A DNA stretch of 64,000 nt from Centipeda periodontii DSM 2778 (GTDB lineage Bacteria; Bacillota; Negativicutes; Selenomonadales; Selenomonadaceae): positions 101,854 through 165,853 of the forward strand of contig NZ_GL892076.1 of NCBI RefSeq assembly GCF_000213975.1. Reading direction: 5' to 3'. Numbering within the stretch: the first letter of the stretch is position 1; each line of letters begins with the position of its first letter. The notes under the pieces were generated by a model that was given only the letters and a program-made list of their open reading frames with translations, was not told where the DNA came from and made no database searches. Below are positions 1 to 64,000 of the stretch, piece after piece. A program made the translations under genes and the position numbers.

Positions 1-24
1 ATAGCGAACCGATAGGGGCGTTCA
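1..24. repeat. Partial copy of GC-rich intergenic repeat (R module end)
   Basis: The first bases (AGCGAACCGATAGGGGC) match the end of the R module of the larger repeats at 20772-20900 and 25956-26112. The rest lies outside the window. It sits just downstream of pflA. Confidence 0.6.
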
Positions 25-43
25 TGCAACAACCCCTTTTCAT

Positions 44-790
44 TTACCGTAAATATCCCGTATAGTCCCCCACGCGCAGGATCTCCTCCGCGCGGGCGAT
101 CTCCTGTGCCGTTGGCGCGGGCGTCTCCCCGAGCCGATACGGCAGGTGCAGATCCTCGTACTTGTGCCGTGCCATTGCGTGATAGGGCAGCACCTCTACG
201 CGGTCAACGGTCTTGAGTAGCGCGATGAACTCCGACAGTCGCCGGAGATCCGCCTCATCCGTCGTCCAGCCCGGTACAAGCACATGACGAATCCACATGC
301 GCTTGCCGCGCTCCGAGAGGAACGCCGCGAGTGTGAGCGTGTTCACGTTGGATGCCCCCACGAGAGCGATATGCTTCACGGGATCGATGTGCTTGAGATC
401 GAGCAGGAACAGATCGGTGAGCGGCAAGAGCTTTTCGAACGCGCTGAAGAACGGTTCCTCATGCGTGAACGGCTCGCCCGCCGTATCGATGGCGGTGTTG
501 ACCCCCTTTGCCTTCGCAAGGCGAAAGAGCTCTGTCACGAACTCCAGTTGGAGCAGCGGCTCGCCACCGCTGACCGTGATGCCGCCCGTCTGCTTCCAGT
601 ACGGGCGGTAGCGCCACGCCATCCGAAAGATCTCCTCGGGGGTCGCCTCGTAGCCGCCCTCCTGCTCCCATGTCTCCGGATTGTGACAGTACTGACAGCG
701 GTAGCGGCAGCCCTGCACGAAGACGACGAAGCGGATACCGGGACCATCGACCGAGCCGAAGCTCTCCGTCGCGCTGATGCGTCCTTTCAT
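44..790 (-). CDS. pflA: Pyruvate formate-lyase activating enzyme (radical SAM)
   Basis: 248 aa. It uses S-adenosylmethionine and a 4Fe-4S cluster to put the glycyl radical on pyruvate formate-lyase in the cytoplasm. The CxxxCxxC cluster motif (CRYRCQYC) is near residue 28, after the typical FGSVDGPGIR start, and the SAM-binding GGEP motif (TVSGGEPLLQ) is near residue 73. The length fits the family (about 245 aa). It starts 6 bases after the pflB stop with an AAAGGAAG ribosome site, so the two genes form one operon transcribed pflB-pflA, the usual order. Nothing unusual is seen. Confidence 0.96.
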   Translation of the reverse strand: MKGRISATESFGSVDGPGIRFVVFVQGCRYRCQYCHNPETWEQEGGYEATPEEIFRMAWRYRPYWKQTGGITVSGGEPLLQLEFVTELFRLAKAKGVNTAIDTAGEPFTHEEPFFSAFEKLLPLTDLFLLDLKHIDPVKHIALVGASNVNTLTLAAFLSERGKRMWIRHVLVPGWTTDEADLRRLSEFIALLKTVDRVEVLPYHAMARHKYEDLHLPYRLGETPAPTAQEIARAEEILRVGDYTGYLR

Positions 791-796
791 CTTCCT

Positions 797-3046
797 TTAC
801 ATGTGCGCATGGAAGGTACGCGAGATCACATCCTCCTGCTGCTCGCGCGTCAGGCTGATGAACTTGACGGCGTAGCCCGAAACGCGGATCGTGAAGTTCG
901 CGTATGCGGGATCCTCGGGATGCTCCATGATGTGCTCAAGCGTCTCGCGCCCAAATACGTTGACGTTCAGATGATGTGCACCCTGATCGAAGTAGCCGTC
1001 CATCGCACTCACGAGATTCTGCACGCGCTCGTCCTCGTTGTGTCCGATGGAGGAGGGCGTCATGCTCTGCGTGTTCGAGATGCCGTCGAGCGCCCAGTGG
1101 TACGGCAGTTTTGCCACGGAGTTGAGCGAGGCGAGCAGCCCGCAGCACTCCGCGCCGTAGCTCGGGTTTGCGCCCGGCGCGAGCGGCGTCCATGCCTTGC
1201 GTCCGTCCGGCATCGCACCCGTGTACTTCCCGTAGACAACGTTCGACGTGATCGTGAGGATCGAGGTCGTCGGCTCGGAGTGACGATAGGTGTGACGCGC
1301 CTTGATCTTCGAGAGGAAGGTTTTGAGCACCCACTTCGCGATCTCATCCGCGCGGTCATCGTCGTTGCCGTAGCGCGGGAAATCGCCCGTTGTCTCATAG
1401 TCCACGACGATGCCGTCCTTGTAGATCGGCTTCACCTTTGCATACTTGATCGCGGACAGCGAGTCAACGACGTGAGAGAAGCCCGCAATGCCTGTCGCGA
1501 ACGTGCGGCGCACATCCGTGTCGATGAGCGCCATCTCCGCCGCCTCGTAGTAGTACTTGTCGTGCATATACTGGATGATGTTCAGCGCGTTTACGTAGAC
1601 ATGCGCGAGCCAGTCCATCATGCGCTCGTACTTCACGATGACATTGTCGTACTCAAGATACTCCGTGTGGATCGGGCGGTAGGCAGGACCAACCTGCACG
1701 CCGCTCTTCTCGTCCACGCCCCCATTGATCGCGTAGAGGAGGCATTTTGCGAGGTTCGCGCGTGCGCCGAAGAACTGCATCTCCTTGCCCGTCTGCGTCG
1801 CCGACACGCAGCAGCAGATCGAGTAGTCGTCGCCCCATGCGGGTTTCATCACGTCGTCGTTCTCATACTGGATCGAGCTCGTGCGGATGGAGATGCGCGC
1901 CGCATAGTTCTTGAACGTCTCGGGCAGCTTCGACGAGTAGAGAACGGTGAGGTTCGGCTCGGGGGAAGGGCCCATGTTCTCGAGCGTATGGAGGAAGCGG
2001 AAATCGTTCTTCGTGACCATGTGGCGGCCGTCCATGCCGATGCCCGCCATCTCAAGCGTCGCCCAGATCGGGTCGCCCGAGAACAGCTCGTTGTAGGACG
2101 TGATGCGTGCGAACTTCACCATGCGGAACTTCAGCACGATGTGGTCGATCAGCTCCTGCGCCTCCTCCTCGGAGAGGATACCGCGCGCGAGGTCGCGCTG
2201 GATATAGATATCGAGGAATGTCGAGATGCGGCCGACGCTCATCGCCGCACCGTTCTGCGTCTTGATCGCCGCAAGGTAGCCGAAATAGAGCCACTGCACC
2301 GCCTCGCGCGCATCCTTCGCGGGTGCGGAGATGTCAAAGCCGTAGAGCTGCGCCATCTCCTTCATGCCCTTCAGCGCGCGGATCTGCTCGGCGACCTCCT
2401 CGCGCTGCTGAATGACATCGTTTGTCATGACACCGTCGCCGTAGTTCAGGAGATCCTCCTGCTTGAACGCGATCAGCTGATCAATGCCGTAGAGCGCAAC
2501 GCGGCGGTAGTCGCCCACGATGCGCCCTCGCCCGTACGTGTCGGGCAGCCCCGTGATGATGTGGCTGCGGCGTGCCGCACGGATCTCCTCTGTATATGCG
2601 TCAAAGACCGCCGCATTGTGCGTCTTGTGATACTTGGTAAAGATCTCGTGGAGTTTCGGGCTGACCTTGTAGCCGTAGTTCTCAAGCGCCTCCTCCGCCA
2701 TGCGGATGCCGCCGTAGGGCATGAACGCCTGCTTCAGGGGCTTGTCCGTCTGAAGCCCGACCACCTTTTCGAGGTCTTTGTGCGCGGGGTCGATGTAGCC
2801 CGGACCGTATGCCGTCAGCCCCGAAACGACCTCCGTCTCCATGTCGAGGACGCCGCCCTTCGCGCGCTCCTCCTTCTGCAATTCTTGGACGCGTGCCCAC
2901 AGACGGTTTGTCGCGTCCGTCGGCGGTGCGAGGAAGGACTCATCGCCGTCGTACTGGGTGTAATTGCGCTGGATGAAGTCGCGAACGTTGACCTCCTCCT
3001 GCCAGACGCCCCCTTCAAAACCGTCCCAACTCTTGCTCTGCAGCAT
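797..3046 (-). CDS. pflB: Formate acetyltransferase (pyruvate formate-lyase)
   Basis: 749 aa, the usual family length. It converts pyruvate and CoA to acetyl-CoA and formate under anaerobic conditions. The catalytic cysteine pair lies in [16 protein letters not shown], followed by the conserved [12 protein letters not shown]. The glycyl-radical site RVSGYAV is about 25 residues from the C-terminus. The start at 3046 is chosen because AGGAGG lies 6 bases upstream (3053-3058) and because [10 protein letters not shown] is a typical PFL N-terminus; the open frame continues 21 codons upstream without a good ribosome site. It is followed directly by its activase. Confidence 0.97.
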
Positions 3047-3107
3047 ATTTTGCCTCCTATTCTTTGATGAAATCTCCATTGAGAATAAATCCCCACTTGT
3101 TGCTCTC

Positions 3108-3136
3108 ATAATACTTCAATACAGTTTACATTTCAA
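3108..3136 (-). promoter_or_regulatory. Putative sigma-70 promoter of pflBA
   Basis: On the minus strand TTGAAA (3131-3136), a 17-base spacer and TATTAT (3108-3113) lie about 60 bases upstream of the pflB start, in AT-rich DNA. The remaining 3137-3233 is AT-rich non-coding sequence reaching the end of the MFS gene. Confidence 0.6.
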
Positions 3137-3233
3137 TAGAAAAGACAAAATAAACGCTATCAATATTTTTCATAGAAATTATAACTCGCGTATATGGTTT
3201 TTCGATGCGTGTGCGCCTCTCGCGAACACCGCG

Positions 3234-4391
3234 TTACCGCTCCGGCTCCTGCGTGATATACGAGAGCAGTGCCGCAAGAGGAAGCGCGCCGACGGAGATA
3301 AGCAGCGCGGGCGCGAGTCCGATGTGATCGCCGAGTGCCGCCGTCGCCGCGACACCGAGGCTGCCGAGGCCGAACGACATGCCGAGCATCATGCCCGACG
3401 CCATCGCAGCGTTCTCGGGAAGCGCCTGCTGCGCCCAGATGATCGAGCTCGGCTGCGGTGCCATCAGCGCAAAGCCCGCAGCAAAGAGAACAACGCCGCC
3501 GATGATATCCGCACTCACATGGGTAAAGTAATAGGCGCAGGGCAGAATGCCGAACAGGAGGGAACTCACAATGATCGCGCGGCCCGTGAACTTGTCCGCG
3601 AGATTGCCGCCGACAAGTCCGCCCGTCATGCCGCCCACCATAAAGATCGTGAGGAAGAGTCCCGCTGCACTCGTGTCCTCGCCATTTCCGACGAGGAGCA
3701 GCGGCAGGAAGGTGCCGAACGCACCGTGCGTCCAGCAGCGCAGCCCCATCGCGAGGTTCAGCGTAATCGTTGTGCGTGCGAGGAGAACGCGCGCGAGCTT
3801 CGGACGTTCCTCTGCCCGATGTTCCGGCAGCGACGAAACACCGCACAATCCCGAACGCACAAAAAGCAGCCCCATAAGGAGTGCGGGCAGAATGAGCAGC
3901 GGCAGCGCATCGACCGACAATTTCTCAAGAAACGCGACGAGGACAAGCGGCACGAACGCCATGCCCGCATTGCCGCCCGCGATGAAATAGCTCATCATGC
4001 CGTTCCCGCGTCCGTCCGCCGCCGTCCGTCCGACAAGCATCGACGAGAGCGGATGATACGCCGCTGTCGCTGCACCCGTCACGGCAACAAGCAGAAAGAG
4101 CAGTACCATATCCCCCGCAAAGCCCACCATGCAGATCGGCACGGCGGCGGCAGGGACGATGTACGGGAGCATGGGGCTGAAGTTCCGCCGATCCATCAGA
4201 TAGCCGAAGATGGGCTGCAGCATATTCGTCGTCACGGATGCGACCATGACAAGTACGCCGCACATCGTGAGCGACAGTCCGAATTTCAGCATGAGCAGCG
4301 GCAGGAGGATCGGCAGGAAATTCGCATAAAAATCCACCATTGCGTGCCCTGTCGAGAGCAGTGCCGTTGCGTGCCGTATCTTGTAGTTCAT
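3234..4391 (-). CDS. MFS transporter, fosmidomycin-resistance (Fsr)-like
   Basis: 385 aa with about 12 hydrophobic segments, an inner-membrane drug:proton antiporter by family. The start GHAMVDFYANFLPILLPLL and the loop with GYLMDRRNF (MFS motif A position) resemble Fsr/YfnC-like exporters. AAGGGAG precedes the ATG. It is divergent from the flavodoxin gene. The substrate is not determined by sequence; fosmidomycin resistance is only the name of the best-known family member. Confidence 0.8.
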   Translation of the reverse strand: MNYKIRHATALLSTGHAMVDFYANFLPILLPLLMLKFGLSLTMCGVLVMVASVTTNMLQPIFGYLMDRRNFSPMLPYIVPAAAVPICMVGFAGDMVLLFLLVAVTGAATAAYHPLSSMLVGRTAADGRGNGMMSYFIAGGNAGMAFVPLVLVAFLEKLSVDALPLLILPALLMGLLFVRSGLCGVSSLPEHRAEERPKLARVLLARTTITLNLAMGLRCWTHGAFGTFLPLLLVGNGEDTSAAGLFLTIFMVGGMTGGLVGGNLADKFTGRAIIVSSLLFGILPCAYYFTHVSADIIGGVVLFAAGFALMAPQPSSIIWAQQALPENAAMASGMMLGMSFGLGSLGVAATAALGDHIGLAPALLISVGALPLAALLSYITQEPER

Positions 4392-4484
4392 GATGTACTC
4401 CCTTGTTTATACTATGCGTACTCCACTTTAGAAGTTGCTTCGGAGCATCGCACAATAGACTTCTTCCCCCTGTGACCAACATCC

Positions 4485-4513
4485 TTGCGTACAATCAAAA
4501 AATATGATGTAAT
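4485..4513 (+). promoter_or_regulatory. Putative promoter of the flavodoxin gene
   Basis: TTGCGT (4485-4490), 17 bases, TGTAAT (4508-4513), 44 bases ahead of the ATG at 4558. It lies in the divergent intergenic region with the MFS gene (4392-4557). Confidence 0.45.
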
Positions 4514-4557
4514 GTATTGTAACAAACAATAGGAAAATGTAAAGGAGCATTCACAAT

Positions 4558-5115
4558 ATGAGAAAATGGGCGGTCATCTACTCATCCACCACAGGCAACA
4601 CAAAGGCAATCGCCGAGGAGATTGCGGGCACTGCGGGCGCCGACCTCTTCCGCGTGCAGGACGCACCGACGGATCTCTCTGCGTACGACGTTGTCGCACT
4701 CGGCTACTGGCTGCGGCGCGGCGGTCCCGACGATCTTATGAAGGCATATCTGCCGAAGGTGACAAATGCGTGTGTGGTGCTCTTCCAGACGCACGGCGCA
4801 GATGTCGGCTCGGAGCACGCCGTCACCTCGTTCGCGCGTGCCGCCTACCTGCTCGGAGAGAACATTGAAATTCTCGGTACCTTCTCCGCACAGGGAAAAC
4901 TCGCCCCCGCCCTCATCGCGCGACGCAAGAAATCCGATCCCGACGACACGCATAACAGCCCCGAGGCACAGGAACGCTGGGTGCGTGCCGCCGAGCACCC
5001 AAACGAAGACGACCGCGCCGCCGCACGCGCGTTTGTTGGGAAGATGGAGCACAAGCTCGACCTGCTTGAGAAATTCCGCCGCGCGCAGGAGGAGAAGAAA
5101 AACGCGCACGATTAA
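4558..5115 (+). CDS. Flavodoxin-family protein
   Basis: 185 aa. The N-terminal FMN phosphate-binding loop SSTTGNTKAIAEEI (residues 9-22) is the flavodoxin signature. The fold continues through VVALGYWLRRGGPD and LFQTHGADVGSE, which correspond to the other flavin-contacting loops. A charged helical C-terminal extension (about residues 135-185, ending EEKKNAHD) is longer than in classical flavodoxins. It probably acts as a single-electron carrier or flavoprotein in the cytoplasm; the partner is unknown. The ribosome site is AAAGGAG. Confidence 0.85.
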   Translation: MRKWAVIYSSTTGNTKAIAEEIAGTAGADLFRVQDAPTDLSAYDVVALGYWLRRGGPDDLMKAYLPKVTNACVVLFQTHGADVGSEHAVTSFARAAYLLGENIEILGTFSAQGKLAPALIARRKKSDPDDTHNSPEAQERWVRAAEHPNEDDRAAARAFVGKMEHKLDLLEKFRRAQEEKKNAHD

Positions 5116-5208
5116 AGAATTTTATATACCGTTGGAAGGATTTATGCGGCTGGGATGGAATTGTTTCTTCTAGAGTCTGTTTTTCACCATAAGAAGAGGA
5201 GGCGCCGT

Positions 5209-6639
5209 ATGAAATCCAACTTTGCATTCTTAGAGAAGCTCAATCCGGAGGCATATCAATGCCTGTACAAAGCAGAGTCACAGGTACGCATTGACTACAA
5301 CATAGGAAATAACGTGCGCAAAGCATTGGAGGCAATTATATATGAGCTGCTCCGAGAGCGAAAACTGAGCGAAAAGGCAGAGAAAGCTGCGCGGAGCGAA
5401 TGCAGAAAATGGGACTTGTTCGACAAAATATCCGCCTTGCAAAACACTCAGTTTCTGACCAAAATGGGCTGGCTAAAGCAGGAACAGAAAGTATCACAGC
5501 GCCCCTTTCTCCCCCCACTCGGCAAAATCTCGTATATGAAAGAGGATCACACCGCCGATAAAGCGGATGGCTACACCTTTTTGCGCCGGTTCGGCAATCA
5601 GGATTCCCATATCAAAAATCCTGCCGATACCGACCCAAAAATACAGGTGCTGTCGGATTATCCACATGCCGTACGCGCACTGAAGGTCATTTACAAGCTG
5701 CTGTACCAGATCTACCAAGGGCGCGTGGAAGGGCTTTCCAAGGAATTTCACGAGGAATACATGCCCATTGGCAGCTTCCATGTCGACAAGGCGTATGTAC
5801 CGAATGATCAGAAATGGTCCGGCTGCAAAACGGAGTTTTTGGCGCATCATGATTCGGATGGGGATGAGCGTAATCGCAGCTATGCCATTTTGCGGCTCTA
5901 TGAAAAGGATACGGAGCGCCGTGAATTTCTGAAACACAAAATTGATGCCATCCACCGCATAAAAGACCTCACCCCGTATGGGATTCGCGGAATGTCTGAG
6001 ATCCGTGAAATCTGTCCCATGAACAACCCGAGTCCGTTTTACATCATCGCCTACATCTTCCCTCACGAGCCCATTCCCCTGTCGGATGCGCTGCTGCAGT
6101 CCATCACGATGAAAAATCGCTTGCAGATCTGCACGCAGGTATGTTACTGCCTGAAAGAACTGCATGATTTGAATCCGCCGATCTATTACCGTATGCTCTC
6201 TTATGACAGCATCTACCTCTGCAATTACAGTCAAGGAGAACAAAAGCGTTGGGCTCCCTATCTGGCGAATTTCGACTTTGCCAAGATCATCGAGAATGAT
6301 GGCGTTACCGTATTGCCTGAGGCCAATGACAGTCTCACAGAAATTCGGGAGCAGAAACGAAAAAAATATATTCCTCCACAAACCCATCGTTGGGAAACCT
6401 ACACCGACCGCGAATGGCGCAGTGTGGATGTATATTCACTCGGGATGCTGTTCGCCGATATTCTGTCCGGGAAGATACAGCAGGATTTGGGGGAAGATGT
6501 CTTCGAGAAGCTGGAAGAGGACTTGTCGGATGAGTTTCTCTCCTTCATTGAGAAAATGGTATCCGATCGGGCGGAGGATCGCCCGGATACCGAAGATGTG
6601 CTTTCTGCTGTCAGGAAAGAGGACGCCGCATGGAACTGA
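5209..6639 (+). CDS. DUF4145-like (HsdR N-terminal-type) domain fused to a pseudokinase
   Basis: 476 aa, first gene of a four-gene overlapping operon. The start at 5209 has a strong AGAGGAGGCG ribosome site; an upstream in-frame start lacks one. Residues 1-155 look like the helical DUF4145 domain found at the N-terminus of type I restriction HsdR: SNFAFLEK near the start, RKALEAIIYELL, and the late RRFGNQDSHI. Residues about 200-470 follow a protein-kinase layout, but the catalytic loop HRD is replaced by YYRML (about residue 325) and DFG by NFDFAK (about 354), so phosphotransfer is unlikely. The C-lobe SVDVYSLGMLFADIL is kept. Likely a sensor or scaffold for the kinase encoded next. The domain calls are from pattern recognition. 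Confidence 0.7.
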   Translation: MKSNFAFLEKLNPEAYQCLYKAESQVRIDYNIGNNVRKALEAIIYELLRERKLSEKAEKAARSECRKWDLFDKISALQNTQFLTKMGWLKQEQKVSQRPFLPPLGKISYMKEDHTADKADGYTFLRRFGNQDSHIKNPADTDPKIQVLSDYPHAVRALKVIYKLLYQIYQGRVEGLSKEFHEEYMPIGSFHVDKAYVPNDQKWSGCKTEFLAHHDSDGDERNRSYAILRLYEKDTERREFLKHKIDAIHRIKDLTPYGIRGMSEIREICPMNNPSPFYIIAYIFPHEPIPLSDALLQSITMKNRLQICTQVCYCLKELHDLNPPIYYRMLSYDSIYLCNYSQGEQKRWAPYLANFDFAKIIENDGVTVLPEANDSLTEIREQKRKKYIPPQTHRWETYTDREWRSVDVYSLGMLFADILSGKIQQDLGEDVFEKLEEDLSDEFLSFIEKMVSDRAEDRPDTEDVLSAVRKEDAAWN

Positions 6640-7478
6640 TATTTTCGCAGGAACATCGCTACGCGTATACCGATGAGCAAAAGATCGAAACGGGAAATAC
6701 GATCTATCGGGCGATCGACCGAACGTTCGAGAGAACGGTATGTCTGAAAGTCGTGCACATCGACGGTAAGACAGAACAGGAACGCCGGAAACTGCTCAGC
6801 ATTGCCAAAAACGAAATATCCATAATGACCAGGCTGGAAAGCGAGACGAATTATATTCCGCGCATCTATACGATACATTACGATGAGGATACACACAATC
6901 TCTACATCGTAATGCAATGGATTTACGGAAATACGCTTGAGCGCTTTATGGGAAAAACGCCTCCACAGAAGATCCTGCTCTGGATGGCACAGCTATGCCG
7001 CATTCTGGCAGCAATGCAGAGCATAAAGATCACACACAAGGACATCAAACCCGCAAATATCATGATTGCCAAGGATGATCGGGTATATCTGATCGATTTC
7101 AATCTCAGTATATCACCGCCGCACCGCATGGAGGGCACAGAGGGGTACCGTGCGCCCGAGATGATGGAGAACTCAAAGACACCGGATCGTGAAAAAGTGG
7201 ACATTTTTGCCATCGGTGTCATCCTCTATCAGCATTTTGTCGGGAAACGTCCGCAGCGCGGCGATGAGTATGCGCTGAGCAAGCGAAATTACAAGGAGTG
7301 GGAGTATTTCATCCCGCCCATAGAAAAAAACCCGAACATCGATAAAAAGATCAATGACATCATCGTCAAGTGCATGGCATGCGATCCCGCACAGCGCTAT
7401 GCCAACGCTTCTGCCCTATGCAATGCGCTGGATGATGCACGGAAGAGTCTTGGAGGAAAAGGAGGGCGAAGGCGATGA
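6630..7478 (+). CDS. Serine/threonine protein kinase
   Basis: 282 aa, essentially one kinase domain. Visible motifs: the ATP lysine in TVCLKVVH (about residue 35), an alpha-C glutamate in KNEISIM, the catalytic loop THKDIKPANIMI (about 135-146) with Asp and Asn intact, LIDFNLSI in place of DFG (the metal-binding Asp is kept), GTEGYRAPEMM as the activation/P+1 segment, and KVDIFAIGVILY. It should therefore be active, unlike the pseudokinase before it. Its ATG overlaps the previous stop by 10 bases and its own TGA overlaps the helicase ATG, so the three proteins are translationally coupled. No membrane segment or PASTA repeat is present, so it is a cytoplasmic kinase and not a PrkC type. Confidence 0.88.
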   Translation: MELIFSQEHRYAYTDEQKIETGNTIYRAIDRTFERTVCLKVVHIDGKTEQERRKLLSIAKNEISIMTRLESETNYIPRIYTIHYDEDTHNLYIVMQWIYGNTLERFMGKTPPQKILLWMAQLCRILAAMQSIKITHKDIKPANIMIAKDDRVYLIDFNLSISPPHRMEGTEGYRAPEMMENSKTPDREKVDIFAIGVILYQHFVGKRPQRGDEYALSKRNYKEWEYFIPPIEKNPNIDKKINDIIVKCMACDPAQRYANASALCNALDDARKSLGGKGGRRR

Positions 7479-10400
7479 GCACAGACATTCTTCTTCAAGC
7501 CGAATCAGATATTGTTACCGTGTCGTGCGGCATTTCTTTCGGGGTTACAAAGACGGCGTACGAGGCACTCAGCAGCAATGGAAAGGACCCGAACGAATTC
7601 CTGCAGCGGCTTTCCGGAGCAAAGATCCTGATCTTCACACTGGATTGGGGGCGGCCCAAACTCTTTACGGACAATGGCGTTTTTCAGTGCGCATTCCGGG
7701 ATACCAAAGGGGAAATCACAGATAACATCACGCTGATCGGCTTTGCCGAAAAGTCCTTCATGGATCAGAACCTCGCCCTGACACGAGGTATTTTAATCTC
7801 ACCGGAGCGCGGCATTCACGTGGAGTTCACACACACCAATTACGGACGCTCCGCATGGCGGAACGGTGAGGAATATTTTGACGAAGAGAGCAAAAAAGAC
7901 GCGTCCGCGTTTATGGACAAAGATACGATCACAACAATCGAAAAGCATCTAAAGAAATTCAAAAAGGACATCGAAAAGATCGAAAAGAAAACGGAGCGCC
8001 GCCTCGATCTCGCCGCAAGCTATGCAACGATGACCAACAGCCTCGAAAAGGAACGGAAACATCAGGCAGGCCGCCTGTTTTATCGGGATATACAGGCGGT
8101 TCATTATGGCCGTTTGGATCGTCAGGCGTACAAGTTCATCACCGATCCGCTTGGGGAGGAAGCAGCAAACGCATACAAGGAGGGTGTACAGGTTCAGGTC
8201 AGTGAGCTGGGAGAGAGCAAAACAGCCGAAATATACGAAGCAAACAAGGACGAGGGATGGCTGACCCTCCTGTTCAACCGACAGCTCAATCTATCAAACC
8301 TCGAGAAACAGGGCTATTTGGAACTCTCCATATCGGAAGTGTGTATGGATGTCCAGCTCGATGCCGTCGAAAAGCTGCGCAACGGAACAGCAGCGGCAAA
8401 ATACATCAATCACGTATTCGGAAAAAGAAGTACATTGGGCTTTACGGAGCAGGATCTGTCCTCTTGGGAGCGGCAGCTGCGCGAAGATGCGAAAAGTCCC
8501 AAGAACGAAAGCCAGATACAGGCCATCCTAAGCGGCGTTCGTGCAAAGGATATCCTTCTCGTCATGGGACCGCCGGGTACCGGAAAGACCACGGTCATCC
8601 TTGAGTGGGTACGCCACTTTGTACGACAGGAGGAAAAACGCGTCCTCATCTCTTCGCAGAACAACAAGGCTGTCGACAACGTGTTGGAGCGCATGACCGG
8701 GGAAGACGGCATCAACATCATACGGATCGGTTCTGAGGCGAAGGTGCAGGACAATGTAAAAAGGTATTTATTTGAACGCAAGCTTGAAAACCTGCGCAAG
8801 GATATTGAAACATCCGTAACCGCAAATCTCTTTCATCTGAATCGACTGGAAAAAACATGGAGTGATATTATCCATCGCGTGGAGCTCCTTGTGATCGCCT
8901 TTGACACACAGACGGAACACGGTATAGCCTTCCGCCGCGAGGCGCCGACCCGCCTTATGGCACCACGGGCGCATTTTTTTCGTGCGCGTGAGAAAGAACG
9001 ATCCGTCAAGGAGGAAATCGCATATACGGAACAGGAATGCCAACGGCTGAACGAACAAAAAAATGAATATGCGCGCAAAAGCGTCGGATGGGCGACCGTA
9101 CCGTACTGGCTGGGCAAGCAGTGGATTCGCTTCACACACGCGAGAAAGCAGAGAAAACTGAAACAGCTGAATGAGCTCGGCATCCTGTGTCATGAGGAAC
9201 ACTGCGCCGCGAGGAACAACTACAAAGCAAGCCGCGAGGAATTTCGCAAAGAGATTTTCCTGCCCTATGCCGCATCCCGTGTGATGCGGAGACAGCGGCA
9301 GCAGGAGGTGCTGCACGCGTTGGGTGTCCTCGACTTCGGATTCTTTTCGGCGCTCAGAACAGAGGAAGCACGGCAAAGCATTCAATCCCCGGCGCAGGTG
9401 AAAAGCTATCGAGAGAGCGCCGCACGGGAGCTGCAGCGGCTAAAAAATGTTCGTGCCCTCGTAAGCGAGTGGAAAGCGGACGGACTTTCACAGCAGAACT
9501 ACACCTTGAAAAATCTTCTTTTGAAGTCCGTAAACCTTGTCGGCGCCACGTGCATCGGCATCAATTCGCAAAAGCGTTTTGCGGATCTGGACTTCGACGT
9601 AACGATCATTGACGAGGCAGGACAGATTCAGCTGCACAACGCATTGGTCCCGATGAGCGTATCCAACAAGCTGATCATGCTGGGAGACCACAAGCAGATC
9701 CCACCCATGACAGAGGAAGCCATGCTGACCGCCTGCAAAGCCCACGGAATCGAAACAGAGCTTTTGGAAAAGAGCCTGTTTGAAAAGCTCTACGAGGAGC
9801 TGCCGGCAGAGAACAAAATCATGCTCGATACACAGTACCGCATGCCGGCGGAGATTGCAGACACCCTGTCAAAATGGTTTTACGACGGAAAATATCTCTC
9901 TTGGGAGGGGAAAAAGGCACTTCCCGGAAAATTGCCCTTCCTGTCTCAAAAGCCCTATATCATCATCGACACCTCTGATGCAGGTGCACAGAGATTCGAA
10001 GAGTCAACGGGGAAAAACGGGGCACAGAATGAATACGAGGCAAAAATCATCATCTCCATTCTGAAAGCGATGAGCTGTATTCCGGGCTATCTGGACGATC
10101 TCCTGTCCTCCAAAAAAGAAGGTGAGCAGGAGAAGCTGCAGGAGGTCATCGGCATCATCTCCGCGTATAAACGACAAATCCAATACATACGCGAGAAGAT
10201 CGAAACCGTCTTCGACGATCCCGATGCCCCCAATATGGCAGCAACACTGGACAGTTTTCAGGGACAGGAACGCAAGCTGATTTTTTACAGTTTCACACGC
10301 AGTGCAAACAAGGCTCCGCAGCGGCCGCGCATCGGCTTCATGAAGGAACTGCGTCGGCTGAACGTCGCCATGTCAAGGTGCAAGCAGACGCTCGTCCTGA

Positions 10401-10612
10401 TTGGAGACATGGAGTTTCTCTCCTCCTGTATGTATGTGGAACCCGTTGAGGATGAGTCCGATGAGGCGAACGCATACGAATACAGCGAAAAACGCTTCTC
10501 CGAGTTCATGCGTCAGCTCTTGCAGGATGTCGATGCCGGCAGCGGAGAACGCATGAGCAGCCATGTGTTTTTCCAAAAGATGAAGGAGTTGGGCGTTCAT
10601 GTGGAAGAATAA
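7475..10612 (+). CDS. SF1 DNA2/UPF1-like helicase (COG1112 type)
   Basis: 1045 aa. Motifs in order: Walker A GPPGTGKTT (about residue 365), Ia SSQNNKAVDNV, motif II IIDEAGQ (about 711), motif III LGDHKQIPP (about 735), motif IV QYRMPAE (about 785), V DSFQGQE (about 926) and VI RRLNVAMSR (about 958). This order and the Q-Y-R-M and F-Q-G-Q-E motifs define the UPF1/DNA2 superfamily 1 group. Residues 1-350 are unrecognised, with a lysine-rich coiled coil near 150-180; a second helical insertion lies between Ia and II (about 430-640). There is no nuclease motif that I can recognise. The start is the ATGA overlap with the kinase gene, preceded by GGAGGGCGAAGG. Confidence 0.9.
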   Translation: MSTDILLQAESDIVTVSCGISFGVTKTAYEALSSNGKDPNEFLQRLSGAKILIFTLDWGRPKLFTDNGVFQCAFRDTKGEITDNITLIGFAEKSFMDQNLALTRGILISPERGIHVEFTHTNYGRSAWRNGEEYFDEESKKDASAFMDKDTITTIEKHLKKFKKDIEKIEKKTERRLDLAASYATMTNSLEKERKHQAGRLFYRDIQAVHYGRLDRQAYKFITDPLGEEAANAYKEGVQVQVSELGESKTAEIYEANKDEGWLTLLFNRQLNLSNLEKQGYLELSISEVCMDVQLDAVEKLRNGTAAAKYINHVFGKRSTLGFTEQDLSSWERQLREDAKSPKNESQIQAILSGVRAKDILLVMGPPGTGKTTVILEWVRHFVRQEEKRVLISSQNNKAVDNVLERMTGEDGINIIRIGSEAKVQDNVKRYLFERKLENLRKDIETSVTANLFHLNRLEKTWSDIIHRVELLVIAFDTQTEHGIAFRREAPTRLMAPRAHFFRAREKERSVKEEIAYTEQECQRLNEQKNEYARKSVGWATVPYWLGKQWIRFTHARKQRKLKQLNELGILCHEEHCAARNNYKASREEFRKEIFLPYAASRVMRRQRQQEVLHALGVLDFGFFSALRTEEARQSIQSPAQVKSYRESAARELQRLKNVRALVSEWKADGLSQQNYTLKNLLLKSVNLVGATCIGINSQKRFADLDFDVTIIDEAGQIQLHNALVPMSVSNKLIMLGDHKQIPPMTEEAMLTACKAHGIETELLEKSLFEKLYEELPAENKIMLDTQYRMPAEIADTLSKWFYDGKYLSWEGKKALPGKLPFLSQKPYIIIDTSDAGAQRFEESTGKNGAQNEYEAKIIISILKAMSCIPGYLDDLLSSKKEGEQEKLQEVIGIISAYKRQIQYIREKIETVFDDPDAPNMAATLDSFQGQERKLIFYSFTRSANKAPQRPRIGFMKELRRLNVAMSRCKQTLVLIGDMEFLSSCMYVEPVEDESDEANAYEYSEKRFSEFMRQLLQDVDAGSGERMSSHVFFQKMKELGVHVEE

Positions 10613-12026
10613 CACGAATCCGTATGACGGCAAAAAAATACTGGACTTTGTATTTCACGAAATACTGGAAACCTATCCCGCAATTCGGCCCGAAACGGTC
10701 ACGTTTGCGGCGATGGTCTTCTATCCGCTGGCATTGATCGAAGTGGAAACGCAGGAAAAAAGCTTCGAGGACTTTGAAAAGATCGAGCTTTTGCTGCTGC
10801 GATTCATACAGCAAGGCGCCGGAGAAAAAGAGATCTCTGCACTCATGGGGCTTTCTCTCGACTACATCCGTCCGCTGACACGCCTCCTGCGCGGCTATGG
10901 ACATATCGACGGGGAAGGACATCTCACCCCGCTGGGAGAGGAAGCCGTACAGGCGGAACACAAGATACAGCTTCAGACGGGCCGACAGAAAGTCCAGCTG
11001 GATGTACTGAATCTGGCTCTCCTGCCGTGGAAGCGCCAAGTGGACAATTATGTGCTCTATGAGCGCAGAGAGGCATCGACGTGGAATACAGGCGTGCTCT
11101 CCGGCCCCAAGACACTCGATGCAAAGATCATCGAGGAGCGCTTGAAAGAGCAAGGCTATGACGGTGATTTCCTGCAAAAGGCGCGCCATGTGCTCCATAC
11201 AAACCTCGAGGAGATCACGGACATCAAATGTTTAGAGCTAAAATATGCACGCTCCTGCATGCTCCTATTGGACGGCATAACGGATCCCATCGTCTTCGGG
11301 CACCATCGCGTTTCAGATGAGCACGAATTGTATGGAACGAGATCCTATGTGTGGCTCCCCTTCAGCGTCAGTACAGAGGAGCTCCGGCAGCAATACAATT
11401 TCCCGTCAGACACACTTGTGTGTGCAGACGGCGCAGAATATATGCACTCCCTCCGTCAGCTCTTTGGGCAGCTCTACAAAGAAGAGAGCACGAAGATTTA
11501 CGAGGAAAAGAATCAAACGAAACATGAGCGCGGCTCAAGCAAAGAAAAAGAATATGTATTCAAGCAGCATTTTACCAACGCGTACTTCGGCAAAAATGCA
11601 TTTCGCTACCTGCCGGAAAAAGATATGGTCTCCATCACGTCGTCCGGCATGCGTCCGGATGAATTCTCACACAACCTTTTTGAGGTGTTGTATCGCCTTG
11701 GCAGCGGTGACCCCTGCTATATTGCCCACGAGGACGCCTGTGGCATAGTATTGCGCGCCACCGCAGGCGATGACGAAGTTCGCTCGCTGGCAGGATTGAT
11801 TGCGGATACGGCACACCAACACGGAAAGGGAAAAACGGAGGGCATGCTTCGAAGCTGTTTTCATCAATGCAGACGGAAAAAGGAAGTGTCGCGGCAGGAG
11901 GAAAACACGCCTGCCGATCCTCCACACGAAGAAGGCATACGGGAGCCGGAAGAAACGATGGCGGCATCGCTGTCCAAAGCTCTGATTGAGCGGAGAAAAC
12001 AGGAAGAAACGGCACAGCAAAAATGA
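10599..12026 (+). CDS. Winged-helix domain protein of unknown function (last gene of kinase-helicase operon)
   Basis: 475 aa, not recognised as a named family. Residues about 65-110 look like a winged helix (EKEISALMGLSLDYIRPLTR, then GYGHIDGEGHLTPLGEEA as the wing). The middle has EHELYGTRSYVWLPF and a charged segment around residue 300; the last 60 residues are hydrophilic and probably disordered. I looked for an HxKx4D phospholipase D/nuclease motif and other nuclease signatures and saw none. It starts inside the helicase gene (14-base overlap), so it belongs to the same transcript. A DNA-binding or target-recognition role is inference. Confidence 0.6.
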   Translation: MWKNNTNPYDGKKILDFVFHEILETYPAIRPETVTFAAMVFYPLALIEVETQEKSFEDFEKIELLLLRFIQQGAGEKEISALMGLSLDYIRPLTRLLRGYGHIDGEGHLTPLGEEAVQAEHKIQLQTGRQKVQLDVLNLALLPWKRQVDNYVLYERREASTWNTGVLSGPKTLDAKIIEERLKEQGYDGDFLQKARHVLHTNLEEITDIKCLELKYARSCMLLLDGITDPIVFGHHRVSDEHELYGTRSYVWLPFSVSTEELRQQYNFPSDTLVCADGAEYMHSLRQLFGQLYKEESTKIYEEKNQTKHERGSSKEKEYVFKQHFTNAYFGKNAFRYLPEKDMVSITSSGMRPDEFSHNLFEVLYRLGSGDPCYIAHEDACGIVLRATAGDDEVRSLAGLIADTAHQHGKGKTEGMLRSCFHQCRRKKEVSRQEENTPADPPHEEGIREPEETMAASLSKALIERRKQEETAQQK

Positions 12027-12039
12027 TCTTTTTGCCCCC

Positions 12040-12068
12040 TTGCCATCTTACCCATAATAGAGTAAAAT
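12040..12068 (+). promoter_or_regulatory. Putative promoter of the PTS EIIA gene
   Basis: TTGCCA (12040-12045), 17-base spacer, TAAAAT (12063-12068), directly after the stop of the helicase operon. It makes the EIIA gene independent of that operon. Confidence 0.5.
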
Positions 12069-12103
12069 AAATATAAAATTAAAGTTGTAAATGGGAGGAT
12101 TTT

Positions 12104-12466
12104 ATGAAGTACCGCGTTACATTCACCGCCATTGGGGATTTTGCACTGCAGCTGCTTCAGACGCGCGGCAACCTCATCATCTTTGACAAGGACGTTCCCT
12201 ACTCCTACGAGAACATGGTTGTCTCTCACACGAAAGGTACGCTGAGCGACGATGTCAAGGAAGGTGACACCGTTGTCATCGCCGAGCGCAGCTATAAGGT
12301 CACGCACGTCGGCTCGGATGCGAATGCGAATCTGCGTGCACACGGACACGTCACCCTGCACTTTGAGAGCGAAGAATCGAACGAGAAAGTCCAGCCCGGC
12401 GAGATTCACCTCATCGGCGCAGACCTCCCGCGCATCATAACGGGCGACACCCTCGAGATTCTGTAA
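12104..12466 (+). CDS. PTS glucitol/sorbitol-type EIIA component
   Basis: 120 aa, full family length. Matches to SrlB/GutA-type EIIA: VVSHTKGTL, where the His aligns with the phosphorylated histidine region, then VTHVGSDANANLRAHGHVTLHF and the closing IITGDTLEIL. In the classical system it carries phosphate from HPr to EIIB of a sorbitol transporter. No EIIB, EIIC or sugar dehydrogenase gene is nearby, so it is an orphan and could be regulatory or serve a transporter elsewhere. It has its own promoter, a GGGAGG ribosome site and a terminator. Confidence 0.85.
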   Translation: MKYRVTFTAIGDFALQLLQTRGNLIIFDKDVPYSYENMVVSHTKGTLSDDVKEGDTVVIAERSYKVTHVGSDANANLRAHGHVTLHFESEESNEKVQPGEIHLIGADLPRIITGDTLEIL

Positions 12467-12473
12467 TGTATGC

Positions 12474-12516
12474 AAAAGACTGCTGCATGCGCTGAACGCC
12501 GGCGGCAGTCTTTTAT
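12474..12516 (+). terminator. Rho-independent terminator after PTS EIIA
   Basis: AAAAGACTGC pairs with GCAGTCTTTT around a GC-rich loop, followed by a T-rich run. Confidence 0.8.
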
Positions 12517-12606
12517 TTTGCACAGAAGTGACACATATGCTTGCGGAAAGTATTTCCCCCATAGTATACTATCTATTGAATTGTCAAAAGAGAAAGGAGC
12601 CGAGGG

Positions 12607-13008
12607 ATGGATACGGAGAAGAAGCGCTCAATAGAGATCGATGTCATGATGGAGATGATCGACATCTACTGCCGTGGGCAGGGGCACGCCAATCGCACAG
12701 ATCTGCAGGATGACACGCCCGCACTCTGCCCCGACTGCCGCCGTCTCCTCGACTACGCGCGCAAACGCATCATCCGCTGCCCGCGCATGGCGGTCAAGTC
12801 CTTTTGTTCGGCATGCCCCGTCCACTGCTACACCACCGATATGCGGGAACAGATCCGCATCGTTATGCGCTACAGCGGACCTCGGATGCTCCTCCATCGC
12901 CCTCTCATGACTTTGCAGCACATCTGGATCGATCTCGCGGCACGCAGACGTGAAAAAAAACTTGCAAAACGGTCGCAGCACAATCAAAATAAAGGATACC
13001 TCTCATGA
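12607..13008 (+). CDS. YgbA-like (nitrous oxide-stimulated promoter family) cysteine-rich protein
   Basis: 133 aa. It carries the family cysteine pattern: LCPDCRRLLDYA, then RCPRM, then FCSACPVHCYTTDMREQI, followed by MRYSGPRMLLHRP. The cysteines and the HCY motif suggest metal binding. In enterobacteria the homologue ygbA is induced by nitrosative stress; the role here is not shown by sequence. The ribosome site is AAAGGAG. Its stop overlaps the start of the asparaginase gene (ATGA), so the two are coupled. Confidence 0.85.
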   Translation: MDTEKKRSIEIDVMMEMIDIYCRGQGHANRTDLQDDTPALCPDCRRLLDYARKRIIRCPRMAVKSFCSACPVHCYTTDMREQIRIVMRYSGPRMLLHRPLMTLQHIWIDLAARRREKKLAKRSQHNQNKGYLS

Positions 13009-13937
13009 AGAAGATTCTCCTCCTCGCGACGGGCGGCACGATTGCCTCACGGGAAACAGCGCACGGTCTGCGCCCCGCCCTCTCCGGCGAAGATATGCGC
13101 ACCGCCATCGGTGCCGCGGACGCCGCCATCGAAGTCATCGACCTTCTCTCGCTCGACTCCACAAACATCGCGCCCTCCCACTGGCAGATGATCGCGCGCA
13201 GAGTCGCCGATGTACGCACGGACTACGACGGCTTTATCATCACCCACGGCACCGATACGATGGCATATACCGCCGCCGCACTCTACTATATGCTTGAAAA
13301 TATCGACCGCCCCGTTGTCATCACAGGCGCACAGCGTCCACTCGGCAGGGACGGCTCGGATGCGGAGCAAAACCTGCGTCTCGCGTATGAGGCGGCGTGC
13401 AGCGGCTTCGCGGGCGTGTGCGTCGCCTTCGGTGGGCGGTTCATCCACGGCAACGCTGCGAAGAAAATGTATTCGCTTGCAGATGATGCCTTTCGCAGCA
13501 TCGGGCGCGCAGAGGTTGACCTCTCTGCCCCATCTGCGCCATCCGCGCCCTTTCGTCTGCATGACGCCCTCGATGAGCGCGTCGCCGTCATCCGCCTCTA
13601 TCCCGGCATGAAGCCCATCACCATTGATGCACACATCGCATCGGGCTATCGCGGCATCATCCTCGAGGGCTACGGGTGCGGCAGTGTCCCCGGCGACGAT
13701 GCGGAGGAAAGTTTTCTGCCCTCGCTTGACCGCGCACGGACACGCGCCTGCACCGTTGTCCTCACAACACAGTGCATCTATGACGGTGCGGATCTCTCGC
13801 ACTACGAGGTAGGCGTACGTGCGGCACAGCTCGGCGCCCTCGCGGGCGGCAGCCTCCCCATCGAGGCACTCTACGCGCGCCTGATGCAGAGGCTTGCAGA
13901 GACGCCCGAGGGAGAAACGGTGAAATCACTCAAATAA
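13005..13937 (+). CDS. ansA: L-asparaginase
   Basis: 310 aa, cytoplasmic asparagine to aspartate plus ammonia. The first catalytic threonine is in LLATGGTIAS (residues 6-15), the second in ITHGTDTMAYTAAAL (about residue 82), followed by VVITGAQRP. There is no signal peptide, and the length is near the type I enzymes (about 320-340). It overlaps the ygbA-like gene by 4 bases and is followed 13 bases later by the trmO-like gene, so the three probably form one operon. Confidence 0.93.
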   Translation: MKKILLLATGGTIASRETAHGLRPALSGEDMRTAIGAADAAIEVIDLLSLDSTNIAPSHWQMIARRVADVRTDYDGFIITHGTDTMAYTAAALYYMLENIDRPVVITGAQRPLGRDGSDAEQNLRLAYEAACSGFAGVCVAFGGRFIHGNAAKKMYSLADDAFRSIGRAEVDLSAPSAPSAPFRLHDALDERVAVIRLYPGMKPITIDAHIASGYRGIILEGYGCGSVPGDDAEESFLPSLDRARTRACTVVLTTQCIYDGADLSHYEVGVRAAQLGALAGGSLPIEALYARLMQRLAETPEGETVKSLK

Positions 13938-13950
13938 AAAGGAATACATC

Positions 13951-14352
13951 ATGCAGCTTCAAGAAATCGGCGTTGTGCATAACGACTACAAAAACCTTAC
14001 AGACATCCCACGACAGGGACACATGAGTGAGGAGATCTCGGAGATCGAGATTCACCCTGCCTTTACGGACGGACTCCTAAAAATCGAGCAGAACAAATAC
14101 CTCATCGTCCTCTACTGGGCGCATCTGGCGAAACGCGACATACTGAAGACACTGCCGCCCATGTCAAAAGAAATTCACGGCGTATTCGCCAGCCGCTCCC
14201 CCGGTCGCCCGAATCCTCTCTCCCTCTGCATCGCCGAACTCATCGCACGCGAGGGAACCATCCTCCGCGTGAAGGGACTCGATGCCCTCGACGGCAGCAG
14301 CATCATCGACATCAAGCCCTATACACGGATGGATGTCATTCAACTCCCATAA
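13951..14352 (+). CDS. trmO: TrmO/TsaA-type tRNA m6t6A37 methyltransferase
   Basis: 133 aa, UPF0066 fold. The signature VFASRSPGRPNPLSL (about residue 75) and GLDALDGSSIIDIKPYT near the end are both present. By family it methylates N6-threonylcarbamoyladenosine at tRNA position 37 using SAM. It is shorter than E. coli TrmO (235 aa) because it lacks the C-terminal extension, as in many Firmicutes. The ribosome site is AAAAGGA. Confidence 0.85.
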   Translation: MQLQEIGVVHNDYKNLTDIPRQGHMSEEISEIEIHPAFTDGLLKIEQNKYLIVLYWAHLAKRDILKTLPPMSKEIHGVFASRSPGRPNPLSLCIAELIAREGTILRVKGLDALDGSSIIDIKPYTRMDVIQLP

Positions 14353-14360
14353 ATTCTCTC

Positions 14361-14390
14361 ATCCCGTTCATGTTGAACGGGATTATTTTT
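14361..14390 (+). terminator. Rho-independent terminator after trmO
   Basis: Perfect 10-bp stem ATCCCGTTCA / TGAACGGGAT with a 3-base loop, followed by a T-rich tract. Confidence 0.9.
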
Positions 14391-14451
14391 ATGAACTGGA
14401 TTCAGAAACTTTGTATTGAAAAATTAGATTTCGACCATGCGTGAAAAACAC

Positions 14452-14480
14452 TTGTAATGAATCCCATTCGCCTTTATAAT
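14452..14480 (+). promoter_or_regulatory. Promoter of the TonB-dependent receptor gene
   Basis: TTGTAA (14452-14457), exactly 17 bases, TATAAT (14475-14480). It gives a leader of about 140 bases before the ATG at 14630. Confidence 0.7.
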
Positions 14481-14520
14481 ACTCATGCGCTATTTTAACG
14501 CAATTATCTTTTTCATTTAG

Positions 14521-14601
14521 CTTGTCTCACAGATGTACGTATTGGATTCTATTTCCGTGTGTCCTGTGAGCAAGTATGCGCGTTTCCATGGATTGAAACG
14601 C
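14521..14601 (+). promoter_or_regulatory. Structured 5' leader of the TonB receptor gene
   Basis: Two stems are visible: CTTGTCTCACAG (14521-14532) pairs with CTGTGAGCAAG (14564-14574), 11 bp with one bulged T; GCGTTTC (14580-14586) pairs with GAAACGC (14595-14601). No known riboswitch core (for example a B12 box) is recognised. It may be a regulatory leader, or simple mRNA structure. Confidence 0.4.
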
Positions 14602-14629
14602 ATTCACGCATTGTATTAAGGAGGATCTC

Positions 14630-17600
14630 ATGACGAGGAAACAGAGTAAGCGCTCGCTGCATCTGCTCACCTACGCGATTTTGGCAGGACTCACCCTGCC
14701 CGCCTATACGGCATGGGCGGATGACGGGACACAGGGAGGAGGCAAAGTTTCTACTGCGGATATTCATGTGGAGGTGGATGCCGCGCAGGAAGAGGCAAAG
14801 ATGGAGTCCCAACAGAAGACCATCATCACGAAAGAGGACATCGAGAAGAAGCAGGCGAAATCCGTCGAGGACATCATCTTCAGCGAGACGGGCGTCTCGC
14901 GCACGGTGGATGCGATGGGGCGCGTTGGTGTCTCGATCCGCGGCGCAGAGCCGCGCCATACACTGATTCTCGTGGACGGTCAGCCTGTTCTCGGGGACCT
15001 CGCAAAATACTCGGGCGCAGCGGACGAGGTCATGCGCCTCGGCACGGAGAACGTCGAGCGCATCGAGATCATCCAAGGCGCGGCAAGCTCGAAGTACGGC
15101 TCGGACGCGATCGGCGGTGTCGTGAACATCATCACACGCAAGGCGACAAAGGAGCCGGGATTCCAGTTCAACTGGGAGGGGCTAAAGACCAAAAACGACG
15201 ACGGTCTTCCGTTCTCGAACTTCTTCCTGCGTGCAGACTCGGGGCAGATGGGCAAGTTCCGCGTCGGTCTCTCGGGTAGCAAACGCGAGATCATGCCCGT
15301 ATACGCAAGTGTTGCACGACGGAAAACCGATATGGGGTTTGACTATGGTAAGCGCGACTTCAAACCAAACGTTCTGCGCGCCTATGGCGACACGGCAACG
15401 GTCGGTCTGGTCGGAACATACGAGCCGGACAATCGTAATACATTTGAGGTTCGCATGGATCATTATACGGAGGATCTCGTCCGCGATGTCAAGCACTCCG
15501 ACTCTGACCTCGAACCACAGCAGCATTTCAAACGGCAGGCAGACCGCAACTCCTATAACATCGGTTGGACCGGATACAATAATGTGAGCGACTGGAAGGT
15601 CGAACTGAACTCCACCAACATCAAAGAAAACGATGTCTCCCTCATCAACTATGACGGAAAAAGTGTCTACGAAGGAAAGAATGAACTGCGCTATGTGGAC
15701 GATGTCGACCATCGACAGATCGACTTCAAGGCGTCGATGAATACACAGCTGAGCGACAAACACCTGCTCAGCTTTGGTTTCGGAATCACAAACGAATCCG
15801 GAGAGGGCAGTCGTCTCAAGAGTTCGCCGAACACCTCGACGCGCCGCATCGACCCGTGGGATTACGACAAGGGGCTGCGCGTGGATAAACGGGATTGGCT
15901 GACACGCGACGGCGACGAGAAGAAATATGTATGGTCGCATATCCATGACTATAAATTTTCGGGCGAGCGGAATGGCGTGCCGCAGTGGGATGGCGATTAC
16001 GAATACTATTACTATGATAAATTTCACACAGACAGCCACGGCAACGTGCTTCCCACCAAGACGGACGGCACACCCAACCTCGCCCCCAAAGTCACCTATG
16101 AGCAATACAAAGAGTACCGTCTGGACAAAGGAGAGCTCACGAAAAACTGGATGGGGAAGCTGCAGGTTGCGGGCAGCGACATTGACGCTCCGGCATCCTT
16201 CTGGGACGATTACAACGACTTCAAGGCACAACTGGAGGCGCAGAACCCCTCCTTTTACGGTTCCAACATCGTCGATAAATACTACGGCTGGGGGGAACAG
16301 CGAAACCCCAACGCCGTGACATTCAACGGAAAAAAATTCCTTGAGGAGTATTGGAATCGCGACCAGCGCATTACCACAGGCAAGGGCACGATCAACAAAC
16401 AGCATTTCTTTGTCGGTGACACATGGCAGCTCTCGAAGGACACAATTCTCTTCCCCATCCTGCGGCTCGATCACAGCAATCTCTTTGGCACGAACATCTC
16501 CGGCAGTGTCGGTGTGACGCATAACGTCGGCGGCAATGCACACCGTCGCTTCAAGGCGAACATCGGTACGAGTTATGCCGAACCGGGCATGGGCGAACTC
16601 TGGTACAACTGGGAGATGTACGGCAGCAATCCCGTCGGGATCGGAGTTGCACGCATGGGCTGGTGGTGGGCAGGGAATCCGAACCTGAGGCCCGAAAAGT
16701 CCGTCAACATCGACATGAGCATCGAGGGTGAGACGAAGAACACCTATGCGCGTGTCGGTGTCTTCCACAACCGCATCCGCGACTACATGAGTGTCTACTT
16801 CACAGGCAAATATATGGACTTTGCCCCGCAGCTTGGCGACTACGCAAAATGGATGCGGGCGCCGGATATGATCTACAGCTTCAAGAACATCGGACGCGCG
16901 GAGATCACCGGACTCGAAGCAGAGGTGCGTCAGAAGATCGGTCCGCATTGGGATGCACGCCTCGGCTATACCTACCTCCACGCCATCAACAAGAGCGATC
17001 CGCTCATGCCGAAGCGTCTGCTCGACCGCCCGACGCACAAGATCGACATCGGCATCTCCTACGAGGACAAGAAGACGGGCTGGTTCGCACAGCTCTGGGG
17101 CGACTACTATATCCGTATGCTGGACAGCAATACGCTTGCGAACAGGGCAAACTACTGGCCGGATATTCTGTCCGGTAGCAGTGCCGTGTATGGCAGGCAA
17201 GAGTATCAGGAAAAAACGTTCGGCATCTGGAATTTCATGGTGCAGAAGAAGCTCAGTGAAGATGCCATGGTCTACGTCGGCGTGAACAACATCTTCAACC
17301 ATCGTGACGACGACCGCGCGACACAGGAGCGCGTCTACCGCATTGGCGCGAACTTCAAGTTCGACACGGCGGGTCCGAAGAAGAGCCTCCTCACAAACGG
17401 TACGACCGAGATGGGGGCACAGGAAGAGGCACTGCTGAACAAGTTCCTTGCCCGCCCGTTCGACGAGAGCAAGGCGATGGGCGTCAACCTCATTGGCGAC
17501 TATCAGCTGCGCTGGACGGCGCACAACGGAACGAACCGCCCGCAGTCGACCTATACGGAGGACTCCTCCGTCAGTGAGGGCGCCGTCCGCAACATGCGCG

Positions 17601-19573
17601 ATGCGAACGAGCACGGCTTCGAGCAGCGCATCCGCGTCGGTGCCGATGCACGCGTCGCCGAGAACACGAATATCCGCATCCTCGGCAGCCTCTCCGGCAC
17701 ACAGGGCGTCGATCCCGCACACAGCCAACCGGACAGCAAGGGGCTCGGCAAGGCACGCCTTGAACAGGCGGACGTGACGCAGCGTATGAAGAAATGGGAT
17801 CTCTCCCTCGGTCGTCTCACCGAGCCGATGGGTGTCACAGGCTACTGGTTCGGGCGTGAGTACGACGGCATCCGCGGTGTCTATACGGGCAAGACCTCTC
17901 AGCTGCGTGTCGGCTTCGGCACGTTCAAGCAGTCGACCGGTGTCTCGGATACGGCGTATACCCATGTGACCTATACGGACTTCTATCGCCCACCGACAGC
18001 CGCCGAGCTGATGGGTATTCTGCGCGAAAGTCTGATGTATGGTATTCAGGATGAAGATGTCGCAGCCCTGACGAAGGAATACGAAGAAAATTACAAGGGC
18101 AAGACCAACAATGCCTTCTTCTATCAGCAGATCAAAGAGGCATACGACAACAGTGCCAGCATTGAAGAAAAGACCGCGATCATCAAGCGCCTGCACGGCA
18201 TCGTCAAAGCGGCCTATGGCAGTGAACTGGCGAACAAGGTCATTGCATTTGACGCGCCCTCGGGCACGCAGGTTCTCTACGAGGTGGAGGATGCGCACGG
18301 CAATGTCAAGGTCAAAAAGACAAGCGTATCCTACTCCAGCTACATATCTGAGTATGATTCCGATGAGGAAAAAGAATTCAAGAAGCGGATGAATCAGAAA
18401 TTCGGCTTCAACGCCGCAAGCGATGAAGCCCTGCGTGCGGACAATTCCTATCTCCAGAACCATAAAAATGATCTCATGTCCGCATTCAATGAGATTGCGG
18501 AGTATAATGCCAAACAAGCATGGGGCTACTACGGAGCCACCGATCCACTCGATGATGTTTGGACCTTGAGTGGCTCGGGTGATACGATGACAGGAACTTC
18601 CACATATGACAGCAGTTCTGCCGGGGACTACCGGTTCAAGCGTGTACGCGCTGTCGTTACAGAGGATTCCTCCGGATGGCCCAACTATACATTCACGACG
18701 CCGGATACCATGGGGTCTCTCTACCAAGACCAATATGAAAACGAAAGCTCGCGTTCCCGCTACGATTTGAACATGAGCAACATCCTATTCAACTATTTGG
18801 AAGCACTCGAAGACGTTTTGCGAAAATCCGAATCCGAGAACAAGCTGCCACGTGCCGCACTCGGCAATGTTGTCGGCAACCTTATCAAGTCGCGCGGAAC
18901 CGTTCTTGAGAGGGACTATATTCCGCCCATCGACAAGGCGGCATTCATCCAGTACCGCAAGCAGCTGCGCCCCGATCTCGGCGTGACGGCGTGGTATCTG
19001 CGCTCCATCGGCGGCAGGAACTACACGATGCAGGTCGCGAACGGCACGGACAATGACAGCCACAGTTTCAGCAATCTCGCGAATGTCCTCGGTCTTGGCG
19101 CACAGTGGCAGGTGGGACGGAAAACGACCGTTTCATTCGACTACGGCTACAACTTCACACGCTTCGGCAAGTACATGAACGGTGAGACAATGTTCGAGCA
19201 TCCTGTGCGTACCGACATCTTCACCCCGAAGGGACGCAGTATGGGGAGCGCGCCAAAGTTCTGGGCACTACGCCTCGACATCGGACGCGCGGACACGGAT
19301 CGCGCCGGAACGTGGAACGCATTCGTCGACTACAAGCACTTCGAGCACGGCTCGTTCTTCGGCGGCAACGGCACTGGCTTCCTGCCCGACCGCTACCTCG
19401 ACGGTATCCAGAGCTTTACGATCGGCGGCGGCTACGTCCCCGCGCAGAACTGGCTCGTCGAGCTGTTCTACACCTTCGATGCAAAGGGCACAGGACGCCG
19501 CGATACCATCCACGGCTCGGAGAACTTCAAGCTCGGGAACTATACGCGCTTCCAAGTGACGTACAAATTCTAA
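14630..19573 (+). CDS. Very long TonB-dependent receptor with a second outer-membrane barrel domain
   Basis: 1647 aa, roughly twice the usual receptor. A signal peptide (KRSLHLLTYAILAGL... cut near AWADD, about residue 31) is followed by a plug domain (SVEDIIFSETGVS, RGAEPRHTLILVDG, YGSDAIGGVVNIITR) and a barrel whose late VGVNNIFNHRDDD and YRIGANFKF (about residue 911) look like a normal receptor C-terminus. The chain then continues for about 735 residues with another set of alternating aromatic strands, broken by a charged non-barrel insert (about residues 1130-1400), and ends in RFQVTYKF, an outer-membrane C-terminal phenylalanine. This suggests two barrels in tandem, or one enlarged barrel. 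The substrate is unknown. The ribosome site is AAGGAGG. Confidence 0.8.
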   Translation: MTRKQSKRSLHLLTYAILAGLTLPAYTAWADDGTQGGGKVSTADIHVEVDAAQEEAKMESQQKTIITKEDIEKKQAKSVEDIIFSETGVSRTVDAMGRVGVSIRGAEPRHTLILVDGQPVLGDLAKYSGAADEVMRLGTENVERIEIIQGAASSKYGSDAIGGVVNIITRKATKEPGFQFNWEGLKTKNDDGLPFSNFFLRADSGQMGKFRVGLSGSKREIMPVYASVARRKTDMGFDYGKRDFKPNVLRAYGDTATVGLVGTYEPDNRNTFEVRMDHYTEDLVRDVKHSDSDLEPQQHFKRQADRNSYNIGWTGYNNVSDWKVELNSTNIKENDVSLINYDGKSVYEGKNELRYVDDVDHRQIDFKASMNTQLSDKHLLSFGFGITNESGEGSRLKSSPNTSTRRIDPWDYDKGLRVDKRDWLTRDGDEKKYVWSHIHDYKFSGERNGVPQWDGDYEYYYYDKFHTDSHGNVLPTKTDGTPNLAPKVTYEQYKEYRLDKGELTKNWMGKLQVAGSDIDAPASFWDDYNDFKAQLEAQNPSFYGSNIVDKYYGWGEQRNPNAVTFNGKKFLEEYWNRDQRITTGKGTINKQHFFVGDTWQLSKDTILFPILRLDHSNLFGTNISGSVGVTHNVGGNAHRRFKANIGTSYAEPGMGELWYNWEMYGSNPVGIGVARMGWWWAGNPNLRPEKSVNIDMSIEGETKNTYARVGVFHNRIRDYMSVYFTGKYMDFAPQLGDYAKWMRAPDMIYSFKNIGRAEITGLEAEVRQKIGPHWDARLGYTYLHAINKSDPLMPKRLLDRPTHKIDIGISYEDKKTGWFAQLWGDYYIRMLDSNTLANRANYWPDILSGSSAVYGRQEYQEKTFGIWNFMVQKKLSEDAMVYVGVNNIFNHRDDDRATQERVYRIGANFKFDTAGPKKSLLTNGTTEMGAQEEALLNKFLARPFDESKAMGVNLIGDYQLRWTAHNGTNRPQSTYTEDSSVSEGAVRNMRDANEHGFEQRIRVGADARVAENTNIRILGSLSGTQGVDPAHSQPDSKGLGKARLEQADVTQRMKKWDLSLGRLTEPMGVTGYWFGREYDGIRGVYTGKTSQLRVGFGTFKQSTGVSDTAYTHVTYTDFYRPPTAAELMGILRESLMYGIQDEDVAALTKEYEENYKGKTNNAFFYQQIKEAYDNSASIEEKTAIIKRLHGIVKAAYGSELANKVIAFDAPSGTQVLYEVEDAHGNVKVKKTSVSYSSYISEYDSDEEKEFKKRMNQKFGFNAASDEALRADNSYLQNHKNDLMSAFNEIAEYNAKQAWGYYGATDPLDDVWTLSGSGDTMTGTSTYDSSSAGDYRFKRVRAVVTEDSSGWPNYTFTTPDTMGSLYQDQYENESSRSRYDLNMSNILFNYLEALEDVLRKSESENKLPRAALGNVVGNLIKSRGTVLERDYIPPIDKAAFIQYRKQLRPDLGVTAWYLRSIGGRNYTMQVANGTDNDSHSFSNLANVLGLGAQWQVGRKTTVSFDYGYNFTRFGKYMNGETMFEHPVRTDIFTPKGRSMGSAPKFWALRLDIGRADTDRAGTWNAFVDYKHFEHGSFFGGNGTGFLPDRYLDGIQSFTIGGGYVPAQNWLVELFYTFDAKGTGRRDTIHGSENFKLGNYTRFQVTYKF

Positions 19574-19624
19574 AGAAAATTTTCCACACTCCACATTTCG
19601 CTGAAAATTTTTCTCAAAAATCTA

Positions 19625-19653
19625 TTGATTTTCGTTCTCAGATGTGCTATACT
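19625..19653 (+). promoter_or_regulatory. Promoter of the candidate small RNA
   Basis: TTGATT (19625-19630), 17 bases, TATACT (19648-19653). There is no open reading frame between it and the terminator at 19726-19757. Confidence 0.55.
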
Positions 19654-19659
19654 TTATTC

Positions 19660-19757
19660 AGGCTTTCGTTAGGGAATGTCTTCGGACGTTTCCAAAGCTC
19701 TCCTAAAATATAATACACAGCAAAGATAGTCCACAGTGGAGTGTGGGCTATTTTTGT
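19660..19757 (+). ncRNA. Candidate small RNA or leader with UUCG hairpin and terminator
   Basis: About 98 bases between a good promoter and a terminator. GCTTT (from 19661) can pair with AAAGC (about 19694), enclosing GGAATGTC-TTCG-GACGTTTCC, a hairpin closed by a UUCG tetraloop. It ends in the terminator stem ATAGTCCACA / TGTGGGCTAT (19726-19751) plus T-rich DNA. No family is recognised. It could be an independent sRNA, or an attenuated leader of the thioredoxin reductase gene that starts 78 bases later. Confidence 0.45.
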
Positions 19758-19789
19758 GTTTTTTATCACAGTTATATCTTGACAGACAT

Positions 19790-19797
19790 GCTATAAT
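19790..19797 (+). promoter_or_regulatory. Extended -10 element ahead of trxB
   Basis: TGCTATAAT fits an extended -10 (TGnTATAAT); no good -35 lies at the right distance. It is 38 bases before the trxB ATG and after the small-RNA terminator. Confidence 0.4.
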
Positions 19798-19834
19798 AAT
19801 CAAAAGGTCAAAATTTATTAAAGGAGATGAATTC

Positions 19835-20767
19835 ATGGCAAAGAAGCATATTCAAAAGGATGTCGTCATCATCGGTGCGGGCATGGCGGGGCTGACCGCC
19901 GCCCTCTACTGCGGGCGCATGAACCTCAGGACGCTCGTGCTTGAGAACTCGCTCGTCGGCGGACAGATCGCGACGGCAGCGGACATCGAGAACTATCCGG
20001 GCTTCGAACGCGTGAGCGGGATGGAGCTGATCGGGACGCTCGAAAAGCAGGCGACGAATTTCGGTGCGGAGATTGACGAGTTCGACCGCATTGAACGCGT
20101 CGACCTCAAATCCACGCCGAAGATCGTGGAGACGGAGACGTACATCTACGAGACGCCCGTCATCATCATCGCCTCGGGCATGAACCGCCGCAAGCTGCCG
20201 CTGCCGCAGGAGCCTCACTACTTCAATCGCGGTGTGCACTACTGCCACATGTGCGATGGGCACACGTATCAGGGCAAGGTGATCTCCGTCATGGGCGGCG
20301 GCAACGCGGCAGTCGATGCGGCGAACTTCCTCACGAAGTACGCCTCGCATCTCTACCTTATCCACCGCTCTCAGCTGCGCGCGGATAAGACCTCACAGGA
20401 TGCGCTCTACGCCAATCCAAAGGTGACGGTGATGCTCGAGACGGAGATCGAGCATCTGAACGGTGAGGATCGGCTCACGTCCGTCGATCTCCTGCACAAG
20501 GACACGGGCAAAAAGGAGACGCTGCCCGTGGACAGCATCTTCGTCAACATCGGTGTGTTGCCGAATACCGATTTGTTTGTGGGGCAGCTGAAGCTCACGG
20601 AGACGGGCTACATCGCGGCGGATGAGAACTGCCGCACGGAGATCCCGGGCGTCTTTGTCGCGGGCGACATCCGCGTGAAGGAGATCCATCAGCTCACAAC
20701 CGCCGCCGCCGACGGCACGACCGCCGCGCTCCATGCGGAGAAGTATCTGGCAGGATTGAAGAAGTAA
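19835..20767 (+). CDS. trxB: Thioredoxin reductase-family flavoprotein
   Basis: 310 aa, the normal TrxR length. FAD loop VIIGAGMAGLTAALYCG (about residues 9-25), redox-active CHMCDG (CxxC, about residue 136), NAD(P)-binding MGGGNAAVDAANFL (about 152), and the closing FVAGDI with QLTTAAADG. The usual HRR of NADPH-specific enzymes reads HRSQLRA here, so cofactor preference is uncertain. The start at 19835 has AAGGAGATG upstream; the longer frame to 19736 has no ribosome site. Two glutaredoxin-like genes follow after a repeat, probably its disulfide substrates. Confidence 0.88.
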   Translation: MAKKHIQKDVVIIGAGMAGLTAALYCGRMNLRTLVLENSLVGGQIATAADIENYPGFERVSGMELIGTLEKQATNFGAEIDEFDRIERVDLKSTPKIVETETYIYETPVIIIASGMNRRKLPLPQEPHYFNRGVHYCHMCDGHTYQGKVISVMGGGNAAVDAANFLTKYASHLYLIHRSQLRADKTSQDALYANPKVTVMLETEIEHLNGEDRLTSVDLLHKDTGKKETLPVDSIFVNIGVLPNTDLFVGQLKLTETGYIAADENCRTEIPGVFVAGDIRVKEIHQLTTAAADGTTAALHAEKYLAGLKK

Positions 20768-20771
20768 TGAG

Positions 20772-20900
20772 GGGCGCCCCTTCCACCATGCTGCGCATGG
20801 TCCCCCTCCCCCGCTGTGGCAGGGGAGGCTTTTGAAAACGGCATATTAGCTTCCCCCGTCGCTACGGGGGAAGTGGCGAACGCAGTGAGCCGATAGGGGC
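20772..20900. repeat. GC-rich two-module palindromic intergenic repeat
   Basis: Module L (20773-20830: GGCGCCCC ... CCCCCTCCCCCG ... AGGGGAGGCT) and module R (20848-20900: AGCTTCCCCCG ... CGGGGGAAGTGGCG ... GATAGGGGC) are imperfect inverted copies of each other. The same modules occur at 25956-26112 in the opposite arrangement and, partly, at the window start. No transposase is present. Confidence 0.8.
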
Positions 20901-20949
20901 ATTCAGAAGTAACGAACTATTCGATACAAACGATAAGGAGGACATTCCC

Positions 20950-21180
20950 ATGATTCAGGTTTTTTCATTCGACGCGTGCCCGTGGTGCACGAAGGCAAAG
21001 AAGTATCTCGACAAGAAGGGCGTCGCGTACACGGTGCGCGACATTGAAAAGGAGCCTGCCGCCTACGATGATCTCATCAAGCTCACGGGCGAGGGCGCGT
21101 GCCCTGTCATTCTTTTCGAGAACGGCGAATATGTGCGCGGCTTCGATCAGCCCGCCATCGACCGCCATCTCGGTGTGTAA
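20950..21180 (+). CDS. Glutaredoxin-like protein (first of tandem pair)
   Basis: 76 aa, a minimal thioredoxin-fold protein of the NrdH/glutaredoxin type. The active site is FDACPWCTKAKKYL (CPWC, residues 10-13); ACPVILF provides the cis-proline region. The ribosome site AAGGAGGAC is a few bases upstream. A small electron carrier of this kind is usually reduced by glutathione or directly by a thioredoxin reductase; the reductase gene upstream suggests the latter. The next gene, 12 bases on, is a paralogue. Confidence 0.88.
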   Translation: MIQVFSFDACPWCTKAKKYLDKKGVAYTVRDIEKEPAAYDDLIKLTGEGACPVILFENGEYVRGFDQPAIDRHLGV

Positions 21181-21192
21181 GGGGAGACCGCT

Positions 21193-21429
21193 ATGGTAAA
21201 GGTCTACTCCATCACGGTCTGCCCGTGGTGTGTCAAGGTGAAGAAGTACCTCAAGTATCGCGGCATTCCCTATGAGGAACACAACATCGAAGTCGATGAA
21301 GCTGCGCGCGAGGAGTGCCGCAGCCTTTCGGGCGATACGATCGTCCCCGTCACGACGGCGGACGGCAAGGAGTTCGCCGTCAGCTATGATCGTGAGAAAC
21401 TGGATAAAATTCTCGGGATTACAGCATAA
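21193..21429 (+). CDS. Glutaredoxin-like protein (second of tandem pair)
   Basis: 78 aa. The active site CPWCVKVKKYL is at the same position as in its neighbour and the cis-proline is in TIVPVTT. The two proteins differ in most other positions, so this is an old duplication and not a recent one. The ribosome site is AGGGGAG. The operon ends with the terminator just downstream. Confidence 0.88.
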   Translation: MVKVYSITVCPWCVKVKKYLKYRGIPYEEHNIEVDEAAREECRSLSGDTIVPVTTADGKEFAVSYDREKLDKILGITA

Positions 21430-21444
21430 AAGAAGACATATCGA

Positions 21445-21475
21445 AACGGACGCAAAAATCTGTGTCCGTTTTTTT
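21445..21475 (+). terminator. Rho-independent terminator after glutaredoxin pair
   Basis: AACGGACGCA pairs with TGTGTCCGTT around a short AT loop, followed by a run of T. Confidence 0.88.
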
Positions 21476-21588
21476 CGCGTTTCTGCTTGCCAAAATTTTT
21501 GAATCGGATTAAAATAGAGAGGCAGGGACGTTTCGTTTGTGTGGGCACAGCAAGAGATCATTGTGCCCTGACGCAAGGAGGTTTTGAT

Positions 21589-22980
21589 ATGACAGGATTA
21601 CCCCTTATCCTCGCCTTTTGGGTGGCGATCGTCATCATGATCGTCATGATCTCAAAGCTGCGCATTCATCCGTTCATCTCGATCATGCTGGTCGCGCTCG
21701 CGCTTGGGCTTGCCGCCGGCATTCCGCTCATCGACCACAAGCTCGCAGACGGTACGGTACAGTATGGTCTGGCGACGGTCATCGGACAGGGATTCTCGGG
21801 AACATTCACGAGCATCGGCATCGTCATCATCCTCGGTGCGATGATCGGCACGATCCTCGAAAAGACAGGCGGTGCCCTGAAGCTCGCGGATATGATGATC
21901 CAGCTCGTGGGCAAGGACAACCCCGTCATCGCCGTACAGCTCATGGGCTGGGTGGTCTCGATCCCCGTCTTCTGCGACTCGGGCTTCGTCATCCTCGACC
22001 CGATCCGCAAGGCGCTCGTGCGCCGCACGGCAGTCTCTGCCGTCTCCATGACCTTTGCCCTGAGTTCCGGTCTCTTTATTTCACACGTCTTTATCCCGCC
22101 GACACCGGGACCGATCGCAGCGGCAAGCACGCTCGGCATCGGCGACTATCTGCTACAGGTCATTGGTCTTGGACTGCTCTGCTCCATCTTCCCGCTGATC
22201 GCCGGCTACTTCTTCGCGCGCTGGATCGGTACGAAGGTGAAGTCAAAGGATGAGGTCAATTCCGAGGAGGTCGCAAAGATCTACAAGGATCTCATCGCCT
22301 CCTATGGCAAACTCCCCTCGGCGTTCAGTACGCTCGCCCCGATCATGATCCCGATCTCGCTGATGGCGCTGTCCTCCGTGATTGTAATGTTGGGATTGAC
22401 GGGGTTCGTTCCCGAGCTCCTGCGCTTTTTGGGCACGCCGATCATCGCACTTGCGATCGGCATGGCGCTTGCCACCCTCCAGCTCTTCTCCGTGGATCGC
22501 TCGGAGGAGTTCTACGCCGTCTGCAACAGCAGTCTGACGGCGGTTGGTCCCATCCTCTTCATCACGGCGGCGGGCGGCGTGCTCGGCAAGGTGATTGCGG
22601 TCTCGGATATGGTTCGGTATATCACGGCGAACGCCGATGTGTTTGGCAGCATGGGTATCTTCTTCCCGTTCCTGCTCGCCGCTGTGCTGAAAACGGCACA
22701 GGGCTCCTCGACCGTCGCGATGATTACGACGGCGGGCATTATTGCGCCGCTGCTCACGGTGCTCGGCTTTGATACGCCGATCCGTGCGACGCTCGCCTGC
22801 ATGGCAATCGGCGCGGGCGCGATGACGGTTTCGCACGCGAATGACTCGTACTTCTGGGTCGTCTCGGAGTTCAGTGGTCTGACACCCGATCAGGGCTACC
22901 GCGTGCAGACGATGGGCACCCTCGTTCTCGGCATCGCTGCGATCATCGAGATCGGCCTCCTGAGTCTGGTGCTGAGCTGA
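21589..22980 (+). CDS. GntP-family gluconate/organic acid:H+ symporter
   Basis: 463 aa, about 12-14 membrane segments. Family signatures: VSIPVFCDSGFVIL, SHVFIPPTPGPIAAA, TAQGSSTVAMITTAG and SHANDSYFWVVSEF near the end. Members import gluconate or related hydroxy acids with protons. The start at 21589 follows AAGGAGG; a longer frame from 21487 lacks a ribosome site. There is no sugar-acid kinase or dehydratase nearby, so the substrate is open. It is monocistronic, with terminators before and after. Confidence 0.9.
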   Translation: MTGLPLILAFWVAIVIMIVMISKLRIHPFISIMLVALALGLAAGIPLIDHKLADGTVQYGLATVIGQGFSGTFTSIGIVIILGAMIGTILEKTGGALKLADMMIQLVGKDNPVIAVQLMGWVVSIPVFCDSGFVILDPIRKALVRRTAVSAVSMTFALSSGLFISHVFIPPTPGPIAAASTLGIGDYLLQVIGLGLLCSIFPLIAGYFFARWIGTKVKSKDEVNSEEVAKIYKDLIASYGKLPSAFSTLAPIMIPISLMALSSVIVMLGLTGFVPELLRFLGTPIIALAIGMALATLQLFSVDRSEEFYAVCNSSLTAVGPILFITAAGGVLGKVIAVSDMVRYITANADVFGSMGIFFPFLLAAVLKTAQGSSTVAMITTAGIIAPLLTVLGFDTPIRATLACMAIGAGAMTVSHANDSYFWVVSEFSGLTPDQGYRVQTMGTLVLGIAAIIEIGLLSLVLS

Positions 22981-22997
22981 TATTTCGCAGAACACAC

Positions 22998-23029
22998 AAA
23001 AGAGCACTGCGCCATGCAATGCTCTTTTT
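22998..23029 (+). terminator. Rho-independent terminator after gntP-like gene
   Basis: AAAGAGCACTGC pairs with GCAATGCTCTTT (one mismatch) around a short loop, followed by TTTTT. Confidence 0.85.
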
Positions 23030-23133
23030 CTGATGCAGGTGTTCCCATATTCCAATCTATCTTTTTCTTGCCTCATCTTCCAAAACACCGTAAAATAGAA
23101 GAAACGTCATATGGATTGGATAAGGAGGTCACA

Positions 23134-23703
23134 ATGAAATTCCCAACACGACTGATTATTCTCACACTCACCCTGCTGCTCGCATTCTCTGCCACGACAC
23201 TGGCAAAGAGTGCCGGTCAGCAGCGCGCCGAAATCCAAAAGCTCCGCGTACAAGCACTCGATCATCTCTATGATCTCACGCCGGATGCGCACGATGTGAT
23301 CGGTGGCGCCTATGGCTACGCGACGATCAGCGCCACCGGATCGCAGATCGGTCTGCTCGGCGGCGCGCACGGACGCGGCGTTGCCGTGAACAACCGTACG
23401 GGCGAACAGATCTATATGAAGATGGAGTCGTACCAGCTCGGCATCGGACTCGGCGTGAAGGAATACGATCTCATTTTCATCTTTGGCACAAAGCGCGCTT
23501 GGGAGTCCTTCATCTCCGGCAAGTTCAAGATCGGCGGTGAGGCGGAGGCCTCTGCAACCGACGGCTATTCGGGCGGCTCGATCGAGGGCGCGGATATCGT
23601 CGGCAAGGACATCTGGGTCTATCAGGTCACGACGAAGGGACTTGCGGTCGGTGCGGCGATCAAGGGACTCAGCATCTATCCGAATCGAAAGCTCAATTCG
23701 TAA
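23134..23703 (+). CDS. Secreted SYLF (Ysc84-type) lipid-binding domain protein
   Basis: 189 aa. An N-terminal signal peptide (LIILTLTLLLAFSATTLAKS, cut near residue 25) is followed by the SYLF/Ysc84 pattern: GGAYGYATIS, LLGGAHGRGVAVNNRTG, YMKMESYQLGIGLGVKEYDLIFIF, and the C-terminal VTTKGLAVGAAIKGLSIYPN. Such domains bind phosphoinositides or other lipids; in diderms they are probably periplasmic. The start at 23134 has TAAGGAGGTC directly upstream; the longer frame from 23014 begins inside a terminator. Function unknown. Confidence 0.82.
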   Translation: MKFPTRLIILTLTLLLAFSATTLAKSAGQQRAEIQKLRVQALDHLYDLTPDAHDVIGGAYGYATISATGSQIGLLGGAHGRGVAVNNRTGEQIYMKMESYQLGIGLGVKEYDLIFIFGTKRAWESFISGKFKIGGEAEASATDGYSGGSIEGADIVGKDIWVYQVTTKGLAVGAAIKGLSIYPNRKLNS

Positions 23704-23720
23704 AAGTTGATATACAATCT

Positions 23721-23766
23721 GCATAAAGAAAGCTCCGCCGATGTGTAGGCGGAGCTTTCTTTATGC
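23721..23766. terminator. Bidirectional terminator between convergent genes
   Basis: A 19-bp near-perfect stem (GCATAAAGAAAGCTCCGCC and its complement) flanked by A and T runs serves both the SYLF gene (+) and the small protein gene (-). Confidence 0.92.
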
Positions 23767-24018
23767 AGATTTGCGGTTCGTACGATCAGGCATGTCCATA
23801 TGCAGCGCCCGTCGAATAAATTCCTCCTCCGAGGTCAGAATCTCATAGGGTGCGTACTCATGATAGGCATCGGGGTGACTGATCAGAACGATCTGGGTAC
23901 CTGTGCCAAGCACCGTCTCCGAAAGATATTCATCGAGCCCATTCAGGCGATTGCCCGGCTCCATCTCAACTGCAATGCAGCCGCGTATATCACGATTTTT
24001 CGCCACAATATAAGCCAT
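23761..24018 (-). CDS. Small conserved-looking protein paired with RelA/SpoT-domain gene
   Basis: 85 aa, starting MAYIVAKNRDIRGCIAVEM with TAGGAGGG at the right distance upstream; longer in-frame starts have none. The middle reads TQIVLISHPDAYHEYAPYEIL. It resembles small uncharacterised proteins of anaerobic Firmicutes (possibly DUF6718; from memory, not checked). Its start lies within the last 29 bases of the RelA/SpoT-domain gene, so the two are translated as a pair. An antitoxin or regulatory role is only inference. Confidence 0.6.
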   Translation of the reverse strand: MAYIVAKNRDIRGCIAVEMEPGNRLNGLDEYLSETVLGTGTQIVLISHPDAYHEYAPYEILTSEEEFIRRALHMDMPDRTNRKSA

Positions 24019-24622
24019 ACAGATCCCTCCTAAAGTCATCCTCACTCCTGATTTTTCCCTGCTCATACAATGTTCGCAGGAATGCGCCGATTTCTGCTGC
24101 CTTTTCACTGCGTTTGTATAGGTAACAATGCAGCCAATCATTCAATCGACGATCAAATACGGTGTTATATTGAAACTCGATTGGATAGTGAAAATGGTCA
24201 ACTTGAAAATACAGATGAACGCCGCGATAACCGTCATCACATTTCTTCCCAACACGCATATCGGAGCAGTGTCTGAACTCCTGTGGATATGCACCGCGCA
24301 GTTCATCTACCTGCGCGTAGTCAGAACATATGAGCCGAAAGCCAAGAATGTCATTATAGGTGCGCTCAACTGTAAAATTCGGATAGTAACGATCATACTT
24401 GAGCAGTATGGATTCCAGTGACTTAATGCGATAGTCCAGTCCCGATGTTTCCAAGAGAGGAATTCGCTCACGGTAGAAGCGGCGCACGTGCCTGACATCC
24501 GACATTAGTTTTTCTTTATCAATATGTGCCAACACATTCCTCAGACTGCATCCCAGTTCAGAGGTACATGACAAATTGATAAGCAATGCATGGGATATGA
24601 AGCAACCGTTATTCTCTGCCAC
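23990..24622 (-). CDS. RelA/SpoT-fold small alarmone synthetase-like protein
   Basis: 210 aa. RelA/SpoT nucleotidyltransferase pattern: DILGFRLICSDY (about residue 90), DDGYRGVHLYFQVD (about 130), YPIEFQYNT matching the EIQIRT motif (the Glu is kept), then LNDWLHCYLYKRS. There is no HD hydrolase, TGS or ACT domain, so it is a stand-alone synthetase-like protein or a ToxSAS-type toxin. The predicted start is a GTG at 24622, with GGAGGG 6 bases upstream; a TTG lies one codon earlier. It overlaps the small gene downstream. Whether it makes (p)ppGpp or modifies tRNA cannot be told from sequence. Confidence 0.75.
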   Translation of the reverse strand: MAENNGCFISHALLINLSCTSELGCSLRNVLAHIDKEKLMSDVRHVRRFYRERIPLLETSGLDYRIKSLESILLKYDRYYPNFTVERTYNDILGFRLICSDYAQVDELRGAYPQEFRHCSDMRVGKKCDDGYRGVHLYFQVDHFHYPIEFQYNTVFDRRLNDWLHCYLYKRSEKAAEIGAFLRTLYEQGKIRSEDDFRRDLYGLYCGEKS

Positions 24623-24677
24623 CAATATCCCTCCTGCTCTTCTATTACTATATCATAAAACACAGAAAGGTGCTTTT

Positions 24678-25937
24678 TCATTTCATCAGCGAGCCGTCGT
24701 ATTTCAATGTTGCGAAGTAGTCGTCAAGCGTCTGGGCACGGCGGATGAGTTCGACGCTGCCGTCCGTGCGCAGGAGAAGCTCGGCGCACCAGAGTTTGCC
24801 GTTGTAGTTGAATCCCATCGCGCTGCCGTGCGCACCCGTATCATGAATGATGACGATGTCGCCGATGTCGATCTTCGGGAGGGCACGGTCGATGGCGAAC
24901 TTGTCGTTGTTCTCACACAGCGAGCCGGTGATGTCGTAAATGTGGTCAGCGGGCGCATGCTCCTTGCCGAGCACGGTAATGTGATGATATGCGCCGTAGA
25001 GTGCGGGGCGCATCAAATTCGCCATGCAGGAGTCGAGTCCGATGTAGTGCTTGTACGTGTCCTTCTCGTGAAGGACGGTGGAGACGAGCCACCCCGCATC
25101 GCCCGTCATGGCGCGTCCGCTCTCGGTACGGACAGCGACATCGCCGAGTCCTGCGGGGCGCATGATCTCATTGTAGATCTGCTCGATGCCCGCGCCGACG
25201 GCTGCGTAGTCCACAGGGCTTTCCTCGGGACGGTACGGGATGCCAAAGCCGCCGCCGAGGTTGACGAACTCGATGTGGATGCCGAGGCGTGCCTTGAGCT
25301 CCGCCGCAAGCTCGAACATGATGCGCGCGGTGAGAAGGAACGCCTCTGTACGCAGTTCGGCAGAAATGACCATCGTATGCAGACCGAATCGCTTCACGCC
25401 CATCTCTCGGGCGCGCCGATAGCCCTCAAAGATCTGCTCGCGCGTAAGACCGTATTTCGCCTCCAGGGGCTTACCGATGATATCGTTGCCCTCGATGAGG
25501 TCGCCGGGGTTGTAGCGAAAGCTCAGCACCTCGGGCAGCCCCGCGTGCTTTGCCATGTAGTCCAGATGCGTGATGTCGTCGAGGTTGATGACCGCGCCTA
25601 GGGCGATTGCCTTTTGGAACTCGTCATACGGGGTATCGTTCGAGGAAAGTATGATCTCCTCGCCCATAACGCCCGCTGCCTCGGAGATGATAAGCTCCGC
25701 GATGCTGCTGCAGTCCGTGCCCGCGCCCTCTTCGTGGAGGATCTGAACGATGCGCGGATTCGGGAGTGCCTTGACGGCAAAGTGCTCGCGGAAACTCGGT
25801 GCCCATGTAAATGCATCGCACAGGCGGTGGAAGTTCGCGCGGATCTTCGCCTCATCATAGATATGGAACGGGGTCGGGTATCGCTCGATCAGGCGCAGCG
25901 TCTCTTCCTGCGTAAGCGGAAAGTTCTTTTCGTTCAT
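24678..25937 (-). CDS. lysA: Diaminopimelate decarboxylase-like PLP enzyme
   Basis: 419 aa, fold-type III. The PLP lysine is in HFAVKALPNPRI (about residue 52); the glycine-rich phosphate site in VNLGGGFGIPY (about 235); the partner-subunit Cys in GSLCENNDKFA (about 340, C-E kept); and GAHGSAMGFNYNG near the end. By family it makes lysine from meso-DAP; spacing and C-terminus diverge from classical LysA, so a related amino-acid decarboxylase is possible. The start at 25937 follows AGAGGAGGATACC. Its promoter lies beyond a large repeat, giving a leader of about 190 bases. Confidence 0.82.
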   Translation of the reverse strand: MNEKNFPLTQEETLRLIERYPTPFHIYDEAKIRANFHRLCDAFTWAPSFREHFAVKALPNPRIVQILHEEGAGTDCSSIAELIISEAAGVMGEEIILSSNDTPYDEFQKAIALGAVINLDDITHLDYMAKHAGLPEVLSFRYNPGDLIEGNDIIGKPLEAKYGLTREQIFEGYRRAREMGVKRFGLHTMVISAELRTEAFLLTARIMFELAAELKARLGIHIEFVNLGGGFGIPYRPEESPVDYAAVGAGIEQIYNEIMRPAGLGDVAVRTESGRAMTGDAGWLVSTVLHEKDTYKHYIGLDSCMANLMRPALYGAYHHITVLGKEHAPADHIYDITGSLCENNDKFAIDRALPKIDIGDIVIIHDTGAHGSAMGFNYNGKLWCAELLLRTDGSVELIRRAQTLDDYFATLKYDGSLMK

Positions 25938-25955
25938 GGTATCCTCCTCTATATG

Positions 25956-26112
25956 AGCTTCCCCCGCCGATGCGGGGGAAGTGGCGAGCATAGCGAGCCG
26001 ATGGGGGCGCCAGTGTCTGATGAGACTTGCTTACGATAGCAATACCTGCCTTGCTCAAAGCGCCCCCACCACCGCTTCGCGGTCCCCCTCCCCCGTTTCG
26101 ACGGGGGAGGCT
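25956..26112. repeat. GC-rich two-module repeat inside the lysA leader
   Basis: Module R (25956-26011, AGCTTCCCCCG ... ATGGGGGCGCC) and module L (26060-26112, GCGCCCCCACC ... CCCCCTCCCCCG ... GGGGGAGGCT) face each other across about 48 bases, the reverse of the arrangement at 20772-20900. Each module holds a strong G/C hairpin. It lies between the lysA promoter and its ribosome site, so it is transcribed. Confidence 0.8.
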
Positions 26113-26133
26113 TGCAAAACATGAGATTCCGTT

Positions 26134-26163
26134 ATTATAGCAACGGCAAAACAACTCTGTCAA
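26134..26163 (-). promoter_or_regulatory. Promoter of lysA
   Basis: On the minus strand TTGACA (26158-26163), 18 bases, TATAAT (26134-26139), preceded by TTGC (near extended -10). It is close to consensus. Confidence 0.75.
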
Positions 26164-26202
26164 TCTGCACGAGACCGCACGGAAGAAATCAAATTGTATA
26201 CC

Positions 26203-26231
26203 TTGACGAAAATCCTTCTCTCCCCTATAAT
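26203..26231 (+). promoter_or_regulatory. Promoter of the liv operon
   Basis: TTGACG (26203-26208), 17 bases, TATAAT (26226-26231), 62 bases ahead of livJ. Together with the lysA promoter and the repeat it accounts for the intergenic stretch 25938-26293. Confidence 0.75.
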
Positions 26232-26293
26232 GAGGGCTATCTTTTTTTATTTTCATTGATTCATACATTGGGAACTAATAAGGGGGTATCTTC

Positions 26294-27466
26294 ATGATAT
26301 TTGGAGGAAAGGCGCTGCGCCTTGCTGCCGCTCTGGTCGGCACGGCGCTTCTCGGCTCGGTGCTCGCAGGCTGCGGCGGCGACGCGGCAAAGTCGGATGA
26401 GATCCGCATCGGTGCAAACTTCGAGATGACGGGCAATACGGCGAACTACGGCAGTTCGACGCTCGAGGGTCTGAAGCTCGCGATCAAGGAGGCAAATGAT
26501 GCCGGCGGCATCAATGGCAAAAAGATCGTCCTCGTCGAGGCGGACAACAAGTCCGAGGCGGCAGAGTCGATCAATGCGGCGACGAAGCTGATCTCCGACG
26601 ATCATGTTCGCGCGATCGTGGGTCCCGCAACGACGGGCAACGTCATCGCGGAGTCGCAGGTTGCGACGGACAACAAGGTCCCCGTCATCGCACCGGACGC
26701 AACGGCGGTCGATGTCACGGTCGAGAACGGCGTTGTGAAGCCGTGGATCTTCCGCAGCTGCTTCATCGATCCGCAGCAGGGCGATGTCATGGCGAAGTTT
26801 GCACTGGATACGCTCAAGGCAAAGACGGCGGTCATCTACATCGACAACTCGACGGACTACTCCAAGAGCCTCGCCGCAGTCTTTGAGAAGGTCTTTACGG
26901 CAGGGGGCGGTCAGGTGCTTATGACCGAAGGATTCCTTGCAAAGGATCAGGACTTCAAGGCAACGCTCACGCGTCTGCGCGCGGCGAATGCGGATGTCAT
27001 CTTCGTCCCCGCCTACTATGAGGAGGTCGGCAAGATCGTCAAGCAGGCGCGCGAGATCGGCATCACGGCGCCCATTATCGGCACGGACGGCTGGGACGAT
27101 CCGAAGGTCGCGGAGCTCGCGGGCACAGCTGCATTGAACAACACGTACTTCAGCACGCACTACTCCGACAAGGATGAGTCCGTGCGCCCCTTCATCGACG
27201 CGTTCCAGAAGGAATACAACCATGCTCCGAACGTGTTCGCCGCACTCGGCTATGACGCGGGCAAGCTGCTCGTGGATGCGCTGAAGCGCGCGGGCTCGGA
27301 TGATCCCGAGGCGCTGCGCAAGGCGATTGAGGAGACAAAGGATCTCGTCGTCGGCACGGGCACGATTACGATGGACGCGCAGCACAACCCAATCAAGCAG
27401 GCGGTCATTCTCGAGAACAAGGACGGCGACCGCGTTGTCGTCGCAAAGATTATGCCGAGCATGTAA
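26294..27466 (+). CDS. livJ: Branched-chain amino acid ABC transporter substrate-binding lipoprotein
   Basis: 390 aa. A lipoprotein signal with lipobox VLAGC (Cys about residue 26) anchors it at the membrane surface. The Peripla_BP_6 pattern follows: IRIGANFEMTGNTANYG, VEADNKSEAAESINAA, IVGPATTGNVIAESQVA. It delivers leucine/isoleucine/valine or similar amino acids to LivHM. First gene of the liv operon, behind a good promoter and a GGGGG ribosome site. A terminator stands between it and livH, which would leave livJ as the most abundant product. Confidence 0.93.
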   Translation: MIFGGKALRLAAALVGTALLGSVLAGCGGDAAKSDEIRIGANFEMTGNTANYGSSTLEGLKLAIKEANDAGGINGKKIVLVEADNKSEAAESINAATKLISDDHVRAIVGPATTGNVIAESQVATDNKVPVIAPDATAVDVTVENGVVKPWIFRSCFIDPQQGDVMAKFALDTLKAKTAVIYIDNSTDYSKSLAAVFEKVFTAGGGQVLMTEGFLAKDQDFKATLTRLRAANADVIFVPAYYEEVGKIVKQAREIGITAPIIGTDGWDDPKVAELAGTAALNNTYFSTHYSDKDESVRPFIDAFQKEYNHAPNVFAALGYDAGKLLVDALKRAGSDDPEALRKAIEETKDLVVGTGTITMDAQHNPIKQAVILENKDGDRVVVAKIMPSM

Positions 27467-27486
27467 TAGATTCGGCTGACGCTTTC

Positions 27487-27517
27487 AAAAAGAGCCGCAC
27501 AACTGCGGCTCTTTTTT
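27487..27517 (+). terminator. Terminator/attenuator between livJ and livH
   Basis: AAAGAGCCGCA pairs with TGCGGCTCTTT around a CAAC loop, then TTTTTT. It is only 17 bases before livH, so partial read-through must supply the permease genes. Confidence 0.85.
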
Positions 27518-27533
27518 ATCAGGAGGTCATTCT

Positions 27534-28418
27534 ATGGAGTTTATGCACCAGATTCTGCAGCAGCTGATCAACGGGATCTCGCTCGGCAGTATCTACGCGC
27601 TGATCGCTCTTGGCTATACGATGATCTACGGCATCATCAAGCTCATCAACTTTGCGCACGGCGATATCTACATGGTCGGCGCCTATCTCGGCTTCTACGC
27701 CATTACGCTCGGCATTCCTGCCCTTCCGGCGATTCTCATATCGATGGCAGTCACCGCACTGCTCGGCGTCATTGTCGAACGCTTCGCCTATCGTCCCCTG
27801 CGCCATGCACCGCGCATCTCCGTACTCATCACGGCGATCGGCGTGTCATTTCTCCTCGAGTACGTCATGATGGCGATCGTATCCCCCACGCCGCGCACCT
27901 TCCCCGCAACGATCAGTGACATTTCATTCGATCTGGCGGGGCTCATCATCAGCGGGCAGCAGCTGCTCATCATGGGCGTGACCTTCGTGCTGATGCTCAT
28001 CCTCACCTACATCGTACGCTCGACGAAAATCGGCAAAGCGATGCGCGCCGCATCGTATGATACGGAGGCGGCGCAGCTCATGGGCATCAACGCAAACCGC
28101 ATCATCTCGATCACGTTCGCCATCGGCTCGGCACTCGCGGCGGTCGCAGGCGTACTCATCGGCATCTACTACAACTCGATCGACCCGCTGATGGGGCTGA
28201 TGCCCGGCATCAAAGCGTTCGTTGCGGCGGTATTTGGCGGCATCGGCATCCTGCCGGGCGCGGTCGTCGGCGGGCTCGTCCTCGGCATCGTCGAAGCGTT
28301 TATCTCGGGATTCGGCTTCTCGATGTTCCGCGATGCGGCGGCATTCGCCATCCTGATTCTCGTCCTGCTCTTCAAACCCGCAGGAATCTTCGGAAAAAAT
28401 GTCAAGGAAAAGGTCTAA
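27534..28418 (+). CDS. livH: Branched-chain amino acid ABC transporter permease LivH
   Basis: 294 aa, about 8 membrane helices. Typical LivH N-terminus QQLINGISLGSIYALIALGYTMIYG and LINFAHGD, the conserved cytoplasmic segment AMRAASYDTEAAQLMGIN (the EAA-like ATPase contact), and a final GIFGKNVKEKV. It forms the channel with LivM. The ribosome site AGGAGG lies right after the terminator. Spacing to livM is 12 bases. Confidence 0.95.
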   Translation: MEFMHQILQQLINGISLGSIYALIALGYTMIYGIIKLINFAHGDIYMVGAYLGFYAITLGIPALPAILISMAVTALLGVIVERFAYRPLRHAPRISVLITAIGVSFLLEYVMMAIVSPTPRTFPATISDISFDLAGLIISGQQLLIMGVTFVLMLILTYIVRSTKIGKAMRAASYDTEAAQLMGINANRIISITFAIGSALAAVAGVLIGIYYNSIDPLMGLMPGIKAFVAAVFGGIGILPGAVVGGLVLGIVEAFISGFGFSMFRDAAAFAILILVLLFKPAGIFGKNVKEKV

Positions 28419-28430
28419 GGAGGGTTGCAG

Positions 28431-29381
28431 ATGAATCTTTTGCAGAAAAATGATCTCAAGATGCTCGTCTTCGCCCTCGTGATCTATGGTGTTATCATGG
28501 GGCTGACAAGCGCCGGCATGCTGAGTGCGTTCTGGCAGCTGAACCTCATCTTCGCAGGGATCAACATCATCCTCGCGGCGAGCCTCAACCTGATCAACGG
28601 CTACACGGGACAGTTTTCACTCGGGCACGCGGGATTTATGGCGGTCGGCGCCTACGTCGGCGTCGTCCTCACGACGAATTTTGGAGTCCCGTTTCCGCTC
28701 GCCATCCTCGTAGGCGGTGTTGCGGCAGGACTCCTCGGCGCACTCATCGGTCTGCCGACACTGCGTCTGCGCGGCGACTACCTCGCCATCGCAACGCTCG
28801 GCCTCGGCGAGATCGTCCGCATCGTGATCATCAACGTCCCCTACGTCGGCGGCGCGGCGGGCTTCAAGGGCATCGCCCACCACACGAACTTTACATGGGT
28901 GTTCTTCCTGATGCTCGTTACGCTTTTCATCATCAAGAATTTCGTCAACTCGCGCCACGGCCGCGCGTGCCTCGCGATCCGCGAGAACGAGATCGCGGCG
29001 GAGTCAATGGGCGTCAATACGACGAAGTACAAGGTGCTCGCGTTCACGATCGGCGCATTCTTCGCGGGTGTTGCGGGTGTGCTCTTCGGACACAATATGT
29101 ATATCCTCAGCCCCGCCTCGTTCACCTTCATGCAGTCGTTCAACATCCTCATCATGGTCGTCATGGGCGGACTCGGCTCGATGACGGGCTCAATCGCGGG
29201 TGCGCTCGTCGTGACCTTCCTCTCGGCGGCGCTCGCGAGCTTCCCGAATGCGCGCATGATCATCTACGCGCTCGCACTCATCCTGCTCATGTTCTACCGT
29301 CCGCAGGGGCTCTTCGGCTACGTCGAGGTCACGGCGATGCAGCCGCTGCGCCGCTTCTTCAAGAAGGGGGGTGAGGCGTAA
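28431..29381 (+). CDS. livM: Branched-chain amino acid ABC transporter permease LivM
   Basis: 316 aa, inner-membrane permease. Signatures: [23 protein letters not shown] (about residues 45-65), [18 protein letters not shown], and the ATPase-contact loop [20 protein letters not shown]. The start is the ATG at 28431, 6 bases after GGAGGG; an earlier TTG is in frame but too close. It overlaps livG by one base (TAATG). Confidence 0.95.
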
Positions 29382-30151
29382 TGGCAAAGGATTTACTCAC
29401 GGCAAACGATGTCTCGATGGTCTTTGGCGGCCTCAAGGCGATCGTCGACTTCAATGTGCACATCAAGAATGGAGAATTACTTGGGCTGATCGGGCCGAAC
29501 GGCGCGGGCAAGACGACCGCGTTCAACCTCTTTACGGGCGTCTACCAGCCGACGACGGGCGAGATTACGTTCAAGGGCAAGAGCATTGTCGGGCTGAAGC
29601 CCTACCAGATCACAGAGCGCGGCATTGCACGCACGTTCCAGAACATTCGTCTCTTCGGTGAGCTCTCCGTGCTCGACAACGTAAAGATCGCCTACCACTG
29701 CCACATGAACTACGGGCTGATAGAGTCCGTGCTGCGCCTCGGGCGCTACTGGGGCGAGGAGAATCGTCTCACCGAGGAGGCGTACCGCCTGCTCGAGATC
29801 TTCCACCTCGCGGACGCGGCAGAGGAGAAGGCAAAGAACCTGCCCTACGGTGCGCAACGGCGGCTCGAGATCGCGCGCGCCCTCGCGGCGCAGCCGAGCC
29901 TCCTGCTCCTCGACGAGCCGGCGGCGGGCATGAACCCGCAGGAGACACTCGAACTCATGGAGATGATCCGCTGGGTCAAGAAGGATTTCGGCATCACGAT
30001 CCTCCTCATCGAGCATGACATGGCGCTCGTCATGGGCATCTGCGAGCGCATCTACGTGCTCGAATACGGCGCGATCATCGCGAACGGCACACCGGAGGAG
30101 ATTCGCTCGAATCCCGAGGTCATCCGTGCATATCTGGGGGCGGAGGAATAA
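29381..30151 (+). CDS. livG: Branched-chain amino acid ABC transporter ATPase LivG
   Basis: 256 aa. Walker [10 protein letters not shown] (about residue 39), LivG-specific [12 protein letters not shown], a degenerate ABC signature ([15 protein letters not shown] instead of LSGGQ), Walker [14 protein letters not shown] and the switch His in LLIEHDM. The LPYGxQR signature is normal for this subfamily. It is cytoplasmic and pairs with LivF. Confidence 0.95.
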
Positions 30152-30152
30152 C

Positions 30153-30887
30153 ATGGCAAAGGAAACAGCAGCAAAAGCTCCCATGCTCCGTGTGACGGAT
30201 CTGGAGGTTTACTACGGCGCGATTCACGCGCTCAAGGGGCTCTCGCTCGAAGTGAATGAAGGTGAGATCGTCACCCTCATCGGCGCGAACGGCGCGGGCA
30301 AGTCCACGACACTGCGCACGATCTCGGGGCTGATCGCGCCGAAGAGCGGCACGATCGAATTCGAGGGCAGGAGCATCGCGGGTACGGGCGCACATGAGAT
30401 CGTGCGTGCCGGCATCTCGCAGGTGCCCGAGGGACGACGCATCTTCGCCGAGATGAGTGTGCTTGAGAACCTTGAGCTCGGCGCGTTCACGCGCAGTGAC
30501 AAGGACGGCATTGCCGCCGACATGGAGATGGTCTTTACGCGCTTCCCGCGCCTCAAGGAGCGCATCGCGCAGCAGGCGGGCACTCTCTCGGGCGGCGAGC
30601 AGCAAATGCTCGCGATGGGACGCGCCCTCATGAGCCGCCCGCGCCTCCTGCTCCTCGACGAGCCGTCGATGGGGCTCGCTCCGCTCCTCATCAAGGAGAT
30701 TTTCTCGATCATCGTGGACATCAACAAGACGGGCACGACCGTCCTGCTCGTCGAGCAGAACGCAAACATGGCGCTCTCCATTGCCAGCCGCGCCTACGTC
30801 CTCGAAACGGGACGCATCACGCTGTCCGGCGATGCGAGGGAACTGGCGGCAAGTGAGGATGTGCGGAAGGCGTATTTAGGGGGATAA
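30153..30887 (+). CDS. livF: Branched-chain amino acid ABC transporter ATPase LivF
   Basis: 244 aa. Walker A GANGAGKST (about residue 46), Q-loop region ISQVPEGRRIFAEMSVLENL, ABC signature LSGGEQQMLAMGRALM, Walker B LLLLDEPSMGLAP, and H-loop position LLVEQNANMAL, as usual for LivF. The start at 30153 has GGAGGAATAAC upstream, one base after the livG stop; the longer frame from 30015 runs inside livG. Last gene of the operon. Confidence 0.95.
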   Translation: MAKETAAKAPMLRVTDLEVYYGAIHALKGLSLEVNEGEIVTLIGANGAGKSTTLRTISGLIAPKSGTIEFEGRSIAGTGAHEIVRAGISQVPEGRRIFAEMSVLENLELGAFTRSDKDGIAADMEMVFTRFPRLKERIAQQAGTLSGGEQQMLAMGRALMSRPRLLLLDEPSMGLAPLLIKEIFSIIVDINKTGTTVLLVEQNANMALSIASRAYVLETGRITLSGDARELAASEDVRKAYLGG

Positions 30888-30964
30888 AAGAAGGAAAACG
30901 CGACGCAAAGCGCGAATTATTAGAGAAAATATCTCGTGTTACCATTGGCAAGGAGGAAGCATTT

Positions 30965-31609
30965 ATGTTTGTTGCCAACTGTATGACCAAGAATCCCGTC
31001 ACGATCGGCCCCGACGCAGGCATGGACGATGCGGCAAAACTCATGGACAAGGGGCATTTCCGCCGCCTCCCGGTCGTGGAGCACGGAAAGCTCGTCGGCT
31101 TTTTCACGAATCGTGATCTCCTGCGCGCCTCGCCCTCCTCGGCGACCACACTCGACCGCTACGAACTGCGCACCCTGCTCTCGAAGATCAAGGTTGCCGA
31201 TGTCATGCAGAAGAATGTCATCACCGTGACCGACACGATGACGATCGAGGAAGCCGCGCTCATCATGACGCGCGAGAAGATCGGCGGTATGCCCGTCCTC
31301 TCGGAGGTCGGCAAGCTCGTCGGCATCATCTCCTCCACGGACATCTTCAAGGCGTTCATTGCCGTCATGGGACTCGACAGCGGCAAGACGCGTCTCACGA
31401 TCGACGTTGCCGACCGCACGGGCGTCCTGCGCGACATCGCGACCGTCCTCGCCGATCTCGACATCAGCATCGACAGCATGGTCACACTGCCGCAGCCGAG
31501 CGGCACCTATCAGATCATCATTCGCGCCGACATCGACGACGTGGACACGGTCAAGGAGCGCCTCTTGGCAAAGGGCTTCACCGTCAGCCATGTGATTCAG
31601 ATTGGCTAA
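30965..31609 (+). CDS. AcuB-like protein with two CBS domains and a C-terminal ACT domain
   Basis: 214 aa. A CBS pair (CMTKNPVTIGPDAGMDDA to about residue 60; ADVMQKNVITVTDTMTIEEAA to about 130), then an ACT-like domain beginning LTIDVADRTGVLRDIATVLA (about 145-214). CBS pairs bind adenosine nucleotides and ACT domains bind amino acids, so this is probably a ligand sensor. Its place just after the liv genes suggests amino-acid sensing, but the gap of 77 bases and its own AAGGAGG leave the operon link open. Confidence 0.85.
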   Translation: MFVANCMTKNPVTIGPDAGMDDAAKLMDKGHFRRLPVVEHGKLVGFFTNRDLLRASPSSATTLDRYELRTLLSKIKVADVMQKNVITVTDTMTIEEAALIMTREKIGGMPVLSEVGKLVGIISSTDIFKAFIAVMGLDSGKTRLTIDVADRTGVLRDIATVLADLDISIDSMVTLPQPSGTYQIIIRADIDDVDTVKERLLAKGFTVSHVIQIG

Positions 31610-31616
31610 ATTGAAA

Positions 31617-31647
31617 AAAACTCTGCCGCACAAAACGGCAGAGTTTT
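31617..31647. terminator. Bidirectional terminator between cbs-act gene and apbE
   Basis: AAAACTCTGCCG pairs with CGGCAGAGTTTT; A tract on the left and T tract on the right serve both convergent genes. Confidence 0.9.
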
Positions 31648-31658
31648 TCTATGCGTTC

Positions 31659-32696
31659 TTACTCCCCTATCCGTTTCCCATCCGTGTCGATCAAAATCAG
31701 CCGCGCATCGGGGAAATCCGCGAGCAGCTTCTTTCCCTCCTCTGCGCCAAGCACGAAGATCGCCGTCGAGAGCATATCGGAAAGCGCCCCCATATGTCCC
31801 TGCCATGCCCCCTCCTCCACATCCATCGGCAGGACGACGGTCACGGAAGCGAGCCCCGTCTGCGCAGGATAGCCCGTGCGTGGATCGATGAGATGATGCC
31901 AGCGCCGTCCCTCATACATAAAGAATCGCTCATCATCGCCCGAAGAGGAGAGCACTTCGTTTGAAAGGGGTACGACGGAGAGGAGATCAGACCGCTCCAC
32001 TCCGCGCGGATTGCGGATGCCGATCTGCCACGGTGCGCCCTCCTCGTTCACGCCCATCCCGAGAATCGAGCTGGTCCCAAGATCTGCGAGCGCATCCGTT
32101 ACGTCCGCACTCTGCCAAGAGTTACGAATACCGTCAAGTGCCAGCCCCTTGATGAGTGCGCCGCGGTCGAACTTCATGCCCGCTTTCATGAGTCTCGCCT
32201 CATATTTCGTTTGACCGGTTTCCTCCATCGTACGAAGTTCGAGCGCCTCATAGCCGACATGTACGCGTGCCTCCATAACCGCCTCGGCAGGTGGCGGCAT
32301 CTTCTCCGTGCGTGCCCGCTCCCAGAGCTGTGTGAGCGTGCCCGCCGTCACATCGAATGCACCGTCCGAACGATGCGCGATCTCCTGCGCGAGGTTCAGT
32401 GTATCATAGAGCGCGGGCGATATCTCCCGCCACTCCCCCGTTCCTGCCGCCGCCTCCACAGCCGCGAGTGCTTCCCCATCCGCATCGCGCTCCGTCTGCG
32501 CGAGCACCGCCATCCCGTCGCGCAGCGCCGCCTGCGACGTGATCTCATCCGCACGCACCACGAGCCGTGCCACCGTTCCCATCACGAGTTTTGTCTCCTC
32601 CGCCGTCACTGTGCCCCCGCACCCGCCGAGGAGGAGGACTGCGCAAAAAAGAACCGCAGCAGGAATTTTATACAACGTGAAGAATCTTTCTATCAT
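31659..32696 (-). CDS. apbE: FAD:protein FMN transferase (ApbE) lipoprotein
   Basis: 345 aa. Lipobox LLLGGC (Cys about residue 26) exports it to the periplasm. ApbE motifs: KLVMGTVARLVV near the start, FDRGALIKGLALDG (metal/FAD-binding Asp kept), WQIGIRNPRG, and HHLIDPRTGYPAQTG. It transfers FMN from FAD to threonines of exported flavoproteins. The start at 32696 follows AAAGGAAT; the open frame upstream to 33230 is a shadow of gtrA. Its neighbour on the other side of gtrA is an exported fumarate reductase flavoprotein, a possible but unproven client. Confidence 0.9.
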   Translation of the reverse strand: MIERFFTLYKIPAAVLFCAVLLLGGCGGTVTAEETKLVMGTVARLVVRADEITSQAALRDGMAVLAQTERDADGEALAAVEAAAGTGEWREISPALYDTLNLAQEIAHRSDGAFDVTAGTLTQLWERARTEKMPPPAEAVMEARVHVGYEALELRTMEETGQTKYEARLMKAGMKFDRGALIKGLALDGIRNSWQSADVTDALADLGTSSILGMGVNEEGAPWQIGIRNPRGVERSDLLSVVPLSNEVLSSSGDDERFFMYEGRRWHHLIDPRTGYPAQTGLASVTVVLPMDVEEGAWQGHMGALSDMLSTAIFVLGAEEGKKLLADFPDARLILIDTDGKRIGE

Positions 32697-32810
32697 ATGT
32701 ATTCCTTTCAAAGATTCCTTAGATGAACGAGAACGCGACCGCTTGCGCAACGATGTGTTCGCGTAGCGTGCGTACGGTGGTTCACACACAAAAACGATGC
32801 GAGGTGCTCT

Positions 32811-33197
32811 ATGCCGCATTCCAGACTTTACGAAATCGCTCGCTTCGTCCTCGTCGGCGGCGCGTGCTTCATCCTCGACTACGGCCTGCTCTACATCCTC
32901 ACCGAGTACGGAGGACTTTACTATCTGTTTTCGGCGGGCATCTCCTTCACTGTCTCCGTCCTCGTCAACTACTGGCTCTGCCTCGTCTGCGTCTTTCGCG
33001 GGGCAAATGCACAGACGCGCCGCATGAAGATGCTCTTCTTCGGCTCGAGCATCGCGGGTCTCGGACTCAACCAACTCCTCATGTGGATGCTTGTTGACCT
33101 CATAGGCATCTACTACATGATTGCAAAGCTGATCGCTGCCGCCATCGTCATGGTGTGGAACTACATCCTCAAACGCCGCGCCGTCCTCGGCAGATGA
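32811..33197 (+). CDS. GtrA-like membrane protein
   Basis: 128 aa with four hydrophobic segments in the GtrA layout: FVLVGGACFILDYGLLYIL, then SFTVSVLVNYWLCLVCVF, then two C-terminal helices and a short basic tail (LKRRAVLGR). The family is thought to flip or assist polyprenyl-linked sugars at the inner membrane. GAGGTG precedes the ATG. It is followed by a terminator, with no sugar-transfer partner adjacent. Confidence 0.85.
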   Translation: MPHSRLYEIARFVLVGGACFILDYGLLYILTEYGGLYYLFSAGISFTVSVLVNYWLCLVCVFRGANAQTRRMKMLFFGSSIAGLGLNQLLMWMLVDLIGIYYMIAKLIAAAIVMVWNYILKRRAVLGR

Positions 33198-33228
33198 ATC
33201 CATTCTAACAACTTCACACAGAGACTTC

Positions 33229-33258
33229 AAGCCTCCCGCTGCAAACGGGAGGCTTTTT
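33229..33258 (+). terminator. Rho-independent terminator after gtrA-like gene
   Basis: AAGCCTCCCG pairs with CGGGAGGCTT, followed by TTTTT. Confidence 0.88.
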
Positions 33259-33329
33259 CAAGTGCACGTTTCCCCCACAACAATGCAGGATTTTCCACCT
33301 ATCAACGCGAAATAAAATCACGATAGTTT

Positions 33330-33348
33330 TTATCAATCGTTGAGATAA
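33330..33348. promoter_or_regulatory. Palindrome upstream of mfrA (possible operator)
   Basis: TTATCAATCGTTGAGATAA has symmetric arms (TTATC / GATAA) 35 bases before the mfrA ATG. It could be a redox or anaerobic regulator site; it matches no consensus I can name with confidence. Confidence 0.3.
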
Positions 33349-33382
33349 ATTCTATGCATCACCAAAAGAGGAGACGAAAGCT

Positions 33383-35230
33383 ATGGCAATGGAAATCTCA
33401 CGCCGCACTTTTATCAAAGGCACTGCGGCGGCGGGCGTAGTTCTCATGTCCGGCGCCTATCTCGGCTGTGGGAACAAGAACATTCCCGCACAGGTCAGGC
33501 ACGGCGACGTGACCTACGACGTGCTCATCATCGGCAGCGGGGGTGCCGGCATGCGCGCGGCGCTTGCCGCGACAAAGGACAAGGACATAAAGGTCGCCGT
33601 CATGTCGAAACTCATGCCCACGCGCTCAGCGTCAACAATGGCGCAGGGCGGCATGAACGGCGTCACGGGGGTCACGGACGACAAGGACACGGTCGAGTCG
33701 CATACGTTTGACACGATCAAGGGCGGGGACTATCTCTGCGATCAGGACGCCGTTGAATACTTCGCCGAGAACGCGGGCAAAACCATCTACGAGATGGACT
33801 ACATGGGCTATCCGTACAACCGTCAGAAGGACGGACACTTCCATCAGCGCAAGATGGGCGGCTCATCCCACGCACGCGCATCCTACTTCGAAGATCGTGC
33901 AGGGCATGCGATGGTGCACGCGCTCTTCGAACAGTGTCTTGCACATGACGTGGACTTCATCTCCGAATGTCAGATGCTTGAAATCACGATGACGGACGCA
34001 GGCAAGCTCGCGGGCGTTGTCGCTATGGATATGCGTACGGGCGACCTCATCGGCATCCCCGCAAAGACCGTCCTCATCGCAACGGGCGGCTACGGACGCG
34101 CCTACTGGGTACGCACATCCAACCCGTACAGTTCCACGGGCGACGGCATCGTCGCGGGCATGAATGCGGGCATTCCGTTCAAAGACCCAGAGATGGTGCA
34201 GTTCCACCCGACGGGACTCTCCGTCAACGGCGTGCTCCTCTCCGAGTCGAGCCGCTCCGAGGGTGCGCTCCTCATCAATAAGAACGGCGAGCGTTTTATG
34301 TCGCGCTATGCTCCGGAGAAGATGGAGCTCGCGACGCGTGACATCGTAGCACGCGCGATTGCAACCGAGATCGAGGAGGGACACGGCATCGGCGAGGGGC
34401 TGACCGCAGGCGTCTACCTTGACTTTACAAAGATTCCAGCCGAACGCATCCGCGAGCGCCTCGGGCAGGTCGCCGACCTATCGCTCCGCTTCGCGGGCGT
34501 TGACATCACGAAGGCCCCCGTGCTCATCAGCCCGACCTGCCACTACTCGATGGGCGGGCTCGAAATGGCGGACTTCCATACGGGCGCAACGCGCGTCCCC
34601 GGCATCTACACGGCAGGTGAGGCGAGCTGCGTCTCCGTGCACGGCGCGAACCGCCTCGGCGCAAACAGCCTCTCCGAGGTTCTGGTCTTCGGCAAGACCG
34701 CCGGCGAGGGTGCCGCTGCCTACGCGAAGGAGCATGCTTACGAGGGCAGTCAGGATGCGCTCACGGCAGGCTGCACAAAGTGGAAGGATCGCTTCGACAA
34801 GGTGACCGCGCGTCCGCACATGAACAACCGCACCGTGCCCGAGATCCGCGACGCAATGGTCGATACCATGTGGTTTAAGGCGGGCGTATTTCGGAATGGT
34901 CCGCAGCTCGAGGAGGCGGCAAAGGAGCTGCATGCGCTCGAGGAGGACTACAAGAACTGCTTCGTCGGCGACACGTCCCATGTATACAACACAGCGTTCG
35001 CACAGTACGTCGAGCTCGGCAATATGCTGCAGATCTCCCATGCCATCGTGCAGGGCGCGATTGCACGCAAGGAGAGCCGCGGTGGTCATTCACGCCGTGA
35101 TTTCCCAAAGCGCGACGACGCGAATTTCCTCAAGCACACGCTGATCTTCAAGAAGTCGGACGGCAGCTATGCTGCGGAGTATCAGGATGTCGTCATCACG
35201 AAGTATCCGCCGCAGGAAAGGAAGTATTGA
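33383..35230 (+). CDS. mfrA: Tat-exported fumarate reductase flavoprotein (MfrA/SdhA-like)
   Basis: 615 aa. The N-terminus carries a twin-arginine motif (SRRTFIKG) and hydrophobic stretch, so the subunit is predicted to be periplasmic. FAD loop VLIIGSGGAGMRAALAA (about residue 48), substrate motifs QFHPTG, CHYSMGGLE, and FAD-binding GEASCVSVHGANRLGANSL. In FrdA/SdhA a His in RSHT attaches FAD covalently; here the segment is RSASTMAQGG with no His, so FAD is probably non-covalent. With the next two genes it matches the 8-methylmenaquinol:fumarate reductase type (MfrABE) known from Wolinella and Campylobacter. The ribosome site is GAGGAGAC. Confidence 0.82.
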   Translation: MAMEISRRTFIKGTAAAGVVLMSGAYLGCGNKNIPAQVRHGDVTYDVLIIGSGGAGMRAALAATKDKDIKVAVMSKLMPTRSASTMAQGGMNGVTGVTDDKDTVESHTFDTIKGGDYLCDQDAVEYFAENAGKTIYEMDYMGYPYNRQKDGHFHQRKMGGSSHARASYFEDRAGHAMVHALFEQCLAHDVDFISECQMLEITMTDAGKLAGVVAMDMRTGDLIGIPAKTVLIATGGYGRAYWVRTSNPYSSTGDGIVAGMNAGIPFKDPEMVQFHPTGLSVNGVLLSESSRSEGALLINKNGERFMSRYAPEKMELATRDIVARAIATEIEEGHGIGEGLTAGVYLDFTKIPAERIRERLGQVADLSLRFAGVDITKAPVLISPTCHYSMGGLEMADFHTGATRVPGIYTAGEASCVSVHGANRLGANSLSEVLVFGKTAGEGAAAYAKEHAYEGSQDALTAGCTKWKDRFDKVTARPHMNNRTVPEIRDAMVDTMWFKAGVFRNGPQLEEAAKELHALEEDYKNCFVGDTSHVYNTAFAQYVELGNMLQISHAIVQGAIARKESRGGHSRRDFPKRDDANFLKHTLIFKKSDGSYAAEYQDVVITKYPPQERKY

Positions 35231-35231
35231 T

Positions 35232-36194
35232 ATGGACGTGCAGCTCAAAATCCATCGCTTCGTCGAGGGGAAGAAGTGGGTGGACACCTATACCGTCCCC
35301 ATCACCACGGGCCTGACCGTCCTCAATGCGCTGACCTACGTCAAGGAGAAGCTCGACCCGACGCTCTCCTTCACGAGTGCATGCCGCTCGAGCATCTGCG
35401 GCGCATGTGCCGTCCGCGTGAACGGCAATGCCGAGCTCTCCTGCGAGGTGCTCGTCGAGGATCTCCTCGCACGTTATCAGACAGAGGAGCTGACCATCGA
35501 ACCGCTCGGCAACTTCACCGTCATCCGCGATCTCGTCGTGGACTGGGATCCGAAGTACGCACGCATCAAGAAGGTAAAGCCCACACTGCACCCGAAGGAC
35601 GATTTCACATCCGAGACCGGCTGCCTGCAGTCGCCCGAGGACTTCAACAAGTACAAGAAATATGCGGGCTGCATCCTCTGCGGCTCCTGTGTCTCCGAGT
35701 GCAATAAGAACACGCTGAACGCAGACGACTTCCTCGATCCGTTCGCCTTTGTCAAGGCGGAAAAGCTCGTCGCAGACTCGCGCAGCAAGACACCCGCCGA
35801 ACATCTGAAGGCGGTGCTCGACGCGGGCCTCTGGCGCTGCTTCAACTGTCAGGAATGCACGGCGAAGTGTCCGAAGGGACTCGATCCCGCAGGTGCGATT
35901 GAAAAGCTCAAGGAGGCGACGTTCCGTCACCATCTCGACGACAACGTCGGCGCACGCCACGCCAAGGCAATCTATGACGACATCTCCGAGTCCGGTACGC
36001 TCGACGAGTCAAAGCTCAACATCAAGTCCGAGGGCTACTTCATGTCCGCTCTGCGCCTGCCAATGGCACTGCGCCTCATGAACACGGGCAAAATGGATCC
36101 GCTCGCGAGCCATCCCGTCAACCCTGAGATCAAGACCATTGCCGCGATCGTAAAGGCGGCGGAGCAGGCGGACAAGGAGGAGGCAACATCATGA
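35232..36194 (+). CDS. mfrB: Fumarate reductase iron-sulfur subunit (MfrB/SdhB-like)
   Basis: 320 aa, longer than classical FrdB (about 240) through its C-terminal extension. A plant-type 2Fe-2S ligand set (CRSSICGACAV ... LSC, about residues 52-72) is followed by two ferredoxin-like clusters (CILCGSCVSECN about 145; CFNCQECTAKCPKG about 208). It passes electrons from the CCG subunit to the flavoprotein. It starts one base after the mfrA stop with GGAAAGGAAG upstream, and overlaps mfrE by 4 bases. It has no signal peptide, so export would be with Tat-bearing MfrA. Confidence 0.87.
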   Translation: MDVQLKIHRFVEGKKWVDTYTVPITTGLTVLNALTYVKEKLDPTLSFTSACRSSICGACAVRVNGNAELSCEVLVEDLLARYQTEELTIEPLGNFTVIRDLVVDWDPKYARIKKVKPTLHPKDDFTSETGCLQSPEDFNKYKKYAGCILCGSCVSECNKNTLNADDFLDPFAFVKAEKLVADSRSKTPAEHLKAVLDAGLWRCFNCQECTAKCPKGLDPAGAIEKLKEATFRHHLDDNVGARHAKAIYDDISESGTLDESKLNIKSEGYFMSALRLPMALRLMNTGKMDPLASHPVNPEIKTIAAIVKAAEQADKEEATS

Positions 36195-37060
36195 AGTACG
36201 CATTATTTCCGGGCTGCGTCCTCGAGGGAGCGGCCGCCGAGGCATATACCTCGCTCAAAGAGGTCTGTGCGCGTCTTGCCATTGATGTAGAGGAAATCCC
36301 GAACTGGACGTGCTGCGGTGCCTCGCACGCGCAGGGCGTGAACGACCTCGCCGCGCTCGCCGTCAACGCACGCAACATCTCCATTGCCGAGCACATGGAT
36401 CTGCCGATCCTGACCGTCTGCAACACCTGTACCTTGCAGCTGCGCGCGGCAAAGTATCGGCTCGACCATGACGCAGCGCTCAAGGAGAAGGTCAACGCCA
36501 TCCTCAAGGAGGCGGGGCATCCATACGCATATCAGGGAACAAGCGAGATCACACACTTCCTCTGGGTGCTTGACGAGCACCCGGAAGTCCTCGACGGAAA
36601 AATTACGGACGCGCTCAAGGGCACGCAGGTCGCCTGCTACTATGGCTGCCACATTCTGCGCCCTGCGCTCATCATGAATCACGAGAGCGGCGATTATCCC
36701 GAATCGTTCGAACGCCTTGTGCGCCGCCTCGGCGCAGAGCCCGTCTGGTTCGACGCGGGACGCAAGTGCTGCGGCTTCCACGCACAGTTCACGGCGGAGC
36801 ACGATGTGCTGACCGTCACGGGGCAGATCGCAGCGAGCGCCGACCGTGCCGGAGCAAATCTCATCGCGACGCCCTGTCCCCTCTGCCAGATGCAGCTCGA
36901 CATGTACGGACCCGAGGGACGCGAGGCGGTGCACTCACAGACCGATATGCCTGTCCTCCACCTGCAGCAGCTTGTCGGGCTCGCGCTGGGCATGACGCGG
37001 GACGAAGTTGGATTTAACCGTCACGTTTCCGCGCGTGAAAAATTAAAGATCGGGGGCTGA
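36191..37060 (+). CDS. mfrE: CCG-domain subunit of fumarate reductase (MfrE/SdhE/HdrB-like)
   Basis: 289 aa with two CCG cysteine domains, as in heterodisulfide reductase HdrB: FPGC...PNWTCCGASH...CNTC (residues 6-80) and CYYGCHILRP...RKCCGFHAQF...CPLCQMQLD (about 155-240). In type E succinate/fumarate reductases this subunit replaces the haem/membrane anchor and takes electrons from methylmenaquinol. It has no membrane helix. It overlaps mfrB by ATGA. A large hairpin terminator follows. Confidence 0.86.
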   Translation: MKYALFPGCVLEGAAAEAYTSLKEVCARLAIDVEEIPNWTCCGASHAQGVNDLAALAVNARNISIAEHMDLPILTVCNTCTLQLRAAKYRLDHDAALKEKVNAILKEAGHPYAYQGTSEITHFLWVLDEHPEVLDGKITDALKGTQVACYYGCHILRPALIMNHESGDYPESFERLVRRLGAEPVWFDAGRKCCGFHAQFTAEHDVLTVTGQIAASADRAGANLIATPCPLCQMQLDMYGPEGREAVHSQTDMPVLHLQQLVGLALGMTRDEVGFNRHVSAREKLKIGG

Positions 37061-37076
37061 GCCCTTTTCACGGGAC

Positions 37077-37168
37077 TGCCCACAGCTGTGCCTCGCGTAT
37101 ATGAGTCGGATATGGCATGAAATCACGTATCTTCCGACGCATCGCGAGGGCAACTGTGGGCATTTTTT
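37077..37168 (+). terminator. Large structured terminator after mfrE
   Basis: TGCCCACAG (37077-37085) pairs with CTGTGGGCA (37154-37162); inside, CCTCGCG (37091-37097) pairs with CGCGAGG and GTCGGA with TCCGAC. A T run follows. It is unusually long for a terminator and could be a processed RNA. The rest of the 37061-37393 gap is AT-rich with the palindromes listed next. Confidence 0.7.
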
Positions 37169-37285
37169 CATTTTATTCGCATGTAATTACAATTTAACGA
37201 AAGTAGATGGAGGATATTGTCTATTATAATAGAATATATGCAATGAATACACTCTTATAAATTTGCTTCAATAGCTAAAATTGTC

Positions 37286-37300
37286 TTGCTATTTTAGCAA
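37286..37300. promoter_or_regulatory. Palindrome upstream of deoR-type gene (possible autoregulatory operator)
   Basis: TTGCTATTTTAGCAA is a perfect inverted repeat (TTGCTA / TAGCAA). Related half-sites (AGCTAAAATTG at 37273, TAGCAATTTTGCGCTA at 37295) surround it, and TCTATTATAATAGA lies at 37221-37234 with a TATAAT inside. Confidence 0.35.
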
Positions 37301-37393
37301 TTTTGCGCTACACTGGAAAAAAAGGATGGACGGCTCATTGATTGCAGATATATGAGCGCTGCCAATTTCATCTGCGCAAAGGGAGTGAATATC

Positions 37394-38161
37394 ATGTTTC
37401 TGGAAGAGCGCCAAGAGCTCATCGTCCGCATGGTGGAGCGTGACGGTAAAGTCAAAGTCAAGGAGCTCAGCGCCAAATTCAAGGTGACCGAGGACTGTAT
37501 CCGCAAGGATCTGGGATCGCTCGAGCGACAAGGACGACTGAAACGCACCTATGGCGGCGCTGTGAAACTAACACAGAGCGTTCATATGATCGAGGTCAGC
37601 CGTCATCGTCACATGGATGTCGAGGCAAAGCGCCGCATCGCGCAGGCTGCTGTTTCGCTCATCCAGGATAAGGACATGGTCTTTCTCGATGTGTCGACGA
37701 GCAACCTCGCCATTGCGGAACTTCTCATGAAGAGCGACCGCGATCTGACGGTTGTGACGAACATGGTCGATGTACTCGGCGTGCTCGCGCGCAACCCCCG
37801 CATCGAGCTGATCTTTGCGGGCGGACAGATCAACCGCGGACGCGACGGGTTCTGGGGCGGCATGACGCAGGACTTCATCGGCAGGCTCAAGCCCGACATC
37901 GCATTCGTCGGCGCGGTCGGCGTGGATGTCAAGGGCAACAGTGTGTCCACCTACGACATCGACGACGGACTGAACAAGGCACGCATCATCGCGCGCAGCA
38001 AACGCGCCTACGTGGTGGCGGAGGCGCGCAAGCTCTCGACGGACGGCAACTATGACTACACTCCGCTCAACGCGCTCGCAGGGCTCGTGACGGATACGGA
38101 ACCACCTTCGGACATTCGCGCGGCGGCGGCAGAACTCGGTGTGGATATCGTACTGCCCTAA
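37394..38161 (+). CDS. DeoR/GlpR-family transcriptional regulator
   Basis: 255 aa. N-terminal DeoR winged helix (ERQELIVRMVERDGKVKVKE ... DCIRKDLGSLERQGRLKRTYGGA, residues 5-55), then the sugar-phosphate isomerase-like sensor domain with KDMVFLDVSTSNLAIAELL and FVGAVGVDVKGNSVST. Such regulators usually repress sugar genes and respond to a phosphorylated sugar. No sugar operon is adjacent, so the target is unknown. The start at 37394 follows AAAGGGAG. Confidence 0.9.
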   Translation: MFLEERQELIVRMVERDGKVKVKELSAKFKVTEDCIRKDLGSLERQGRLKRTYGGAVKLTQSVHMIEVSRHRHMDVEAKRRIAQAAVSLIQDKDMVFLDVSTSNLAIAELLMKSDRDLTVVTNMVDVLGVLARNPRIELIFAGGQINRGRDGFWGGMTQDFIGRLKPDIAFVGAVGVDVKGNSVSTYDIDDGLNKARIIARSKRAYVVAEARKLSTDGNYDYTPLNALAGLVTDTEPPSDIRAAAAELGVDIVLP

Positions 38162-38183
38162 GCATCGCATACTGTTCGGAATG

Positions 38184-38217
38184 AAAAAGCCGAGGCGGCT
38201 CTTGCCGTCTCGGTTTT
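38184..38217 (+). terminator. Rho-independent terminator after deoR-type gene
   Basis: AAAGCCGAGGCGGC pairs with GCCGTCTCGGTTTT around TCTT, followed by T residues. Confidence 0.85.
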
Positions 38218-38252
38218 CTTGTGCAAAAATATAGAGAGAAAGGAGTTTTTGC

Positions 38253-39140
38253 ATGGAAGATCTTCTCGCGCACTGCACGCTCTGTCCGCGTCGCTGCGGC
38301 GTGAATCGCATGATGGGGGCGCGCGGTTTCTGTGGTGCGGGACATACGGTGCGCGTAGCGCGCACGATGCTCCATCAGTGGGAGGAGCCGTGCCTTGTCG
38401 GCGTGCACGGCGCGGGCGCCGTGTTCTTCTCCCACTGCACGCTGCGCTGCGTCTACTGCCAAAATCACGCGATCAGCCACGAGGGCGGCGGCACGGAGAT
38501 GAGCACGGAGGAACTTGCCGCACGATTTCTGGAGCTTGCGCGCGAGGGAGCTGCAACGCTCGATCTTGTGACACCGACGCACTACACACCGCAGATTCTC
38601 GATGCGCTCACACGTGCACGCGCGCAGGGGCTGACGCTCCCCGTGGTCTGGAACACGAGCGGCTATGAGACGGTGGAGAACATCATGCGCCTTGCAGGTG
38701 CGGTGGACATCTACCTGCCCGATCTGAAGTATGATACGGAGGAAAGCGGGCGGCTCTACTCCGCCGCACCGGATTATGCGGCAGCGGCGTGGGCGGCGCT
38801 CGGGGCAATGGTCGCGCAGGTTGGCGCGATTCGCTTTTCCCCCGACGGTCAGCTTCTCGGCGGCGTGCTGGTACGACATCTCGTGCTGCCGGGGCACCGT
38901 CACGAGAGCATTGCGCTCGTGCGGCGGCTGTGGGAGACGTTCGGTGATTCCGTCCAGCTCAGTCTGATGCGGCAGTATACGCCGCTCTATCGTGCCGCAG
39001 AGTTCCCGCCGCTCCACCGCCGCCTGACAACGTTTGAATACGAGAGCGTGGTGAATGCGGCACGTGAGCTTGGGATGAAGCGCGTCTATGTGCAGGGTGC
39101 GGAGGCGGTGGGGGCGCAGTATGTACCGGATTTTGAGTGA
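38253..39140 (+). CDS. Radical SAM protein, PflA-related (COG1313 type)
   Basis: 295 aa. An N-terminal cysteine cluster (CTLCPRRCGVNR ... GFCGAG) is followed by the radical SAM motif CTLRCVYCQN (about residue 62). This domain order is that of uncharacterised PflA-like proteins and not of the true activase, which is encoded at 44-790. It ends QGAEAVGAQYVPDFE. It may activate a glycyl radical enzyme encoded elsewhere or modify another substrate. AAAGGAG precedes the ATG. Confidence 0.85.
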   Translation: MEDLLAHCTLCPRRCGVNRMMGARGFCGAGHTVRVARTMLHQWEEPCLVGVHGAGAVFFSHCTLRCVYCQNHAISHEGGGTEMSTEELAARFLELAREGAATLDLVTPTHYTPQILDALTRARAQGLTLPVVWNTSGYETVENIMRLAGAVDIYLPDLKYDTEESGRLYSAAPDYAAAAWAALGAMVAQVGAIRFSPDGQLLGGVLVRHLVLPGHRHESIALVRRLWETFGDSVQLSLMRQYTPLYRAAEFPPLHRRLTTFEYESVVNAARELGMKRVYVQGAEAVGAQYVPDFE

Positions 39141-39160
39141 TTGGATTCGATATTATAACG

Positions 39161-39336
39161 GAGCAGTGTGAACCCAACGCGAACGCTTAGTTACGCAAGT
39201 GATCGTGCGCTTGTACGCTTAAATACCGTCGGACTTCTTAAACGCGCTTCGCTTGAACGAAAGAAATCCGACGGGGCGTACCGCGCACTTTACTCACTTG
39301 CTCCACTAGGGTTCGCTTTTGGGCATCACACTGCTC
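39161..39336. mobile_element. MITE-like 176-bp palindromic element
   Basis: The ends GAGCAGTGTGA (39161-39171) and TCACACTGCTC (39326-39336) are perfect inverted repeats. Inside, GCGAACGCTTAG, CGCAAGTGA, GTGCGC, GTACGC and CCGTCGGA are mirrored by matching segments on the right arm. It encodes nothing plausible. It sits between convergent genes. Confidence 0.65.
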
Positions 39337-39392
39337 TATGCATATGCACGGCATAACGTCGTTGATTCCCTCAACCACACCAAGCATGTCAT

Positions 39393-42062
39393 TCACCCTC
39401 TCGCCCTCATAATCCCTTTCCACGCAGCCTTTCTCAGCATGTCCGCAGGAATCATGGTCGCGGCAAGGAGGAAGACAAGCACCCAACCGCCCGCGTGAAT
39501 GGGCGTCGTGCTGAACATGCCGCCGATCCACAGCCCGATATCGTGCGGAATATACGGCGCGTTGATGATTGCCGCCATGATGAGGACGATCATCACCCAT
39601 ACCTTGAGAAAGCCCGGATTCTCTCCAAGCGCACGGAAGATGCCGAAGCCCGTGGAGCGCACGTTGAAGCCGTTCATCAGCGAGGCGAGGACGAAAAGCA
39701 GGAAGTACGCCGTATAGTGCTCCGCTTTCCCGTCAAAGACGGCGGCAATATGCACGTTCGTCAGAAAATAGAAACTGAGCAGGACAAGCCACGCTCCCAT
39801 GCAGACGATCTGCACGCTCATTGCCGGGCTGATAAGGTTCGCATCGCGGCTGCGCGGCTTTTCGCGCATGTAGCTCTCGTGCGCAGGTTCATTGCCGAGC
39901 ATGATCGCGCCGAGGCTGTCCATGACGAGGTTGATGAAGAGGAGATGCGTGACGCGTAGCGGCTCGATGATGCCGAAGAACGGCGCAACGGCGCTCACGA
40001 CGACCGCCGCGATGTTGATGACAAGCTGAAAGCGGCAGAATTTCAGGATGTTGTTGTAGATCGTGCGTCCGTAGAGAATCGCGTCCTTAATCGAGCGAAA
40101 GTTATCATCGAGGATGACGATATCCCCCGCGTCACGCGCCGCCTCCGTGCCGCTGCCCATCGCAAAGCCGACATCCGCACGGCGCAGTGCGGGTGAGTCA
40201 TTCACGCCGTCCCCCGTCATGCCGACGACGAGGTTCATCTTCTGCGAGAGTCGCACGATACGGGACTTGTCCGTCGGCAGTGCGCGCGCGATGACGCGCA
40301 GCTGCGGCAAAACGCGCTGTACCTCATCATCGCGCATCTGCGCGAGGTCGCTGCTCGTGAGCACGAGATCGCTGTCCTCGCGCAGGAGGCCCGCATCACG
40401 CGCGATCGCAACGGCGGTCTCGCGCCGATCGCCCGTCACCATGACGACCTGCACGCCCGCCGCCTGCACCTCCGTGATCGCCTCGCGCGCCTCGGGGCGC
40501 ACATCGTCACGAATAGCCGCAAGCCCGATGAGAACCACATCCGCGTTGATCTCGTTCTTTCGGAAGGGCTGCTCCGAATACCCGAACGCCAGCACGCGCA
40601 TTGCACGCGTCGCATAGGCGTTTATTTTTTCGTTCAGTGCCGCCGCGTCAAACGGCACGAGTGTCCCATCCGCTCGGAGCGCGTACTTCGCACGTGCAAG
40701 CAGTGCCTCGGGCGCCCCCTTGTAGACGACCGTACCGCGCGCAGGCAGCTCCGCCTGACTGAACTTGTTCGTCGAGTTGAAGGTCTGCCGCTGCCCTGCG
40801 CGGCAGCGTTCATCTGCCTGCATCGCACGGTACGTTTCGACGCCCAGAAAACGCATGACCGCCTGATCGGTCGGATTGCCGCCAACGACACTGCCGCTCT
40901 CATCATACATGGCGGCGGAGTTCATACCGATCGCGAGCTTCAGCTTTTCATGGAGGACGGCATGCTCCTCGGGCGCGATGACCGTGCCGTCCGCCGTAAA
41001 GAATTCCACGACCTCAAGCTGTCCGCCCGTGATCGTACCCGTTTTGTCGCTGAAGAGGATGTTCAGCGAGCCCGCCGTTTCGATGCCGACCGCACGCCGC
41101 ACGAGGACGCCGCGTGCGAGCATCCGACTCGTATTCTGCATGAGGACGAGCGAGATCATGAGCGGCAGCCCCTCGGGTACGGCGCAGACGATGATGAGGA
41201 TCGCGAGCGAGACCGCCTGAATCACATCCACAAGGATCGCACTCCATCCCAGCATGACATATGCCTCAAGCCCACCCGCACGCAGGACGAAAAACATCAT
41301 ATAGAGCGAGATGATGACCAGTCCTGAGACGTAGCCGAACGCCGAGATCTGATCGGCGAGCTTCGCAAGCTTCACCTGCAGGGGAGAGTCCGGCTCACGC
41401 GCCTGCATCTCCGCCGCCATCTTCCCCATCATTGTCTGCACGCCGACGCGGCGCACCTCCATCACGCCCTCACCGTCAAAGACGACGCTCCCGCGAAAGA
41501 GTGTCGCATCATCGACGAAGGTGTCGCCCGTAACCTCTTCGGGAAAGCGATAGAGGATGTCTGCGGGAACCTTCGGGCACTCCTCCGTCTCCCCGTTGAG
41601 TGCCGAATTGTTGACGCGGAGTTCCCCCGCGATGAGCATTCCGTCCGCCGGGATCTTGTTCCCGCCCTGCAGGATCACATGATCACCCACAACGATGTCG
41701 TCCACGGGCAGCACGAGGAGCCCGCCGTCGCGGCAGACCTTTGCCGTATCCTTTGCCGAGCTTGCACGCAGAGCACGGTACTCTGTATCGCTCGCCACAT
41801 TCGTCCGCGCCGTCACCGTTGCGACGATGATGACGGTCACGATCGTGCCGATCGGCTCGTAGATCTCCGCATGCCCCGCGAAGTACATCGCGATCATAAG
41901 CGCGACCATCACGAGCAGGATGCGGATCATCGGATCGCGGAACGTCTCTAGGAACGCCTCTCCAAACGTCACCCACGCAGGCTCCGGAATGGTATTCGCG
42001 CCGTATTGCACGCGCGATGCTTCCGCCTCAGACGATGTAAGTCCCGTGAATTTCAACGGCAT
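39393..42062 (-). CDS. P-type calcium-transporting ATPase (PMCA-like, type IIB)
   Basis: 889 aa. Phosphorylation site FSDKTGTITGG (about residue 340), MVTGDRRETAVAIARDAG, hinge GMTGDGVNDSPALRRADVGFAMG, the ion-site motif VCAVPEGLP in helix 4 and FINLVMDSLGAIMLGNEP in helix 6, which point to type IIB Ca2+ pumps. The actuator TGES motif appears as LNGETEE. The start MPLKFTGLTSSEAE is family-like, but AAAAGGGG abuts this ATG; a TTG two codons later is better spaced and could be the true start. Predicted calcium export. Confidence 0.9.
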   Translation of the reverse strand: MPLKFTGLTSSEAEASRVQYGANTIPEPAWVTFGEAFLETFRDPMIRILLVMVALMIAMYFAGHAEIYEPIGTIVTVIIVATVTARTNVASDTEYRALRASSAKDTAKVCRDGGLLVLPVDDIVVGDHVILQGGNKIPADGMLIAGELRVNNSALNGETEECPKVPADILYRFPEEVTGDTFVDDATLFRGSVVFDGEGVMEVRRVGVQTMMGKMAAEMQAREPDSPLQVKLAKLADQISAFGYVSGLVIISLYMMFFVLRAGGLEAYVMLGWSAILVDVIQAVSLAILIIVCAVPEGLPLMISLVLMQNTSRMLARGVLVRRAVGIETAGSLNILFSDKTGTITGGQLEVVEFFTADGTVIAPEEHAVLHEKLKLAIGMNSAAMYDESGSVVGGNPTDQAVMRFLGVETYRAMQADERCRAGQRQTFNSTNKFSQAELPARGTVVYKGAPEALLARAKYALRADGTLVPFDAAALNEKINAYATRAMRVLAFGYSEQPFRKNEINADVVLIGLAAIRDDVRPEAREAITEVQAAGVQVVMVTGDRRETAVAIARDAGLLREDSDLVLTSSDLAQMRDDEVQRVLPQLRVIARALPTDKSRIVRLSQKMNLVVGMTGDGVNDSPALRRADVGFAMGSGTEAARDAGDIVILDDNFRSIKDAILYGRTIYNNILKFCRFQLVINIAAVVVSAVAPFFGIIEPLRVTHLLFINLVMDSLGAIMLGNEPAHESYMREKPRSRDANLISPAMSVQIVCMGAWLVLLSFYFLTNVHIAAVFDGKAEHYTAYFLLFVLASLMNGFNVRSTGFGIFRALGENPGFLKVWVMIVLIMAAIINAPYIPHDIGLWIGGMFSTTPIHAGGWVLVFLLAATMIPADMLRKAAWKGIMRARG

Positions 42063-42150
42063 CCCCTTTTCTAAAAACGGCTCTATGATAAATGTTGCGG
42101 AACATGGGTGGACACATGAAACATTCCGTAATATGTGCCGAAGAACTTCT

Positions 42151-42315
42151 AGGGAATCGCTGATAAAATGAAGTCCGTCAGATTGGCGTAGATTTTTTCG
42201 TCCGGTTGAGGAGGCAAACCGGACGCAGAGTGGTGCTCTGTGGAGGATTTGCCGACGAAAAGCGGGCAAAAAAGATGCGCCAAGATGATGGTGCTGAATT
42301 TATCAGTGCTTCCCT
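42151..42315. mobile_element. MITE-like element with imperfect terminal inverted repeats
   Basis: Left end AGGGAATCGCTGATAAA and right-end complement AGGGAAGCACTGATAAA match at 15 of 17 positions; similarity continues inward (TTGGCG, TTTTTT, GGCAAA). If the repeat is read as GGGAA..., a TA dinucleotide flanks both sides, as after IS630/Tc1-type insertion. No transposase frame remains. Confidence 0.6.
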
Positions 42316-42321
42316 AACACA

Positions 42322-43614
42322 TCACCTACGCACGGCGCGTACAAAGTAAAAGACGAGATAGGCGCTGAGTGCAAGGGCTATCCACTCTCCGATCCTGCCG
42401 TACATCGGTGCGATGAATATGATCAAACTCAGTACGGCAATCCGCATCGGCTCCTCCCACGCTGCATTTGTCCGTCGCCGAGCGGCAGCCTCAACGGCAT
42501 CCGAGATGCGACTCTTCCAGCGCGTCAGCCAGAGCACGATCCCCGTGACAATCATCGCCGCCGTCATGAGGATGAGCAGCCCCCAGAAGATTTTCTCCGC
42601 AAGCATCTCATGGTTGTGAATGTGGATATTCAGGAAGAACGGCGCCGTCTGCAGCCACGCGGGCACGGGTACAAAGAGCGGCTCCCCGCCCGCCGCAGGC
42701 AGGTATGCCTGCTCGCCGAGCGTAAAATCCGTCGCACGCACGGCGGGCTCGGCGATCTGGAAGATATAATAGCCATCCGCTGCCGTAGGAAGGCGCAGGG
42801 AAATAATATCCTTCGCAGGAAAGCTCTCCTGAATTCGCGTTAGCGCCTCGGTCGAAGACAGTGTCCCCGCACTCTGTTCCTGCGCCGCAAAATGCTCCAT
42901 CGCAAGTGCGTGCGCCGTGCGGTGATAGTCCCGTATTCCGATGGAGTAAAGGACGATGAAGATGCCGCTCACACACATCACGACCGCCCATGTGCCCGCA
43001 AAGACGGACGTGATCTTGTGCCAGTCCGACCAGAACAGACGACTGCTCTTTCGCCGCCGCGTGCCAAACGCAAGGCTCTTCATCATCGGCAGATAGAGAT
43101 AGACACCGCTCACAATGGAGATGACGGAAAGGCCGCACATGAATGCGAGAAGGTCGCGCCCGCCCTCATCCATCCCCATGCGGACGTGCAGAACGTGCAT
43201 CGTATGCATGAACTGTTGCACGGCTTCGGAGCGGTAGACGCGGTCTTTGCGGTTGAAGACCGTGCCCGTGCGCACATCGTACATGATCTGCTCGCCGCCC
43301 ATGCGCATATGGGATCGCGCCGCCTTTCCACTGCGATCCTTGACGAGGAAGTAGAGCGTCCCGTCCGACCCGTCCGGTGTGACACCGAGGATCTCCTTCT
43401 CCGGAAACGCCTGCATCACCGCCGCCGTCCCCGCAGGCAGCGCCTCCCAGATCGCACGGAGCGGCATGGGCTCCCCACTTTGCGGCAGATTCACCGTGTT
43501 CCACGCATTGATTTCACTGCGAAAGAGCAGCGGCAGCCCCGTCAGCGTCAGCAGCAGGAGAAAGAGCGCGCAGATAAGGCTCACCCATTGATGAATAACA
43601 TAGATTTTTCTCAT
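42322..43614 (-). CDS. PepSY-associated membrane protein
   Basis: 430 aa. N-terminal helix in RKIYVIHQWVSLICALFLLL (residues 2-21), a periplasmic PepSY region, HTMHVLHVRMGM and WSDWHKITSVFAGTWAVVM (histidine-bearing helices), another PepSY-like region, and C-terminal helices ending FVRAVRR. The conserved helix histidines resemble the PepSY_TM family, which includes membrane iron or flavin reductases. The start at 43614 follows GGGGGCAATCA. A role in iron reduction linked to TonB uptake is inference. Confidence 0.75.
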   Translation of the reverse strand: MRKIYVIHQWVSLICALFLLLLTLTGLPLLFRSEINAWNTVNLPQSGEPMPLRAIWEALPAGTAAVMQAFPEKEILGVTPDGSDGTLYFLVKDRSGKAARSHMRMGGEQIMYDVRTGTVFNRKDRVYRSEAVQQFMHTMHVLHVRMGMDEGGRDLLAFMCGLSVISIVSGVYLYLPMMKSLAFGTRRRKSSRLFWSDWHKITSVFAGTWAVVMCVSGIFIVLYSIGIRDYHRTAHALAMEHFAAQEQSAGTLSSTEALTRIQESFPAKDIISLRLPTAADGYYIFQIAEPAVRATDFTLGEQAYLPAAGGEPLFVPVPAWLQTAPFFLNIHIHNHEMLAEKIFWGLLILMTAAMIVTGIVLWLTRWKSRISDAVEAAARRRTNAAWEEPMRIAVLSLIIFIAPMYGRIGEWIALALSAYLVFYFVRAVRR

Positions 43615-43683
43615 TGATTGCCCCCGTTCCATAGAGAAATTTTACCGCCCACTATCATAACACAAAATGAACGGAAACGGGAC

Positions 43684-43722
43684 AAAAAAGAGAACGACTG
43701 CGCACCGCAAACGCGCAGCCGT
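43684..43722 (-). terminator. Rho-independent terminator after hpf
   Basis: On the minus strand ACGGCTGCGC pairs with GTGCGCAGTCGT, followed by a TTTTTT run. Confidence 0.8.
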
Positions 43723-43737
43723 CCCCCATTTTCACAA

Positions 43738-44283
43738 TCAGCCCTCTTCGACCTCGATCAGGGCGTACTTTCCGTCGTTTCTGCTGTAGACCACGTTGAC
43801 CTCCTCCGTTTCCGCGTTGCGGAAGACGAAGAAGCGGTGATTCAGCAGATTCATCTGCATGATCGCCTCCTGCACATCCATCGGCTGCAGGGCAAAGCGC
43901 TTCGTCTTGACGACCGGGAAGACATCGTCCTCCTCCGGTGTCGGCTGGACGAATGTCTCGACCGCCTCTGCCTTGAACCCGCCGTGACGGAAACGGCGCT
44001 CGAGTTTTGTCTTCTGCTTGCGAATCTGGCGCTCCAGCTTCTCGATGACGAGATCGATGGAGCTGTACATATCCTCCGAACGCTCCTCACCACGCAGCAA
44101 GACGCCGCGCACGATGGGAGCCGTTACCTCTACCTTGTGATGCTTCCCCTCCACCGAGAGCAGTACCGAGATGTCCCCGACGTTCTCGAAGTACTTCGTG
44201 ATCTTGCCGACCCGCTTCTCCACATAGTCCCGCAGCGCCGGTGTAACCTCGACATTCTTTCCCCGAATCGTGAATGCAGCCAT
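43738..44283 (-). CDS. hpf: Long-form ribosome hibernation promoting factor
   Basis: 181 aa. The N-terminal ribosome-binding domain starts FTIRGKNVEVTPALRDYVEKR (residues 4-24); the C-terminal dimerisation domain contains VVKTKRFALQPMDVQEAIMQMNLLNHRFFVFRNA-like sequence (about 123-160). The two-domain long form makes 100S ribosome dimers in stationary phase. AAAGGGG is upstream of the chosen ATG; the frame to 44307 adds 8 residues without support. It is monocistronic. Confidence 0.95.
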   Translation of the reverse strand: MAAFTIRGKNVEVTPALRDYVEKRVGKITKYFENVGDISVLLSVEGKHHKVEVTAPIVRGVLLRGEERSEDMYSSIDLVIEKLERQIRKQKTKLERRFRHGGFKAEAVETFVQPTPEEDDVFPVVKTKRFALQPMDVQEAIMQMNLLNHRFFVFRNAETEEVNVVYSRNDGKYALIEVEEG

Positions 44284-44439
44284 GAAACACAGCCCCTTTC
44301 TATCCACGGGAGCGCTATTCTATCGCCCCCCCTTTATCTATGTATTTCGACATGCGGGGAAAAAAACCTGCAAAAAGAATAGCACTTTCCTTAAATTCTG
44401 ATTTTTCTCTTGCACGATTCCGCTCTTTTGCGCAAATGA

Positions 44440-44467
44440 AAAAGCCCGCTGTGTAAGCCGGGCTTTT
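44440..44467 (-). terminator. Rho-independent terminator after csp
   Basis: On the minus strand AAAAGCCCGGCT pairs with AGCGGGCTTTT around TACAC, with flanking T residues. Confidence 0.85.
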
Positions 44468-44480
44468 CAAACCATTGTGC

Positions 44481-44681
44481 TTATTCCTTTTTGACGACGT
44501 TGTCCGCCTGGGGACCACGCGCGCCCTCGACAATGTCGAACTCCACTTCCTGACCCTCGCTGAGCGTCTTGTAACCCTCGCCTTGGATCGAGGAAAAGTG
44601 TACGAACACATCGTCTCCATCCTCGCGGGAGATAAATCCATATCCCTTATCCGCGCTGAACCATTTCACTTTGCCCGTCAT
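44481..44681 (-). CDS. Cold-shock protein (CspA family)
   Basis: 66 aa, one OB-fold. RNP1 KGYGFISRE and RNP2 VFVHFSSI are both intact, and the start [16 protein letters not shown] is typical. It binds single-stranded RNA and melts structure. The start at 44681 has GAAAGGAG upstream; the longer frame is not needed. A near-perfect consensus promoter leaves a leader of about 70 bases. Confidence 0.97.
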
Positions 44682-44755
44682 ATCGGCTCTCCTTTCACTG
44701 ATAGAGAAAGTACCGCAACCAGCCTTTCTCCAGTTTCGCACGTATGCTTATTCTT

Positions 44756-44784
44756 ATTATAAGAGCCGTGTGTAGTACTGTCAA
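44756..44784 (-). promoter_or_regulatory. Consensus promoter of the cold-shock gene
   Basis: On the minus strand TTGACA (44779-44784), exactly 17 bases, TATAAT (44756-44761): both hexamers match consensus fully. Confidence 0.85.
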
Positions 44785-44849
44785 TGGGATAACACGAAAC
44801 AGAGTGAAAAAGAAGAATTTATATTCTTTGACATTTGTCACAATGAATA

Positions 44850-47585
44850 TCAAAGATGCGGAAAGAACTTTGCAACGCGTTGGAGACGTGCGCGTTCCAG
44901 TTCCTCCCTCCGCTCGAACATCTCGCGATAGGCATGGATATAGTCGTCGATGTGCTGATCGAGCAGGCGGTGCTCCGCCACATAGCGGTAAGCCTTCTCC
45001 GCGAGCGTACGCCTGAGGTCGGCACGGCGGATGAGGAGGTCGAGCTTCTGCGCGAACTCCTTCGGGCTGCGGAAGATCAGCCCCGTCTCACCGTCACGCA
45101 CCGTCCCCGCATAGACCGTCGGCGAGGCGAGCACCGCGGCGCCGTGTCCCGCCGACTCGATGAACTTCAGATCGGACTTGGCACGGTTGAAATCCGTATC
45201 ATTCAGCGGCAGGAGCGCGATGTCCGAGGCATGCAGTGCCGCCGTATACATCTCGTACGGGACGACAATGTCACCGTCCTGCGTGCCGCCCGTGAACTCT
45301 TTTGCCTCCGTTTGGAGCGCCTGATAGAAGCCATGATCCGAAACGACACGGAAGTACAGGCGGTCGCCATGCCGTCGGATCGCATTATTGATCGCGGGCA
45401 TCAGCGGCTCCCAGTCCGGGCGACGATTAAATGCGCCGAAGAAGATCGTCACGCGATCCTTTGGCACGTCATACGTACGCCGCTCGGGCAGAGCTTCCAA
45501 CTGATTCTCAAAGAGATAGACATAAGGATTGAATTCACGCAGGAAGTCCGCGAGGTACTGCGTCGAAGTCTGCACGGCGGAGACGGCACGGAAGGAGAAG
45601 TAGTTATCCTCCAGCATCTGCTTTGAGATCACCGGATGGTCATCCAGCTCATGGAGCAATACATTCCCCTGTGTTCCATACTTTGCAAGGATTTGGTTCA
45701 CGGGTGAATCACAGTTGATAAAAGCTCTTTCAAACAGGATAAAACTATCATGAAGATCCCGAAGACCATACAGATCGAGCGCCTCATCTCCTCGCTGCGT
45801 CGCCCCGCTTAACGAGATGAAGCCGCGTGAAACAAGTTTTGCAAAGGGAATGTCCAGTCGAATCGGTGCGCACTCCTCCACGCGGTTCATCAGCACAACA
45901 TGGATATCTGGCACCCCCGCTTCATATTCCTGACGCAGCGCAGGGGATACCAGTGGGAGCGTGCCGACAACCCTTTGGTTAAATATCTGCAGTGAATCCA
46001 GCGCCTCCCGATGCTCCTCTTCCTTCGTCAAAAACACGCGACGGCGCCAGTATTCCTCAATGAGGTGCCGCCATTCAATCACGCTGCGAACCAAGGACTC
46101 CGGATTCTGTCCCTCCTGATCGTCATGCACACGGAACAGGCTGAGCGGCCGCGCAAAGACGACGGCATCGCCCTTTTCGAGAAGTTCGAGCCACATGGCA
46201 CAGTCCGATATGGTCAGACATCCACGCGACTCCGCACGCCAGTAATGATGCGTCAGATCACGCCGCCGAAAGAGGACGGCGGAGGGCTCGCCCAAAAAGT
46301 TGGTACAGTTTGCAAGCGTCATATAGCCGACGAACGAGCCACGAAAGCCTCCATAGGTCCCATGGATGGGCGGCGCGTCCTCCCACTGTCCCAGAAACAT
46401 TCCATCCCCATCAATAACACCGCGCACCGATGTGACAAGGGTTACCGTCGGCTCTGAGAGGAACGCATCGACCATCCGCGTTATTTTATCCGGCAGGAGG
46501 ATATCATCGTCCATGCACCACTGCAGGAACTCCCCCTGTGCCAGGTGCTCGAACGGCATAAAGTTCTCTGCCTTGGTTTTCGCCATTTTATTCCGGACAT
46601 AGCGCACGCGTATATCATCCTGATATGCCTGCATCAGCTCCTCGGTGCGGTCATCTGTAGAGTTGTCACAGACAATGATCTCAATATTGGGATACGTCTG
46701 TGACCGCGCACTTTCAAGCGTCTCACGGAAGTACTCCGGGCGGTTATACGTCGGGATCATGATGCTGACAAGCGATGTCCTGAGGAACGCCGACCGCCCA
46801 CTTGCATGAATGAGCGGCATATTCTTTGTCCACACGATACCGCCCAGTGTCTCTTGCAGAATCGTTTCGGGCACGCCGATGTCGATCCCCCACCGCTGCA
46901 ACAGGAGGGGGCGCGCCTCCGATCGGGTCAGATCGTAGAGGTCGCAGCTTCCCGCGCCCCTGTGCACAAAGTAGACGGGAGCGCGCAGGAGGTGGAACCC
47001 ATCGTATTTCAGACGGAACGAAAGATCAAGATCGGCGCCGCCGCCCGCGAACGCCTCATCGAACCCATGTACCTGCTGAAATGCAGAACGCCGCACAAGC
47101 AGGGCAACGTGCTCGAGGAACAGGCTCTCCGACGGGCTCGTCAAATGTCTGCTGACCCATGCGGTCGGATCCTCGCCGGACGCCCTCATCTCCTCGTCCT
47201 TCAGGTACTGCCACAAAAATTGTGTGTGATTGGAGAACGGACCGACGGCAGCGATCTCTTCGTGCAGCAAAAGGGTCTCCAAGAGCTTCTGAAAGCCCTC
47301 TGCCGTAAGGATAACGCCCTCCTGCAGAAAGAGGAACACTTCGCCTGAGGCAAGTGCGGCACCGTGATTCGAGAGTGCTGCAGGCGCAGTTGTGGCAGAT
47401 GGGCACACGCGGCACGGCAGACCGTGCATCTCCTTTCGCACGGTCTTTTCCATCGCCGCCGATGAAGTGATGATCAGCTCTGTATCGATGCGCAGAGCCG
47501 CAACAGAGGAGAGTGCCGCCTCTGCCGTCTCGCGCAGATACGCCCCTTCCTCTGTGGCTGTGAGGATAATGCTGAGCGCACTCAT
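44850..47585 (-). CDS. Multidomain glycosyltransferase (two GT2-like modules plus GT-B-like C-terminal module)
   Basis: 911 aa, last gene of the glycosyltransferase cluster. Residues 1-260: a GT2-like module with FGFDEAF-type sequence (QVHGFDEAFAGGGADLDLSF) but few sugar-binding Asp residues at its start. About 275-480: a clear GT2 domain (VSIMIPTYNRPEYFRETLES, IIVCDNSTDD, WCMDDDILLPDK). About 570-890: a GT-B-like module ending KFIESAGHGAAVLASP and LIFRSPKEFAQKL, like GT4 enzymes. It starts inside the stop of the TPR gene (ATGA). It probably extends a glycan on flagellin; donor sugars are unknown. Confidence 0.8.
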   Translation of the reverse strand: MSALSIILTATEEGAYLRETAEAALSSVAALRIDTELIITSSAAMEKTVRKEMHGLPCRVCPSATTAPAALSNHGAALASGEVFLFLQEGVILTAEGFQKLLETLLLHEEIAAVGPFSNHTQFLWQYLKDEEMRASGEDPTAWVSRHLTSPSESLFLEHVALLVRRSAFQQVHGFDEAFAGGGADLDLSFRLKYDGFHLLRAPVYFVHRGAGSCDLYDLTRSEARPLLLQRWGIDIGVPETILQETLGGIVWTKNMPLIHASGRSAFLRTSLVSIMIPTYNRPEYFRETLESARSQTYPNIEIIVCDNSTDDRTEELMQAYQDDIRVRYVRNKMAKTKAENFMPFEHLAQGEFLQWCMDDDILLPDKITRMVDAFLSEPTVTLVTSVRGVIDGDGMFLGQWEDAPPIHGTYGGFRGSFVGYMTLANCTNFLGEPSAVLFRRRDLTHHYWRAESRGCLTISDCAMWLELLEKGDAVVFARPLSLFRVHDDQEGQNPESLVRSVIEWRHLIEEYWRRRVFLTKEEEHREALDSLQIFNQRVVGTLPLVSPALRQEYEAGVPDIHVVLMNRVEECAPIRLDIPFAKLVSRGFISLSGATQRGDEALDLYGLRDLHDSFILFERAFINCDSPVNQILAKYGTQGNVLLHELDDHPVISKQMLEDNYFSFRAVSAVQTSTQYLADFLREFNPYVYLFENQLEALPERRTYDVPKDRVTIFFGAFNRRPDWEPLMPAINNAIRRHGDRLYFRVVSDHGFYQALQTEAKEFTGGTQDGDIVVPYEMYTAALHASDIALLPLNDTDFNRAKSDLKFIESAGHGAAVLASPTVYAGTVRDGETGLIFRSPKEFAQKLDLLIRRADLRRTLAEKAYRYVAEHRLLDQHIDDYIHAYREMFERREELERARLQRVAKFFPHL

Positions 47586-48484
47586 GATTTCAGCGTACGC
47601 AGCAGCGTGAAGTCTGCCATCCGCATCTTTGCGGCCACCTGAATCGCCTTATCCCGTTCGCCCATCTCGTGCAGAAGGAGTGCCATGTTCCTGAGCGTCG
47701 CATCACAGCCCGGATCGAGATGCAGGGCTGCCGTGAGCAGCACCTTTGCCCCCGCATAGTCATCTGCGACATATGCCGCGCCCGCGAAGGCGTTCAACGC
47801 CTCCATTTTTTCCACGGGGCGAATCGCCTGCGCAAGGATCTCCGCCGCCCGCTCCTCGGCATCTGCGGTGCTTGCGACAGGTACTGCCGGAGCGACAGGC
47901 TGCGGGACGGCAAGCGGCGCTGTGACGGCAGCTGCAGCAGGCGCCTGCTGTACGGGCGCTGCACCGAGCCCCAAAAGCGCCGCAAGGTGCGGATACTCCG
48001 CACGCGTCCTCTCCGGCGTGAGGCGTGCATCGAGCCCTGCGAGGCGGCTGATCTCCGTACGCTGCGCAGAGGAAACTGCACGCCCGTGCACAGAAAGGAT
48101 ATTCTCAAAGAGCTTCAGCGCATCGTCCGGACGCTTCTCACGCCGACAGATGCGCGCAAGCAGAATGCGTGCATCCACATTGCCGGCATCGCGCGAGAGC
48201 ACATTCGTCACCCAAGTTGCCGCACGCGTATAGTCGCCGAGCTCGAAGTAGGCACGCGCAACATCCCCGAAACACTCTTCCGGCGGATTTCCCTGCGCGA
48301 TCATATCGGCAAAGGAATTGATGACCTCTGCATACTCCTTTTTCTCCACATGCTTACGAATCTGTTCGATCGTTGCAATTTTCTTCTCTGCCATCGTCAT
48401 CGTCCCTTTCGCATTACGCTTTTCTTCCCGACGTGCACGCTTTCTGCGCGTGCGCTCTGCACGGCTCTTGTTGCGTTTCTTCAT
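47582..48484 (-). CDS. TPR-repeat protein with basic N-terminus
   Basis: 300 aa. The N-terminal 28 residues are strongly basic (KKRNKSRAERTRRKRARREE), then TPR-like helical pairs (YAEVINSFADMIAQG; YFELGDYTRAATWVTNVL; RRPDDALKLFENIL-like), an Ala/Pro linker (about 165-200) and more TPRs (YAGAKVLLTAALHLDPG). Start 48484 has GGGAG 10 bases upstream; an alternative start at 48400 (MTMAEKK) follows AAAGGGA and would remove the basic segment. It is coupled to the glycosyltransferase gene after it. Possibly a scaffold for flagellin modification; no catalytic motif is seen. Confidence 0.7.
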   Translation of the reverse strand: MKKRNKSRAERTRRKRARREEKRNAKGTMTMAEKKIATIEQIRKHVEKKEYAEVINSFADMIAQGNPPEECFGDVARAYFELGDYTRAATWVTNVLSRDAGNVDARILLARICRREKRPDDALKLFENILSVHGRAVSSAQRTEISRLAGLDARLTPERTRAEYPHLAALLGLGAAPVQQAPAAAAVTAPLAVPQPVAPAVPVASTADAEERAAEILAQAIRPVEKMEALNAFAGAAYVADDYAGAKVLLTAALHLDPGCDATLRNMALLLHEMGERDKAIQVAAKMRMADFTLLRTLKS

Positions 48485-48566
48485 TGAGATATCGCTCCCA
48501 TATCATCTCATATGCCGCTTCCACGGCGCGGACATAGCTGTGGAGCCCATCATTAAACCAATCGGA
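48414..48566 (-). pseudogene. C-terminal remnant of a GT41 (OGT-like) gene
   Basis: A frame of about 50 codons between stop codons, running through the intergenic space and into the start of the TPR gene, reads SDWFNDGLHSYVRAVEAAYE then MIWERYLNEE. This resembles the C-terminal helix of the neighbouring GT41 genes (GYGAAVGAAYEQLWSAY in the protein ending at 51421). There is no start or ribosome site. It looks like the end of a deleted paralogue. Confidence 0.45.
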
Positions 48567-48645
48567 TTATGCGGTAACCTATGCAAATGTTCATATCATG
48601 CCTTGCCCATCTGCATATGCTTCCTGCATTCCGGCAAGACTGCGT

Positions 48646-51366
48646 TCAAACGAATCCCTGCTGCGCTTCCCAGTCCGCCCAGATCGCACGATACCATTCC
48701 TCCATCTCACGAATATAACGCTCCTGGTCCATGACCGGCGATGCCTTCATCCGAGGGCGCAGTTCCCTATGCAGAGCATCGAGCAGATCGAGATTCCCCG
48801 CCAGTGCCACCGCCGTCTCGACGTAGTCCGAAAGCTGCTCAGAGGCAAGATCTGCAAGCCCGATATTCGCCAAGAGGCTGTAAGTAAAGCGCGTGCTGTG
48901 CCGCTCCGTATAGTAGGAGACGACGGGCACACCCATGTAGAGCGCATCGCAGCTCGTTCCGCCGCCCGGCCACGGGAAGGTATCGAGCGCAATGTCCACA
49001 TCGAGATACCGCAGCATATAGTCCGATGTCGCGCCCTCGAACTGCACGCGGCTCATATCAAATCCGAGCCGCTGCAGGCGATCATACGCCAGTACAGCAA
49101 TCCCCCGCCCCCCATAGGCACTGTTCTTTAGTAGGAGGCGTGCATTCGGGACACGTTCCAGTATCGTGCGCCATGCCAGGAGCATCTCATCCTGCAGCTT
49201 TGCGTACTTATTGAACGAAGCAAACTGAACATAGCCCTTCGCACGTGCCGGTGTTCCCTCGGATGCAGGCAGGCTCGTATAGCCATTATAGCAGAACTGA
49301 CTCGTTAAACGCAGTAATTTTTCAACATAGACACTTTCGCTGCCGCTTCCCTCCGGGTCACAGTAGTGATCGGTTACGAAATAGTCTACTGCGGGCAGTC
49401 CCGTTGTCGCCATATAACCAAGCCCCGAAAGCTGCACGGGGGCAGGCTTCCATGCAAGGGCGGCAAGCCCGGAATTCGACGTATGCCCCGCAAGGTCAAA
49501 GAGAATATCGACCTCGTCCGCATAGATCGCGCGCGCAACGTGCTCCATATCCCGTGCATGCTCCGAGAGATCCCGCCAGCATGTAACAAGTGTTTGGAAG
49601 AATTTTGCATATTGATCCTCCTTGCCGAGACTGTAGGCGTAGACTTCGAACCGGTCGGGATCAAATCCGGCAAGGAACGGCCAGATAAAGTACTGCATGA
49701 CATGCATACGAAAGTCCCCGGAGATGTAGCCGATGCGCAGCTTTTCCTTCCTGCGTCGCCCTGCATGGGAATAGGGCTGCACATCCGCAAAGAGCGCCCC
49801 ATAGCCAAGGCTCTTTTGATAGACCTCCTGCGCCGGAACATCTGCGGCATTGAGCCTGAAGAGTCCGCCTCCATAGTAGAAGCGCCGCATAAAGAGGTCG
49901 GTCGTCCGCTGAGAATATGCCATTGCATAGGAAGATACTGTTGCAGAATCACAGACAAATACCCCGTGATCCGCACACACCTTAAACAAATTTTCAGGAA
50001 TATCTTCCACCACAGGAAGACCGCTGTCAATCAGCGCAAGCCCATGCTGCGCCCGCTCATAGATCTCCAGGTGCGTTCCGGGCGGTGTATCACTGATGAC
50101 AGAGAGATAGAGGCGTGCGCCTTCGCGCTCCCACGGCACCCCCTCAGCCGCAAGCGCCCATCGTCCGGCAAGCACCAGATCATCCCTGAAGAAATATCCC
50201 CACGCAAGGCTCATGCGTTGCTCCGGCACAAGCCGCTCAAGCCCGTCCAGCATGTGCGCCGTATGGAAAACCGTCTCCCAATCCTGTGCGCCGGCTGCAT
50301 GTGCAAGCCGTACGGCAAGCTCCTCCGGTTCCTGCGCCGCGCCGCATACAAGCACGCGATCATAGGCCCTCTCCACGGAAAACATGACCGCACCTATATC
50401 GAATACATCCAAAAGATGCCAATGCAGGAGCCCGTGCAGCTGTGAGAGGCGCGGAAGATCAGCGCAGAGCGCGCATGCCTGCGCGCCCACATCCTCAACA
50501 CGAGCTGCCGTGGGCAGTCCCAGTCGAGCCATCAACATCGCGGCATAGCGGTCATCGACAAGAGATTCCGATACAAGAAGAGGTACACCGTGCTCCGCCG
50601 CATGGCAGACATCCATGAGATCGACATGGATCCCAAGCAAAATGTCAATCTCATCATAGGGGAGCTCATCCACCAGATCGAGCGCAGATTTCTCCGTCCC
50701 CAGTTCCGCAATCTGCGCGAAGTCCTCCGCCGAAAGCCCCTCTGCAATACTTGCGGGAAGAATCAGACGAACGGCAGGCATGCGCGCAAGAAGATCCGAA
50801 AGCATCTGCCGAAGCGCCGCCGCACCGTCCCCGTACAGCGATCCGCTCACGCCGATCGCCGGCACCCCCGTATCGAGGAGCGGAGCGCGGTAGGTATATC
50901 TGTGGGCAGGATCGAACGGCGTATAGCAATAAGGAAGAAGCACCTCCCCCTCAACCGTGGGCAGTACTTCCGCAAGCTCCCGTGGGCAGTTGTCTGCGAG
51001 GGAGATCACATGCGCAGCGGGATGCATCTCCATAATGGCACAGATAGTTTCATCCGGCATTCGAAGCGAGAGATCCACGAGCAGATCAATTTTATCCCTG
51101 CGAATGATCTCTGCCGCCTCTGCAGGCGCAGCACCACCGAGCTCCCGCAGCGTGACCTCCTTCGAAAAAAGCGCCGTATCACCGCCCATGCCCGTATGAT
51201 AGGCATAGATCTCAAAGCGCAGCTTATTATAGGCAGCGAAGAACGCGGGCAGCAGATCCCGCGTACGCCCCATCCCAAAATCCGAGGAGAGATAGCCAAG
51301 ACGAATCTTTCGCTCTGCATTCTCCGTGCGTTTTCTTTCCCTACGCTTTATCTTTTTTTTCTTCAT
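48646..51366 (-). CDS. Tandem GT41 (O-GlcNAc transferase-like) glycosyltransferase
   Basis: 906 aa, with a lysine/arginine-rich start. The C-terminal half (about 545-880) is a full GT41 catalytic region: LRIGYISGDFRMHVMQYF (with the family His), DILFDLAGHTSNSGL, LSGLGYMATTGLPAVDYF, FASFNKYAKLQDEML, DIALDTFPWPGGGTSCDALYMGVPVVS. The first half (about 20-350) starts with the same pattern (IRLGYLSSDFGMGRTRDLL) but lacks that His and the late donor-site motifs, so it is a degenerate copy. By family it O-glycosylates Ser/Thr of protein, here probably flagellin. It lies 54 bases after the next GT41 gene. Confidence 0.85.
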   Translation of the reverse strand: MKKKKIKRRERKRTENAERKIRLGYLSSDFGMGRTRDLLPAFFAAYNKLRFEIYAYHTGMGGDTALFSKEVTLRELGGAAPAEAAEIIRRDKIDLLVDLSLRMPDETICAIMEMHPAAHVISLADNCPRELAEVLPTVEGEVLLPYCYTPFDPAHRYTYRAPLLDTGVPAIGVSGSLYGDGAAALRQMLSDLLARMPAVRLILPASIAEGLSAEDFAQIAELGTEKSALDLVDELPYDEIDILLGIHVDLMDVCHAAEHGVPLLVSESLVDDRYAAMLMARLGLPTAARVEDVGAQACALCADLPRLSQLHGLLHWHLLDVFDIGAVMFSVERAYDRVLVCGAAQEPEELAVRLAHAAGAQDWETVFHTAHMLDGLERLVPEQRMSLAWGYFFRDDLVLAGRWALAAEGVPWEREGARLYLSVISDTPPGTHLEIYERAQHGLALIDSGLPVVEDIPENLFKVCADHGVFVCDSATVSSYAMAYSQRTTDLFMRRFYYGGGLFRLNAADVPAQEVYQKSLGYGALFADVQPYSHAGRRRKEKLRIGYISGDFRMHVMQYFIWPFLAGFDPDRFEVYAYSLGKEDQYAKFFQTLVTCWRDLSEHARDMEHVARAIYADEVDILFDLAGHTSNSGLAALAWKPAPVQLSGLGYMATTGLPAVDYFVTDHYCDPEGSGSESVYVEKLLRLTSQFCYNGYTSLPASEGTPARAKGYVQFASFNKYAKLQDEMLLAWRTILERVPNARLLLKNSAYGGRGIAVLAYDRLQRLGFDMSRVQFEGATSDYMLRYLDVDIALDTFPWPGGGTSCDALYMGVPVVSYYTERHSTRFTYSLLANIGLADLASEQLSDYVETAVALAGNLDLLDALHRELRPRMKASPVMDQERYIREMEEWYRAIWADWEAQQGFV

Positions 51367-51420
51367 CTTCTCTCCTCTTTCTGTCCATACTCATACTATC
51401 GTCATAAATGGAGTTGGACT

Positions 51421-53067
51421 TTAAGCAGTATATGCCGACCAAAGCTGCTCATAGGCTGCTCCCACTGCCGCACCATAACCGACCGCATCCATCACGGGGG
51501 AGCTCTCCATCATCCGCCGCAATCCCGCGTGCAGGGCATCCAGTATGTCGGCATCACCGGCAAGGGAAACCGCAAGCGCGATATATTCCTCCTCCGCCCG
51601 CGCGACGAGCGCTCCCGCTCCAACATTCTCCAAGAGGGAGGCACCGAAGCGGCTACCGAGAGATGCCCCTGCAAGCGTGACCACAGGCACGCCCATATAG
51701 AGGGCGTCGCATGTCGTGCCGCCCCCCGGATAGGGAAAGGGGTCGAGCGCAATATCCACGCGATTGTATGCAGCAAGATAATCTTTCGAGGAACCTTCCG
51801 TATCGACGCGATCGAGCGGAATTCCCGCCTCTCCCATGCGGTGCAGAACCTCCGCACGTGCATCCGCATACGAAAAGACATCCGTCTTCAAAAAGAGGCG
51901 GCTCTCCGGCACGCGGCGCAGGATCTCTGCCCATGTACGGAGCACGCGGTCATTCAGCTTTGTAAAGTTGTTGAAGCTGCCAAAGACAACGCCGCGCCCC
52001 GCCGCAGGAGCGTGAGCGGGCACGGGCGCCGCATGGAGCGGCTGCCAGCAGAAATGTGAGTGCGGCAGGACAAGCAGCTCCTCCACGAAGCCCGCCTCCG
52101 CATTCCCTTCCGCAAGCACGGGATCGGCAAGGAAATAATCAACCGTAGGCAGCCCTGTCGAAGCAAAATAGCCGATCCCTGAGATCTGCACCGGCGCAGG
52201 ACGGTAGGCAAGGATCGGCAGCGTCATGCCCGCCGTGTGTCCCGCAAGCTCGACGAGAATGTCAATGCCGTCGCGATAGATCGTATGCGCCGCTTCTTCC
52301 GCCGAGCGTTGTCCAAGATTGCGGAAATGCTCAACCGACTGCCGCACCTTTTCCGTGTACGCATCCTCTGCATTCAGCGCATAGACCGTCACCTCAAAGC
52401 GCGACCGATCGAGCGCTGTCATCAGCGCATACGAAAAGGAGAGCACAACGTGCTCCCTGACATCGGGCGAGAGATAGCCGATGCGCAGCCGCTTGCCCGC
52501 ACGGTGCTCCGTGTGGTCGAACGGATGCACATCCGCACAGAGCGCGCCGTACTCCTCTGCCGCCCTCTTGTCCTCCGCGAGCGTCGCGGGCAGATAGTGC
52601 CGGTTAAAGAGTACATTGCTCGCGTTCAGCGCACGCAGGGCGAGATCGGGCGCAGCGTCGCGCGCCCGTTCATAGAACTTCACGGCATCCTCTGCATCGC
52701 CGAGGAAACGGGCGCACTGTCCCGCGAGATTATACACCTTCTCCGCAATCGCAGGGGGCATGCTTGCGTCAATAAGCGGCGTCAATGCCTTGCGTGCTGC
52801 GACACGTTCCCCCTCGAGGAGATAAATGCGCGCACGCAAAAAGATTGTATAGGGATCGTCGGGGGCAAGTGCCGCGCATTCCCTCCATGCCGCAAGAGCT
52901 TCCTGCGCACATTTCGCCTCGATATGAAGTGCCGTCAGGAGCCCCGCGGCTTCGAGGGGTACATGTTTGTGCAGCTGCTTGATCCCCTTGCGTGCTGCCT
53001 TCTCATCCCCGTGCGCGAGCGCCGCAAAGATCCGATCGCGCAGCGCCTCAAGTGCCTCGCCCGTCAT
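51421..53067 (-). CDS. TPR-GT41 (O-GlcNAc transferase-like) glycosyltransferase
   Basis: 548 aa. TPR-like helices in residues 1-165 (ALAAWRECAALAPDDPYTIF, DAVKFYERARDAAPD), then the GT41 catalytic region: RIGYLSPDVREHVVLSF (family His), DILVELAGHTAGMTL, ISGIGYFASTGLPTVDYF, FGSFNNFTKLNDRVL and DIALDPFPYPGGGTTCDALYMGVPVVTLAG. This is the SPINDLY/OGT-like layout. The start at 53067 follows GAGGGGGA and overlaps the stop of the GT2 gene before it (ATGA). It has no signal peptide, so it acts in the cytoplasm before flagellin export. Confidence 0.88.
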   Translation of the reverse strand: MTGEALEALRDRIFAALAHGDEKAARKGIKQLHKHVPLEAAGLLTALHIEAKCAQEALAAWRECAALAPDDPYTIFLRARIYLLEGERVAARKALTPLIDASMPPAIAEKVYNLAGQCARFLGDAEDAVKFYERARDAAPDLALRALNASNVLFNRHYLPATLAEDKRAAEEYGALCADVHPFDHTEHRAGKRLRIGYLSPDVREHVVLSFSYALMTALDRSRFEVTVYALNAEDAYTEKVRQSVEHFRNLGQRSAEEAAHTIYRDGIDILVELAGHTAGMTLPILAYRPAPVQISGIGYFASTGLPTVDYFLADPVLAEGNAEAGFVEELLVLPHSHFCWQPLHAAPVPAHAPAAGRGVVFGSFNNFTKLNDRVLRTWAEILRRVPESRLFLKTDVFSYADARAEVLHRMGEAGIPLDRVDTEGSSKDYLAAYNRVDIALDPFPYPGGGTTCDALYMGVPVVTLAGASLGSRFGASLLENVGAGALVARAEEEYIALAVSLAGDADILDALHAGLRRMMESSPVMDAVGYGAAVGAAYEQLWSAYTA

Positions 53068-54542
53068 TCCGTCCCCCTCGCAAGCCGTCCGATGCGGCGT
53101 ATCACCCGCTGTGCTTCGGGAGCCGCAGATTCCCCCCTGCACACATGCGGCAGCAAAAACGCAAGTGCCCCCTGCTGCGTGGGTGCAAAGCGTGCCCCAC
53201 GCGCAGCTGCAACCACCGCCGCGCGCTCCATATCCTCGATCAGCGATGCCGCCGCAGAGCTTACATCACCCGCGAGGAGGAAGCGCCGACGCTCCGAGAA
53301 GTGTATGTCCGCACGCCGGTCATAGTAGAGGCTTGCCAGAGGAAAGTCCGTTCCCGCGAGAATCGAAGAGAGAAACGCCGCATCCGCCGTTTCATCATAG
53401 AGCCGATTCAGGGTTTCGATGAGCGTCGCATCATCCGCGCCCACCGCCCCGAGAAGGCGCACGAATCCCACGAGGGCAGATGCATCGTGCGGGCGCAGTT
53501 CTATGGCACGCTCATAGAGCGCAACTGCCCCCTCCACATTTCCCGAGAGTACCGCAGCCGCGCCGAGGCATGCATAGGCACGCGGAGCGAGAATGCCAGA
53601 GAAGTCCCCCGCACGATAATACTCCTCATGCAGACGTACACCCTCCGTGTACGCTTCGCGCGCTCGCGCGAAATATCCCGCTTCCCACGCATAGATCCCA
53701 TAGATCAGAGGGAAATCCGCCTGTTCCGGAAATGCTTGGCGCGCTACCTGATACGCATCTTCGATCTCCGCATCCGGCGCCCCCATAAGGATGAGCCCCT
53801 GGAGAAGAACCGCATGCGGACGGTTTTCCGAACCGACGGGACGATCCTTGCTGTCCCGTGCCAACCGTGCATAATGCACTGCCTTCGGATAATCCTCAAG
53901 CGTATAGTAGCAGTCCATCAGATGGTATTCGTCGAGCTTCTTATACACGCCGCGCGCACGCCGCGCGAGCAGCAGATCCAAATCCCGTTTGGACTTCTCT
54001 TTGATAATGCGCGGCGAGTAGCCCGTATGGTAAAGTGTCAGCCCCGGCGCCATCATCATCTCGCGCCCGGGATCTCCGCTGAGGTTCTCCACATGTTCGT
54101 GAATACTCCCCACAAAGCGGATGTGCGGCGCACGGCGAAAGATCCGCTGCACCTGGGCCGTTGTACCGAGGAGCGCCCCCGTATCCATGTCGATGTTGAC
54201 GAGGTGCACGATAAATCCGTCCATCGTCTCTTTTTTGTCGTATTCCTCAATCAGCGGACGTACGCGCGACGCACTCTCCTCCGTGAAGTACTCGTCCGCA
54301 TCCGTAAAGACCACCCAGTCGCCCTGTGCCTGATCGAGTGCAAAATTCTTTGCTGCGGCAAAATCATTGATCCAGTCAAAATGATACACCCGCGCACCGC
54401 CCGTGCGTGCGATCTCCACCGTCGCATCTGCCGATCCCGTATCGACCACGATCATCTCATCGGCAAAGACACGCATCGACGCAAGCCAGCGCGGCAAATT
54501 TTCCGCCTCATTCTTGGCGATCACACATGCCGAGATCTTCAT
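53064..54542 (-). CDS. GT2 glycosyltransferase with TPR-like C-terminus
   Basis: 492 aa. N-terminal GT2 domain: [50 protein letters not shown], and the DxD-like FTDADEYF (about residue 93). It continues with IHEHVENL and a long helical-repeat region (about 215-490; [17 protein letters not shown]). The start at 54542 overlaps the stop of the upstream gene (ATGA) and has GGAG 8 bases upstream; the frame upstream to 54731 is a shadow. Its GT2 domain is closely similar to each of the three in the neighbouring protein. Confidence 0.87.
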
Positions 54543-57500
54543 TTGATCAGCTCCAATAGTTCCATTGCCTTCCTGTGCGATGGATCGAGAGTGCATGCAC
54601 GAGTTAGGCATTCCTGCGCCTCCGTGCGTGCACCGAGATAGAGGGCGGCAAGCGCCATCCCGTAACAGCTGTCCAGCGACTCTCCCTCCACGGCAGAGAG
54701 GAGGCTCCACCCGAGGAACGCCCCCTCCCATCGCTGTGCATCTGCAAAATCCTCTGCCGCAGCACGCAGGACATCTCTTCCATAGCCCGCAGCAACACGC
54801 AGAAAGCGTGCGCTCTGCTCCGCGTCCGCATGATGGATAAACGCCGCACGCACGCTCTCATAGCCGTCCATCGCCTCCGGCAGTGCGACCGCATCCGGCT
54901 CATCGTAGTGCCGCCAGAATGCCAGCATCGCATCCGGCAGCAGACTGCGCAGCCGATGATAGAGATGAAGGCTCTTCGCACGGCGTTCGCGTTCCAGACG
55001 CAGAAGGATCTCCGGCATCTCGCGCACGTATTCGACCAACGCGCCGACCACGTGCTCGCCCAGTTCCTTCGGTGCAAGCACGCGTATGCGCTCATAGATT
55101 TCGGGCGTAGGAACAACGTGCCCCGTCATACGCGAGAGTTCTGCGCGTGCCGCCGCGCCGAGTGCCAGCCAGCCATAGCTGTCCGCAAAGCGCGTGAGAT
55201 AGGCAAGCGTCTCCACTCCCTCACCAAGAAGCTCCCGCATTCCGGCGAGAATCTGCGCTACATCCTCGGAACCATGCAATTCCATAGAGACATCCAGAGC
55301 CTCTTCCCGCGCAGTATTGAATGTGAATGCGCGTGTCAGCTCCTCCTCTGCCGCATCTCTTTGTCCCATTTCCATTAAAATACGTGCACGCGCAGCAGAA
55401 ACCGCCCCTGCCCACGCAGGGAACACCGATGCCTCACCCTCCGCATCTGTCGGATGCTCATAGAGCATCAGCGCCTTTGTCAGGGCATCCAAAGCGCCGG
55501 CATCACCATCTGCGGCGAGGAGCAGCCCGAGGCGCCCATAAAAGTCCGGCAGCTGCGAAAACGCGCGGCATGCCGCGTGTGCGGCTGCAATTTGTTCCGG
55601 CAGCGGAATATTCTCCTTCTCCATCACATCCAACAGAAGATGATGAAGATGGCTCTGCGCACCGAACGAGGTCACATTCTCCTCAAGAGCGGCACGCACA
55701 TAGATCAGCGCAGCAGCATACTTTCCAAGCCCGTAATAGGTATCGGCAAGGTAGCGGCAATCGCCGATCTGAAGACCGTGCTCCCCGATGCGCCGCTCCA
55801 TCAGTGCAAGATTTCGCTCGTGCTTCGCACGGATGCGTCCCGAGGAGTACCCCACATGGCGAATGACAAGAGCGACCGGCTCGTGATAGAGCACCGGCTC
55901 TCCGTCCTCCTTACGCAGTGCCTCATGTACCCGCCCCTCATAGAAAAGGCCGCGCCCCATACGCAGAAGCCGGACATGCGGCGCACGCCCGATCTCACGA
56001 TTGCCCGCATCCTCATCCACATGCACGATCGGCAGCAGGACCGCGTCCACATGGGGCAGTACAACATCCATCATCGCAAGATAGGGCCGCAGTTCCGCAG
56101 GATCAACAAAAGACTCATCCGCATCCAGAACCGTCACCCAGTCCGCATGTGCCTCTGCAATCACCGCATTGCGGGCGGCGGCGAAGTCATCCCGCCACGG
56201 GAAGTCGAAGACCTTCGCCCCTGCCCGCTCCGAAAGCGCTCGCGTCCCGTCCGTCGATCCCGTATCGGCAACGACCCGCTCATCGGCATAGACCGCAGCA
56301 TTGCCGAGCCACGTTTCCATGTCGCGCGCATCATCGCGCACAAAGACACATGCGGCAATGCGGATCTCCTCTGCACGCGATGCAATACGCTGCCATATCT
56401 TCATCCGGCGACACAGTGCATCGCGCATCTCAGCCGTAAAGACCGACTGCTCCGTCCCCGCCGTCGGCGGCCCTGTTTGGAGCGCCTGCTCTGCCGCGGC
56501 AGTCGCATCCTCATACCGATGAAATGCAGCAAGCGCCTCCGCGAGCTCCGCGTGCATCTCCGGCAGTTCCGGAAATTCTCGTACTGCCTGCTCCGCAACG
56601 GCAAGATGCTTGTCCCTGAGCACCGGATTCGCACCATAGATACGCAGGAGGATCCGATAAGAACAGCTCGCATACAGAACACTGCGCCGACCCGTCCCGA
56701 TATCGAGAAGAGCATAGCGTTCTGCCATGCGTTCATTGCCCAGATTGTCATAGGTCTCGGCGAGATAGCGCCAGCAGCGCTCCGGTGTATCGGTATGTTC
56801 CAGTTCTTCGAGGAGCAGACGCAGATTGCGCTCCCCCTTTTCACGGGTAAGCACGGCGGAGTAGCCCGTATGGACAAGCGTCAAAAGTTCCGGTGCAATG
56901 ATGCGGGAAAGCGGTGCCGAGCCATCCGCTTCCCGCAGTTCCTCATGAATACGCCCCACGTAGTGCCGGCCCTCTCGTCGCCGAAAGATGCGCGGTGCAT
57001 AGGAATCGAGCAGCGTTTCTCCCGTCGCTTCATCAATATTGTGCCACGGGACGAGAAGCACCTCACCCTCCGTGCGATCCGCTTCCTCAATCACTGCCCG
57101 CAGATGCTCCCGCGTCTCGGGAGAAAAGTATTCATCCGCATCGATAAAGACAATCCACGCTCCACTCGCGTGGGCAAGCACAGCATTGCGCGCCGCTGCA
57201 AAATCATCCTGCCACGCCGCGTGATATACCGAGGCGCCGCATTCCTCCGCAGTGCGCACACTGTCATCCTGCGACCCCGTATCGAGGACAATGATCTCAT
57301 CCACCGCAGTGCACAGACTCTCAATGGACTGTTTCAGATGGACGGCATCATCGCGCACAATGTAGCACGCCGTAATCTGCATTTTCTCTTTCACCTCAGC
57401 TCCCGTATCCCCCCCCAGATAAGCTCTCTGCCGCTCCTCCCAAAGCTGCGCCGCCGCGGGCACCCCCAGCACCCGATAGATCCGAGCGAGTCGCTCTGAG

Positions 57501-58474
57501 ACAAGCGCCGCAACAGCATCATTAAAGAACGAGGAGTTATGTATGGAAAGAAAGTCATGATCGTAGCGGCGCAAAGCCTCCTCAAAGCTCTCCGCCGCTT
57601 CACGGTAACGCACAAGCCCGCAGAGGATCATCCCGCGCTGCGCGTAGAAATCCGGCAGCTCCGGAAATTTCGCCAGAGCCTCATCAGCAAGCGCCAACAT
57701 TTCCTCGTCTGGATAGTGAAGGGCGCGCATGGACTCGATCACCTGATGATAGATCGTGCTCTCAGAGCCAATAACCCTGATATTTCCCTGCAAGACCTCC
57801 TTGGACAGGGCAATTACCTTCTCATAGTCCTTCAGTCCGAAGAAGCAATCCATCAAATAAAGCGCATGCATCTCCGTTCGTCCGTGAAGCGCGGCATCCT
57901 GTGCCAGCATCGCAATATTGCGCCGAATCTTCGCCTCGCCGCGTATCTTTAGATACCCCGTATGTCCGACAGCAAGGCGTTCATCGCCATAGGCGAGCAC
58001 GCGCTCCTTTCCGTCATCACGAACAGCCTGCTCATGAATCATGCCCTCGTAGTGAAGACCGGGCATACGAAGAATACGAGGGCTATTGTCATACATAGCA
58101 TTCTGAACGACATTGGCAGTCATAAAATTGCAGCGGCGAAGCATTATTATGTCAAAGTCGGGTGCTGCACGTATCACATCATCAAGCGCATTTCGAACGT
58201 GTTCCGGATGGAAGAAGTATTCATCCGCATCCAAAAAGATAACAATTTCCCCGCTAACCTTGCCAAGAGCGTAGTTCCGTGCGGCGGAGAAATCATTCTG
58301 CCACGGAAAATCCCAGAGCTGTGCATGAAAGTTTGATGCAAGCTCTGCCACACCTACGTCCGCTGCCGTTGAGACAATAACGATCTCGTCGACCGCATCT
58401 CGAAGAGAGGCAAGAGAACGTCGCAGCTCAGCTACCTCATCCTTTACAATATAACAGGCAGAGATCCTCATCAT
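54539..58474 (-). CDS. Glycosyltransferase with three GT2 domains and helical repeats
   Basis: 1311 aa. Three GT2 modules, each with a helical-repeat spacer: residues about 2-240 ([42 protein letters not shown]), about 365-600 ([41 protein letters not shown]) and about 700-940 ([41 protein letters not shown]). Module 1 has VSTAADVG in place of the DTGS nucleotide loop, so it may be weak or inactive. The last 300 residues are helical repeats. The start is within ATG-TGC-ATG-ATG after GGAAGG; 58474 has the best spacing. First gene of the cluster, with its own promoter. Confidence 0.85.
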
Positions 58475-58503
58475 GCACATCCTTCCATTCCCATTCGAGG
58501 AAT

Positions 58504-58532
58504 ATTATACGCGATATGGATAAAATTAGCAA
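58504..58532 (-). promoter_or_regulatory. Putative promoter of the glycosyltransferase cluster
   Basis: On the minus strand TTGCTA (58527-58532), 17 bases, TATAAT (58504-58509), located after the flagellin terminator and 30 bases before the first gene. Confidence 0.55.
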
Positions 58533-58533
58533 A

Positions 58534-58565
58534 GAAAAAGAACCCCTCCCCGAGGGGAGAGGTTC
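58534..58565 (-). terminator. Strong terminator after flagellin
   Basis: On the minus strand GAACCTCTCCCC pairs with GGGGAGGGGTTC in a tight stem, followed by TTTTTC. Confidence 0.92.
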
Positions 58566-58595
58566 CTGTCATCCGTATGTAACAGCCGAAGCGAA

Positions 58596-59927
58596 TTACT
58601 GGAGGAGCGAAAGGACAGCGGAGCTGTTCTGGTTCGCCTGCGCGAGCATGGACTGCGCAGCCTGGAGCAGCACGTTGTTCTTCGTGTAGTTCGTCATCTC
58701 CTTCGCCATATCCGCATCGCGAATCGTGGACTCGGAGTTCTGAACGTTCTCGGATGCCGTCGAGAGGTTCGAGCTCGTGTAGGCGAGACGCGTCTGAACA
58801 GCGCCAATGTTTGCCTGCTCATCAAGAGCCTTCTGGAGCGCCGAATCAATCGTGTTGATCGCAGCGTTTGCACGATCCTGCGTCTGGACGCTGAGGACAG
58901 AACCATCCGTGCCCTTGAGACCAAGTGCGAGCGAACGCATATCCGTCATGCTGACCTTGATCGCCTGATTTGCCTTCGTGCCCGTCTGAAGAACGAGAGC
59001 GTTGTCGTCGGACTTGTTCTCTGCACGAATACGCTCATTGAACATATCGAGAGCATTGTTCGCCGTCTTGCGGAGCGTGCCCGAGTTGTCCATGACCGAA
59101 AGCGTGAACGAGGAGATCTGATAGGTCGTGCCCGAACCGGCAGCCGCGATCGAAATCGCCGTCTTGTTATCCGCCGTGAAGATGCTGTTCCCAGCCTTGT
59201 CCTTACCGATGTAGGCCTTATTCTGCGTGGAAGCAGAATCAAGAAGATCCTTGCCCGCAAAAGACTCCGAGCCGTTGAACGCAGCTTTATCGAGAATGTC
59301 GACCAGCTTGTTCGTGCCGACCTCGAACGTCGTCGTGTAGGTACGACCCTGACGAACGTAGGAAACCGTGAGCTTATCCGTCGACTGGATGTTGAGGCTC
59401 TCGCCCATGCGGTTCTGGATGCTTGTCAGAGCAGACGCCCATTTCGTCTCCGTGCTCAGCGCGGAGTTCGAAAGGGTCGTGCAGGTCGCCGTGCCAACGC
59501 TGTTGCGCGAGCCGTCGACGAGGTACTTGCCGTTGTACGTGGCGAGCGCGTTGTCGTCGATCTGATCAACCATCTGGTTGATCTCCTTCTGGATCGTGCG
59601 GCGATCTTCATCCGTGTTCGTGTCGTTCGCTGCGTTGATCGCCTTCTCCTTGAGGGTCTTGAGGATCTCGACCGTGCTGGAGACAGCGCCCTCAGCGGTA
59701 CGCATCATGCTGTTGCCGTTCTGCGTGTTCTGGTTGTCCTGATCGAGCGAACGGATCTGGACGCGCATACGCTCGGAGATGGCATAGCCGGACGCATCGT
59801 CACCGGCGTTGTTGATCTTCATGCCCGAGGAGACCTTCTGAAGGCTCTTCGCGAGTGCCGACTGGTTCCTGTTCAGGATGTTGAGCGTGTTGACCGCCGA
59901 CATGTTGTTCTTTACTACCATTGCCAT
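58596..59927 (-). CDS. fliC: Flagellin
   Basis: 443 aa, the filament subunit. The N-terminal D0/D1 segment (NNMSAVNTLNILNRNQSALAK ... SSGMKINNAGDDASGYAISERM) and the C-terminal D0 (NVLLQAAQSMLAQANQNSSAVLSLLQ-like end) are both intact. The variable middle (about 140-300) is Ser/Thr-rich, with several SGTT-, STQ- and TAD-type stretches, suitable for O-glycosylation by the cluster downstream. GGGAGGA lies 8-9 bases before the ATG inside a likely CsrA site. It is the only flagellin in the window. Confidence 0.97.
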   Translation of the reverse strand: MAMVVKNNMSAVNTLNILNRNQSALAKSLQKVSSGMKINNAGDDASGYAISERMRVQIRSLDQDNQNTQNGNSMMRTAEGAVSSTVEILKTLKEKAINAANDTNTDEDRRTIQKEINQMVDQIDDNALATYNGKYLVDGSRNSVGTATCTTLSNSALSTETKWASALTSIQNRMGESLNIQSTDKLTVSYVRQGRTYTTTFEVGTNKLVDILDKAAFNGSESFAGKDLLDSASTQNKAYIGKDKAGNSIFTADNKTAISIAAAGSGTTYQISSFTLSVMDNSGTLRKTANNALDMFNERIRAENKSDDNALVLQTGTKANQAIKVSMTDMRSLALGLKGTDGSVLSVQTQDRANAAINTIDSALQKALDEQANIGAVQTRLAYTSSNLSTASENVQNSESTIRDADMAKEMTNYTKNNVLLQAAQSMLAQANQNSSAVLSLLQ

Positions 59928-59936
59928 GTGTAAATT

Positions 59937-60061
59937 CCTCCCTGGTGTCTTTCCGGATGTTCCGGAACCCTGAATATATGTGCGGACATCCGTGCCCGCT
60001 GTATAATAGGCAAGTGACGCGTCTATCCTGAATGGCTGCTAGCTAGCCCTCCTTGGCAGCC
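59937..60061 (-). promoter_or_regulatory. Flagellin mRNA leader with two CsrA-like sites
   Basis: On the minus strand GGCTGC (60061-60056) pairs with GCAGCC (60039-60034), presenting CAAGGAGGG in the loop, a classical CsrA recognition form. A second GGA-rich site (CAGGGAGGAATT, 59944-59935) is the ribosome site itself. A hairpin around TTCCGGAACATCCGGAA lies between them. This is the layout known for B. subtilis hag. Confidence 0.55.
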
Positions 60062-60094
60062 GCACCGCTTGCTTATTATCACCTTACATAAAGT

Positions 60095-60121
60095 ATATCG
60101 TCATGATGAAGACATACTTAA
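60095..60121 (-). promoter_or_regulatory. Putative sigma-28 promoter of flagellin
   Basis: On the minus strand TTAAGTAT (60121-60114), 11 bases, GACGATAT (60102-60095) matches TAAAGTTT-N11-GCCGATAA at 6 of 8 and 6 of 8 positions with the exact spacing. Confidence 0.55.
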
Positions 60122-60137
60122 GTTTGGAACTGGAACT

Positions 60138-60165
60138 ATTTTACTTTTTTTTATCTGTTTGTCAA
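60138..60165 (-). promoter_or_regulatory. Putative additional sigma-70 promoter upstream of flagellin
   Basis: On the minus strand TTGACA (60165-60160), 16 bases, TAAAAT (60143-60138). It could act with, or instead of, the sigma-28 site. Confidence 0.45.
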
Positions 60166-60194
60166 GGGTGACAGCCGCAAAATTTAGACAGAAA

Positions 60195-60539
60195 TTAGTA
60201 CCGCCGATTGAGGTTGCCTCCCAAAGGGCTCGCCCCCGTGAGATCGTAGCTGTGCACAGCTGCGTTCTGCCGCCGTGAACGATTGAGCCACGCGCGCGCC
60301 TTGTACTGAATCTGCATTTCGAGCGGACGGAGTTCCGCGTCATAGGCAGCCCACTCGGCCCCCGTCCGATAGGGATCCGACGAAAGTCCTTTCAGCATGC
60401 CCACAATCTGCTCACGCTGATCGACGAGATCGAGAAAGGTATCAATCTCGTCCGCATCCACGAATTTGAGCAGCTCGTGCGTGAGAACACGATACTTCTC
60501 CCAGAGGGCATGCGCCGTCTCGTATGCTTCATCCGGCAT
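60195..60539 (-). CDS. fliT: Small flagellar protein, FliT-like chaperone
   Basis: 114 aa, largely helical (YETAHALWEKYRVLTHELLK, FLDLVDQREQIVGML), with a Pro/Arg-rich tail (NRSRRQNAAVHSYDL). Size, helicity and position directly after fliS fit FliT, which chaperones FliD in other bacteria; sequence identity to FliT is too weak to be certain. The start at 60539 follows GGGAG and overlaps the end of fliS by 11 bases. Confidence 0.6.
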   Translation of the reverse strand: MPDEAYETAHALWEKYRVLTHELLKFVDADEIDTFLDLVDQREQIVGMLKGLSSDPYRTGAEWAAYDAELRPLEMQIQYKARAWLNRSRRQNAAVHSYDLTGASPLGGNLNRRY

Positions 60540-60945
60540 AGACGCCGCTCCCTTCCATCCCGCGGGCGCCCTTTTCCTCACGCGCCGTCTTCATCGCCTG
60601 CGCCCACGCATCGCGCAGCTCCGTCATGATGTCCGACGCCTCTTGGATGATCGCAGGGTCGCTCTTCATGTTGCCCTCGACCAGACGGTCGTAGGCATAG
60701 TTATAGAGCGGCATCAACTGATGGGAGATCTCATAGTCCATATTGAGCGTGATGCGGAACTCGGAGATGATGTTCTGCGCCTTTTGAAGGGAGATGTTGG
60801 ACGCCTCGTAGTTCTTCTCCGCAAGCGCTTCAACCCCCTCCTTGATGAACTTGAGACAGCCGTTGTAGAGCATTAGTGTCAGCGCCTCGGGTGTTGCCGT
60901 CATCACCTGCTGCTTCTTGTATGCCTCCGCAGCACTGTTTACCAT
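60529..60945 (-). CDS. fliS: Flagellin export chaperone FliS
   Basis: 138 aa. AAEAYKKQQVMTATPEALTLMLYNGCLKFI is split here as the hallmark N-terminus (residues 5-34: YKKQQVMTATPEALTLMLY), followed by NIISEFRITLNMDYEISHQLMPLYNY-like sequence and the C-terminal helix with DIMTELRDAWAQAM. It binds the flagellin C-terminus and prevents early polymerisation. The ribosome site is a G run 8 bases upstream. It lies 20 bases after fliD. Confidence 0.95.
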   Translation of the reverse strand: MVNSAAEAYKKQQVMTATPEALTLMLYNGCLKFIKEGVEALAEKNYEASNISLQKAQNIISEFRITLNMDYEISHQLMPLYNYAYDRLVEGNMKSDPAIIQEASDIMTELRDAWAQAMKTAREEKGARGMEGSGVYAG

Positions 60946-60965
60946 ATGGGAATCCCCCCCTTACG

Positions 60966-62609
60966 TCATTGTGCGTTAAAGAAATTGAACTGTGTCGAGA
61001 GACGGGAGATTGCGACCTCCATTGCATTGTACTTCTCGTAGAGCTTGCTCTCAAAGGACGACATGAGCTTCTTGAAGTCGCTCATCTGCTTCTCGTAGTT
61101 CTGAATGAGCTTGCCAAGTTCACTGAGATCCGTCTTGTCCGCTGCAACGCCGGAATGGCGCTCCATCTCCTTGAGACGCCCGTTCAGCTTGTTGTAGATG
61201 CGGGAAGCAACGCCGTTGTTGCCGTAGTCATCGTTCTCATCATCAAAGGAGATGAGGCGGTTCACAGCATCCGGCTCCGCCGCAATCGCGTTCTTGAGCT
61301 TCGTCTCATCGAGCCGCAGATGCCCCGTCTGATCTTTCGCCGTAATGCCGATGGACGAGAGCGTGCTGTAGCGTCCGGGCACGGACTGCACGCGATTGAT
61401 CACCGCATCGCGCAGATCGCCGATGATGGAGCGCAGGTGGGTATCCCGATAGAGGAGGCCCTCCTTCGCCTTCGCATTCCACTTCTCGACCTGCTCCTTC
61501 GTCATGCCGTCTTCCTGCGACTTCGTGAGCACGCCATAGTCCTTGTGCCCCTTATCCCCATACTGCTTGACGAGATCATCGAGCAGTGCATTGTACTCCT
61601 CGACAAATTTCTTGACGTTCTCAACGAGCTTGTCCTGATCCTGCGCAACGTTGACGGTAGCCGGTGTACCAACGGGCGTCGTCTTCTTGAATGTATAGGT
61701 AACGCCGTTCACCTGCAGGTTGTTTTCCTGAAGGTTGTTGTACGTCCGTCCGTCAATCTTAACGTTCGCATTCGTGCCCGCAGTCGCCATCGCGATGGTT
61801 GTGGGGCTGCTCGTCGTAAGTGTCATGGGTGCGCCGATGGTGCCGCCGCTCACGACGCCGAGCTTCAGATTGTTCAGGAGATTCGTCGTATAGCTCGCAG
61901 AGGTTGAGGTTGTATCCACGGTGAGGTTGATCTTGTTGCTGTCGCCCGTCTTGTTGTTGAAGAGGGAGAAGCCGTCCGATACGGAGTCATAGCTCGCACG
62001 GATGTCGAGCGACGATTTCTGACCGCTCGCCGTATAGCGCGCATTGTTGATGCGGTTTGCAAGATCGTTGAGGGTGAGGTTCTTGTTAAAGACCTCATCT
62101 GCCGTGAACTTCACCTCTGCCGAGCCCGTTCCGTTCGAGATCTTGAAGCTGAGCGCCGTATCCCCGGGTGACATGCCCGGCGGCATCGTGCCGCCCGTGA
62201 ACGCTACGTCCTTGAGCTTGACGCTTGTCGAAGCGCCGGTGTTCGTACGCGCAATATGCTGTCCCGCCGCCGTCATGAAGTAGGCGTTCGTCGCCGCCTG
62301 CATGACCTCGACGGAGTGCGTCATCACACCTGCACTCGCATTCGCCGTCGCCGAGACAGCATCCGCGTTCGAGCTCGTCGCTGTCATTGGTTTCGTCGTA
62401 GCACTCAGTCGATAGTCCGACATGCGCGAACGGAATGTATTGACCTTATCATAGACGTTCGCATAGGCTTCTTTACGCCATTCGGTTTCGACTTCTTTTT
62501 TGTAGATGCGGTCATATTTCTTCTGCTGCGAGATCATTCCGACCTTGACCAACGATTCAACGTCCAGCCCCGAACCGGAAAGTCCATAGATTCCTTTTGC
62601 TCCTGCCAT
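60966..62609 (-). CDS. fliD: Flagellar filament cap protein FliD
   Basis: 547 aa. The N-terminal GLSGSGLDVESLVKVGMISQ (residues 8-27, FliD_N) and the C-terminal coiled region (LGKLIQNYEKQMSDFKKLM, ending RLSTQFNFFNAQ; FliD_C) are both present. The Ser/Thr/Ala-rich middle is typical. It caps the growing filament and assists flagellin folding. AAGGAG precedes the ATG. It is in the row flaG-fliD-fliS-fliT. Confidence 0.95.
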   Translation of the reverse strand: MAGAKGIYGLSGSGLDVESLVKVGMISQQKKYDRIYKKEVETEWRKEAYANVYDKVNTFRSRMSDYRLSATTKPMTATSSNADAVSATANASAGVMTHSVEVMQAATNAYFMTAAGQHIARTNTGASTSVKLKDVAFTGGTMPPGMSPGDTALSFKISNGTGSAEVKFTADEVFNKNLTLNDLANRINNARYTASGQKSSLDIRASYDSVSDGFSLFNNKTGDSNKINLTVDTTSTSASYTTNLLNNLKLGVVSGGTIGAPMTLTTSSPTTIAMATAGTNANVKIDGRTYNNLQENNLQVNGVTYTFKKTTPVGTPATVNVAQDQDKLVENVKKFVEEYNALLDDLVKQYGDKGHKDYGVLTKSQEDGMTKEQVEKWNAKAKEGLLYRDTHLRSIIGDLRDAVINRVQSVPGRYSTLSSIGITAKDQTGHLRLDETKLKNAIAAEPDAVNRLISFDDENDDYGNNGVASRIYNKLNGRLKEMERHSGVAADKTDLSELGKLIQNYEKQMSDFKKLMSSFESKLYEKYNAMEVAISRLSTQFNFFNAQ

Positions 62610-62630
62610 ATTATTTCTCCTTCTGCATCC

Positions 62631-63053
62631 TTATGCCGTCTTGTCCAAAAATGCACCGATCCAATCGTGCACCTTAATCATATGTTCCACCATTGCCTCG
62701 GGCGGGATCTCGCGCAGGACCTCACCGGTCTTCTTGTCAAGCATCCGCACGGACATAAAGTTGACCTCTTTATGGTACTGGAACTGCAGATTGACGTTGA
62801 TATTGCGCATGATCTCGTTGAGCTGCTCTGTAAGGTATGCGGTCTGCTCCTCCGTGAGCGGTTCATGCTGCGGTTTCTGTTCCGCAGCATCCGCAGCCTT
62901 TGCCTTTGCGGCGTCAGCAGCGGTGTTCGCAAGAGGAGCCTGTGCCTCCCGTACAGCTGCTTCGGGCGGATCGGCCTCGGGCACGTCCGCCCCCCTCATT
63001 CCGCTGACAGGTACTGCCGTCAGCATAACATCCTGAACATTTTTTACGGTCAT
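62631..63053 (-). CDS. flaG: FlaG-family flagellar protein
   Basis: 140 aa. The N-terminal half is Ala/Pro-rich and low complexity; the C-terminal half (from about 70) is the FlaG domain: LNEIMRNINVNLQFQYHKE, VNFMSVRMLDKKTGEVLREI, PPEAMVEHMIKVHDWIG. FlaG influences filament length in other bacteria. GGAGGGG precedes the ATG. It lies 21 bases before fliD. Confidence 0.88.
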   Translation of the reverse strand: MTVKNVQDVMLTAVPVSGMRGADVPEADPPEAAVREAQAPLANTAADAAKAKAADAAEQKPQHEPLTEEQTAYLTEQLNEIMRNINVNLQFQYHKEVNFMSVRMLDKKTGEVLREIPPEAMVEHMIKVHDWIGAFLDKTA

Positions 63054-63121
63054 AAGGCACCCCTCCGTGTGTCATTGGAAACGCACTCGGCGCTCCCTTC
63101 AATTCTTCCTTGACAATTGTT

Positions 63122-63343
63122 TCAGATCTTGGGCAATGCACTGAGATCAACGTTTGCGGGCGCTGCCGCAGCCTTTTGATTCTCCTCCTGAATTGCCCGA
63201 TATATCTCACCGCGGTAGATCTTGACGCTGCGCGGCGCATCGATCGCAATGCGCACGTTGTCGCCCTGAACTTCCACGATGTTGACAACAATATTATCGC
63301 CAATCATGATCTGCTGTCTGGGTTTCCGTGTGAGCACGAGCAT
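63122..63343 (-). CDS. csrA: Translational regulator CsrA
   Basis: 73 aa. MLVLTRKPRQQIMIGDNIVV and the VRIAIDAPRSVKIYRGEIY core are fully typical; the RNA-binding Arg in APRSV-type sequence is present. It represses flagellin translation by binding GGA sites in the mRNA leader. AAAAGGAGG is upstream and the start overlaps the fliW stop by one base (TAATG), coupling regulator and antagonist. Confidence 0.97.
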   Translation of the reverse strand: MLVLTRKPRQQIMIGDNIVVNIVEVQGDNVRIAIDAPRSVKIYRGEIYRAIQEENQKAAAAPANVDLSALPKI

Positions 63344-63789
63344 TACCGTTCCTCCTTTTCGGCGGGGAACAGCCGATGCTTTGTCGTATACGCGCTGCGG
63401 TCAAGCACAATCTGCTTCGCTTTGCGCGTCTTCGCGTTGATGACGATCGGCGCCATAAGATTGGCTGTCAGATCGCGGATCTCATTGCCCGACAGGGTGA
63501 GAATTGCATAGATTAGCACCTCCTCCGGAGATGTCAGACCGAGCTCCGCCTCCACCTCATCATCGATGGTGAACTCATAGTCGGGGAAGAATGTGAGCGG
63601 CATCGTCATCAGGAAGGCGAGCCCCGGTGTCTTGACCGACTGCAGAAAGACATACGGGCTGTCCTCCTCATACGGGATGATGATGAACTCCCGTTCCTCC
63701 TCGAAGGCGGGGATCCCCGCCTCAAAACAGATGATGGACTCCTCTGCCGCCTCGATCTCACCAAAGCGGCTCGTCATAATCTTCTTCAT
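63343..63789 (-). CDS. fliW: Flagellar assembly factor FliW
   Basis: 148 aa. SRFGEIEAAEESIICFEAGI (residues 7-26), then PGLAFLMTMPLTFFPDYEF and NLMAPIVINAKTRKAKQIVL, all characteristic of FliW. It binds CsrA when free of flagellin and relieves repression. The start at 63789 has AGGAG 7 bases upstream; an in-frame TTG one codon earlier is less likely. Confidence 0.95.
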   Translation of the reverse strand: MKKIMTSRFGEIEAAEESIICFEAGIPAFEEEREFIIIPYEEDSPYVFLQSVKTPGLAFLMTMPLTFFPDYEFTIDDEVEAELGLTSPEEVLIYAILTLSGNEIRDLTANLMAPIVINAKTRKAKQIVLDRSAYTTKHRLFPAEKEER

Positions 63790-63801
63790 CAATGACTCCT
63801 A

Positions 63802-64000
63802 TTATGCACGTATATCGTATTTGCCTTCACTGACCCACCGGCGGATATCGCCTTTCTGCTGCAAGTAGGTCTCAATGCTGCCGCGCTTATACTCAAGGCG
63901 CGGCTTTCCCTCCGTGTGCCAGTGAGGCGTTGTGCGACCGACCGTCGGCTCGCCAACTGCCTGCCCCACATCAAAGTGGATCTCGGGGTCAGGGATGTGC
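63802..64000 (-). CDS. C-terminal part of a DUF6470-like flagellar-locus protein (partial)
   Basis: Only the last 66 codons are in the window: IPDPEIHFDVGQAVGEPTVG ... RGSIETYLQQKGDIRRWVSE GKYDIRA and stop. Position directly before fliW and the HFDVG and GKYDI motifs fit the DUF6470 (YviE-like) proteins found between flgL and fliW in Firmicutes. The identification rests mainly on position. Confidence 0.55.
   Translation of the reverse strand, partial: HIPDPEIHFDVGQAVGEPTVGRTTPHWHTEGKPRLEYKRGSIETYLQQKGDIRRWVSEGKYDIRA

Follow-up and report, generated by a model that had tools for sequence, protein, structure and literature searches.

Mokosh type I combines a COG1112-type SF1 RNA helicase and a Ser/Thr kinase with a partner protein, MkoB. 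MkoA is taken here to be a kinase and a helicase fused in one protein, and the PADLOC model for it (PDLC03920) does span both kinase and helicase. The coordinates of a longer MkoA model, PDLC03921, suggest a NERD-kinase-kinase-helicase order in one chain. The available sections of the literature include a Ser/Thr kinase domain in the definition of Mokosh type I (PMC11672841) and name NERD and PLD, with HEPN not among them, as its domains (PMC10952713); they describe its sensing and action in general terms only. A nuclease-type domain (NERD, or HEPN in some DndF) together with an inactive and an active kinase is described for PglW and DndF in the sections available of PMC12839542 and PMC10853773.

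The locus described here comes from Centipeda periodontii DSM 2778 (GCF_000213975.1, contig NZ_GL892076.1, forward strand, 101,854 to 165,853), and this whole stretch of 64,000 nt is referred to as the window. It contains four genes, P1 to P4, with intact ORFs that overlap successively by 10, 4 and 14 bases, exactly as given in a preliminary description of this DNA:

P1, 5209..6639, + strand: 476 aa; HEPN-like (DUF4145) domain (about residues 1-170) and pseudokinase (about residues 185-476)
P2, 6630..7478, + strand: 282 aa; Hanks-type protein kinase whose catalytic residues are intact
P3, 7475..10612, + strand: 1045 aa; SMUBP2/Upf1-type SF1 helicase with homology to the helicase region of MkoA
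P4, 10599..12026, + strand: 475 aa; winged-helix protein, a homologue of the MkoB N-terminal region
Inserted block, 5116..12036, no strand: approximate ends, from comparison with operon-free genomes

The P1 start at 5209 is preceded by the ribosome-binding sequence GAGGAGG, and an alternative in-frame ATG lies at 5155. In 1-kb steps, the GC content is 48.5-52.5% at 5-12 kb against 57.3-61.5% at 0-5 kb, which bears out the GC-poor block noted earlier on its left side; values to the right vary (52.2, 61.2 and 51.7% over 12-15 kb), and further 1-kb dips of 48-53% occur in the window. Third-position GC is 0.59-0.63 in P1-P4 against 0.68-0.84 in the four called genes on each side. Five of the 40 window ORFs, which looked like spurious or doubtful frames, were left out.

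The operon is an accessory insertion. At the flavodoxin-gene site it is absent from all 13 other genomes of the genus, each of which has the flavodoxin gene itself, and similarity to these genomes is lost just past the flavodoxin stop codon and regained just downstream of P4. The empty sites rule out a conserved housekeeping operon at the present site, as well as the conserved synteny that the preliminary description had named as an argument against defence. A second copy (L051) is present within the genus at a different genomic place. The distribution is rare and patchy: a P4 profile matches 2 of the 398 genomes in a sample of the phylum, one being the window's own. No relatives of P1 were found in viral contigs (one pattern, A2) or in the plasmids searched, and the plasmid and phage matches of P3 are all distant helicases.

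With P3 as query, 30 loci were found, and the P1-P4 gene set is present in 16 of them. Fifteen are complete; L009 was counted although a contig end cuts its P1. One version of the operon is from Paenibacillus. This recurrence indicates that the operon is not a chance arrangement. Since the whole set is kept both in L013, where P3 and P4 are fused, and in L015, where P1 comes last, the four genes stay linked despite changes in layout.

P2 is a kinase of the active type. It matches Pfam Pkinase (E 1.4e-34) with catalytic residues K40, D138 (HKD) and D156 (DFN), and the Lys, HRD-Asp and DFG-Asp are retained in 17 of 17 P2 sequences, the window's included. The kinase part of P1 lacks the catalytic Asp of the HRD motif in 16 of 16 sequences and has an invariant Arg (R229, 16/16) at the position of the β3 Lys; the window's P1 matches Pkinase at E 4e-4, below the Pfam cut-off, and PADLOC PglW at E 5.2e-6 only. 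These motif counts over relatives confirm the division into kinase (P2) and pseudokinase (P1). T367 of P1 is also invariant and is a candidate phosphorylation site. The helicase, P3, matches Pfam AAA_11 and AAA_12 (E 9.4e-42 and 4.7e-39) and, below cut-off, TIGR00376 (the IGHMBP2 family), and its relatives of solved structure are SMUBP-2, DNA2, Sen1 and Upf1. The Walker A sequence GPPGTGKT (with K371) and the DEAGQ motif are identical in 18 of 18 P3 sequences. Residues 62-993 match PADLOC MkoA at E 2.3e-109.

The window's P4 matches PADLOC MkoB (E 1.1e-5) and Pfam wHTH-PRTase_assc (E 6.2e-5, below the Pfam cut-off). PADLOC MkoB recognizes 15 of 18 members of the P4 family (best E 5.8e-13), and profile comparison of the family with the four MkoB partners of fused MkoA gives E 8.1e-11 at 97%; the P4 model in turn recovers five of eight partners of fused MkoA. 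An MkoB family search of 199 genomes matched 48, most over part of the model only, and those matches were not used. Residues 55-121 have a winged-helix fold of the MarR family (Z 9-11, about 65 residues aligned, rmsd about 2). Foldseek gave no match for P4 at E<=0.001, and a second structural look covered mainly residues 55-121, so the fold of the P4 C-terminus is not claimed as new.

Across 18 P4 family members, Pfam PLD gave no match at E<=0.05. A PLD hidden in the C-terminus of P4 was considered and rejected, as it had no Pfam match and similarity to the MkoB profile ends at residue 240; no relative of this C-terminal module was found. An HxK motif, which lies near the C-terminus in six of eight partners of fused MkoA, is not kept across the P4 family. 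PLDc_2 is present in the MkoB of L047 (E 1.7e-8) and L054 (E 4.9e-11), and the MkoB of L048 and L055 have no score for it. Two of these four partners of fused MkoA thus have no Pfam PLD, and its loss is not unique to the P1-P4 branch. Because a PLD nuclease is a defining feature of Mokosh yet was not found, the operon is filed as a PLD-less, Mokosh-like variant.

That the operon is a divergent, split relative of Mokosh type I is well supported by these matches, and the resemblance to Mokosh proposed before is one of true homology, which in P4 extends to the N-terminal winged-helix part of MkoB only. The differences listed in the preliminary description also hold: kinase and helicase are separate genes, a pseudokinase has been added in the separate protein P1, and Pfam detects no PLD nuclease. 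Coverage of both kinase and helicase by the MkoA model could also suggest a decayed canonical Mokosh type I in which the MkoA gene was merely split by mutation. This is highly improbable, since all four ORFs are intact and the 18 P4 relatives have no PLD match. In the helicase tree, the 19 gene-set loci, the window included, form one clade apart from Mokosh type I (support 100/99), and this clade, with its invariant Walker A and DEAG motifs, led to rejection of a decayed fused MkoA; L030 was omitted from the tree because a contig end cuts its helicase.

The split NERD-type loci (L018, L020-L023, L025, L027, L028, L030 and L031), L030 apart, make up the sister clade in this tree; L050, also of NERD type, falls outside it, as does L032. 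The sister loci share the order of a protein with a nuclease-type and a kinase domain, an active kinase, a helicase and an MkoB-like protein, but their first protein has a NERD match where P1 has the HEPN-like domain. All ten long first proteins scanned have this match ahead of the kinase domain, four of them over the Pfam cut-off, and the kinase part is a pseudokinase in all five of the ten loci whose motifs were compared; a NERD domain with a pseudokinase is also the arrangement described for PglW and DndF. They also differ in having an extra ORF of about 420-445 aa behind the genes in six of ten loci and likewise in L053 or L019, seven in total. With a HEPN-like domain here and NERD in the sister group, a nuclease-type domain occupies the same place in the first protein of both branches. 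The P1-P4 branch has thus placed a different nuclease-type domain on the dead kinase, and the PLD nuclease is absent. None of the literature recognized in a limited search, seen in part, describes a split or HEPN-bearing Mokosh, which is not proof that there is none.

The N-terminal domain of P1 had been overlooked in the preliminary description. DUF4145 matches at E<=0.05 in 8 of 16 members of the P1 family (best E 1.3e-6), the window's P1 not among them; P1 of L049 also has a match (E 6.4e-4, below cut-off). Profile-profile comparison of the P1 N-terminus with 15 DUF4145 regions gives 98.5% and E 3.2e-15. Sequence homology thus places the P1 family in the HEPN superfamily, to which DUF4145 belongs according to the sections available of PMC3710099. 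The AlphaFold model of P1 has a mean pLDDT of 85, and the best 50 Foldseek matches listed are kinases, which leaves sequence as the basis for assigning the HEPN part. E23, R37, E41, N130 and H134 are invariant (16/16), and the alignment reads [RK]x3Nx3H in 16 of 16, with GNxxxH in 13 of the 15 DUF4145 regions. As this reading does not establish the classical catalytic Rx4-6H motif, the domain need not be an active RNase; it could possibly cut or bind RNA. The P1 domain also resembles DUF4145 regions that start ORFs of more than 1,000 aa, read as restriction subunits.

From these parts we infer an antiviral role, formation of a complex, a HEPN domain acting as effector and a direction of signalling. 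P3 and P4 would form a nucleic-acid sensing unit, and when the helicase meets foreign or abnormal nucleic acid, the kinase P2 would be turned on. Active P2 might then, as a conjecture, signal to the pseudokinase part of P1, upon which the N-terminal HEPN-like domain would be released or dimerized. The freed domain would cut or bind RNA and stop the infection, probably at the cell's cost. The full reading is that of an accessory immune operon spread by horizontal transfer, related to Mokosh type I but split and PLD-less, and working by such a relay of helicase, kinase, pseudokinase and HEPN domain; it is given an even chance.

In RNase L and IRE1, a pseudokinase or kinase is joined to a KEN/HEPN RNase domain at the C-terminus. 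These proteins are eukaryotic and their HEPN motif is classical, in which they differ from the operon; the likeness is one of working only, a kinase-fold domain controlling a HEPN-fold RNase, and no common descent is claimed. The KEN RNase domain counts as HEPN in the sections available of PMC3710099. A bacterial counterpart, in its working, of RNase L/IRE1 and nonsense surveillance together is a tentative reading: an Upf1-like helicase would sense foreign transcripts, and the kinase-pseudokinase pair would switch a HEPN RNase. The HEPN, NERD or PLD part would be exchangeable across a Mokosh superfamily in which the helicase-kinase-winged-helix core is constant.

The kinase itself could be the effector, with P2 phosphorylating host proteins and shutting down the cell, P1 as a regulator, and the HEPN-like part serving binding or dimerization only. 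P2 does score higher with the single-kinase defense models PD-T4-6 (best E 3.8e-39) than with MkoA (E 4.1e-27), the DUF4145 motif differs from the classical catalytic one, and the occurrence of HEPN-like here and NERD in the sister group makes this domain the exchangeable part. However, both domains found at that place are of nuclease type, and the 16/16 invariance of the five P1 residues exceeds what a bare scaffold needs, and this alternative is judged unlikely. Each part's role is open to gene-by-gene study, since the fused Mokosh machine is here divided into separate genes.

The likeness to BREX/Pgl that had been proposed stands for the pair of kinase and pseudokinase, shared with PglW and DndF along with the nuclease-type domain; the operon differs in having a helicase and an MkoB-like protein instead. 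It does not extend to type 2 BREX, in which PglW occurs with the PglX methylase and PglZ, neither of which was found among the 35 other window proteins (PADLOC E<=1e-20). A TerY-P module consists of a vWA TerY protein and a PP2C phosphatase. The TerY-P likeness was dropped, as neither domain is among the Pfam families listed for P1-P4 (the best 25 of 32 for P3). To call the operon an undescribed system was an overstatement: its layout is split and PLD-less, but it belongs to a kind already known, and a pseudokinase-kinase pair has been described in PglW and DndF. This branch also suggests that the relay between the two is a switch shared across different defense systems.

Association of the operon with defense islands is only partial. 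Clear defense genes were identified near 3 of the 16 loci, L007 (cas genes, assigned by reading), L014 and L016 (both by Pfam). At PADLOC E<=1e-20, 63 families, 25 of them listed, were matched in 119 flanking proteins of the 16 loci against one (mad3) in the 35 other window proteins, a small control from one genome, in a tally not resolved by flanking protein or locus; 15 of 134 listed flanking ORFs had been dropped as spurious or doubtful frames. A horizontally spread operon for regulation or RNA quality control, with an Upf1-like helicase and kinase signaling and no part in defense, would fit the flanks, mostly read as ordinary genes, the Upf1 and Sen1 relatives of the helicase, and an Hsp70-type gene directly behind the operon in L004 (confirmed by Pfam) and L008 (by reading). 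It is improbable given the homology to MkoA and MkoB, the rare and patchy occurrence with insertion at a conserved site, and the defense genes at three loci. An RtcR match at L003 is likely noise. A STAND-like NTPase, left out of the defense count, is encoded in the flank of L013.

As the preliminary description had claimed, the operon consists of four intact ORFs that overlap by 10, 4 and 14 bases:

5209-6639, + strand: P1, HEPN-like N-terminal part and pseudokinase
6630-7478, + strand: P2, kinase
7475-10612, + strand: P3, helicase
10599-12026, + strand: P4, winged-helix protein

P2 retains all catalytic residues of a kinase. P3, an SF1 helicase, has SMUBP-2, DNA2, Sen1 and Upf1 among its solved relatives. 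P4 has a winged helix and matches the N-terminal part of MkoB, the partner of the fused kinase-helicase MkoA in Mokosh type I. The claimed absence of a PLD nuclease was upheld, as no Pfam PLD match was found in 18 of 18 P4 relatives. One relative (L049:8007-10208, - strand; 733 aa) has a long hydrophobic C-terminal extension, as if membrane anchored; here the shared winged-helix part carries another C-terminal module.

The C-terminal half of P1 is a kinase fold in which the catalytic Asp is lost in 16/16 rows and the β3 Lys position is invariably Arg, which bears out the claim that a pseudokinase is added beside the intact kinase. By sequence comparison, its N-terminal part, passed over previously, is a DUF4145 domain. 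DUF4145 was matched by Pfam (E ≤ 0.05) in 8/16 P1 rows, the window's own not among them, and profile comparison of the P1 N-terminus with 15 DUF4145 regions gave 98.5% (E 3.2e-15); five column-shuffled controls, from an earlier and partly mis-stranded set, gave probability 0. The HEPN superfamily includes DUF4145, according to PMC3710099. E23, R37, E41, N130 and H134 are invariant (16/16), and catalysis is only putative because the motif spacing differs from the classical Rx4-6H.

A single scan of genome contigs with P3 collected 30 loci, of which 15 hold all four genes and a sixteenth (L009) has P1 cut by the contig end. P3 and P4 are fused in L013, and P1 stands at the operon end in L015. 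Two additional four-gene sets were found (L049 and L051).

The operon is a rare accessory insertion, as indicated by empty sites in the genus and the rarity of P4 matches. The flavodoxin gene upstream is present in 14/14 genus genomes (the window's own counted), but the operon is not conserved at this locus: no P1-P4 matches were found in 11-13 kb stretches around that gene in the 13 others, where the genes downstream of the window's operon sit shortly after it. Similarity to these genomes stops at the flavodoxin stop codon and restarts about 10 bases past that of P4. One of them (G006) has its own four genes at another place (L051). The P4 profile matched 2/398 genomes in the phylum sample (the window's own and G148) and two among 60 relatives (the window's own and G006).

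Among the remaining 14 of the 30 loci, which are more distant, ten (L018, L020, L021, L022, L023, L025, L027, L028, L030 and L031) encode a long first protein (675-737 aa) directly before the helicase-adjoining kinase. All ten have Pfam kinase and NERD matches, the latter over the cut-off in L018, L020, L025 and L031 and weak in the other six. L050, found in a genome of the Bacillota sample, is built alike with NERD over the cut-off; its genome, G148, also holds the HEPN-type operon L049. In L017 and L019, the sequence starts at the contig end. A single kinase is visible in L029, and the 5-kb contig of L032 carries kinase ORFs. Eight upstream kinases were compared (L018, L022, L023, L025, L031, L050 and L053, plus the lone kinase of L029): the HRD Asp is lost in six and the DFG Asp in seven, with L050 retaining the HRD Asp and L029 both. 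Both are kept in 12/12 helicase-adjoining kinases compared. The P4 model, which included the L019 and L027 proteins, matches the helicase-downstream protein in 12/13 split loci (E 1e-14 or better; L029 missed) and 5/8 partners of fused MkoA. In two loci, the long first protein has a weak match to a SpoIIE/PP2C-like phosphatase at its start, followed by a kinase domain whose motifs are degenerate (L053:6345-8396, Azospirillum lipoferum plasmid, E 0.0026; L023:4646-6739, E 0.022), perhaps combining phosphatase and pseudokinase on one chain. In seven split loci, an extra ORF, about 420-445 aa long, lies behind the MkoB-like gene:

L018:11546-12808
L019:4505-5785
L020:11606-12895
L022:11772-13040
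L023:11859-13193
L027:11304-12572
L053:13526-14797

In a midpoint-rooted tree built from 44 helicases, one clade (100/99) unites the 19 four-gene rows, a second (100/100) holds 13/15 split rows (L050 and L032 outside; the label also covers L017, L019 and L029, for which no pair of kinases was seen), and a third (99/97) the eight fused MkoA. With long branches and a midpoint root, the order among the three is only loosely readable. Because P3-derived patterns drove sampling, the restriction of the four-gene clade to Bacillota may stem from how the loci were sampled.

The operon shares with Mokosh type I a core of helicase, kinase and winged-helix partner. It differs in its HEPN-like nuclease-type part, where PLD occurs in 2/4 MkoB scanned; the sister group of split loci has NERD instead. 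Both NERD and PLD are listed for Mokosh type I in PMC10952713. As claimed, P2 and P3 are encoded by separate genes. Since two features usually listed for Mokosh type I, fusion within MkoA and a PLD nuclease, were looked for and not found, the operon is placed outside that type as a PLD-less, split Mokosh-like variant. The noted resemblance to Mokosh reflects homology, and calling the system undescribed goes too far.

Foreign nucleic acid would be sensed by P3-P4, P2 would then be activated, and the signal would pass via the P1 pseudokinase to the HEPN-like domain. We infer every step beyond domain assignment from the shared Mokosh core, the differing nuclease-type part and the nuclease-pseudokinase-kinase layout that PglW and DndF use, per published accounts. 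Alternatively, the kinase itself could be the effector.

The operon might also serve non-defence RNA control. A defence role has some support from the neighbours in three loci: apparent type I-E cas genes in L007 (Cas1e, Cas5e and Cas6 among the flank matches listed), a PLD/ResIII/DUF3427 protein in L014, fitting a type IV restriction match among those listed, and a nearby NERD-UvrD gene in L016. By reading, ordinary genes make up most of the remaining flanks. On the proposed check for recurrence in defence islands, the gene set recurred (16/30 loci), and clear defence genes were identified near these three. An Hsp70-type gene, with a DnaJ-like frame close by, lies directly behind P4 in two Lachnospiraceae loci (L004:12385-13896, Hsp70 match E 8.5e-133; L008:12422-13957, both by reading only); the DnaJ-like frame in L004 drew no Pfam hit at E 1e-5. 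A 287-aa protein directly precedes P1 in both Paenibacillus loci (L011:4839-5702, matching Peptidase_M48; L016:4855-5718, alike by reading).

The lower GC content reported for the block (48.5-52.5%) holds against the 5 kb to the left (57.3-61.5%); on the right the values are mixed, and single-kb dips of similar depth also occur elsewhere in the window. Third-position GC is 0.59-0.63 in the four genes versus 0.68-0.84 in the eight nearest called neighbours. A further dip lies at 23990-25000 (48% at 24-25 kb). By reading only, several very long glycosyltransferase-like ORFs at 44850-58480, perhaps for flagellin glycosylation, adjoin a flagellin-like gene at 58596-59927.
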